Origin: a virus | Length of the DNA: 35,275 bases | IMG/VR virus record: IMGVR_UViG_3300025141_000355 | Span: 1 to 35,275 of that record | Direction: 5' to 3' (one strand) | In this document: positions 1 through 35,275 of the stretch, piece after piece | How positions within the stretch are numbered: position 1 is the first letter of the stretch | Layout of the letters: each line of letters starts with the position of its first letter | The notes under the pieces: generated by a model | Seen by the model: the letters and a program-made list of their open reading frames with translations, nothing else | What the model was told of the DNA's origin: nothing | Database searches by the model: none | Made by a program: the position numbers and the translations under genes

Positions 1-1
1 C

Positions 2-13
2 CTACACAAACAC
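2..13 (+). repeat. 12-nt leader repeat, copy 1
   Basis: The 12-mer CTACACAAACAC lies 9 nt before the first gene (ATG at 23). An identical copy lies at 6917-6928, 11 nt before the ATG at 6940 and just downstream of a sigma70-like promoter. This suggests that both first genes share a transcript leader. The matching promoter for this copy would lie left of the window. Confidence 0.4.
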
Positions 14-22
14 CTGGACATC

Positions 23-640
23 ATGCAAACAGAATCAACTCAACCGATCACCCACATCTATTTCAACGGCAAGCTGACGGAGTGTCCTCCGGACACAACC
101 GACATGGGGGCAGTGTCCCTGTTCCTTAGTCTTGAGGAATACGTAGGGCTCTCAAAGTCATCGTTCGATATTTCCTACGTCAACCGCAGGACCGGAAACG
201 TCATGGTCTTTGTTGCCATGCCGAACATCCACACGGACCGAGCCACCTACGACTTGGCAATGGAACGTCTGAATGAAGCCTGTGACGACATCAACTGCTA
301 CTTCACCGAGGCCACGCTGGCCAAGCTGAATGTTGTGACGGTCCACGAAAAAGACGGCGTGTTCCTTGCGGAATTGATTGCTGTGGTCAAGCACGGCAAG
401 CGACCCCACTACTTCAACGCGGCGGCAATGACCGAGCGCGAGGCTCGGACGAGCCTGATGATGAGACTCGGATCTGCGTGTTCCTTGATGCGAGACATCG
501 GCGCGGACAAAGACCTGACGAACAACATCTTCAACATCTTCAGCGAAATCAGTGTAGAGAATCGTCGTCAACTTGAAGACACCCTGAAGGCACAGGTCTC
601 CATCGCAATGGGCACGGACGCCGATGGAGGTGCCTCATGA
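23..640 (+). CDS. Hypothetical phage protein (205 aa)
   Basis: I do not recognise the family. The 205-residue protein is soluble, with no signal peptide or membrane segment. It mixes strand-like and helical stretches and ends in a helical segment (about residues 150-195) followed by the tail GGAS. It is the first gene of a tightly coupled plus-strand run. Its stop codon overlaps the ATG of the next gene (ATGA at 637-640), and the ribosome-binding GGAGG for that gene is inside its last codons. The ATG at 23 follows a leader sequence repeated at 6917. The reading frame is clearly coding because its codon use matches its neighbours and the overlap is tidy. Function unknown. Confidence 0.8.
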   Translation: MQTESTQPITHIYFNGKLTECPPDTTDMGAVSLFLSLEEYVGLSKSSFDISYVNRRTGNVMVFVAMPNIHTDRATYDLAMERLNEACDDINCYFTEATLAKLNVVTVHEKDGVFLAELIAVVKHGKRPHYFNAAAMTEREARTSLMMRLGSACSLMRDIGADKDLTNNIFNIFSEISVENRRQLEDTLKAQVSIAMGTDADGGAS

Positions 641-816
641 CCCGCAACGAACTGTTCGAAATCATCGAAGCCATTGACCGATCCATTGTGTCGGCTGTGC
701 AAGACGACCCGCCCATTGATTGGAGGGAGAGTCTTGAAGACGCCCGTGACTCACTGGAGACCATCAAGCAATCCGAACTCCGGGGCATCGCCAACGCGCA
801 AGGAGGTGCCTCATGA
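626..816 (+). repeat. Identical 15-nt gene-junction repeats
   Basis: GGAGGTGCCTCATGA occurs exactly at 626-640 and 802-816. Each copy combines the last codons of one gene (Gly-Gly-Ala-Ser-stop), a Shine-Dalgarno GGAGG and the overlapping start of the next gene. The copies look like a duplicated translational-coupling junction. Confidence 0.7.
637..816 (+). CDS. Small hypothetical protein (59 aa)
   Basis: This is a short acidic, mostly helical protein that begins MTRNELFEIIEAIDRS and ends in GGAS. It overlaps both neighbours by ATGA, at 637-640 upstream and 813-816 downstream. GGAGG sits about 6 nt before each of the two start codons involved. The same 15 bases (GGAGGTGCCTCATGA) occur at both junctions. 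The double overlap and the strong ribosome sites are the evidence that it is real. No domain is recognised. Confidence 0.75.
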   Translation: MTRNELFEIIEAIDRSIVSAVQDDPPIDWRESLEDARDSLETIKQSELRGIANAQGGAS

Positions 817-1220
817 GCGACATCAAACCCACTGACATCGTCATCCCGGTTGCTGTCTACAACGACATGCAGAAGAAGATCGAGCACCTCAACGCTGACG
901 CCAGGCGCAAGGGCAAGGCCTTGGCCAAGGCGGTCATGCAACTTGACGCTGCAAAGGAAGCAGAACGCGACCTCAACGCAATCATTGCAAGGCTGGACAA
1001 ACCACAGGATGATTTGCTGAGAGACGCCCTCAAGCACATCGACGAACTCAAAGCAGACAACAAAGAGAAGATCAGGCTGTTGAAGAACGCCCTGGGAATG
1101 GCCGCCCAGCTTGATGCACTACTCTCCGAGGCCCTCGGGACTGAGAACCTTGGCGCCGACTGGTATGAGGAGCAGATCGATAAGCTCAACACAGAGCTCA
1201 ACGCCGAAGGGGGTGCGTGA
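813..1220 (+). CDS. Coiled-coil protein of unknown function (135 aa)
   Basis: The sequence is rich in Lys, Glu, Asp, Ala and Leu with heptad-like spacing from about residue 15 to 130, so it should form a long helical coiled coil. It has no membrane segment and no catalytic motif that I can see. The start is fixed by the ATGA overlap with the preceding gene and by the GGAGG just before it. The end (TGA at 1218-1220) lies one base before the helicase ATG. It may be a structural adaptor or partner for the helicase that follows, but that is only a guess from position. Confidence 0.75.
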   Translation: MSDIKPTDIVIPVAVYNDMQKKIEHLNADARRKGKALAKAVMQLDAAKEAERDLNAIIARLDKPQDDLLRDALKHIDELKADNKEKIRLLKNALGMAAQLDALLSEALGTENLGADWYEEQIDKLNTELNAEGGA

Positions 1221-1221
1221 C

Positions 1222-2601
1222 ATGACCGACGTTCGCGCAGTGTTTGCCGGCGGATGGTACCTGCCGCCTGACTCGCCATACCTCAGCCAACTCAAGAACG
1301 AGTACCGGCTTGAGAGTCCCGAGTGGCAGCAAGCCATGCGACTCCGCAGTCAAGGCAAGCGGCTGCCCATGCCGGAACAGTGGGTCTACGGACCCCAGGA
1401 GTTCCCGGTGTGGCATCCCTGGTGCGGTGGGTTGATGGTCCCGAGAGCCGTAAACCTTGATGGCTTGGGACTCAACGTCATCAAGCACACGACGTGTGGC
1501 GAGGCCGAGAAGGCTAACCTGGCCGAACACATCACCCTTCGGGACTACCAGCAGCAGTCCGTACAGGAGCTGCTCAAGCATGGCAGTGGTCTGGTAGTGG
1601 CACCTTGTGGGGCGGGCAAGACCACCATTGGCATCGGTGCGATAGCTGCGCTGGAGACGCGAGCTCTTGTGCTGGTACACACCCTTGACCTTGCAATGCA
1701 GTGGGTCACCCGGTGCCGTGAGCAACTGGGCATTGAGGCTACCGTCATCGGTGGGGGAGACAACGACTCAACTGGACGTGTGGTCGTGGCCACCATCCAA
1801 AGCTTGATGCGGTGGCGCTGGGACGAACTATACGAGTGGGCCAAAGACAGTGAGTTTGGCCTCTGCATTCTCGACGAGGCTCACCACGTACCGGCGCATA
1901 CCTTCTCTCGTGTGCTGATGGCCATCCCCGCTACCTATCGGTTGGGACTGACTGCAACGCCGGAACGCAACGACGGACTGACTGACCTGCTGTACTGGCA
2001 CTTCGGTGAAGTGCTCAAGGAGATCAGCACCAAGGACCTGGTACAGGCTGGTCGCGTCATGGCACCCAGGGTTGAGCAACTGTTCACCGGATGGGAACCC
2101 CCGACTGCACGGGTGGACTGGCCTGTGCTCATCAACAAGATGTGCAACGACGAGGACCGCAACGACAAGATCATCGGTAAGGTCTGTGAGCTGTTGAATG
2201 CTGACCGCCAGGTGCTCGTGCTGTCCGACAGGGTGCAGCACTGCATTGACATGGCAGAGGTACTGGCCGACCTTGGCTACAACTCGGCAGCGCTGGTCGG
2301 TACGATGTCAAAGAAGAAGAGGGCAGCTGTGCTCGAGGCTGCGGATGCCGGTGAGTTGCGTGCCATCTTCGCCACCACGGTTGCCGACGAGGGCCTCGAC
2401 CTTCCCGGCCTGGACACCGTTGTACTGACCTCGCCAACCAAGGCGATGGGTCGAGTGCAGCAACGAATCGGTCGCATCATGCGTGTGGCTGAGAACAAGC
2501 AGACCCCGCTGGTAGTGGACTGCATTGACAGATCTGGCGCGTTCTTCGCGCTTTCCAAAAAACGAATGAAGCTCTATCGAGAGCTCGGATGTGAGGTGTG
2601 A
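1222..2601 (+). CDS. SF2 DNA helicase, XPB/RAD25-like
   Basis: ATP-dependent DNA helicase or translocase of superfamily 2, 459 aa. Visible motifs, in order: Q-motif-like RDYQQQ near residues 107-112, Walker A APCGAGKTT (127-135), the Walker B box DEAH (218-221), motif III TATP (244-247), motif V VADEGLDLP (387-395) and motif VI QRIGRIMR (414-421). The two RecA folds with this spacing resemble XPB-type repair helicases, which phages often carry for replication, recombination or transcription-linked unwinding. About 100 residues before the Q motif contain several Trp and Pro and are not recognised. An upstream in-frame extension to 1111 exists, but it runs inside the coiled-coil gene. The ATG at 1222 has GGGGGTG upstream and sits one base after the previous stop. 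Confidence 0.92.
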   Translation: MTDVRAVFAGGWYLPPDSPYLSQLKNEYRLESPEWQQAMRLRSQGKRLPMPEQWVYGPQEFPVWHPWCGGLMVPRAVNLDGLGLNVIKHTTCGEAEKANLAEHITLRDYQQQSVQELLKHGSGLVVAPCGAGKTTIGIGAIAALETRALVLVHTLDLAMQWVTRCREQLGIEATVIGGGDNDSTGRVVVATIQSLMRWRWDELYEWAKDSEFGLCILDEAHHVPAHTFSRVLMAIPATYRLGLTATPERNDGLTDLLYWHFGEVLKEISTKDLVQAGRVMAPRVEQLFTGWEPPTARVDWPVLINKMCNDEDRNDKIIGKVCELLNADRQVLVLSDRVQHCIDMAEVLADLGYNSAALVGTMSKKKRAAVLEAADAGELRAIFATTVADEGLDLPGLDTVVLTSPTKAMGRVQQRIGRIMRVAENKQTPLVVDCIDRSGAFFALSKKRMKLYRELGCEV

Positions 2602-2604
2602 GAC

Positions 2605-3003
2605 ATGGCTATTGACATTATCTTCGACAAGCGAAAGGGCATTGCGGTGCTCTACTGCACGACTACTTCCGTGGCGTTCGGCCCAATCTTTGGTGACGCC
2701 TGGCGAGAGTTTGCTGACCACGAGGCATACGACGAGCTGTGGAAGAAGTACCACGGCATCAACATTCCAGAAGACCCATACGAGATGGCGGAAGACTTTC
2801 TGCACTATTGCCTTGAGCACCACGGAGATCCCCGTGAGCCCAGGATTGCAGAGAAGCTTTCAACCATTCGGTTTGAATGGGAAGAGTTCCTGGTGGGCAG
2901 GCTGCGGGAAGAGATTCGCGTGGACCGAGAGCAGGAAGCCGGGGAAGCCATCGAGTACCAACGCGCCCTGGCAGATAGGGCAGAAGTCGTGGGTGAAGCA
3001 TGA
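2605..3003 (+). CDS. Hypothetical acidic protein (132 aa)
   Basis: The start ATG is three bases after the helicase stop. The protein opens with a short beta-like stretch (MAIDIIFDKRKGIAVLYC) and continues as charged helices rich in Glu, Arg and Trp. No signal peptide, membrane segment or known motif is visible. It ends in an ATGA overlap with a 22-residue membrane peptide gene. Its position directly behind the helicase suggests co-expression and nothing more specific. Confidence 0.75.
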   Translation: MAIDIIFDKRKGIAVLYCTTTSVAFGPIFGDAWREFADHEAYDELWKKYHGINIPEDPYEMAEDFLHYCLEHHGDPREPRIAEKLSTIRFEWEEFLVGRLREEIRVDREQEAGEAIEYQRALADRAEVVGEA

Positions 3004-3068
3004 GTGCCGTCATGATTCTACTCATCGTTTGGATGGCAGTAACTATGCTGATCGACCCGTGGACATGA
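3000..3068 (+). CDS. 22-residue membrane peptide
   Basis: A very short frame starts at ATG 3000 and stops at TGA 3066-3068. It overlaps the upstream gene by ATGA (3000-3003) and the downstream gene by ATGA (3065-3068), so both ends show the coupling used throughout this operon. The peptide begins MSAVMILLIVWMAVTM and ends in IDPWT, giving one predicted transmembrane helix of about 16 residues with a polar tip. It could be a small inner-membrane effector such as a superinfection-exclusion or host-takeover peptide. That role is a guess; the gene call rests on the two overlaps. Confidence 0.55.
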   Translation: MSAVMILLIVWMAVTMLIDPWT

Positions 3069-3583
3069 GGTGGCGCATATCCACACGAGCCGACAAGGAA
3101 GCTTTACCGCTAGCAGATAGGCACTACAATCGACAGAAGGTCGGAAGCCCACAGTTCGTTCCGCCAGGTCGATGTGTAGTGCTGTTAGCGGGAGCTCCTG
3201 CCAAGGCGCTCTGGGTCACGTCGTGGCCGTTCATTGAGTACACCAAGCACGAGTGGGCAGGTGCCTGGGTGAACTCATTGTTTCGTAACGAGGGCGCCGG
3301 CCTTTCCAGCGAGCTCATCCTTGAGGCTGTGGCCGCTACCCGTGCGGTGTGGGGAGACCCACCAGAACTGGGCATGATCACCTTTGTAGACCCACGCAAG
3401 GTACGCAAGAAGCGAGACTTCGGCCGGTGCTACCGCAGAGCTGGATTCAAGGAAGTGGGCAAGACCAAAGACTTAGGGCTCATTGCGCTCCAGCTGCTGC
3501 CGGAAGACATGCCGCCCGCCGAGCTCGCAATCAACTCAACCCTTCAACTATTCGATAGAGACACACAGACATGCCGGACCTGA
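3065..3583 (+). CDS. GNAT-like (possibly Mom-like) phage protein
   Basis: This 172-aa protein belongs to a family I recognise as conserved in phages, with N-terminal ADRHYNRQK and GSPQFVPPGR blocks (18-36). The second half reads like a GNAT fold: WVTSWPF (50-56), a helix at about 79-96, a strand GMITFVDP (103-110) and a terminal CYRRAGFKEVGKT (122-134), close to the Y-x-x-x-GF end of acetyltransferases. The DNA-modifying enzyme Mom of phage Mu is a GNAT-fold protein with a comparable DP...Y...GF arrangement, so a DNA-base modification role is possible but not proved. The ATG at 3065 overlaps the 22-residue peptide. A longer in-frame opening back to 2591 is rejected because it runs antiparallel to the codon pattern of the upstream gene. 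Confidence 0.75.
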   Translation: MRWRISTRADKEALPLADRHYNRQKVGSPQFVPPGRCVVLLAGAPAKALWVTSWPFIEYTKHEWAGAWVNSLFRNEGAGLSSELILEAVAATRAVWGDPPELGMITFVDPRKVRKKRDFGRCYRRAGFKEVGKTKDLGLIALQLLPEDMPPAELAINSTLQLFDRDTQTCRT

Positions 3584-3783
3584 TTGAGATTGAACACTGG
3601 ACAAGAGACACCAAACCAGAAAGCAACCCACACGGAAACAGCCACAGGCGCAGATGTCTCATCTGTCGAGGCCGGTTCGATGAGCTCATCGTGTTTCACA
3701 ACTGGGACGCCAAGCCGATGGAACGTGCAAAGATGTGCATGGGTTGCGTTCGCAAGACCATCGAGGCGGCGAACAATGTCTGA
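3571..3783 (+). CDS. Small zinc-ribbon protein (70 aa)
   Basis: Two Cys-x-x-Cys knuckles, CLIC (about residues 29-32) and CMGC (about 56-59), are about 23 residues apart, as expected for a zinc ribbon or treble-clef-like fold. It has many His and Arg residues between and before them. The gene overlaps its upstream neighbour by 13 nt and its downstream neighbour by 8 nt. Proteins of this size and pattern in phages usually bind nucleic acid or partner proteins. It could be an accessory factor for the adjacent modification genes, judged only by position. Confidence 0.75.
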   Translation: MPDLIEIEHWTRDTKPESNPHGNSHRRRCLICRGRFDELIVFHNWDAKPMERAKMCMGCVRKTIEAANNV

Positions 3784-4420
3784 CACCTGGTCTTCAGCCA
3801 GGACAATGATTCCCTATGCAAGCCGCACAGGAACACGTCGAAACCTCGAGGCCCTACGCAAAGCGGGGTGGCACTTGTTGGTGTCTGCGACAGGCAAGCA
3901 CCGACATGAAGGCTTCCCATACGCAATAGACAATGGAGCTTGGACCGCCTACCAGAAAGGTAGGCCATTCGATGTGGGCGCCTTCGAGGCCGTCGTCGAA
4001 TGTCTTGGCGACAACGCCGAGTTTATCGTTGTGCCCGACATCGTTGGGGGTGGGCACGAGTCGCTACGCTTTTCAGAAGAGTGGCTGCCCAGGCTGCGAG
4101 GCGTTGGCCGAAGACAACTCATAGCCGTTCAGGATGGCATGACACCAGGCGACATCCGTTCGCTGTTGTGCGATGAAATCGGCATTTTCTTGGGCGGAAC
4201 AACAGACTGGAAGCTGGATACGATGCGGCATTGGGGGCAGCTGGCACAGGAGACTGGTGCCTATTTCCATGTGGGGCGAGTGAACACCGCCAAGAGAATA
4301 CGCTTATGCCAGTTCGCTGGCGCGGATTCGTTTGATGGCACAAGCGCAAGCAGGTTTGCGGTCAGCATCCCACTACTCACCAATGCCAAAAACCAACTGC
4401 CCCTATGGGAAATCATATGA
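3776..4420 (+). CDS. dpdA-like: TGT/DpdA-like 7-deazaguanine DNA transglycosylase
   Basis: This is a predicted guanine transglycosylase, swapping guanine for a 7-deazaguanine base in DNA. Aligned by eye with tRNA-guanine transglycosylase (TGT), the 214-aa protein keeps the key blocks in order: IDNGAW (51-56) for TGT's DSGGF with D52; VVPDIVGG (85-92) for the base-recognising Asp, D88; AVQDG (117-121) for the VQGG Gln, Q119; FLGGTTDWK (138-146) for the GG-x-x-x-GE loop; HVGRVN (165-170); and GADSFDGTSASR (182-193) for the nucleophile block VDMFDxxxPTR, with D187 as nucleophile. It is much shorter than TGT (about 375 aa) and lacks the C-terminal zinc domain, as expected for reduced phage DpdA forms. 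The ATG at 3776 overlaps the zinc-ribbon gene, and the stop overlaps queC by ATGA. Which DpdA subfamily it belongs to is undetermined. Confidence 0.75.
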   Translation: MSDTWSSARTMIPYASRTGTRRNLEALRKAGWHLLVSATGKHRHEGFPYAIDNGAWTAYQKGRPFDVGAFEAVVECLGDNAEFIVVPDIVGGGHESLRFSEEWLPRLRGVGRRQLIAVQDGMTPGDIRSLLCDEIGIFLGGTTDWKLDTMRHWGQLAQETGAYFHVGRVNTAKRIRLCQFAGADSFDGTSASRFAVSIPLLTNAKNQLPLWEII

Positions 4421-5049
4421 AGTCAGTCACAGTTCTATTCAGTGGTGGAGTGGACTCCACCGTCCTAGCAACCATGGCGCACCAGGAAGGAGTGCTGCAC
4501 TCACTGCTCCACTTCACCTACATGCAACCGTCGGCACCTTATGAGTACCGTTCCGCATCGGGTTGGGCTAGGGAGCACAAGGTAGAAATGTTGCGACTCA
4601 TGCCATCGATTCTCGGCATGGAGCCCATGAAGGCATCGCCTGGTGAGCCGGGCTCGAGAATGATTCCAGGCCGGAACCTGGTCATGCTTTCGCTAGCAGT
4701 CAACTATGCCGCTGCTAATGGCATTCAAGAGGTTTGGTATGGCCCTACCAAAGACGACTGGGAGGACTACCCAGACTGCACGCCTAGTTTCGTTTCGAAT
4801 CTCTGCAATCTTGTTGAGCAGGACACAGGGGTGCGCATTGTTGCACCACTAATAGATCTCTACAAGACGGACGTGATTGCTAAAGCCATTGAGTTGGGTG
4901 TTGACTTAGACTCCACTTGGAGTTGCTATGCCACGAGAAGCTACCGGATCGAGAAAGGACATCACATTCCAATAATAGGCGAACCATGCGGAACCTGTAA
5001 CTCCTGTGTGTTGCGCACCAACGCCATCAACGAGGCATCCAATGACTGA
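4417..5049 (+). CDS. queC: 7-cyano-7-deazaguanine (preQ0) synthase QueC
   Basis: QueC converts 7-carboxy-7-deazaguanine, ammonium and ATP to preQ0. The 210-aa protein has the PP-loop SGGVDST (9-15) almost at its N terminus, the family block GRNLVMLSLAVNYA (85-98), YPDC near 118-121, and the zinc-binding cysteines C170, C191, C194 and C197 in the SCYATR and PCGTCNSCVLR blocks. Length and motifs fit the family. The ATG at 4417 overlaps the transglycosylase gene by ATGA and puts the PP-loop at the usual distance from the start. An ATG at 4405 is in frame but less likely. FolE, QueD and QueE are not in the window, so precursor must come from the host or from genes outside. Confidence 0.93.
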   Translation: MKSVTVLFSGGVDSTVLATMAHQEGVLHSLLHFTYMQPSAPYEYRSASGWAREHKVEMLRLMPSILGMEPMKASPGEPGSRMIPGRNLVMLSLAVNYAAANGIQEVWYGPTKDDWEDYPDCTPSFVSNLCNLVEQDTGVRIVAPLIDLYKTDVIAKAIELGVDLDSTWSCYATRSYRIEKGHHIPIIGEPCGTCNSCVLRTNAINEASND

Positions 5050-5893
5050 CACCTGGGCTGCAGTACTACACGGTGACTGTCTCGATGAGCTTGAACATCA
5101 GGAGGCTGGTGTGGCCAGGTGCTGCGTCACGAGCCCACCCTACTGGAATCTCCGTTCCTACGGGACCGAGAACGAGCTCGGGTCAGAACCTACTCTCGAA
5201 GAGTACGTGTTCAATATTTGCGCACGCATGGACCAGGTGAAGCATGTGCTGGCAGAAGACGGCACGCTGTGGCTGAACCTCGGTGATTGCTATGTGGACA
5301 AGCAACTCATGGGCGTTCCATGGCGCGTTGCCTTTGCTTTGCAGGAACGTGGGTGGGTGCTTCGATCTGAAATCATATGGCACAAGACCAACACCATTCC
5401 CGCAGGCGGTGGGGTTACGGACCGATTCACCCCAGCTCATGAGCACGTCTTTCTGCTGGCAAAGAACCCCCACTACTACTTCGACATGCAGGCTGTACTT
5501 GAGCCGCTAAAGCATCCGGACGTGACGGTGCCAGCTGGATTCGGAGGGCACAAGCAAAGCGGAAACGAAACCTATAGCGGGCGTGTATACAACGCCGGGG
5601 AACTAAGTGGGCGTCGACCGAGAGACGTGTGGTCTTTGCCGGTGGCCAGGTACGCTGGCAGTCACGTAGCCGTGATGGTCCCCGACTTGGCCGAGCGCTG
5701 CATCAAGGCCGGGAGTGCAATCGGAGACCTGGTGCTGGACCCATTCGCCGGAGCCGGAACAACCGGATTGGTGGCAAACAGGCTGGGCAGAAACTTTCTT
5801 GGCGTTGAGCTCAACGAGCAGTACGCAGAGGAAGCTCGTAGAAGAATACGTAGTGACGCACCGTTGTTCAGAAACGTAAAGGAATGTAGATGA
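5042..5893 (+). CDS. Beta-class DNA methyltransferase (N4-cytosine or N6-adenine)
   Basis: This is an S-adenosylmethionine-dependent DNA amino-methyltransferase of 283 aa. The catalytic motif IV TSPPYW (30-35) comes before the SAM-binding motif I DPFAGAGTT (233-241), followed by GVEL (254-257); this order defines the beta class. Ser-Pro-Pro-Tyr is most typical of N4-cytosine enzymes but also occurs in N6-adenine enzymes, so the target base is uncertain. A target-recognition segment lies at about 150-205. The gene overlaps queC by 8 nt and the next gene by ATGA. No restriction endonuclease is nearby, so it is an orphan methyltransferase, probably protecting phage DNA. Confidence 0.93.
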   Translation: MTDTWAAVLHGDCLDELEHQEAGVARCCVTSPPYWNLRSYGTENELGSEPTLEEYVFNICARMDQVKHVLAEDGTLWLNLGDCYVDKQLMGVPWRVAFALQERGWVLRSEIIWHKTNTIPAGGGVTDRFTPAHEHVFLLAKNPHYYFDMQAVLEPLKHPDVTVPAGFGGHKQSGNETYSGRVYNAGELSGRRPRDVWSLPVARYAGSHVAVMVPDLAERCIKAGSAIGDLVLDPFAGAGTTGLVANRLGRNFLGVELNEQYAEEARRRIRSDAPLFRNVKECR

Positions 5894-6876
5894 CCCGCGA
5901 AGAGCTCGATGAAAAACTGGATGGACGGCGCCTGGTAGTGTCCGTTTCTGGAGGCAAAGACTCCACGGCCTGCTGTCTACACCTAATGGAACTTGGCTAC
6001 GGCCCCGATGACTATGACCGCATCTTCTTCGATACGGGATGGGAGCACGACTTTCTATACGACTACGTAGAGAATGACCTACCAGCTGTAGTTGGACCAG
6101 TCACCCGGCTGTCCGCACAGATTGACCTACCAGATGAGGTCGTGGCGATCGCCGAGAAGTTTGAGAAGAAGCTTGGCGTGGACTACTCCTCAATGGTGAG
6201 GCTGTGCCTCAAGAAGGGGATGTTTCCGTCTCGGGTCAGGCGATGGTGTACCCAGCACCTCAAGGTGTATCCAGCTCGGGACTACCTTCTCGAGCGCGAG
6301 GGTCAGGTCATTAACGTGGTTGGCATCCGCGCCCAGGAGTCTGCGGCCAGATCCGTCATGTTGGAGTGGGAGTACAGCGGGACGTTCAAGTGCGATGTCT
6401 GGCGCCCATTGATTGACTGGTCCGAGGAGGATGTCATCGCAATCCACCAGCGTCATGGGGTGCGCCCTTGCCGGCTCTACCTCGAGCAAGGATCTACCAG
6501 GGTAGGCTGTTACCCATGTATCTTTGCTCGCAAGTCGGAGCTGCGGGCGATGAGTGACTACTCTACCGAGAGACTACAGGTGCTTGGTGAACTCGAAGAA
6601 GTGGTCATGGACATGGCTGCTACAAGATACGCCGCCAAGGGGGAGACCTTTGAGTCCCTTGGGTACCAACCTCCCACATGGTTTCAGAACCCGATATCAA
6701 GGACAGACCCTAAGACGGGCAAGAGGGCCGGTGACACCTGGCCAATCAGCAAGGTCATCAAATGGGCTCGCACCACTCGAGGCGGGAGCATGGATCAGAT
6801 CGAACTGTTTACCGATCCAACGGGACATCAGGGCTGTGTTCGATGGGGTATGTGCGACACCGGATCGGAGAAGTGA
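5890..6876 (+). CDS. PAPS reductase-family PP-loop protein
   Basis: This is a 328-aa ATP pyrophosphatase of the phosphoadenosine-phosphosulfate reductase family. The PP-loop SGGKDST (20-26) is followed by RWCTQHLKV (118-126), GIRAQES (145-151), WRPLIDWSEEDV (171-182) and GCYPCIFARKSE (206-217). C120, C194, C207 and C210 could hold an iron-sulfur cluster, as in DndC-like and assimilatory reductases. Such proteins are common in phages, and their substrates are mostly unknown. It is coupled by ATGA to the methyltransferase and is the last gene of the modification run, so a role in DNA modification (for example sulfur transfer) is an inference from context. The run ends here and a new promoter follows. 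Confidence 0.85.
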   Translation: MTREELDEKLDGRRLVVSVSGGKDSTACCLHLMELGYGPDDYDRIFFDTGWEHDFLYDYVENDLPAVVGPVTRLSAQIDLPDEVVAIAEKFEKKLGVDYSSMVRLCLKKGMFPSRVRRWCTQHLKVYPARDYLLEREGQVINVVGIRAQESAARSVMLEWEYSGTFKCDVWRPLIDWSEEDVIAIHQRHGVRPCRLYLEQGSTRVGCYPCIFARKSELRAMSDYSTERLQVLGELEEVVMDMAATRYAAKGETFESLGYQPPTWFQNPISRTDPKTGKRAGDTWPISKVIKWARTTRGGSMDQIELFTDPTGHQGCVRWGMCDTGSEK

Positions 6877-6885
6877 GCTGTTACC

Positions 6886-6914
6886 TTGACAGACAACTGG
6901 CGGTTGCCTACATT
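6886..6914 (+). promoter_or_regulatory. Sigma70-like promoter
   Basis: TTGACA (6886-6891) and TACATT (6909-6914) are separated by 17 bases, a perfect -35 box and a 4-of-6 -10 box. They lie in the 63-base gap after the PAPS-reductase-like gene. The spacer contains a small dyad (CAAC-n5-GTTG) that could be an operator. Transcription would start near 6921, inside the 12-base leader repeat. Confidence 0.6.
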
Positions 6915-6916
6915 GA

Positions 6917-6928
6917 CTACACAAACAC
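6917..6928 (+). repeat. 12-nt leader repeat, copy 2
   Basis: CTACACAAACAC is identical to positions 2-13. It lies between the -10 box of the promoter at 6886 and the ATG at 6940, spanning the expected transcription start. Confidence 0.4.
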
Positions 6929-6939
6929 GAGGAACAAAA

Positions 6940-7323
6940 ATGGCACAAAGCCCTCAAAAACACTTTCTCATTCAATACGATGAGAACTACGAACTCGATG
7001 TGTGCGACCAGGTTCTTGATGAACTGGCCGCCATTCTGAGCGAGAGCTCGATTCGATTTGAAGACCACGGAATCGGACCCTATGAATACATGGGTGCTCG
7101 CGGCGTTCACGCAAGCATTGCTCCAATGATCGACCTGGCGTTTCATGGCATTGCCATCGAACTTCCAGAGAGTGACAAGCCTTACAACCTTGGAGATACG
7201 TTTTCAGTCAAACGAAGGGTGAACGATTACAACGGTGATGAGGCCGGAGAAGTGATCCTTATGGCAGAACGCTCCGAGAAAAGCACCGAAAGCAGAACCG
7301 TTTACCACTTGTACCAAGGATAA
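6940..7323 (+). CDS. Hypothetical protein (127 aa)
   Basis: This unrecognised soluble protein begins MAQSPQKHFLIQYDENYEL. It looks alpha/beta: an N-terminal strand, a helix at about 23-37, and C-terminal strands ending in VYHLYQG. No catalytic motif is obvious. The ATG at 6940 is preferred because GAGGA lies 7 to 8 bases upstream. A TTG at 6886 is in frame but coincides with the -35 box of the promoter. It is the first gene of the replication transcription unit, three bases before the HTH gene. Confidence 0.75.
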   Translation: MAQSPQKHFLIQYDENYELDVCDQVLDELAAILSESSIRFEDHGIGPYEYMGARGVHASIAPMIDLAFHGIAIELPESDKPYNLGDTFSVKRRVNDYNGDEAGEVILMAERSEKSTESRTVYHLYQG

Positions 7324-7326
7324 ATC

Positions 7327-7611
7327 ATGTCAGGCAGCAACAAATACGTAGACTCGGAAGAGAGAGTAAATACAGTCCCAGCACTTCAAGCGCTGGTGGA
7401 GGCGCTTGGTGGTGGATACCGACCCGTCGCCGGAGTGATTGGTACAAGCCACACTGCTCTTTGGCACATGATGAAAGGAACCCGCCCAGCACCGCTGTTG
7501 GACACCATGATTAAGTATGCTCAACGCGCCAGGAAGGAAACCGGCATCAAAATGAGCTTTACCGTTAACCCCGCTGGTGAGCTTGGTTTCTCCGTGGAAA
7601 CTGCAGACTGA
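7327..7611 (+). CDS. Helix-turn-helix DNA-binding protein
   Basis: This 94-aa protein carries a Cro/CI-like helix-turn-helix at about residues 30-65: PVAGVIGTSHTALWHMMKG reads as scaffold helix, turn and recognition helix. The N-terminal 25 residues and the C-terminal strand-like tail (about 74-94) are not recognised. It probably regulates early phage transcription and might act on the promoter at 6886 or on the dyad at its own 3' end. Its final codons form the left arm of an inverted repeat that covers the ribosome site of the primase gene, so its translation probably controls primase expression. Confidence 0.7.
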   Translation: MSGSNKYVDSEERVNTVPALQALVEALGGGYRPVAGVIGTSHTALWHMMKGTRPAPLLDTMIKYAQRARKETGIKMSFTVNPAGELGFSVETAD

Positions 7612-7643
7612 TTCTTTTTCAGTTTGCGAATCTTCCACGGAGA
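7589..7643 (+). promoter_or_regulatory. Inverted repeat covering the primase ribosome site
   Basis: TCTCCGTGGAA at 7589-7599 is a perfect 11-base inverted match of TTCCACGGAGA at 7633-7643. ACTG (7600-7603) can also pair with CAGT (7620-7623), leaving a 9-base bulge on the right arm. The right arm holds GGAG (7639-7642), the ribosome-binding site for the primase ATG at 7648. The left arm is the end of the HTH gene, whose stop is at 7609-7611. A ribosome finishing that gene would open the stem, giving translational coupling. It could instead be a DNA operator. Confidence 0.65.
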
Positions 7644-7647
7644 CACC

Positions 7648-8673
7648 ATGTGGATTCAGTCAGCAAAAGAGGTGCCCCTTGGCACCATAGCTACAGCTGT
7701 CGGCTTGAACCCGAAGCAAGGCAGGTCTTTGAGTCCGTGCCCTCACTGCGGGGCAGAGACTCGGGGTAGCAACGACCGCCGTGGCCCGGTGGGCGTAGCT
7801 AGAGATGACCGTGGCTGGAAGTGTCACGCCTGCGGCACGGGCGGTGACGGGGTGGATTTGGTAGCCATAAAGCTGGAGGGCGACAGGCTCCGGAATCTGA
7901 CCGCCGACAAGAAGCGGTCTGTGCGAGAGTGGTACCTTCAGCGCGGATGGATCGCGCAGCAGACAAACGGTACTCCTGTGGCGCCACCCAAGCGACGTGA
8001 ACCAAGAAAGAGGCAGCGACCAAACCAGAACGAAGTTCTGGAGCTATGGGCTGCAAGCAGAAAGATAGAGACGCTTACGGATTCGAAAGTAGATGCCGAG
8101 GTATTGCGGTTTCTTGAACGTAGGCAGTTCGACATACCATCGCTAATCAAGTCTGGCGTAGCCCGCGTATTGCCTCATCCAGACCACTACCGATGGCCAC
8201 AGTGGTGGCCTAAGCGTTGGAGTTCCCAGTGGAAGCTTATCGTTCCGGCCTTTGAGATTGATGGCACGTTTGCCAGTATTCACGCCAGGTCAGTCTTTGA
8301 CCGAGACGATGCACCGAAGACCAGGTGGCCGATGGGGGTCGAGGCGGGCGGACTATTTATGGCCAATCGAGAAGGGATGATGTTGATGAAGGGCAAACCT
8401 GTAAAGGATCTACAGGGTCTTTTGATCTGCGAAGGCATCACTGACCTCCTCATGGCTTGCTCGGAAGTTACAAAGTCCAACACCAAACTCGCTATTATCT
8501 CCGGTGCCTCCGGATCTTTCTCTTCACTCTCTTCTTTAAACGTGCCAGACGATGCAACCATTTACATCGGATGTGACCCGGACGAACAAGGTGATGAATA
8601 CGCCAGCAAAATCGCCAAGACCTTAGCACCACGCCAAGTCTACAGGCTTCCATTGGAGCGAAACCTTGCCTGA
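7648..8673 (+). CDS. DNA primase: CHC2-like zinc finger plus TOPRIM
   Basis: This protein would make RNA primers for phage DNA synthesis. The 341-aa protein has an N-terminal zinc finger with CPHC (31-34) and CHAC (59-62), then a basic linker (about 112-127), and a TOPRIM domain with the catalytic Glu in LLICEGITDLLMA (E262) and the metal-binding DxD in GCDPDEQGDEYA (D310, D312). This is shorter than bacterial DnaG and has no fused helicase; the helicase is the next gene. The ATG at 7648 follows GGAG by 5 bases, and an in-frame TTG at 7624 is a weaker choice. The ribosome site is buried in an inverted repeat. The 3' end overlaps the helicase start by 8 bases. Confidence 0.9.
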   Translation: MWIQSAKEVPLGTIATAVGLNPKQGRSLSPCPHCGAETRGSNDRRGPVGVARDDRGWKCHACGTGGDGVDLVAIKLEGDRLRNLTADKKRSVREWYLQRGWIAQQTNGTPVAPPKRREPRKRQRPNQNEVLELWAASRKIETLTDSKVDAEVLRFLERRQFDIPSLIKSGVARVLPHPDHYRWPQWWPKRWSSQWKLIVPAFEIDGTFASIHARSVFDRDDAPKTRWPMGVEAGGLFMANREGMMLMKGKPVKDLQGLLICEGITDLLMACSEVTKSNTKLAIISGASGSFSSLSSLNVPDDATIYIGCDPDEQGDEYASKIAKTLAPRQVYRLPLERNLA

Positions 8674-10024
8674 CCTGTCTGAAACACTAACCGAAGCAAA
8701 CGCGCCAACCCTCGTTGAGCTCATGGAGGCAGCTGTAGATGCTGGACCTGTGGGCGCTGATGGTAAGCCTACTGGCAACTCAAACAAAGAAGAGCAAGCC
8801 AGCGGAAGCGTCCTGTCCATGCTGCAGATGATGACAACAAAGGACGGAACACAGGCTGTTCGCCCCACCAAGAGGAACGCTTACCTAATCCTTTCCCATG
8901 ATCGTCGTTGGCGTAAGAAGGTCTGGATGGATGACTTTCGAAATGTGCTGATGTTGACCGATCAGGAATACCGAGACACGGACGATACTCGCATCGCCAT
9001 CTGGTTGGAAGAGGTCTACGGGGTTCGATTGAGTACTGGGCTTGTTACTGAGATCGCCTCGCTGATTGGCGAAGAACGAAAGCGAAACCCGCTAACTGAA
9101 TGGCTCGAGTCCTGTTTATGGGACGGAAGCCCCCGCATATCGGAGTGGTTGATTCGTGGCGTAGGAGCTGCTGACAACGAACTGCATCGAGACGTGGGAC
9201 GCCGTTGGTTGATTCAGGCCGTCGCCAGGGCGATGCAACCTGGTTGTAAAGCGGACACGGTGCTGATTCTTATTGGCAAGCAGGGGGCGCGAAAGAGCAC
9301 GGCGTTTCGCACGCTGGCTGGTGAGCAGTACTTCTGCGACACCCCGATGGATATCGGTTCACCGAACGCCTATGCACAGATTCAGCGCACATGGATCTAC
9401 GAGGTGGCCGAGCTCGACTCTATTCGCAAGAGCGCAAACTCTGCGACCAAGGCTTTTCTGTCAGCTCAAGAGGACACGTATCGTCCAGCCTATGGACGGC
9501 ATGCGGTCACGAAGAAGCGACACTGTGTGTTCTGCGGGACCACCAACGAGAAGTCGTTCATATCGGACATGACAGGCTCGAGGCGCTTCTGGCCGGTAGA
9601 GGTTGGAGCAGTGAACCTGGACTGGCTTACCGCCAACAGAGAGCAGTTGTGGGCGGAAGCGCTGGTCGCGTATCGGAACAATGAGTCATGGTGGCTACAG
9701 AACGATCTTGAGCAAGACCTGCAGCAGGTGTCCGACGAATACCGACAGCAGGATCCGTGGGAGGAAATGCTTATTGTGTGGCTTGATTCAAGATACACAA
9801 ACCAAATTACTACCCAAGAGATCATGCAGGACGGGCTGAAGCTTGAGCCATACCAGATGAGCAAGCCAGCCGAAATGCGGGTAGGGACGATCATGAGGTC
9901 TCTCGGATACGAGAGGGTGAGAAAGATGCACAAAGGTAATCGGACCTATCTCTGGTCTAAGCCAGGCGATATCATTTCTATCGATAGACCGAAAGAAATC
10001 GAAGACGACGGGTCATACTTCTAG
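8666..10024 (+). CDS. VirE-type (virulence-associated E) replication helicase
   Basis: This is a P-loop ATPase of the VirE family, commonly paired with phage primases as a replicative helicase-like protein. In 452 aa I see Walker A GKQGARKST (204-212), a Walker B-like WIYEVAEL (243-250), and the family signature GTTNEKSFISDMTGSRRFWP (291-310) with the sensor and arginine-finger residues. The region 83-200 matches the usual N-terminal helical part, and the C-terminal 90 residues look like a winged-helix-like tail. The start is a TTG at 8666: GGAG at 8655-8658 is 7 bases before it, and it overlaps the primase stop. The next ATG, at 8724, lacks this support. Confidence 0.9.
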   Translation: MPDLSETLTEANAPTLVELMEAAVDAGPVGADGKPTGNSNKEEQASGSVLSMLQMMTTKDGTQAVRPTKRNAYLILSHDRRWRKKVWMDDFRNVLMLTDQEYRDTDDTRIAIWLEEVYGVRLSTGLVTEIASLIGEERKRNPLTEWLESCLWDGSPRISEWLIRGVGAADNELHRDVGRRWLIQAVARAMQPGCKADTVLILIGKQGARKSTAFRTLAGEQYFCDTPMDIGSPNAYAQIQRTWIYEVAELDSIRKSANSATKAFLSAQEDTYRPAYGRHAVTKKRHCVFCGTTNEKSFISDMTGSRRFWPVEVGAVNLDWLTANREQLWAEALVAYRNNESWWLQNDLEQDLQQVSDEYRQQDPWEEMLIVWLDSRYTNQITTQEIMQDGLKLEPYQMSKPAEMRVGTIMRSLGYERVRKMHKGNRTYLWSKPGDIISIDRPKEIEDDGSYF

Positions 10025-10032
10025 GATTCAAC

Positions 10033-10455
10033 ATGCCTACATACAGCAAGATCAATCTCAGCCCAGATGGTACGGAAGGCGATGGAGACCCCATCAAGAT
10101 TACCGATACCAGCGGCAACGGTACATTCCTTCACGACACCCTGACCACGAAGAAACGAAAAGACGAGGTGTGGCTTTGGGTGACAAACACATCGGCAGCT
10201 CCTGTTGAGGTAACGATGCATGTCGGATACCTGTCCACAGCGTCAGCTGAGGTAGATCAAAGAAGCATCTTTACAGTCCCGCCAAAGAGCGGGTGGATGC
10301 TTGTGCTGCCAGGCCAGCCACTGAAAGGCAGCGGCACTGTGGCCAGGCGAATCGCGGCCTATGCAGGAAGCGCCAACGTGATCAACGTCATGGGGTACAT
10401 CAATCGAATACCAGTTTCTGCAGAATCTCAAGCCAATGAGGGAGACCCGACATAA
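10033..10455 (+). CDS. Virion-like beta protein, paralogue of the minus-strand gene at 18969-19328
   Basis: This 140-aa beta-rich protein aligns by eye with the minus-strand 119-aa protein at 18969-19328. Here DEVWLWVTNT corresponds to DEIWLYATNT there, and INVMGYINRI corresponds to VSIHGFVNRI; a PG-x-x-L segment lies between. Such small proteins are usually virion decoration or tail-tip components. It is unusual here because it sits among replication genes on the opposite strand from the virion block. AGGA at 10023-10026 precedes the ATG. The adjacent genes are not recognised, so a second role (for example a DNA-binding or head-associated protein) cannot be excluded. Confidence 0.75.
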   Translation: MPTYSKINLSPDGTEGDGDPIKITDTSGNGTFLHDTLTTKKRKDEVWLWVTNTSAAPVEVTMHVGYLSTASAEVDQRSIFTVPPKSGWMLVLPGQPLKGSGTVARRIAAYAGSANVINVMGYINRIPVSAESQANEGDPT

Positions 10456-10459
10456 CGCC

Positions 10460-10993
10460 ATGAATGCACAAGTAGACACATACCTATCGGAGTCAGATAA
10501 AACTGACTTGCAATCTGAGTTGGGATTTCCTTGCTCCGTCAAGGCGCTGTTCGGTCGCTACGATTCAACGGCCACTGAGATCGAGGACATGGTGGAGCGG
10601 GGCGTTATGCTCAAGCTCGTCCTGATTGGAATCAATGCAATGCTTCCATATGAGTTCTGGGAGATTGAAGAGATAAGCCCTGAGCTCATGGACGACGTAT
10701 ACCTGGCCGTCGGTGATGCGCTAATTGTTCTCGAGCGCGACGAGGAATTGCCCAATGATGTCGACATAGCCGGGATACAGGAGTGGCTGACGCTTCGTCC
10801 ATACCAGTTGTGGAAGCATGCAAGCGAAACTCGTCGTATGCTGGGACGGAAAGAGGAGACGTTCTGGAACCTTCTGTCCGAAGAATGCTTCGTGCGCTCC
10901 TTTATGGAGTCAGCCAGAGCTTGGCACGATGCGTTCGTGAGGGACTATCTGAACAACCTGGTTCCATACGAAGGATGCCCGACGCTTCAATGA
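10460..10993 (+). CDS. Hypothetical protein (177 aa)
   Basis: An unrecognised, acidic, largely helical soluble protein with no membrane segment. Its notable stretches are a Trp/Glu-rich centre (FWEIEEISPELMDD) and a helical C-terminal part with several Trp and Arg. Two starts are possible, ATG 10460 (taken here) and ATG 10436, eight codons earlier inside the previous gene. Neither has a strong ribosome site at good spacing. It ends in ATGA overlap with the next gene. Confidence 0.7.
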   Translation: MNAQVDTYLSESDKTDLQSELGFPCSVKALFGRYDSTATEIEDMVERGVMLKLVLIGINAMLPYEFWEIEEISPELMDDVYLAVGDALIVLERDEELPNDVDIAGIQEWLTLRPYQLWKHASETRRMLGRKEETFWNLLSEECFVRSFMESARAWHDAFVRDYLNNLVPYEGCPTLQ

Positions 10994-11199
10994 CTCCTCC
11001 CGTCACATTGCCAGAAGACTGGACTCTCGAACAAAGCGAATCAGGTTGGATGGTCGTAGACGGCGACGGAGATCTGGTCGCCTACGGCCCCAGATACGAG
11101 ACGCTGACCAAAGAGCTGGCCGGCGCAGTTAAACTGCGAAAGGAATGGATTACATTCCAGTTCATGACAGCTACGATGCGAACGGAGATTGAGTCCTAA
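10990..11199 (+). CDS. Small hypothetical protein (69 aa)
   Basis: The ATG at 10990 overlaps the previous stop by ATGA, which decides the start over the longer open frame back to 10783. The protein has a short beta-hairpin-like part (SGWMVVDGDGDLVAYG) followed by a basic helix. No family is recognised. Its TAA overlaps the stop of the opposite-strand gene in the 4-base sequence CTAA (11196-11199), so two genes meet tail to tail with no spare base and no room for a terminator. Confidence 0.65.
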   Translation: MTPPVTLPEDWTLEQSESGWMVVDGDGDLVAYGPRYETLTKELAGAVKLRKEWITFQFMTATMRTEIES

Positions 11200-11489
11200 G
11201 ACTTCTTCTTCGCAGGCGCCTTCTTCTTCGCAGGCGCCTTCTTCTTCGCTGCAGGCTTTCTCTTGGCTCGACTGAGCTTCACTGTGTCATCCTTGGTACC
11301 CAGCTTGCCATCTGGGCCAGCATCAACCGTGGCCTTGATGGCACCAACATTGATGGTGACCTCGCCGGCCTGCACCTGTTCTTCCAGTTCCGCAATGTAG
11401 CTCAACAGCTCTGGCAAAACTCTGCTCAGGTTCATGCGTTTCCAGTTCTTTCTGATTTCCTGAAGTCGTGGTCGTTTGATAAGGGGCAT
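11196..11489 (-). CDS. Basic protein with Lys/Ala histone-like tail (97 aa)
   Basis: The N-terminal 45 residues are basic and helical. A central segment DAGPDGKLGTKDDT (about 61-74) looks like an Asp-rich calcium-binding-like loop. The last 20 or so residues are a Lys/Ala/Pro tail of repeated KKKAPA units similar to histone H1 or HU-like tails. It probably binds DNA or another acidic partner; a role in DNA condensation or packaging is an inference. The ATG at 11489 is preferred over the ATG at 11501 because GGAGAGG lies just before it. The gene lies on the minus strand inside a plus-strand block, the orientation of the late genes. Confidence 0.75.
   Translation of the reverse strand: MPLIKRPRLQEIRKNWKRMNLSRVLPELLSYIAELEEQVQAGEVTINVGAIKATVDAGPDGKLGTKDDTVKLSRAKRKPAAKKKAPAKKKAPAKKKS
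11203..11247 (-). repeat. 18-nt tandem repeat encoding KKKAPA units
   Basis: TTCTTCTTCGCAGGCGCC occurs at 11203-11220 and again, identically, at 11221-11238, followed by a partial third copy to 11247. On the minus strand it encodes the Lys/Ala tail. The exact DNA identity suggests recent slippage, so tail length may vary between relatives. Confidence 0.8.
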
Positions 11490-11502
11490 GTGCCTCTCCA
11501 TT

Positions 11503-11511
11503 TGTTACTAT
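11503..11511 (+). promoter_or_regulatory. Possible extended -10 promoter
   Basis: TG-T-TACTAT (11503-11511) resembles an extended -10 element; no -35 is visible. The GTG at 11518 would lie at the expected transcription start, implying a leaderless message. Weak alone, but the same spacing is seen at 12057-12069. Confidence 0.3.
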
Positions 11512-11517
11512 GGCTTT

Positions 11518-11769
11518 GTGAAAAAGTCAGGCGTGATTGTACCGTTCCCAGGCCATGTAATAAACTGGGAAGATATACCCAACGAAACGGTTGTTCAGCA
11601 TGGTGACGTATACGCACTCGGTGGCCAGGTTGGGAAAGTAATCCCAGGCCGGTGCGCAAGGTGTGGCCCAGGGTCCGTGCTAATGCTCATTGATTTGAAC
11701 AAGGTATGCACCTGGTGCCGCTACTCAAAGCCGCAGTTTGAAAGAGAGGCCAGGCCACTCAGCGGGTGA
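11518..11769 (+). CDS. Zinc-ribbon-like small protein (83 aa)
   Basis: Two Cys-x-x-Cys pairs, CARC and CTWC, about 17 residues apart in the C-terminal half suggest a small zinc ribbon. The N-terminal half (about 1-45) is hydrophobic and strand-like. The start is uncertain. I use GTG 11518, which lies 6 bases after a possible -10 element. TTG 11476 and ATG 11488 are in frame but run across the start region of the divergent gene. The 3' end overlaps the minus-strand HTH gene by 45 bases in antisense orientation. The frame has reasonable codon use; function unknown. Confidence 0.6.
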   Translation: MKKSGVIVPFPGHVINWEDIPNETVVQHGDVYALGGQVGKVIPGRCARCGPGSVLMLIDLNKVCTWCRYSKPQFEREARPLSG

Positions 11770-11967
11770 GACGACCCCGCCCGTCGCCCGAGAGATTGCA
11801 ACAGCTAATGATAGTGATGGAATCTTCCTGCCCCGCTCGAGGTCTCTTAGATAGTGAACACTTAGGCTCTGATCCATCGGCGAAAGTTGTTCATTCAGCC
11901 ACTCGGTAAATGCAACCCGACTGCTTCGTCCAGGCAGCGCCATTCGATATTGCTCAACCGTGGCCAT
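11725..11967 (-). CDS. XRE-family helix-turn-helix regulator
   Basis: This 80-aa protein is a small Cro/CI-type DNA-binding regulator. VHYLRDLERGRKIPSLSLAV (about residues 38-57) and the following ATGGVVSPAEW are typical of the second half of an XRE HTH. The N-terminal part has ALPGRSSRVAFTEWLNEQLS as first helices. The ATG at 11967 is supported by GGAG 9 bases upstream (11977-11980 on the plus strand); a TTG start at 11988 is possible. It faces away from the exonuclease gene, with promoters for both in the 101-base gap, so it probably represses its own and the recombination promoter. Confidence 0.75.
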   Translation of the reverse strand: MATVEQYRMALPGRSSRVAFTEWLNEQLSPMDQSLSVHYLRDLERGRKIPSLSLAVAISRATGGVVSPAEWPGLSFKLRL

Positions 11968-11987
11968 TAGTGCCGTCTCCGCTGCCA

Positions 11988-12016
11988 AGGATACCCAGTA
12001 GACCAGAATATGTCCA
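11988..12016 (-). promoter_or_regulatory. Sigma70-like promoter for the HTH regulator
   Basis: Read on the minus strand, TGGACA (12016-12011) and TATCCT (11993-11988) are separated by 17 bases. Transcription would start near 11981, leaving about 14 bases before the ATG at 11967, with GGAG between them. Confidence 0.5.
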
Positions 12017-12033
12017 CCCCTATGTGGTGCTCC

Positions 12034-12062
12034 TTGACACGGTTCTCGGCGGTGACTACGCT
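12034..12062 (+). promoter_or_regulatory. Sigma70-like promoter for the recombination genes
   Basis: TTGACA (12034-12039) is followed after 17 bases by TACGCT (12057-12062), a perfect -35 and a weak -10. Its -35 box is 17 bases from the -35 box of the divergent promoter. The ATG at 12069 lies 7 bases past the -10, so the message may be leaderless. Confidence 0.45.
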
Positions 12063-12068
12063 TGCTTT

Positions 12069-13031
12069 ATGGAACAGACAAACATTGAACGAGAGCAGTG
12101 GCTGAGAGAACGAAAGGGTGGCCTTGGGGGAACAGACGTCGCCTCGATCATCTGCGCGTCAGCTGACAGAGACATGAAGGTAGGTTGTTTCGGAAAGAGC
12201 TTGTTCGCTCTTTGGTCCAACAAGATGCGCAACGAGATTGAACAGCAGTCTGACAATCCGGCAATGAAGCGTGGCCGAGTCATGGAGAAGTACGTGTCTG
12301 AGCTCTATGCCGAAAACAAGCCCGGCATTGAGGTCAAAGAGTGCGGCCTGGTTTGGCACAAAGACACCAAGCACATCTTCGGAACTCCAGATCGAATCAT
12401 TATAGGAGAGGACATCACATGGGGGTTGGAGATCAAGACGCGCAGAAGTCGTGATGGGTGGGGCGAAAGTGGTACCGGGCTAGTTCCGCTAGACGTTGAA
12501 GTCCAGTGCCGCGTCTACATGGAAGTTACCGACATGCCGTACTGGGATGTAGCGGTGCTCATTGGGATGGATGACTACCGAGAGTATCGGATTGAGCGAG
12601 ATGAGGAACTGGGCCAACAGATCCTGAAGACCTCTCTTGCCTGGTGGGACAAGCACGTAGCAGGCAACGTGCCTCCATCGCCAGATGGTAGCGCCATGGC
12701 TAAAGAGGCGCTTGCCTCGATGCACCCGAGGGTCAAGGTAGAAGAACTCCGAACACCCACTGGTGACGAAATTGAGAGCCACAGCCGCTTGGTCGAGGTT
12801 CGCCGAACAATCAAAGCGTTGACCGACGAGAAGAACGAGATTGAGAACAAGCTTAGAGCGGCTATTGGTGACGACGCAGGCATTAAGGGAATCGCATCTT
12901 GGAAGCAGAACAAGAGCTCCATGCGATTCGACCAGAAGAAGTTTGAGCAGGACCACCCGGATCTTTATAAGTCCTACCTTTCAGAACGCGAGGGTGCTCG
13001 GGTCTTTCGCGTACTTGGAGCCAAATCATGA
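12069..13031 (+). CDS. YqaJ-type (lambda-exonuclease-fold) nuclease
   Basis: This is a predicted 5'-3' double-strand exonuclease that makes 3' single-stranded tails for annealing recombination. In 320 aa I see GGLGGTDVASII (17-28), RGRVMEKYV (68-76, E73), GTPDR (105-109, D108) and LEIKT (120-124, E121 and K123). With a Q146 nearby, this is the PD-(D/E)xK signature of YqaJ viral recombinases. A Lys/Glu-rich helical region (about 250-290) could bind DNA or the partner. The ATG at 12069 is chosen because it precedes the first family block by only 16 codons; an open frame extends upstream to 11910. The stop overlaps the recT gene by ATGA, which supports the classic exonuclease/annealase pair. Confidence 0.9.
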   Translation: MEQTNIEREQWLRERKGGLGGTDVASIICASADRDMKVGCFGKSLFALWSNKMRNEIEQQSDNPAMKRGRVMEKYVSELYAENKPGIEVKECGLVWHKDTKHIFGTPDRIIIGEDITWGLEIKTRRSRDGWGESGTGLVPLDVEVQCRVYMEVTDMPYWDVAVLIGMDDYREYRIERDEELGQQILKTSLAWWDKHVAGNVPPSPDGSAMAKEALASMHPRVKVEELRTPTGDEIESHSRLVEVRRTIKALTDEKNEIENKLRAAIGDDAGIKGIASWKQNKSSMRFDQKKFEQDHPDLYKSYLSEREGARVFRVLGAKS

Positions 13032-13975
13032 CGACAGCACTTACACCTCAACATAAACTGGGCAATATCAGGAGCTACCTGGAACGGAAGTCTCCCACCC
13101 TTCAGCGCATTGCTCCCAAGGGCACCGACATCGAACGCATCGTGAGCCTGGCCTGCTTCGAGGCCTACAAGAACGAGCGTCTTCTGGACTGCAGCCCCGA
13201 GTCTATCTACACATCGCTGGCCAAAGCATGTGAACTCAACCTTGTTGCTGGCGGTGTCCTTCACCGAGCTCACCTGGTTCCGCTTTACAACAAGACTCGT
13301 CGTTGCATGGAAGCCGAGCTCTGGATTGACTACACCGGCCTGATGGAACTGGTGCGGCGCTCTGGTGATGTTGCAAACTTTGTTGCTCGAGTCGTACACA
13401 AGAATGAAGAGTTCGAACACTTCTTCGATCTTGAAGGCGGAGAGATTCTTCGGCATCGTCCCAAGTACGACGGAGAACCTGGCGAGCCTGTATTGGCATA
13501 CGCCGTATGCTTTTTCAAGGATGGTCAGAAGCAGGTAGAAGTCATGCGCCGCGACCAAATCGAAAGAATCCGTCAGTCAGCTCGGAGTGGAAACTCTGGA
13601 CCGTGGGTAACGCACACCGAAGAGATGTGGCGCAAGACGGTTATTCGTCGCATCTGCAAGTACCTTCCTCTGACAGCTGACGCCAAAGCCGCGCTCGAGC
13701 ACGACATCGTGACCGACATCGCCGGCCAAGACAAAGACCTGTTCGTTCCAGAAGTCGTTCGCAAGGATCTTGAGAAGGACGCAGGAGAGCAAGCACTGTT
13801 TGAGGCAACTCAAGCCATTGAGGCAGACGCTCCCCCGGCACAGAAGAAAAAGCGGAAGAGCAGGGCCAAGAAGGTTGTTGAGGCCGCGCCCCAACAACCG
13901 GTGGAACTGATCCACCCAGAACCTGAAGAAGAAGAGATTCAGGAAGAGCCCGACAACGCTGACCCGTTCGCATAA
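13028..13975 (+). CDS. recT: RecT-family single-strand annealing protein
   Basis: RecT-type annealase, 315 aa, coupled by ATGA to the exonuclease. Recognisable RecT features include the N-terminal helical part with SPESIYTSLAKACELNLVAG (about 58-77), the strand-rich centre with AELWIDYTGLMELVRRSGDV and the basic block WRKTVIRRICKYLPL. It would coat single-stranded DNA left by the exonuclease and promote annealing. The C-terminal 80 residues are not part of RecT: first a basic patch (KKKRKSRAKK), then a strongly acidic tail (PEPEEEEIQEEPDNADPFA). The final DPFA resembles the acidic tip of bacterial SSB (DDDIPF), which recruits partners. Confidence 0.9.
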   Translation: MTTALTPQHKLGNIRSYLERKSPTLQRIAPKGTDIERIVSLACFEAYKNERLLDCSPESIYTSLAKACELNLVAGGVLHRAHLVPLYNKTRRCMEAELWIDYTGLMELVRRSGDVANFVARVVHKNEEFEHFFDLEGGEILRHRPKYDGEPGEPVLAYAVCFFKDGQKQVEVMRRDQIERIRQSARSGNSGPWVTHTEEMWRKTVIRRICKYLPLTADAKAALEHDIVTDIAGQDKDLFVPEVVRKDLEKDAGEQALFEATQAIEADAPPAQKKKRKSRAKKVVEAAPQQPVELIHPEPEEEEIQEEPDNADPFA

Positions 13976-14011
13976 ATCGAGATATACCCACCTGGCCAAA
14001 GGAGTGCCTAC

Positions 14012-14638
14012 ATGTCTTTGCTTAATGAAATGGACAACATCAACGCCCAGAAGATCGGCTTGAAGCCCAGCAACAACAAGAATAATGATGAGGAAGAAGA
14101 CGTCATTATGCGTGCGGACCAGTTCTTGAAAATCGTCCGCACAGTTGGTGAAAGCGTGCTGATCGACAAGAAAACCGCGAAGGCCTGGTCGCAGTACAGG
14201 ACTAGGCTCTCGGATAGCAAGTGGAAGCTTGAGGGCCTGCTTGGCAACATCGGTGCCTCCAAATTTCAGGAAAAGGTCGACCAATGCTTGAAGTATATGC
14301 TCAAGCACATTGAGCATGCCCAGGGCAATGGCGAGTGGAAGCCGATGGATTTCGAGGCTGACATTCGACGCGACCCTGCGGGAAATGAATGCATCATGCT
14401 TGTGGTGAAGTGGGTCGACGCGCTCAACGCTGATGACCTGCAGTACCACAACGGTGCGCCTGCTGTGAGCGTCAACGTCAAGAGCTCGCCGCTTCCCGAC
14501 GAAGTCTTGAATGCGCTCTCGAACCGAAGCACTGGAGACGATGAGCTCAAGGTGCTTCTCAAGCAACTCATTGGCACAATGGCAAGCAACACGGCCGCAG
14601 CACCCACTGAGGATGCTACGGCCAAAGAAAGTAGCTAG
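14012..14638 (+). CDS. Hypothetical protein (208 aa)
   Basis: Unrecognised. The first 35 residues are polar and acidic (NNKNNDEEED), the middle is helical and basic (about 35-100), and the C-terminal part has a beta-like core and a low-complexity Thr/Ala/Ser-rich end. The ATG follows AAAGGAG (13998-14004), a strong ribosome site. It sits right after RecT in the plus-strand run, so a recombination or single-strand-binding accessory role is possible, but no motif shows that. Next come the minus-strand late genes, with a 38-base convergent gap holding no clear terminator. Confidence 0.7.
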   Translation: MSLLNEMDNINAQKIGLKPSNNKNNDEEEDVIMRADQFLKIVRTVGESVLIDKKTAKAWSQYRTRLSDSKWKLEGLLGNIGASKFQEKVDQCLKYMLKHIEHAQGNGEWKPMDFEADIRRDPAGNECIMLVVKWVDALNADDLQYHNGAPAVSVNVKSSPLPDEVLNALSNRSTGDDELKVLLKQLIGTMASNTAAAPTEDATAKESS

Positions 14639-14676
14639 TCTTTCAGACCAGCTTCAAAGGGCGGCGCGAATGGGGA

Positions 14677-14862
14677 TTACTCCTCTTCCGTCGCCTTTTC
14701 TTCTTTTGCAGGCTCCTCAGCCGCAGGCTCTTCAGCCACAGGCTCTTCAGCCGGAACAGCTGGGTCGAACTGGCAGCTCCCATATGCGGTGCTGACAACG
14801 AGGGCTCCACCAACGAAGCCAGCCTTGACGCGGTGCTTGTCCAAAAGGGCTTTGATGTCCAT
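14677..14862 (-). CDS. Small acidic, Pro-rich lipoprotein-like protein (61 aa)
   Basis: This 61-aa protein has an N-terminal basic stretch, a hydrophobic helix (GFVGGALVVSTAYGSC, about 15-30) and then a Pro/Glu-rich tail of repeated AEEP units. The Cys after YGS could be a weak lipobox cysteine. This would fit an outer-membrane spanin or virion-surface lipoprotein, but the lipobox does not match the usual L-x-G/A-C. AAGGAG precedes the ATG. It is the most promoter-distal gene of the minus-strand late block, next to the endolysin, which is why a lysis role is plausible. I am not certain. Confidence 0.6.
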   Translation of the reverse strand: MDIKALLDKHRVKAGFVGGALVVSTAYGSCQFDPAVPAEEPVAEEPAAEEPAKEEKATEEE

Positions 14863-14886
14863 AACGTCTCCTTATTCCACAGAGAT

Positions 14887-15663
14887 TTATGGCAGATCTT
14901 CTTCCTGAATCAGCGTGTAAGTAAAGAGATCCGCCCCTGTGGATTTCCAGATCCTAACTGCATCTTCCCAATCGGCAAGGCGTTTGAAGACCTGGCATCC
15001 GGCGCTCCAATTTTGAACTTCAGAACTATCGGTGCCCGCATGATGCAGATTTATACCGAAATACCCCTCGATGTCTGACCCCTCGACATGGTCAAGGATT
15101 TCATCCTTGTTGGCATCGCGCCATACCTTGACCTTTCCGGCCCGCTGGCAAAGGGTCTCGTACTTCCCACGGTGCATGTCCCACTTGTAGGCAGGGTATT
15201 GCCCCGGCATCAGAATGGCAGTGCCATCTACTCGCATCGGATGCTCGAGCCAGTAACTGCCTGGGTCGCAAGTGCATGGATATTGGTTGTGCTGCCACCC
15301 ATTGCTTTTCCAAACCAGGTGGATGGTGTCGTCGAAGCTATTGGCCTGGTTGTTTGACGATCTGACGCCGATGATGTTGCATTGACCGTCTTCATGTACG
15401 GCGTAGCCCTTAGAGCGAAGCACCTTGATGATAGTAGGTTCGTCGCCCGTATTGGCCGCTGGCTTGCCGTTCAGTGCCGATAGGGTGTTCGGACCCACGA
15501 TGCCATCTACGCCCAGCCTCTCGGCCTTCTGGAACAGACGAATCGCGCTTTCAGTTCCACGCCCGTAGATCCCGTCTTCATCAAGAGGACCGAATCCAAT
15601 CTTGTTGAGCTGGACCTGAATCTCTCGAACACGCTCTCCCCGAGCTCCACGCCTAATCAACAT
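14887..15663 (-). CDS. Endolysin-like: peptidoglycan-binding domain plus HH/SAGC domain
   Basis: The first 65 residues match a PG_binding_1 domain (three-helix, with GPLDEDGIYGRGTESAIRLF at about 25-44 and LGVDGIVGPNTLSALNG at about 50-66). After a linker, the C-terminal domain ends with GINLHHAGTDSS (203-214) and NWSAGCQVF (218-226). The His-Gly-like block and SAGC Cys (C223) look like the catalytic His and Cys of YkuD L,D-transpeptidase folds, but the family is not certain and hydrolase activity is inferred. The combination suggests a cell-wall-degrading or wall-remodelling enzyme for lysis. It lies near the small membrane-anchored proteins. Confidence 0.75.
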   Translation of the reverse strand: MLIRRGARGERVREIQVQLNKIGFGPLDEDGIYGRGTESAIRLFQKAERLGVDGIVGPNTLSALNGKPAANTGDEPTIIKVLRSKGYAVHEDGQCNIIGVRSSNNQANSFDDTIHLVWKSNGWQHNQYPCTCDPGSYWLEHPMRVDGTAILMPGQYPAYKWDMHRGKYETLCQRAGKVKVWRDANKDEILDHVEGSDIEGYFGINLHHAGTDSSEVQNWSAGCQVFKRLADWEDAVRIWKSTGADLFTYTLIQEEDLP

Positions 15664-15670
15664 GATGTAC

Positions 15671-16084
15671 CTACGACATGTCCTTGATGAGAATACGAGC
15701 AGTCACAGCTGAGCCTGGGCTGGTAGTCCCAGCAACACCGGCTTCCGTCACGCATCGCAACGAAAGGTGGGTGATGTCTGGAGTCGCTGGAGCTCCGGCT
15801 AGATTCATTCCAATGAACTGTCGCTTCACGCCGGCCTGAACCCGAAGCACGATTTCCGGATTGGCAGAGCCATCATCAGCAGGATCAGTGGAGTCGTATA
15901 CCTTCAGGTGCGCAGCGGTGCTGGCATTTCCAGTGTTGTCGACTTCATACAGAATGCATCCGAGGCTTTCAATGGCCCCCGTGAGATCGTTGCTGCTGGT
16001 CGTATTGCAGTTGGTGTCAACCACCTCGTATGCAATCTTGCCGGTAGCGAAGTCTTCTCTTTTTTTAATGAACGTAGTTGCCAT
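15671..16084 (-). CDS. Beta-rich virion-like protein, paralogue 1
   Basis: This 137-aa protein belongs to a set of four similar small proteins here. The shared pattern is a strand with A-H-L-K-V-Y, a D/G-rich loop, then NPEIVLRVQAG (about 75-85) matching PNWIIKVPAN, ADIQFYAPAG and PDIKFPLREG in the others, and a terminal strand that ends the gene. It probably forms a small beta-sandwich on the virion surface. AGAGGG precedes the ATG, inside the end of the upstream gene, which is separated by 3 bases. The exact role (decoration or tail) is unknown. Confidence 0.7.
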   Translation of the reverse strand: MATTFIKKREDFATGKIAYEVVDTNCNTTSSNDLTGAIESLGCILYEVDNTGNASTAAHLKVYDSTDPADDGSANPEIVLRVQAGVKRQFIGMNLAGAPATPDITHLSLRCVTEAGVAGTTSPGSAVTARILIKDMS

Positions 16085-16087
16085 GTA

Positions 16088-16459
16088 TTAGTCCCTCTTT
16101 ACAACGATCCACACCTTCAGAGCCGTGGAACTGATGGTTCCAGAAACAGCTTTACCCGCTGCCTCTGATGTGCAATAGCTCAAGCCATTGGAAAACGTCA
16201 CACCGTCCGGTACGGTCCAACATACTGTGTCGTTGGCAGGCACCTTGATGATCCAGTTGGGTTCATCGTTGCCCGCATCAAGGGTCGTGGCATCGTGAAG
16301 GTGAAAGTATTGAACGGCTGAGTCGCCATTATTCAAAAAAATCGTATACCAGGTACCAGAGCCGCCAGTGACGTGCTCAACTGGAACCAGGGTTACGCCA
16401 CCATCAATAATGACGTCGGCACCAAGCCCGGATGTCTGATTGCTAACGTAAACAGCCAT
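16088..16459 (-). CDS. Beta-rich virion-like protein, paralogue 2
   Basis: This 123-aa protein shows the clearest form of the local family: VQYFHLHDATTLDAGNDEP, then NWIIKVPANDTVCWTVPDGVTFSNGLSYCTSE, then a final strand LKVWIVVKRD. Proteins with this strand-loop-strand plan are typical small phage capsid- or tail-surface proteins. Two Cys residues (about 78 and 93) could form a disulfide outside the cell. GGGGTAG precedes the ATG. The gene follows the membrane/coiled-coil gene, with a 29-base gap. Confidence 0.7.
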   Translation of the reverse strand: MAVYVSNQTSGLGADVIIDGGVTLVPVEHVTGGSGTWYTIFLNNGDSAVQYFHLHDATTLDAGNDEPNWIIKVPANDTVCWTVPDGVTFSNGLSYCTSEAAGKAVSGTISSTALKVWIVVKRD

Positions 16460-16488
16460 GATCTACCCCTGGACATTACCGATTCTTA

Positions 16489-16848
16489 TCATGAGCCACC
16501 CCGACCAGGCCGCCCTATTTTCTCGAAACCGTGATGCATTGCTTTCGAGAACTCTTCGATCCTACCAGAAATGTCGATCAGAAGTTTGTCTCTTTCAGCG
16601 TCATACTTAGCAATGACATCGTCATATCGGTCGCGAACTTTGTCAAAACCGACTTCCCGCTCCTTCTCGATGTTCTCGAGAATATTGAGCAGTCGATCGA
16701 CGTACTCTTTCATTCGACGAGACTGCTCTTTTTCCTGCTCGGCCATACGCTTTGCTTGCTCACGGCGGTCATATACTAAGAAGATAATAAACGCACCAGC
16801 CATCCCTGCGTCACTTAGGATATTGGTCCACGAGGTGATCTCCTCCAC
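16489..16848 (-). CDS. Membrane-anchored coiled-coil protein (holin/spanin-like)
   Basis: A short N-terminal stretch precedes one transmembrane helix (about 10-26, NILSDAGMAGAFIIFLVY), followed by a highly charged coiled coil (about 28-110) with Arg, Glu and Lys repeats. This is the arrangement of i-spanin or holin-like phage proteins. The start is GTG at 16848, with GGGGGTG before it. It lies between members of the beta-protein set and may act in lysis with the endolysin. Which lysis factor it is cannot be told from sequence alone. Confidence 0.65.
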   Translation of the reverse strand: MEEITSWTNILSDAGMAGAFIIFLVYDRREQAKRMAEQEKEQSRRMKEYVDRLLNILENIEKEREVGFDKVRDRYDDVIAKYDAERDKLLIDISGRIEEFSKAMHHGFEKIGRPGRGGS

Positions 16849-16866
16849 AGCATCACCCCCTATAGA

Positions 16867-17262
16867 TCACGATGTCATAGTAATGCGTATAGTCGGCTCT
16901 TCGCCAGTAGTCGGCGCCGCCGAACTTGCCTCAGAATTACTTGTGGAAACCCAGTAGTAGAGCTGGCCACTACCATTGATCCAAGTCACAGGAATTCCTT
17001 GTGGAATGGAGAAGATGATCCTCTTACCAGCTGGCGCGTAAAACTGAATGTCAGCAGGAGTAGAGCCAGCGGATGGTGTTCCTGAACTAGGAAAGGCCAT
17101 CTTCAAATAGACCGCAGCGCTACCAACCTGGTTGTCAATGTCCGCCTGCAGCAACGAACCACTGGTTGCACCAGTCACGCTGACGACCGTAGTTGTGGCC
17201 GCAGTGTCTTTCCACATAAATGTGGCAAGAGGGCTAAGAGCTGTTGTTTTAGATGTTGCCAT
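16867..17262 (-). CDS. Beta-rich virion-like protein, paralogue 3
   Basis: This 131-aa protein has a Ser/Thr-rich start, then VYLKMAFPSSGTPSAGST, ADIQFYAPAGKRIIFSIPQG and a final RITMTS strand, matching the shared plan of the genes at 15671, 16088 and 17262. The ATG overlaps the upstream stop by one base (TAATG). It is predicted to be soluble and beta-rich with no signal peptide. A virion surface role is the best reading. Confidence 0.7.
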   Translation of the reverse strand: MATSKTTALSPLATFMWKDTAATTTVVSVTGATSGSLLQADIDNQVGSAAVYLKMAFPSSGTPSAGSTPADIQFYAPAGKRIIFSIPQGIPVTWINGSGQLYYWVSTSNSEASSAAPTTGEEPTIRITMTS

Positions 17263-17651
17263 TACTTAACCGTAAACCAACCTGTGATGGTGTCGCCAAT
17301 AGCCGCGTCGCCAGTTTTGGCCGCAGTGCTAACTTGCCATATACCGAGAGTATCAAATGCTACGCCGCCGGTCGATGACGAAGACGCGTCGGTCACTTCC
17401 ATCGAAATGGTATTCCCCTCTCGAAGAGGAAACTTGATGTCAGGCTCATCTGTACCAACAACAACAGTTTTGTCCGTCAAAGTAATCTTGATGTAGCCAG
17501 TCTCAGTTCCGCCATTTGTTGCGGCAGAAAGAGAAATGCCATGCAAAGTTCCGGATGATGCCTTGATGTCATCAGATACCGTCTGATCGATATCTGTGCT
17601 CTTGATGACGTGGGTATTCAGATCAAGCCCAGTAGTGGTTGTGACTGCCAT
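17262..17651 (-). CDS. Beta-rich virion-like protein, paralogue 4
   Basis: This 129-aa member of the set has GYIKITLTDKTVVVGTDEP, then DIKFPLREGNTISMEVTDAS and a final strand GWFTVK. Its order of blocks matches the others: K-x-x-L-x-D, G-x-D-E-P-D, then a Gly/Asn turn. It shares TAATG overlaps with genes on both sides, so the three genes are translationally coupled. Low-complexity Thr/Ser-rich N terminus. No enzymatic motif. Confidence 0.7.
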   Translation of the reverse strand: MAVTTTTGLDLNTHVIKSTDIDQTVSDDIKASSGTLHGISLSAATNGGTETGYIKITLTDKTVVVGTDEPDIKFPLREGNTISMEVTDASSSSTGGVAFDTLGIWQVSTAAKTGDAAIGDTITGWFTVK

Positions 17652-17956
17652 TACTTACACCTCGCTCCAGTGGCCTGGCAGATAGCGGAGATATTCACAG
17701 CCTGTTCGGTCTGCTCTGTTCTCATCGCTCTCTGTTCTACCATAAGTTCTTCAAGTACAGCATTGTGGTCTTCCAACTGCACAGCACTGACGGGATGAGA
17801 TTCCAGCTTCTCGTGCCCATCGAAGTCAGCAGTGAGCGTCACCAACTCAGCGCGTACCTCTCCCGATTGCCACAACAACCCACCGGCTGTGAAGATAATC
17901 GGCACAAGCCACAGTGCAGCTTTCAGTGCGTCATCCTTGGTGAGTGCTGAGGCCAT
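17651..17956 (-). CDS. Small membrane protein with coiled coil (holin/spanin-like)
   Basis: This 101-aa protein has one transmembrane helix at about 12-30 (ALWLVPIIFTAGGLLW) followed by a long acidic helix, and ends with two Cys (ICQATGARCK). The layout is like the membrane protein at 16489-16848 and like i-spanins or class III holins. The ATG at 17956 overlaps the upstream stop by TGATG, which fixes the start; a TTG one codon earlier is not needed. Again it is embedded among virion-like genes. Confidence 0.65.
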   Translation of the reverse strand: MASALTKDDALKAALWLVPIIFTAGGLLWQSGEVRAELVTLTADFDGHEKLESHPVSAVQLEDHNAVLEELMVEQRAMRTEQTEQAVNISAICQATGARCK

Positions 17957-18972
17957 CAATATCCAGCCTTTCCTATTCCACCATAGACGTTCGTTCGCCC
18001 CGGAACATAGGTCGGATTGTACTTCTCTCCATACATACTAAGTCGGTAGAAAAGCTTCCAACCAGAGAGAGCTACAACCGGATCGTCTGTAATAGCGCTA
18101 TTCAATGCCGAATCCTCGATCTGCCAACAGGGTGCGACAAACAGCATCACTTGGCTATTGACCATGGGATCGGAGCCATAGTCAGGGTCGATACCCTCTG
18201 ACATACTACCAAACGTAGTCCTAACGATCATTCGATGGCTTGCATCAAGCGCCATCTTGATTCCATAGGCAGGAGCGACTTTAGTTCCAGCAGTCTGGGC
18301 ATCATCCGTGAGCAAATGCGGAAGGGCTACATGGGTAGCAACGCAAAGATTTCCACCACTGACAGTTGTTTGTGATGCCGGAGCCCCAGCACGGAACACC
18401 AAACCAGCATTTCCTGCAGCCTGTTTGTGCCATGTCGCGTTGAAGAAGTTGTCTACTGCATTATCCGTTGTGCTGGTAAGGATGTTGTCCGTGCTAATCC
18501 CAAAGGCAACACCAGCCATCTGACCATTCGTTGGCGTGTTTCCAGTTTGGATACAGAGTAGCTCGATACCGAAGTTATCGTCCCACTTGACCGCAGCTCC
18601 GTTAGGACCAATCAGTGGTGTTGCGAATCTTCCAGCGGTATTATCGACGTTATCCCACTCGTAGTTATTTGATCCGGTTGCCGCCTCTACTCCATCAGAT
18701 TGTAACCAAAAGTAAAGTCCAGTTGAGTCTGCCTTGACGTACTGACCAGCCGCAGATGGGTTGTCGTCCATCGTGCTGTTGGGATCGTACCTGTACCAGA
18801 CTCCAGGCACTGGGAGATTGGCATCGTCTGCAAAACTCGGAGGAGAACCGGGCTCGCCATTCGCACTCGGATCGATAGAGATCCAAGGATTGAGTCCCGC
18901 ACGCATCCTTTGCGTATTCGGTGTATGCCCAGAATAAACAACGGGGCCTGGAGAACGGCTGCGACGACTCAT
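17956..18972 (-). CDS. Virion protein, probably tail or appendage (338 aa)
   Basis: The 338-aa protein is rich in Gly, Asn, Asp, Thr and Ser and appears beta-rich. The start is Arg/Ser-rich (MSRRSRSPGPVVYSGHTP), the middle has repeated D/N-rich loops, and the end is aromatic (KLFYRLSMYGEKYNPTYVPG). I recognise no enzyme or fold by name. Its place between beta-type virion genes and a fibre-like gene suggests a tail or fibre-associated protein. The ATG overlaps the next gene by ATGA. It may attach to the fibre encoded at 19338-20186. Confidence 0.65.
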   Translation of the reverse strand: MSRRSRSPGPVVYSGHTPNTQRMRAGLNPWISIDPSANGEPGSPPSFADDANLPVPGVWYRYDPNSTMDDNPSAAGQYVKADSTGLYFWLQSDGVEAATGSNNYEWDNVDNTAGRFATPLIGPNGAAVKWDDNFGIELLCIQTGNTPTNGQMAGVAFGISTDNILTSTTDNAVDNFFNATWHKQAAGNAGLVFRAGAPASQTTVSGGNLCVATHVALPHLLTDDAQTAGTKVAPAYGIKMALDASHRMIVRTTFGSMSEGIDPDYGSDPMVNSQVMLFVAPCWQIEDSALNSAITDDPVVALSGWKLFYRLSMYGEKYNPTYVPGRTNVYGGIGKAGY

Positions 18973-19328
18973 GATGCAGCGATCCTGTTCACGAATCCAT
19001 GGATGCTAACTACGTCAGCCTCACTCGCATATGCTTTTACCACAAGGCTGTTCTGAAGAATCAGCCCAGGACATACCAGAACAGTGTCATCAGGGTTCAG
19101 GGTGTACTTGATATCATTGTCTACGGAAGTTGTGCCTCCGAACTGAATGGTCAGTACCACTGATCCGGTGTGTGTGTTGGTAGCATACAACCAAATCTCA
19201 TCGTATAGATTCGCGGTGGTTGTACTGTCAGCCGTGTGGATGGTTGTTCCGGCGGATGATGTAGCTGCTACTTTGACACCGATACCATCAGTGCCCCCAG
19301 ACAACTCCTGCTTTTTCATTACTGCCAT
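18969..19328 (-). CDS. Virion-like beta protein, paralogue of the plus-strand gene at 10033-10455
   Basis: This 119-aa protein shares several blocks with the plus-strand protein at 10033-10455: DEIWLYATNT, a following V-x-L-T-I-x-F-G strand, VCPGLILQ and HGFVNRI. It is beta-rich with no signal peptide. The family is likely a virion surface protein; the partner copy is unexpectedly within the replication block. ATGA overlap with the next gene supports the end. A duplication with different expression times is the simplest reading. Confidence 0.7.
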   Translation of the reverse strand: MAVMKKQELSGGTDGIGVKVAATSSAGTTIHTADSTTTANLYDEIWLYATNTHTGSVVLTIQFGGTTSVDNDIKYTLNPDDTVLVCPGLILQNSLVVKAYASEADVVSIHGFVNRIAAS

Positions 19329-19337
19329 TGTAAAATC

Positions 19338-20186
19338 CTATGAGAAAACTTGTTGATGGAGGATGTGGTCCAAGTCATTAGCGGAAGCCCCGCCACCACC
19401 AGCACCTAACTGCGTATCGGTTCCAGCGTCATCCGTAAACCAAAGTTCGTTTGGAGTGGTGTTCTTCACCCAAAGCTGGCCATACGCTGCCTTGGGGTTG
19501 AACGTAAGTGTTCCGTTTGTGACGGCACCACCGGTAGTAGAAGCGCTCAACTCAAAGGTAGTTGAGTTCGTAATGGATGCGACAGTGGCACCCCCCGGAA
19601 TGCCCGAACCCGAGACAGCCAATCCCACCCGCAGGTTTGCGGTGGAGTCCATCGTAATCGTGGGATCGTTGTTGTAATCACAGGTTGCATCCGTAAACTT
19701 GTTCTCCGCAGCGGCCCTCTCCTTAAGAGAAACAGCGCCTTCAACAACAACTGTTGTACTGGGAGCAGCGGTTTTAAAGCCAAAGAGCCCAGCACTCTCG
19801 TCGAAGTAGAGCCCGGTTGTTGTGTTGGTGCCGTAGATGTGGAAGTCGCGGGCTGATGTATCAAGTCGATTGATGCCGTCATAGGCACCGCATGTCATGA
19901 ACGCGTCGAGGTCTGCAATAGATCCAAAGTGCCAGCGGACTCCAGAGGCGGTTGTCCCGTCAACAGCGAAGGTGTAGTTGGAACCGTCTGAGTCTTCAAC
20001 AATGAGGGCAGGAGTCGAGCCTTTGATGTGGAGGCTGCTGGCAGGATCGGTAAGGCCGATACCAACACGATTGTTGGTGGCATCGATAGACAGCGTACCG
20101 GAATCAATCTCCAGGTCGTCAGCCGTTACCGCTGTTGCTGTTACGCTTGTTTTTGTCGAGTCGAATCTATTGAAGAACCCACCCAT
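19338..20186 (-). CDS. Tail-fibre-like protein (282 aa)
   Basis: The protein carries the VGIGLTDPASSLHIKG motif (about 41-56) that marks many phage tail-fibre and fibre-tip proteins. It also has a VSGSGIPGGATVASITNSTTFELS segment (about 192-215) of the Ig-like repeat type. A Gly-rich GAGGGGAS hinge leads to a short helix at the C terminus. The N terminus (MGGFFNRFDSTK) could be the particle-attachment end. It lacks an obvious chaperone or sialidase domain. It likely forms trimeric fibres for host recognition. Confidence 0.7.
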   Translation of the reverse strand: MGGFFNRFDSTKTSVTATAVTADDLEIDSGTLSIDATNNRVGIGLTDPASSLHIKGSTPALIVEDSDGSNYTFAVDGTTASGVRWHFGSIADLDAFMTCGAYDGINRLDTSARDFHIYGTNTTTGLYFDESAGLFGFKTAAPSTTVVVEGAVSLKERAAAENKFTDATCDYNNDPTITMDSTANLRVGLAVSGSGIPGGATVASITNSTTFELSASTTGGAVTNGTLTFNPKAAYGQLWVKNTTPNELWFTDDAGTDTQLGAGGGGASANDLDHILHQQVFS

Positions 20187-20188
20187 TT

Positions 20189-20617
20189 CTACTGCCTCCC
20201 AACCCAGTACAGCCTGGCTTTCTTCAAAGTTACAGCTCCTGCGTCCACCTTTAGAAACAGGGAAACCTCACCAGAAGTCGCAGATGCCGGCTCACGAATC
20301 CACACATCCATTGCGATCGAGGTGTTCCTCAAGCTGGTATCGGTAAGACCAGCATGAAGCGAAACCCCCGATGCCTCGGCAGTCAGTGGGTCATCACCGT
20401 TCGCATCCCAGCAAAGAAACGCTGATACGGTTGCAACGGTGCTACTTGTCTCATCCAGCTGAAGTTCCAGATGAGACAGGTAACAGGCGCTTGGCATCCC
20501 TTTAGAGTTCGCGTCCGAGGTGGCGTCCGCATGCAGCTTGATTACTTTTCCAGCTGCATAGGACGTACCAATCGAAGTGACCTCTGCGTCGTTTACAACA
20601 AAACCTTGGTCAGCCAT
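20189..20617 (-). CDS. Virion-like protein (142 aa)
   Basis: The 142-aa protein is beta-rich with many Ser, Thr and Asp residues and ends with LKKARLYWVGRQ. No named domain. The ATG is preceded by a strong GGAGG ribosome site within a 29-base gap. Its placement next to the fibre-like gene and its composition suggest a structural or fibre-associated protein. It might be distantly related to the small proteins further down, but I could not align it with confidence. Confidence 0.65.
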   Translation of the reverse strand: MADQGFVVNDAEVTSIGTSYAAGKVIKLHADATSDANSKGMPSACYLSHLELQLDETSSTVATVSAFLCWDANGDDPLTAEASGVSLHAGLTDTSLRNTSIAMDVWIREPASATSGEVSLFLKVDAGAVTLKKARLYWVGRQ

Positions 20618-20646
20618 TCCGGCCTCCTAGTTAGAAGGTGGAAGGA

Positions 20647-21099
20647 TCAGGTTGCGCCGCCAACAAGTCCACGCCATGTAGTTCCGTCGCAATAAGCCAA
20701 ACATTGTTCGGCTTCCTCAATGGTAGCGATTGTGGCTGCAGCGTCATTACGAAGTGTAATGGTCTCACCGGAAGACCCGGTGGCATTGTTCATAATGAAA
20801 AGAAGGAGTCCAGTGCAAAGAGCCTCAGCCGGAAGATCCAGGTTCCTGTTACCAGTAGGGTCAACAACCAAAAAGTTAGATGTGATGACAGTCTGGTTTG
20901 AAGCAGCGGTTCCCTTGACCAACAAGGTGTGAGCCGCAGCCATAGTGATGGCTTCGCCCTTGAATGTCAGGAGGTTAGTTGCACCAGCCAAGGCACCCAT
21001 AAGTGCGGACTGACCCTTGACCTTCAGGCCAAAGCCCGCCTCAACGGGGATATCGTGATTGAGCGCATTGCCGTTCATCATTTCGGGGATTTGTGACAT
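20647..21099 (-). CDS. Virion-like protein, probably beta-helical (150 aa)
   Basis: The 150-aa protein is a run of short strands rich in Ala, Thr, Gly and Asn, with an LFIMNNATGSSGETITLRND stretch in the middle and a LAYCDGTTWRGLVGG ending. The latter resembles the CD-x-TWR-x-L ending seen in fibre and tail-tip proteins. AGGAG lies 9 bases before the ATG. It is the first gene after the 72-base gap that separates it from the giant gene. Confidence 0.65.
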   Translation of the reverse strand: MSQIPEMMNGNALNHDIPVEAGFGLKVKGQSALMGALAGATNLLTFKGEAITMAAAHTLLVKGTAASNQTVITSNFLVVDPTGNRNLDLPAEALCTGLLLFIMNNATGSSGETITLRNDAAATIATIEEAEQCLAYCDGTTWRGLVGGAT

Positions 21100-21171
21100 G
21101 GTAGTGGTCTCCTAAGAAGTAAACGTGGTGGTGCGAAAGAAGAGTATCACGGTCAAGAGGTTTCTGGCATC
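21100..21171 (-). other. 72-base gap between giant gene and virion genes
   Basis: This gap is larger than the other gaps in the late block. It holds the ribosome site of the 20647-21099 gene and, on the minus strand, TTGACC (21156-21151) with no good -10 at 17 bases. I see no convincing promoter or terminator. Confidence 0.4.
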
Positions 21172-24100
21172 CTACTTAGGAGGCTTGAATCCAGGGATAG
21201 TATGACTAAGAATACCACCCTCATATCTATAAGGATCGGAAAGCTCCGCCCTTGAGGTCGCTTTTCTGAGATCTGCGATGTGTCGCTGCTGGATTTTCTT
21301 GCCAGCAATAAAGCCATGTTCAATCGGCATGGGGCGGATTCCCATCAATCCAAGGAACTCGTCGTACCATTCCAGGCCACGCCGTGGCGACATGGTGTCC
21401 TCACTAAAGTCAGACGGACGCATCCTTCTGTCCGAGGCCGGATCCCATCCTCTGCCCAGCTCTTTCGTCTTGGCGTTCATCCACTCTACAGGCCCTAGAT
21501 TGGCTCGATCGATAGCGCTGATGGTGTCCATAGACCGGCCAGCTGTGGGAATTTGCATCAGGTTTCGCCAAATCCACCACATTTTTCCGTTTCTTGCGTG
21601 GTACCAACGCTCCATGCCTTTTGTATCCCGCTTGGATTGGTCCGCATGAGCTCTCAGTTGGACGTCGAAAACGTCTTTGACCAGCATTCCGCCCGTCATG
21701 TTCAAGTCCCACTCGACCAACCAGGTGGGAACGCGGTTGTAGAGCTCCAACTCCTTGCCCCAGAAGATGTCCTTCTCCTGGGCAAACACGAATGGCGCCT
21801 GCCACCACGGTGCAACGTGACCGACCAGGCCACGGATGGCCTCGTTGTCTCCCTTTAGGGAATCGATGAAATTGAGCGGCCACAGAATCGCATCCTGATA
21901 GGGAAGCGGAGGAACTATGTACATCCACTGGTTCAACACATGCTGATTGGCTGCAGCATCCTTGAATCCGACAGGCAACCTGGTTTGGGCGTACTGCTTA
22001 AGCACGACTTCAGGGTCTTCCTCGAGCGCGATCTGCTGAATCCCACGGACCAGGCGCATTTGGCCAATGATGCGCTCCGGGTTCGTCAGAAGCGTGTCCC
22101 AGAACAGATCCATGTTCTTTCTGAAGTAGGAATAGAACAGAATCGTGCTGCGCATGTACGTCTTTTCAAACTCGGTCAACGCCGCGTAGTCAAGCCCGGT
22201 CTTTCTTGCGAGCTCGGCTGCTGCGTGGGGCGTCGCCCCGCGAACACGAGCATCCACATAGGCGGAAAGACGGAAGTAGTTGTCGATAGCGGTCGAGGTT
22301 TCAATAAGGCGATCTTGATCGAACACCTTTGCCATGGCTTTTCCAAGCGGACCACGCCGAGCTACACGAAATTCCTTCTGCATCAAGGCTTCGACCCCTC
22401 GCTGGGTCTCTGCATAGGTGAAGCCAGACTTCATTCCGTACAAATCGGTTTCCATGTCCAGCATGTCTACCGTTAGCGTTTCACCTGATTTGGTCGGAAT
22501 AGGTTTCGCGTACCGCTTGTATTCTCCTTCTCTCCATTTACGGGCAATCAGCGCCATTTTCATTTCGTTGTTTGTAGCAACCGCCCGCAACGAACCAATT
22601 GGCCCCATTCCCTCGTACATCTGGTAGTAAGCGCCAATTCCCACACCGATGTAGTACGCTGGGTTTGGCAAGAAAATACCGGTCGTGACGCCCATTCTCG
22701 TATGACGAGCCGTCATCGGAAACAGCCTCATCATTTCATCGATTGTCTTGCCCAGCTGGCCCTCAGCCAACACCTTGCCCCACTGTTCCACGTCAACGCC
22801 GGTAGGACGTTCTTTCAAAGCCTGGCGTCCCTGCTTCCCGATTAAAAACGATCTGGCCGGGGCAGCTCCGCTTCTGGCGGTTCCGACTTCTGCCAACCGA
22901 TCGAGCGCGTCATAGTACTCTCTTGCCGCGCCAGCCGGCATTAGGGATTCAGTCCCATCATGAAACGTGACCCTTTCCCAGGCTTCTGTAGAAAGCTTCA
23001 CTCCGACGCGATCAAGGATTTCCATAGCCTCGGTATACGCAGCCATTTCGTGCATGTTGCCGGGAATACGAGGATCTTGCTTCCAGCCTTGGCGTTTGGC
23101 GTATTCAGCCCGCTGCGGAGACAGCATAGACTTGCCTTCCTCGGAAGCAGGAGCGTCTGGAGGACGGCTGGTCCATGTTACTCGAGTCTCACCAGTGGGC
23201 GTGCCATCCGGAGCCAGCACATCCACCGTTTTTTGGTACAAAAGCTCAGTAGCCTGGTAGTTCAGATGCATCTGAATGTAGAACTGGACCATGTCGATGT
23301 GGGCGTCACGACGAAAACCCGTGTATGCCTTTGTGACTGCATCGAATAGCGGCAAATCTTTGCCCAGTTCGGTCACATCAGTCATCAAACCGTATCGGGC
23401 CAAGTCCCTGGATGTGTCGCCCATGAGCTCATAGGCCCGCAAGCGCACAATCATGTTCAACAACGCCTGGTTGATTTGATAGCTTGTGAACTTGTCTACT
23501 ACGTGCCCGGCTTCTCGACCTTTATCCAGCATCCTATCGAATATCTTTACGAAATCCCCTTGGTAAAACCACTTGTAGAAAGCGGCCTTTTCTTTAACCG
23601 TCATGTTTAGCAAAATGGCGGCGTCCCTCTCTCCCGCAGCAGCGATTGCAATCCAATTGCCTACTTCAGTGATTCTGTTGTGAGCAGATTCAAGCGCCAT
23701 CTCAATGTGCCCAAACACATCCCCAAGAGAAACGAGGTCGTCATCGGTAAGTTCGCCTATCCAATCCAACCCAGACTTCCCACCAGCCTTGGCTTCCTCC
23801 AAAGACATTGCGTATCGGCGCAGAGGCTGAAGAATGTTCATGCGCTGGTTTTCTGTGTAGCGGCTTGACGCGGCTAGTACGCGCTCGAACATGTGGTGGT
23901 TGGAGATGATGTACTCGACCTTGCTCATTCCCTCTTCACCAGTAGCGAAGTGGTAACCAGGTCCCATCTGCTCTTTGCCGCTAAGGAAGTCACTACTCTT
24001 TTCTGTTGACTCACTGTAAAGGCGGGCCTTTTCGGCACCAGTCCACTCCCGCAAAAACTCGAGCAAGCCGGTGGTTTTGCTGGTCATCTTCGGATCGATG

Positions 24101-27100
24101 TGCTCCAGATTGATTGTTCCCATAATGTCATCGACCACAGACGGGTCGACCGGGGGCCTGAGGGTATTCTTCAGTTTTACAAAAACTTGTTGAAGGGTGA
24201 GCTCTTTTTCATTTTTCAGTGCGTCTCTTACGATCAGCAAAATTTCTCTTGGAGCTCCTTCCATCATGCGGATGTTTTTCTGAAGCACCTGCGAATAAAC
24301 CGGACCAAGGTTGCCACCAGCAAACTCCTCCAGCTTGAACATCCGGCGCATATTTTTTACCAGCCTGTCCACCGACTCGCTTGAGTCCGACAAGTCCACA
24401 ACGCCAGACTTCATCGCGTTCCAAAGCGCGTAGGCCATCGATGGATCGATTTCTTCCGAGTAGTGAGCCCTTTTTGCGCCGGCACCTGCCTCGATGTCGG
24501 ACACCGCCTCTATGACTGATGCCCATTCGTCCTGAAACATCGTGCTGAGATCCGCGTCTGGAACCAGCAAGCGATCTGGAACGACATTGCCCATTGGGTG
24601 CCTGGCCAAGTCCTGTGCAAGAACCTTCATTCCAGCCTGTTGAGCTGGGTCCAATTCATGCCAGCCGACCTCAGCGCCCAAGTCCATTTTGTCATCTTGC
24701 CATCTGCGTCCAGCCGTCAGGGTTGGCCGTTCCGCTTCCGGTATAATGATGTCGCCTGCTTTGTTGCGAATAGCCCGCCACCCAGGAAACGGCGCACCGA
24801 TGGCCGTATGAATTCGGTCGGCCATCCGTTTCTGTACGGCCTTTCGTCGCTTCTCTGGAACCATGGACCGGGGCGTAATCATGAAGATACGCTCAGGCCC
24901 AAGCAGCTTCTTCGACTGTTCTGCAGCAATATACCCGACAGCTGACACCAACAGTTCTGTGGGGTCAATATGGGTCTGTCCTTCCTGAATACCGAGCTCG
25001 GCGCGAACTACCCTTGGGTCTTTGTTGACAGCCCAAAACGCACGCTGCTTGGCCTTCCTTGGCTGCACTTCCGCAAGAAGCCTTTCCTGTGCCGTTTCTG
25101 CGAGAAAGGTCTTCGGGTGTTTTCGGGTAGCTTTTTGCGTCAGCTTGATGGCATCGCTTTCGTAGCGCAACTCCGGGCGAAGGAACCTATCAAAGAAGTT
25201 CCGCACTTCCGGCGGAAGAATCGAAACCTGACCACGAATCTTGGCCCAGTAGTCCTGAAGGGTCAGATACGCCTGGTCGAGATATCGCTTGAGACCGCCA
25301 TGGGTCGATGTTGCTGACCTGATGTAGTATTCGAACGATCTCGCCGCCTGGCGCTCACCACGTTCCGTCAGAATGAACCTACCGGCATCATCCCTTGTGG
25401 TTTCAAAATGCCTGACAAACCCCTGGGTCCACTTTTCGCCCATGAACTTACTAAGCAGCAAAGCGTTGGCACGAACCAAGGTCTTGTAGTTTCCAAACTT
25501 CAACACATCGACAAGCGCACTGTAGCTATCGGGGTCAAAGCTGAAGTATCCACCCTCTTCACCTGGTGCGCCGTGAAACAGGATCTCAAACTGTGAGGAA
25601 GGTGTTGGCTCATCTGGGCCGCCCGCCTGGGGTCGCTTCGGGCCTCGAGGCCCACCAGCATCGCGCACAGTGAGCTCAAGCGCGGCTTGTATATCCGGTG
25701 GCAGCTTGTTGACCTGAATGCGCTGCAGGTTCCAAGCCGCCAACGCGTGCTCGTCAACGAAGTTTTGCGCCTGCGGGTTCTTCTTCTTTACCTCCGATCG
25801 TATCTGCCAGGACTTCTTGGCCCTGTTTAGCAGCGCATTGGTCTTTAGTGTGGCCAGTCGCGGCATCTCCAGCATCGTTTCGCCACCAGGCGCGACTGGG
25901 CTGGACTTGATGATGCCCCGAATTCTTTCTGCAAAGTAGGCGTCATACTCTTTCTTGGTCACCTTCTTGCCTTGCATCTCTTCTGCGCGAAGATGATCAA
26001 CTGCCTGCAGCCTTGCCTCCGGATCCTCTCTGGTGTTCAGGAACTCTTGGTAGATCCTATACAGGCTCTCTTCGGTGCTAGCCCACCCACCGGACGAGAC
26101 ACCATCACGGTCAGTCTGCAACTCGAGCATTGCGGCTTGTAGTCGACTCAACAACTCATTGGCGCCGGCCTCCATCTCCTCGATTCCATCGAGCCGGCCT
26201 TCTCGGTGCCTGGTCATGATGTCGTCGGTCAGAGACTCCCACTGCTTCCGCAGGTCGTTGACCCGAACTGCCGCTTGCCCGCTGACAGGAATGTCCCAAA
26301 TCTCTTCCGGACCCAAACCCTGCCTTGAAGCGGCGTAGGCGTGCTCATATTCCTCAAAGGAAAGATAGGCGTCCTGCATTGCACGCTTGGCGTCAGATAG
26401 GTCAATGAAGCCAGCGCCCTGAACAGCCTGTTCGAGCTCTTGCTGTGGCACCGTAGAGGGCTCTACATCCGAAACATCGCGGAGCCGTACCATCCGCTTC
26501 GAAGATGAGATCGAGAAAAGCAATCTGGATTCATTCGAACGACGCTCGTAGATCCTGCGAATGTTCTCTACTTCCACCTCTTCCTTCATCAGCCGGTCTA
26601 CGAAGTCGGTGAAGTACTCCGCAACATCCTTGTCGATGTCGAGCGACTTGATGATGCCCTCGTCGTCATAGGTGCGCTTGAGGACGGAGGCTATCCTTGC
26701 AAACAGGTTCTTGAATATCGTTCTCACTTCTTGTGAGAAGGACCGTACCGTTGCTGTACGAATCGTAAGTTCTTCAAGATCAGCGCCAAGGATGTCTTCT
26801 GTGAGCCTGATGACATCAGTAAGAGCATTCGTTTCTTTTGCATCGATTCCAAGCAGGTCTCGAATGAGTTCCACAAACCGAGTGAATGCAGTCTTGTTGC
26901 CCTTAGTTCTTATGCCTTTGAGAATTTCTTGAAATCCCTTGTTAGTCAACCCAAAAGAAATCAACTCGTCTACGCTTGAGGTTGCATACTCAATTCTACT
27001 TTGATCCCAGCCGGGTACTTTTGTACGCGTCCATTCTTGGCGAACATATGCGCGTACACCCTCAAGCTCCAAATAAGCCTTACCAAGCGCTGTGTTTTCG

Positions 27101-30100
27101 ACGTTTGGCATCCAACTCGCATCGATCAATCTACGTTGAGTTGCGCCGTGAAGAAGTTCATGAACTATAGTTTCAGACGAAATGCCGTGGTTTTTTATTG
27201 ATTCAGACCGAAACCAAATCACTGCCTTGAATTTAGACGGGTCAACAGGCACTTGTTCGCCTGTTTTTTTGCTTGTTTTAGGTATGTCGTATACAACTTT
27301 CGACACCGCTTTGGTGCCCGATGTTTCATCTAAAATGTCAGGAGGAATCCTTTCCTCTCTTGCTAGGCCTGCCGGTTTTTTTCCACGATAAATACGAGCG
27401 CTTACCCCGTCTAAGTGCGGAGAGATAAGTTTCAGTATCGTTCGATAGGATGGGTTGTCTGCATTTTCCGACAACCAATCAGCGATAGCGCGTCCGTCTT
27501 CTAGGGACTCAATCTTTGCTTCGAGTTCTTGTGTGGATAGATCCCCAACGCCCGGCTCGAGATCTATCACCTCTACTTCGCCCTTTGCCGCATGAGCCAC
27601 ATCGCCAAACTCGTCAGCTTCGATAGCAGCCATGAGCTCATCGAACCCACGGTGGCCCAGTAGGTTCGAGGCCAGCATGTCAGCTGCCCACTCATTGAAC
27701 ACCGGCTCAATGCTCTTCTGCTTGACGACCGCAACATCATCACGCCTATGCCATCCCTCGAACCCGGCCTTCTTGTGGACGTCGAAAGCTCGGCGCATTG
27801 CCGACAGCTCATCGTCGGTAAGGATGTTCTTCATCAGCGTATGGGAGAGCTCGTGCAGAACGTGGAATACCAACACGTCCTTGTCATGAAATCCCATGAA
27901 CTCATTTGTTATAGAACCCAGGATAGCTTCTATCCGGCCGTTTACCCGAAGTATGGAGCCCTCGGTCCCAAGGGAAACTAGGTTAGGCGGTATTTTTCCT
28001 TGCCTGGCATAGTCCTGCAGCATCTCCTGCATACCACTCCAGCCGTGCCGAATCTTGACGTCCGGGTCTTCAAACAGCCGCCTGGCGATTTCCACAAAGT
28101 ACGGAGTGGCTGCATCCATAAAGGCTGTGTCGTAGTCCAAGCGAAAACCGGGATTGTTTACGAACGCCTTTTCGTCAGCCAATCGATACAGGGTTTCATC
28201 GATCATCGTTGCGAGTTCTGAAAACAACTCATCGCCAGATAGGCCCGCCATCTTCTTGGCCGTGGCGGCTTTCAGCTTAGTCGCTTTGCGCGTTTTGATG
28301 GTGGTGATTGCTTTGAGTTGCTGCACAAGCGCCGCATCGTCGAGCTGGCTGTCTGCCGCCCTTTCTAGATAGGTCTGGCCGAACACGCGCCTATCTTCAA
28401 GCACCTCTGGGTCTTCGATGCCTCTAAAGTCCACCCGCTCAAACCATTCGGATGGCAAGCGATCCATTACCTTGTGGAGAATCGCCGCGCCCTCAGTGCT
28501 CAGGTGCCCATCAAATGACATTTGGTCAATATGGGACATTGCCATTCTGCGCTGGAAATTAGCAGCACCGCTTTCTATCGGACCAGGTGCCGCCTTTCCG
28601 GTCAGGATTGGATACCGACCATAGAGCTCGGCCCAGCGCTGGACAGCTCCTGCCAACTCTTTTGCTGTGTACTGCTGAAGCCATTTCGGATCTTTGTCCG
28701 GAATGATGACGAGATCCTGAATGATCTTAATCAGACCAGCCTTCTTCATCTTCGACAGGTCTTTCGATAGAACGTCCATCGCACGCTCTCGAAGCGTCGG
28801 CCCAACCTCAACAGATCGAACTTTGTCCGGAACATCTTCTGGCTCGCGGGCCTTTTCAGAAACCCAGAACTTGTCTTTGGGTGTAGGCACTTCCTCTGCT
28901 TGTTTTCCGAAAAGAATGACCGGAACACGCTGGATGCCCAACTCTTTAGCGGCGTATGCCCTGTGCCTTCCGTCTTCTTTTCCGTCTGCGTAGATAGCCA
29001 AAGGGTCTAAGGTTCGACCAGATTGAATGTGGCTCTTTAGGTCGTCAATGTTTTCCCTTGCTATCGGATCGTCTGGGTCCAATGGTCTGACCCTTTTCAG
29101 GTACTCATCTGGCGACATGCTGACCATGTGCCCATCTCTGGCTTCATAGTCTGCATCCCCGTACCAGTCACCACGATCAGCCAGTGGGTACTTAGGCTCA
29201 GTGCTGGGTGCCTCGGGCTCCTCAACTCTGGGTGCTGGCACCTCTTCAACTGGGGGTGCCTCTATCTCCTCAACTCGAGGTGGTGGTGCCTCGGCCTTTA
29301 CGCGCTCTTTGGCCCAGCGAGGATGCGGCTCTGCCAAAACAATGGTGTATCCGTCTTCCGTTTCTATCGATTTTGTAATCGTTGGAAGACCATACAAGTC
29401 ATCAGCGAGGTGCGTGCGCGAACCAATCTCGCTTGCGCGACCAGGCATGATGGTGACCATCGCGCTGGGTGCTATTTGGTTGTTTTGTGCCCACCCCCTT
29501 GTTATTCGTTCACCAAAGTCATCAAGTATAATTTTGCGTTCTTGTGCGGTTACGGCTTTTTCCAACACATCCGCAAATACAACCTGGATGTCAGCTTCGG
29601 CTGCGGTCCGTGCAGAAGAACGAATGTCCAGCGTCAAATCCTGCAGCGTGACGTAGAGCGTTCCTCCTCGTAGGCTGAGAAAATCGTCATCAGCAACCCA
29701 AAGAAGGCCAACAGGTCTTCCCTCGCCAGGGCGTTCGGCTTCCAATCTTCTGACGTATCTGGCTTCCTTTGGATTGAGACCAAGCGCTTGCAAAATATCT
29801 TTTCGGCCTGGTTGCTGCGCGATCTCCACGCCAAGCGCCTGCATGTCGGGAGGGAAATCCAAACCCTCGCCTGTAGGTAGATGCCACCCAAACGACTCGC
29901 CCTCCCAACTCACGTAACTAAGTTTCCGAGGCACCGACGGAACCAACGGCGCATCAAAATCAGGAGCCAGCACAGATGGTCGCTTAGTGGCCTTCCAAGT
30001 GCCGGTTTTGGAGTCCCACTTGTAGTTACCGGTCATCTCTTCAAGGGGCTTCGATAGCTCTTCAGCAATCTCTTTTGACGATGGTAGTGGTTCCGGAGCC

Positions 30101-33100
30101 TCAACCTCCACAGGCTCTGGAGCCACGCCAGGTCCACCACCAACATCATCAGGCGTCTCAGGCGGCTCGGGCGGCTTTCCTCTGCGTCGAATCTCAACTG
30201 CTCGAAACCAGTCCACGGGTGTTTTGATGGAAGGAACGTCCGCGTCATAGGACATGCGCCAGGCGTTTTGCTCCATCAGGCCGAGCATCCAGGCCCCGTG
30301 GAGTTGTTCAATATCGCCAGCTTCCACCAAGGCCTGAATGCCCTCTTTCACCCGGATGTACTCTGGGGTGGTGCGCAATTGCTGTGTCCCCGGATCACCC
30401 TCAGACATAAGGCGCTCAAGCCCTGCCAGGTGTAGCCTTCCATTTTTTCGGGATCCGCTTACCACATGCTCGATGACGTCTCGCATTGGGTCATCAACGC
30501 CAGCGACTTTCAAAGTATCGTGAAGCGCGCTTCCGGGGTCGACTTTACCATTATTGTGCCACTTGCTTGGAATGATATCCAGAACGTCTACGTCACCCCT
30601 AAGAATCGCATTTTTGAGGGATGTTTCCATCATAAAGCGCATGACGGTCCAAACGTCCGCATCCATTTTTTTGTCTACGATATCCAGCGCTTCCGCATAG
30701 GTTCCACCAGTCTCCGACATGTGGTCCCGAACCTGTTGGGCCACCTTGCGTTCGGTCCTACCGAGAGCTCCTTCACCAGTTCTAGCTATTGCTTCCTCAA
30801 CATCTGCAAGGACTTTCCCACCGGGAATGAGATCCTCGAGATTATTGATGGCTATCTGGACTGGCAAAGCGTCGGCAGACAGTGTCTTTGTGAACACCCA
30901 CGAGTTCGCAGCAGCCAGCATAAACCGAGACCTTTCCGACAATTTCATGCCCGCACCAGTCAGGTCTTTGTTTGTCCGGTACGCACGAATCCCTCCCCCG
31001 GTCGGAACGCCGACAGAGGCTATGAATGGACGTTCCCAGTAAACCGTCCAATCCGCCAACAAGCCCAACGCACCCAGCACGTCATACTGCATCGACCCGC
31101 GCTCATGACCACGAGCCAAAGCGTCGTCAGTCATGTGCCTAGCAAATCCCATCTCACCGGTTTGGATGTTCGCCAGAATACGACTCAGATAGGTTGAGTC
31201 GGGGCTACGAATCATCGTCGTACCAGAGCGCTGGAAGTCTCGGCCAGCTGGCGTGATGTACGGAATCGGCGCCTCTGCATAGAACTCAGTGGCCGCACCA
31301 ATGACGCGCATGATTCGACCAACAGATCCTTCTACAACCTGCGGCACCCCATCCACTTCCTTTGTGCGAAGCATCAGGCGCCCCATCGCCTGCTCCATGC
31401 CACGGCTTCCAGCAGCTCCTCCGCCAGTGGTCTCGATGGCCCCAATCGATACGCCGGCAGCAATCAATACCGCGTCTGCCCAGGACTCTTCCGCCGGAAT
31501 GGAGCCAGCATAAACACTCTCAGGAAGCTGGCCAATAGCAACCGACTCAAGAGCGTTCAGAAGAGTCGTATCAGAGATGCTGTTACCACCTTCTCTGTTG
31601 ATTTCATCAACGATTCTCGCAAGACCAGGCCTTGATTTGTCTTTGGCGGCCTGAGGATTGAGTCTTGCCCACCTCTTCATTGCCGTCGTGGACAGGTTTC
31701 CGAGGCGCATTTCTGGGGGAAGATCCAACCAGGCATTGTTGGAGACCATGCCACGGAATGTGGGACCAAGATTTGTCCGAATCTCCTTGTCCGACATCCC
31801 GTTCTCTTTGGCGGTCTGCAGTTCCCGAACAATCTGTTCGAACGATTCTGTTGGGCGAGACCGGGCGATCTCAGTTCTAAACCGTTCAGCATCGTCTCCA
31901 CTTAGAAATATTGGAATCAGGCTTTGGGTACCGAACCCGAGCTTGACTTGAATTCTTGAGGATAGATTGACCATTCCCGCAGGCAATGCGAAATACCAGC
32001 CATCGTCTTTCGCGGCCTTGCCAAACGCTGGAACCGGCTTCCAGAAGTCCCCGCCACCTCGATCCATTTCCTCGTAGACATGACCGCCAGCCCACCCAAT
32101 AACGCCACCGATGATGGCACCAGCAACAATACCAACCGGACCACCAGTGGCACCAACTGTTCCACCCTCTGCTGCGGTTACGGCTGCGGGTATAAGTTTG
32201 GGAAGAACCCTACTCCCCACGGCCCGTGCCGCCTGCTTCATAGTGGTTGTGCCACCAGGTAGTCTCGAAGAAATAGCCTTCACGGCACCGCTACCGGAAA
32301 GAATCCCCGCACCACTACCAGACAGAGTGGATACAGCTGTGGCCCACCCATCGTACTCGGGGGCGTCAGGCAAATAGAGTTTGAGCTGTTCTGCTTCCTC
32401 AAGGCTCATTTTGGCGTTCGGTGCCCATACAGCACTCATGGCGGCGCCGATGCCCTCGTCTTCCAGCATCTCTCGATACTTTCTCTCTACTTCACGCCTA
32501 CCCGCCCAGCGCTGCTCCGGAACACGAACGGCTGCTTCCGTTCTTGGAAGGTCAACGACTCGGGGACCGAAGGCTCGACCCCAAGCCTGCATGAGGCCGC
32601 GAGTCATCAGGATTTCTTCTGGCCAGGCAGCGATTGGGGCTTCGCCAATGAGCTTCTCTACTTCCTCATCGCTTGCGCCACTATCGATCGCTTCAATGAT
32701 CTTGCGAACGCTTGTGGTGTCGACTTCTCTTAGATTGGGTCCGCCAGCCGGCCTATCGTCTGGGTCGTCGGCCAGAAGTTCTCGAACCCGTTCTACGCTC
32801 GGCGGGTTTGACAATGTTGGAGCATGACCCCATGGATAGTAATCCATCATGTGGTCAACCATGTCCATTCTGCGACGAGCTTCTTCCGCTGTAACGCCTG
32901 GCGTGCTTTCAATGTCTGCAAGGGTCGCTTCTCTTAGAGCTATCCTTACTTCGGAACGCTCACGCCGTGTCGGCTCGTTTGGAATGCGAGCGATGCGTGG
33001 ATCTATCGGTCCCTCTTCCGGCTCTTTCTTTGGTTCTTTCTTGTCGAGTTGCGGTCTTGGGCCGAGACGTTCACGTTCATACTCAGACGCTATGTCAATA

Positions 33101-33186
33101 GCGTCCATTACCTCTTCTTTCGTAACCGTACCAGGTCCTTCCGTGAGAAATTTTTCGAGAATCTGGTCGTCAGTTAGCTGGGGCAC
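21172..33186 (-). CDS. Giant polyvalent virion protein, 4004 aa
   Basis: This single 12-kb frame resembles the 'polyvalent proteins' of phages, multidomain proteins thought to be delivered with the DNA. Visible modules: a charged N terminus; a hydrophobic Gly/Ala segment (about 335-375) that could span a membrane; two Pro/Glu linkers (about 1000-1035 and 1299-1328); a ParB/sulfiredoxin-like domain (about 1353-1428) with DGRHR at 1405-1409; a gluzincin-like metallopeptidase with HELSH (1778-1782) and a third ligand in NEWAAD (E1832); a second HELLH (2009-2013) with a candidate third ligand in SVDELIS (E2074); long helical regions; and a C-terminal module (about 3490-3720, including FEKTYMRSTILFYSYFRKN) typical of large polyvalent-protein-associated domains. 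The start is GTG at 33186 after AGGAAA. I found no transglycosylase, polymerase or ART motif by eye. Confidence 0.85.
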   Translation of the reverse strand: MPQLTDDQILEKFLTEGPGTVTKEEVMDAIDIASEYERERLGPRPQLDKKEPKKEPEEGPIDPRIARIPNEPTRRERSEVRIALREATLADIESTPGVTAEEARRRMDMVDHMMDYYPWGHAPTLSNPPSVERVRELLADDPDDRPAGGPNLREVDTTSVRKIIEAIDSGASDEEVEKLIGEAPIAAWPEEILMTRGLMQAWGRAFGPRVVDLPRTEAAVRVPEQRWAGRREVERKYREMLEDEGIGAAMSAVWAPNAKMSLEEAEQLKLYLPDAPEYDGWATAVSTLSGSGAGILSGSGAVKAISSRLPGGTTTMKQAARAVGSRVLPKLIPAAVTAAEGGTVGATGGPVGIVAGAIIGGVIGWAGGHVYEEMDRGGGDFWKPVPAFGKAAKDDGWYFALPAGMVNLSSRIQVKLGFGTQSLIPIFLSGDDAERFRTEIARSRPTESFEQIVRELQTAKENGMSDKEIRTNLGPTFRGMVSNNAWLDLPPEMRLGNLSTTAMKRWARLNPQAAKDKSRPGLARIVDEINREGGNSISDTTLLNALESVAIGQLPESVYAGSIPAEESWADAVLIAAGVSIGAIETTGGGAAGSRGMEQAMGRLMLRTKEVDGVPQVVEGSVGRIMRVIGAATEFYAEAPIPYITPAGRDFQRSGTTMIRSPDSTYLSRILANIQTGEMGFARHMTDDALARGHERGSMQYDVLGALGLLADWTVYWERPFIASVGVPTGGGIRAYRTNKDLTGAGMKLSERSRFMLAAANSWVFTKTLSADALPVQIAINNLEDLIPGGKVLADVEEAIARTGEGALGRTERKVAQQVRDHMSETGGTYAEALDIVDKKMDADVWTVMRFMMETSLKNAILRGDVDVLDIIPSKWHNNGKVDPGSALHDTLKVAGVDDPMRDVIEHVVSGSRKNGRLHLAGLERLMSEGDPGTQQLRTTPEYIRVKEGIQALVEAGDIEQLHGAWMLGLMEQNAWRMSYDADVPSIKTPVDWFRAVEIRRRGKPPEPPETPDDVGGGPGVAPEPVEVEAPEPLPSSKEIAEELSKPLEEMTGNYKWDSKTGTWKATKRPSVLAPDFDAPLVPSVPRKLSYVSWEGESFGWHLPTGEGLDFPPDMQALGVEIAQQPGRKDILQALGLNPKEARYVRRLEAERPGEGRPVGLLWVADDDFLSLRGGTLYVTLQDLTLDIRSSARTAAEADIQVVFADVLEKAVTAQERKIILDDFGERITRGWAQNNQIAPSAMVTIMPGRASEIGSRTHLADDLYGLPTITKSIETEDGYTIVLAEPHPRWAKERVKAEAPPPRVEEIEAPPVEEVPAPRVEEPEAPSTEPKYPLADRGDWYGDADYEARDGHMVSMSPDEYLKRVRPLDPDDPIARENIDDLKSHIQSGRTLDPLAIYADGKEDGRHRAYAAKELGIQRVPVILFGKQAEEVPTPKDKFWVSEKAREPEDVPDKVRSVEVGPTLRERAMDVLSKDLSKMKKAGLIKIIQDLVIIPDKDPKWLQQYTAKELAGAVQRWAELYGRYPILTGKAAPGPIESGAANFQRRMAMSHIDQMSFDGHLSTEGAAILHKVMDRLPSEWFERVDFRGIEDPEVLEDRRVFGQTYLERAADSQLDDAALVQQLKAITTIKTRKATKLKAATAKKMAGLSGDELFSELATMIDETLYRLADEKAFVNNPGFRLDYDTAFMDAATPYFVEIARRLFEDPDVKIRHGWSGMQEMLQDYARQGKIPPNLVSLGTEGSILRVNGRIEAILGSITNEFMGFHDKDVLVFHVLHELSHTLMKNILTDDELSAMRRAFDVHKKAGFEGWHRRDDVAVVKQKSIEPVFNEWAADMLASNLLGHRGFDELMAAIEADEFGDVAHAAKGEVEVIDLEPGVGDLSTQELEAKIESLEDGRAIADWLSENADNPSYRTILKLISPHLDGVSARIYRGKKPAGLAREERIPPDILDETSGTKAVSKVVYDIPKTSKKTGEQVPVDPSKFKAVIWFRSESIKNHGISSETIVHELLHGATQRRLIDASWMPNVENTALGKAYLELEGVRAYVRQEWTRTKVPGWDQSRIEYATSSVDELISFGLTNKGFQEILKGIRTKGNKTAFTRFVELIRDLLGIDAKETNALTDVIRLTEDILGADLEELTIRTATVRSFSQEVRTIFKNLFARIASVLKRTYDDEGIIKSLDIDKDVAEYFTDFVDRLMKEEVEVENIRRIYERRSNESRLLFSISSSKRMVRLRDVSDVEPSTVPQQELEQAVQGAGFIDLSDAKRAMQDAYLSFEEYEHAYAASRQGLGPEEIWDIPVSGQAAVRVNDLRKQWESLTDDIMTRHREGRLDGIEEMEAGANELLSRLQAAMLELQTDRDGVSSGGWASTEESLYRIYQEFLNTREDPEARLQAVDHLRAEEMQGKKVTKKEYDAYFAERIRGIIKSSPVAPGGETMLEMPRLATLKTNALLNRAKKSWQIRSEVKKKNPQAQNFVDEHALAAWNLQRIQVNKLPPDIQAALELTVRDAGGPRGPKRPQAGGPDEPTPSSQFEILFHGAPGEEGGYFSFDPDSYSALVDVLKFGNYKTLVRANALLLSKFMGEKWTQGFVRHFETTRDDAGRFILTERGERQAARSFEYYIRSATSTHGGLKRYLDQAYLTLQDYWAKIRGQVSILPPEVRNFFDRFLRPELRYESDAIKLTQKATRKHPKTFLAETAQERLLAEVQPRKAKQRAFWAVNKDPRVVRAELGIQEGQTHIDPTELLVSAVGYIAAEQSKKLLGPERIFMITPRSMVPEKRRKAVQKRMADRIHTAIGAPFPGWRAIRNKAGDIIIPEAERPTLTAGRRWQDDKMDLGAEVGWHELDPAQQAGMKVLAQDLARHPMGNVVPDRLLVPDADLSTMFQDEWASVIEAVSDIEAGAGAKRAHYSEEIDPSMAYALWNAMKSGVVDLSDSSESVDRLVKNMRRMFKLEEFAGGNLGPVYSQVLQKNIRMMEGAPREILLIVRDALKNEKELTLQQVFVKLKNTLRPPVDPSVVDDIMGTINLEHIDPKMTSKTTGLLEFLREWTGAEKARLYSESTEKSSDFLSGKEQMGPGYHFATGEEGMSKVEYIISNHHMFERVLAASSRYTENQRMNILQPLRRYAMSLEEAKAGGKSGLDWIGELTDDDLVSLGDVFGHIEMALESAHNRITEVGNWIAIAAAGERDAAILLNMTVKEKAAFYKWFYQGDFVKIFDRMLDKGREAGHVVDKFTSYQINQALLNMIVRLRAYELMGDTSRDLARYGLMTDVTELGKDLPLFDAVTKAYTGFRRDAHIDMVQFYIQMHLNYQATELLYQKTVDVLAPDGTPTGETRVTWTSRPPDAPASEEGKSMLSPQRAEYAKRQGWKQDPRIPGNMHEMAAYTEAMEILDRVGVKLSTEAWERVTFHDGTESLMPAGAAREYYDALDRLAEVGTARSGAAPARSFLIGKQGRQALKERPTGVDVEQWGKVLAEGQLGKTIDEMMRLFPMTARHTRMGVTTGIFLPNPAYYIGVGIGAYYQMYEGMGPIGSLRAVATNNEMKMALIARKWREGEYKRYAKPIPTKSGETLTVDMLDMETDLYGMKSGFTYAETQRGVEALMQKEFRVARRGPLGKAMAKVFDQDRLIETSTAIDNYFRLSAYVDARVRGATPHAAAELARKTGLDYAALTEFEKTYMRSTILFYSYFRKNMDLFWDTLLTNPERIIGQMRLVRGIQQIALEEDPEVVLKQYAQTRLPVGFKDAAANQHVLNQWMYIVPPLPYQDAILWPLNFIDSLKGDNEAIRGLVGHVAPWWQAPFVFAQEKDIFWGKELELYNRVPTWLVEWDLNMTGGMLVKDVFDVQLRAHADQSKRDTKGMERWYHARNGKMWWIWRNLMQIPTAGRSMDTISAIDRANLGPVEWMNAKTKELGRGWDPASDRRMRPSDFSEDTMSPRRGLEWYDEFLGLMGIRPMPIEHGFIAGKKIQQRHIADLRKATSRAELSDPYRYEGGILSHTIPGFKPPK

Positions 33187-33194
33187 AGTGTTTC

Positions 33195-33974
33195 CTATTC
33201 AGTTCCGGCATCTGCAGATTTCATAGATGATGGCCCAAGAGGAAATTCTTCTTCTCTCTTCAGATCTCCAGCAGAGACTCTCCTACGAATCTCTTCCATG
33301 GGCACACCCTCTCCCATCCACTCAGCTACCTGCTCATGGCGGCCTTTCTGAGCTTCCAACTTCCCCTCGTAAGAAGTAACGGGAAGATCTGGAAGAGGCG
33401 CTCTTACGTCTGGTACGTCTACCACTGGTGGTGGATTTATCACGTCCGCCCACTCCTGATAGAGCCAATGGCCAGGAGCGGGCTCTATCGGGAATCCAGC
33501 CGCGTCACGTTCCAGAGCGGAACTGTTTTCAGTGAGCCACAAGCGTTCTCGTTTTCGCTGTGCTCCTCTCTTCAATGCTTTGCCCATAGGATCCCTGGAG
33601 GGACCGAGTGGACCGCCCATGAATCCACCTTCTTCTCCCCGAAGGTCCGACCAGTATTGAGGGTCTTTGACTTGGCCAGCCGTCTTGACAGGCGTTGGCG
33701 CGGGACTGTCGCCAAACTTCGCCTCTGGCTTCAATAGTTTTTCAGATTCACCCCAGACACGATTAGCCTGTTGTGGGCTCCACGTATTTGGTCGCGGCGT
33801 CTGTGGCGGTGGCGCCTTCTTCTCCGCAGCGGGCCTAATCCTCACAGTAGGAGCTGCGGGTGCGGGTTCCAATCGCATCGCCGATCTCAAAGCGGCATCA
33901 TCTGAAGGGGGTGGCGCCTCAGTAGGTTCAGGCGCTGGCCTGCTTGGGCTCAAGCCTTTTCGTGTGTATCCCAT
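33195..33974 (-). CDS. Proline-rich virion/internal protein (259 aa)
   Basis: The ATG at 33974 overlaps the upstream stop (TGATG), which fixes the start; a longer frame up to 34049 is rejected. The first 100 residues are rich in Pro, Ala and Arg and probably disordered. The C-terminal half is helical and charged, with LEAQKGRHEQVAEWMGEGVP as a clear helix. No signal peptide or known domain. It lies 8 bases upstream of the giant gene and probably works with it as an internal or ejection-associated protein, by context. Confidence 0.65.
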   Translation of the reverse strand: MGYTRKGLSPSRPAPEPTEAPPPSDDAALRSAMRLEPAPAAPTVRIRPAAEKKAPPPQTPRPNTWSPQQANRVWGESEKLLKPEAKFGDSPAPTPVKTAGQVKDPQYWSDLRGEEGGFMGGPLGPSRDPMGKALKRGAQRKRERLWLTENSSALERDAAGFPIEPAPGHWLYQEWADVINPPPVVDVPDVRAPLPDLPVTSYEGKLEAQKGRHEQVAEWMGEGVPMEEIRRRVSAGDLKREEEFPLGPSSMKSADAGTE

Positions 33975-35275
33975 CAGCGTTGTCCTATTCTGACAGTTGC
34001 GACCATGTCTTGGTACATCTTCCGCTTCCTCGGGCCGGCACCTGCCCACCCCCCGGCACGCTGAACCTCACGAATATCGACAATCTCACCTGTTTGTGGA
34101 TTCTGCCTTATTACGTACTGTAGGGCCTCGAGTTCTTTAGGGTACCACCTGGTAGAATACACCAAGCCGGAATCTTGCGTGTCACGCCTATGAACCTCTT
34201 GGTATTCACCGCCGTACCGATCCCTGCCCTCGTTCGCTACATTCTTGCCCGCCGGGGAAAGTATAGGAGGCTGAATGGGATCCATTCCTCGCGGCCACGA
34301 CTGAATTATTCGGGACGAGGGTGCCGACTCTGGTGGTGAGGTGGGGATAGTTGCCCGGTATTCAAGAATATCTTTTCCTCTTTTTTTCCTTCCAGTCGGC
34401 GCTGGCGTGCCTGGTGGGGGTGTATCCAAGAATTGGAACTCATCCCCGAAACGCCCAGGCCATGTCGGATCGTTGGGTCCAGGCAGTCCGCCACCACCCT
34501 TGCGGAGTATTTCCTGACGACGTTGCTCTTCTGCTTGAGCTCTGCCCTTTTTATCTTCTTTGACATCTCCGGGCGTCGTCCCGGCAATTTCGTATGCGGT
34601 TGGGCCTGATTTTGATCGAGAAGGGGTCGGGTCTTTGATTAGTTCAGGGGGCGAATCGTCGGGTTTGATCGGATCGAATGTGGCTGGCGGTGGTCTATGA
34701 TCTTCAGGAGCCGCACTAGGCTCTTTGGGTTCAAGTTTAATGTCTGGCGCCTCGCGAGGAGTACCAGATAGTTTGGGGGCATAGGGGTCGGTTGCAACTT
34801 CCGCAGGCGTTCCCGCAGGCGGCTCGAGGGCTTCCGTAGGCGGCGGCTCTTCATCCATCTCCACCAGTTCTTGGCGCGGAGCCGATGGGTATCCTCTGTA
34901 TGGGCCAAGGCCTCCAACGATATTGTTCAGACTTGCCTCCATGTACCGACGATCCCCAAAGTCTTCCATGCGGCCGATTTCTTCAGAAATGGCCGTACCA
35001 GCCTCACCCCTAAGTTCTTCCGGAAGCGCATTAAGGCTATGCTTGATGCCAGCAAGTTGTTGCCCATATGCATCGTAGTCTTCATCTTGCCCAGACTCGA
35101 GAGCTCCCCGAATGGCCTCCTTGTAGGTATTGCTAAGAGATGAGACGCGATGAAGCTCTGGGTTGTCTTGAATGTTGGTGCTAACGGCACCCTGGACATC
35201 GTTAATGCCGGCAGCGATCCACTCATACATCGCGGTGACATCGCCTCCTTTCATGGCATTCTGGGCCTCACGCAT
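33974..35275 (-). CDS. Proline-rich structural/internal protein, cut at window edge
   Basis: The frame runs to the last base, which happens to be an ATG on the minus strand, so the true start may lie outside. The visible 433 aa have a helical N-terminal third (about 1-110) and then a long Pro/Ser/Asp-rich, probably disordered region (about 130-330) with repeated PP motifs. A compact C-terminal part (about 335-433) has EYQEVHRRDTQDSGLVYSTR. No domain is recognised. Its link to the next two genes by overlap or tiny gap suggests one structural or ejection module. Confidence 0.6.
   Translation of the reverse strand: MREAQNAMKGGDVTAMYEWIAAGINDVQGAVSTNIQDNPELHRVSSLSNTYKEAIRGALESGQDEDYDAYGQQLAGIKHSLNALPEELRGEAGTAISEEIGRMEDFGDRRYMEASLNNIVGGLGPYRGYPSAPRQELVEMDEEPPPTEALEPPAGTPAEVATDPYAPKLSGTPREAPDIKLEPKEPSAAPEDHRPPPATFDPIKPDDSPPELIKDPTPSRSKSGPTAYEIAGTTPGDVKEDKKGRAQAEEQRRQEILRKGGGGLPGPNDPTWPGRFGDEFQFLDTPPPGTPAPTGRKKRGKDILEYRATIPTSPPESAPSSRIIQSWPRGMDPIQPPILSPAGKNVANEGRDRYGGEYQEVHRRDTQDSGLVYSTRWYPKELEALQYVIRQNPQTGEIVDIREVQRAGGWAGAGPRKRKMYQDMVATVRIGQR

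Follow-up and report, generated by a model that had tools for sequence, protein, structure and literature searches.

The window analyzed here, a linear virus record of the IMG/VR type spanning 35,275 bases, contains a giant open reading frame on the minus strand (21172..33186) that reads from 33186 to 21172 through 4004 codons with no internal stop, while the frame opposite holds 56 stops. It begins with a GTG codon at 33186, with AGGA just 5' of it, and its start and length agree with those of a relative (L004, 3860 aa). The 4004-aa product carries a Gly/Ala-rich segment that is hydrophobic by hydropathy analysis (residues ~340-375; 32062..32169, minus), a DGRHR motif (1405-1409), HELSH (1778-1782) with NEWAAD (1831-1836), and HELLH (2009-2013). 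The preliminary description had reported a single 12-kb frame with these same features and with much of its length devoid of recognizable domains; all of this is borne out, although the description left out the strand and overlooked that the protein has no cysteine. A large share of the protein lacks a recognizable domain, and a Pfam search with the whole protein and with pieces of it returned no match at E ≤ 5 for the whole protein and no significant family for the pieces. The Gly/Ala-rich segment, which has a weak match to a PHROG tape-measure family (E 0.013), may possibly insert into a membrane.

Other parts of the window encode further functions. At 3584-5049, a QueC gene (Pfam E 4e-41) is adjoined by an ORF without a Pfam match whose sequence resembles a DpdA-type transglycosylase; the two could possibly account for a 7-deazaguanine DNA modification. 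The region 5006-6876 encodes a DNA methylase (N6_N4_Mtase) followed by a gene of the PAPS-reductase family. Two small proteins, one among the early genes (10033-10455) and one among the virion genes (18969-19328), look like paralogues by eye, and several similar small ORFs lie within 15671-21099.

Searches with the C-terminus of the giant protein found 22 IMG/VR loci as relatives, and relatives have giant ORFs of their own (3211 to 4715 aa) at homologous places. Common to the 22 loci is a core of ~2,310 aa, which in the window protein is split into an N-terminal scaffold block (residues 1-1001; 30184..33186, minus; core HMM E 3e-97) and a C-terminal scaffold block (residues 2553-4004; 21175..25530, minus). 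The core HMM was built from five short, minimal relatives (2310-2530 aa) in which the core is uninterrupted, with no cargo block and no HExxH anywhere; a sixth relative with a nearly full-length scaffold likewise has no HExxH. Other members are matched as an N-block and a C-block separated at profile positions ~850/878, and the position of this break is identical in every member having both blocks. In the window protein it appears as the single gap in the match (hmm 850 to 878), and the intervening cargo block comprises 1551 aa (residues 1002-2552; 25531..30183, minus). Cargo at the break measures ~1,420 aa in L004, whose C-terminus is 75% identical to that of the window protein, 1,100 in L005, 865 in L050 and ~3,110 in L038; three members with a weaker core match (L059, L060 and L062) have an additional ~1,900 residues close to this position. 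Both edges of the cargo block in the window protein carry proline-rich linkers: a Pro/Glu-rich linker with a 9-bp tandem repeat at its start (residues ~1003-1045; 30052..30180, minus) and a Pro-rich linker ahead of the C-terminal scaffold (residues ~2510-2532; 25591..25659, minus).

The most conserved stretch of the C-terminal block (~3498-3900) includes MGVTTGIFLPNPAYY and FYSYFRKNMDLFWDTLLTNPER. No homologue of known function was found for the scaffold, and a fold search of the PDB gave no match to it. The last 1,200 residues match nothing among the isolated phages of INPHARED, and two pattern scans of 84,980 bacterial and archaeal genomes recovered no prophage relatives. AlphaFold modeled most of the C-block with a pLDDT of 62 and the cargo with a pLDDT of 52, highest at the second zincin (mostly 70-89) and at the ParB-like module (~60-80). 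Foldseek comparison of both models with the PDB returned no match at E ≤ 0.001, the low-confidence models being too weak to exclude one. In BFVD, the C-block matches three phage-type proteins (E 1e-7 to 2e-4, with low TM-scores), one of which is named 'Large polyvalent protein associated domain-containing protein'.

The cargo of the window protein contains three candidate enzymatic domains. The first is a ParB/Srx-like module (residues 1330-1435, with DGRHR at 1405; 28882..29199, minus), which matches the ParB family PHROG 1033 (E 1e-3) and has a predicted order of beta-alpha-alpha-beta-alpha-beta. The piece searched alone against Pfam gave neither a ParB model nor any other match at E ≤ 5, and Foldseek placed it with a ParB-N structure at a probability of 0.89 but an E-value of 1.8; support for the fold is moderate. 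Over 106 aa, the module shares ~57% identity with gp6 of Octadecabacter Antarctic DB virus 2 (MW805364). It sits at a P/E-rich linker encoded by a 24-bp tandem repeat (29191..29295, minus); in the two closest relatives, L004 and L002, the module is missing and the repeat linker continues instead. Because it is absent there and so similar to gp6, it looks like an exchanged module. The 493-aa gp6 is likewise Cys-free and encoded among virion genes, but it is short, pairs the ParB module with an ART-PolyVal-like domain that scores below the Pfam cut-off, and has neither zincin nor scaffold. By analogy with the domains described by Iyer et al. (PMC5512222), the ParB-like domain is probably an NTP-dependent nuclease or switch.

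The second zincin, Z2 (residues ~1960-2150; 26737..27309, minus), has HELLH at 2009 and a distal glutamate at 2074. It matches phrog_2206 (E 1e-13), and its profile matches an internal virion protein of solved structure (PDB 9sfn, E 2.6e-18), gp48 of PhiM1 (8vb2, E 2e-4) and, weakly, the N4 virion RNA polymerase (vRNAP) structure (9pnr, E 0.03); direct comparison with the C1 domain of N4 by hhalign gave a probability of 97.5% (E 8e-12). H2009, E2010, H2013 and E2074 are 100% invariant in 48 Z2 sequences. The domain is found in large proteins, 28 of 29 complete IMG/VR ORFs with Z2 measuring 1946-4705 aa, and tblastn searches with Z2 additionally recover virion RNA polymerases and internal virion proteins of phages. 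By these matches, Z2 appears to be a member of a family that occurs in ejected virion proteins of solved structure, with good support for the fold. PhiM1 gp48, a tetrameric ejection protein and the counterpart of T7 gp16 (PMC11440229), shares the Z2-type domain with 9sfn; both differ from the giant in size (~1260-1340 aa, one third of its length) and in their remaining domains. Among other Z2 proteins, one of 3339 aa (L100) has two copies (residues ~1217-1396 and 2328-2497), and gp31 of a Limnohabitans phage (L013:10201-14931) combines Z2 with a lytic transglycosylase domain, linking ejection proteins of the T7 gp16 type to those of the N4 type. Unlike the T7 gp16 type, the giant protein gave no match to a lytic transglycosylase (SLT) domain in the Pfam search.

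The first zincin, Z1 (residues ~1690-1860; 27607..28119, minus), has HELSH at 1778 and, in NEWAAD, a glutamate at 1832; the HExxH and the distal glutamate are invariant across eight aligned Z1 sequences. Profile-profile comparison relates it to Z2 (82%, E 1e-5), and its match to the WLM metalloprotease is marginal (E 0.026). Z1 would represent a separate subfamily, distant kin of Z2, with weak support for its fold. The predicted model places helices at both HExxH motifs. Matching folds had been proposed at the outset as the test for these segments; the support for them is uneven, good for Z2, moderate for the ParB-like module and weak for Z1. At the start of the C-block (window 25333-25473), RANAL (2572-2576) aligns with HENGH, HESGH and HEQGH of L038, L039 and L047 and is followed by a glutamate-bearing helix; a decayed third zincin is plausible from this alignment. 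Profile-profile comparison of this stretch with Z1 and Z2 gave nothing, and a third zincin is not claimed.

Composition shuffles of the giant protein yield an expected 0.095 HExxH motifs (P = 0.003 for two or more), but conservation is the weightier argument that the sites are real. It also bears on whether the protein could be a tape-measure or otherwise purely structural protein with decayed enzyme-like segments, as the weak tape-measure match and the HExGH site that may have decayed at residue 2572 might suggest. This appears improbable: neither zincin shows any change in its catalytic residues, even between sequences sharing as little as 22-25% identity, Z2 is homologous to internal ejected proteins, and the neighboring genes are of podovirus type.

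None of the 4004 residues of the giant protein is a cysteine, where 25 would be expected at the rate of a relative's other structural genes and 73 at the rate of the other genes of the window. Large ORFs of the fetched loci were dropped as a control for this property, most being from loci fetched for carrying Z2. Relatives of the giant have 0-2 cysteines, seven of eight N4-like vRNAPs have none, and neither do gp15 and gp16 of T7; in the N4-like vRNAPs, this has been explained by passage through the tail and the oxidizing periplasm (PMC3715699, PMC2784036, PMC3915230). The two genes upstream are also Cys-free and on the minus strand: one of 259 aa (33195..33974), whose operon position is conserved and whose homologue in L023 starts with MGYTRSG, and one of at least 433 aa that reaches the window end (33974..35275) and is homologous to a 905-aa ORF of a 73-kb relative. 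In two relatives of ~73 kb, a small Gly/Ala-rich gene is followed by larger genes, these genes being Cys-free where checked, and then by the giant; terminase (TerL), the major head protein, an adaptor of the SU10 type and further virion proteins are encoded in the same cluster. Because this order resembles N4 gp52-gp51-gp50 and T7 14-15-16 and lies within a virion gene cluster, the phage is, judged by its genes, podovirus-like and the giant its last ejection gene, predicted to be packaged. The preliminary description had considered the protein polyvalent and delivered at injection, a view that gains from Z2 in solved ejected proteins, from the lack of cysteine and from the ejection-like operon; on these grounds, the protein very probably enters the host together with the DNA.

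The closest comparison is N4 vRNAP (gp50, Schitoviridae), which is ~3500 aa long, Cys-free and encoded beside other ejection proteins, and whose layout runs from an N-terminal domain (NTD) of ~1000 residues through the enzyme and the zincin C1, homologous to Z2, to a large C-terminal domain (PMC12633501). The phrog_2206 match, the size, the lack of cysteine and the domain order could therefore be read as signs of an N4-type virion RNA polymerase. That reading is extremely improbable, as the match spans the C1 zincin only and the N4-family RNAP profile found no counterpart in the giant or in any relative tested, by hhalign or hmmsearch; the family assignment is refuted. A ParB-like domain and a second zincin stand in place of the RNAP domain. 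The N- and C-blocks show no detectable homology to the N4 NTD and C2 (hhalign, not significant), the best match between the C-block and C2 having a probability of 2% and lying near the C-terminus of both. By analogy, the giant is thus a predicted delivery vehicle that would work like N4 vRNAP yet, having no RNAP, lies outside that family.

The literature already describes polyvalent proteins that include metallopeptidase and ParB domains (Iyer et al. 2017, PMC5512222), as it does the zincin of N4 vRNAP (PMC12633501). The giant resembles the former in its many predicted enzymatic domains per chain (ParB-like, Z1 and Z2), in the presence of metallopeptidase and ParB types, in its late or virion gene context and in its predicted co-injection. 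It differs in that no Pfam model recovers its ParB or zincin domains and in its scaffold with one cargo site. This scaffold family, with natural empty versions of the single site and exchange of the ParB module, appears to be undescribed in the open-access literature. In L038 (638-9970; 4715 aa, no Cys), Pfam identifies an ATPase domain of the GHKL/HSP90 type within the cargo (E 1.2e-6), and inspection by eye adds a DGRHR motif, a HEATH zincin and an HxHP motif resembling that of JAB; neither GHKL nor HSP90 is mentioned in the 2017 paper (PMC5512222).

Taken together, the evidence favors, with a probability of about 0.78, a virion-packaged ejection ('polyvalent') protein, encoded by a podovirus-like phage and corresponding to N4 vRNAP and T7 gp16 in where it lies and how it behaves, with scaffold at its ends and cargo at its center. 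The N- and C-terminal blocks (~1000 and ~1450 aa) would form a conserved delivery scaffold, and the proline-rich linkers would bound a cargo whose separate domains traverse the envelope like beads on a string. Here, the ParB/Srx-like domain and the two gluzincin-like putative metallopeptidase domains would enter with the DNA, with the periplasm, the inner membrane or the cytoplasm as their place of action during the first minutes of infection. The sequence itself establishes the architecture, its conservation, the single insertion site, the homology of Z2 and the lack of cysteine; packaging, ejection, zinc binding, catalysis and targets are predictions. Since six relatives have no HExxH and others have Z1 only, neither zincin seems to be required to build or deliver the scaffold.

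After entry, the zincins would most likely target envelope proteins, host proteins or the channel. A narrower proposal, that their targets are host envelope proteins or partner ejection proteins and that they thereby open or dismantle the ejection channel, is tentative. Unrelated podoviruses have domains of the Z2 family in their ejected proteins, with the four catalytic-type residues invariant in the 48 sequences compared, which suggests a common substrate in a common process; the N4 structure paper, however, just notes the HExxH motif and reports no activity (PMC12633501), and the words 'protease', 'metallo' and 'HExxH' do not occur in the PhiM1 paper (PMC11440229). The preliminary description had offered attack on host proteins, which is possible, or processing of the protein itself as a reason for the zincins. 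Such processing could occur in head maturation or, after entry, in the release of cargo domains, as Iyer et al. proposed for DdrB of P1. MPTase is the hub domain of polyvalent proteins and DdrB is processed (PMC5512222), and the linkers at the cargo boundaries would be natural cleavage sites. This explanation is nonetheless rather unlikely, and its general form is weakened by the six relatives that hold the scaffold without any HExxH, by the four that keep Z1 without Z2 (L006, L046, L048 and L050), and by N4 vRNAP, which is packaged unprocessed (PMC5512222). Because the minimal relatives have no HExxH, self-processing as a general requirement of the family is disfavored; release after entry may still occur in the cargo-bearing members, the minimal relatives carrying no cargo to release.

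A broader idea has chances that appear evenly balanced: these ejection proteins may be a general delivery scaffold, ~2,310 aa long and nearly Cys-free, whose one permissive site takes up foreign enzymatic domains totaling from 0 to >3,000 aa, such as zincins, ParB and, in L038, a GHKL ATPase, for transport across the Gram-negative envelope. The family provides a comparative series for the general polyvalent idea, with one scaffold and one site, with and without cargo, and allows domains needed for delivery to be told from payload. It also bears on whether the zincins of N4 vRNAP and of podovirus ejection proteins are working peptidases, and the cargo site may mark natural positions at which proteins could be taken along through a phage tail.
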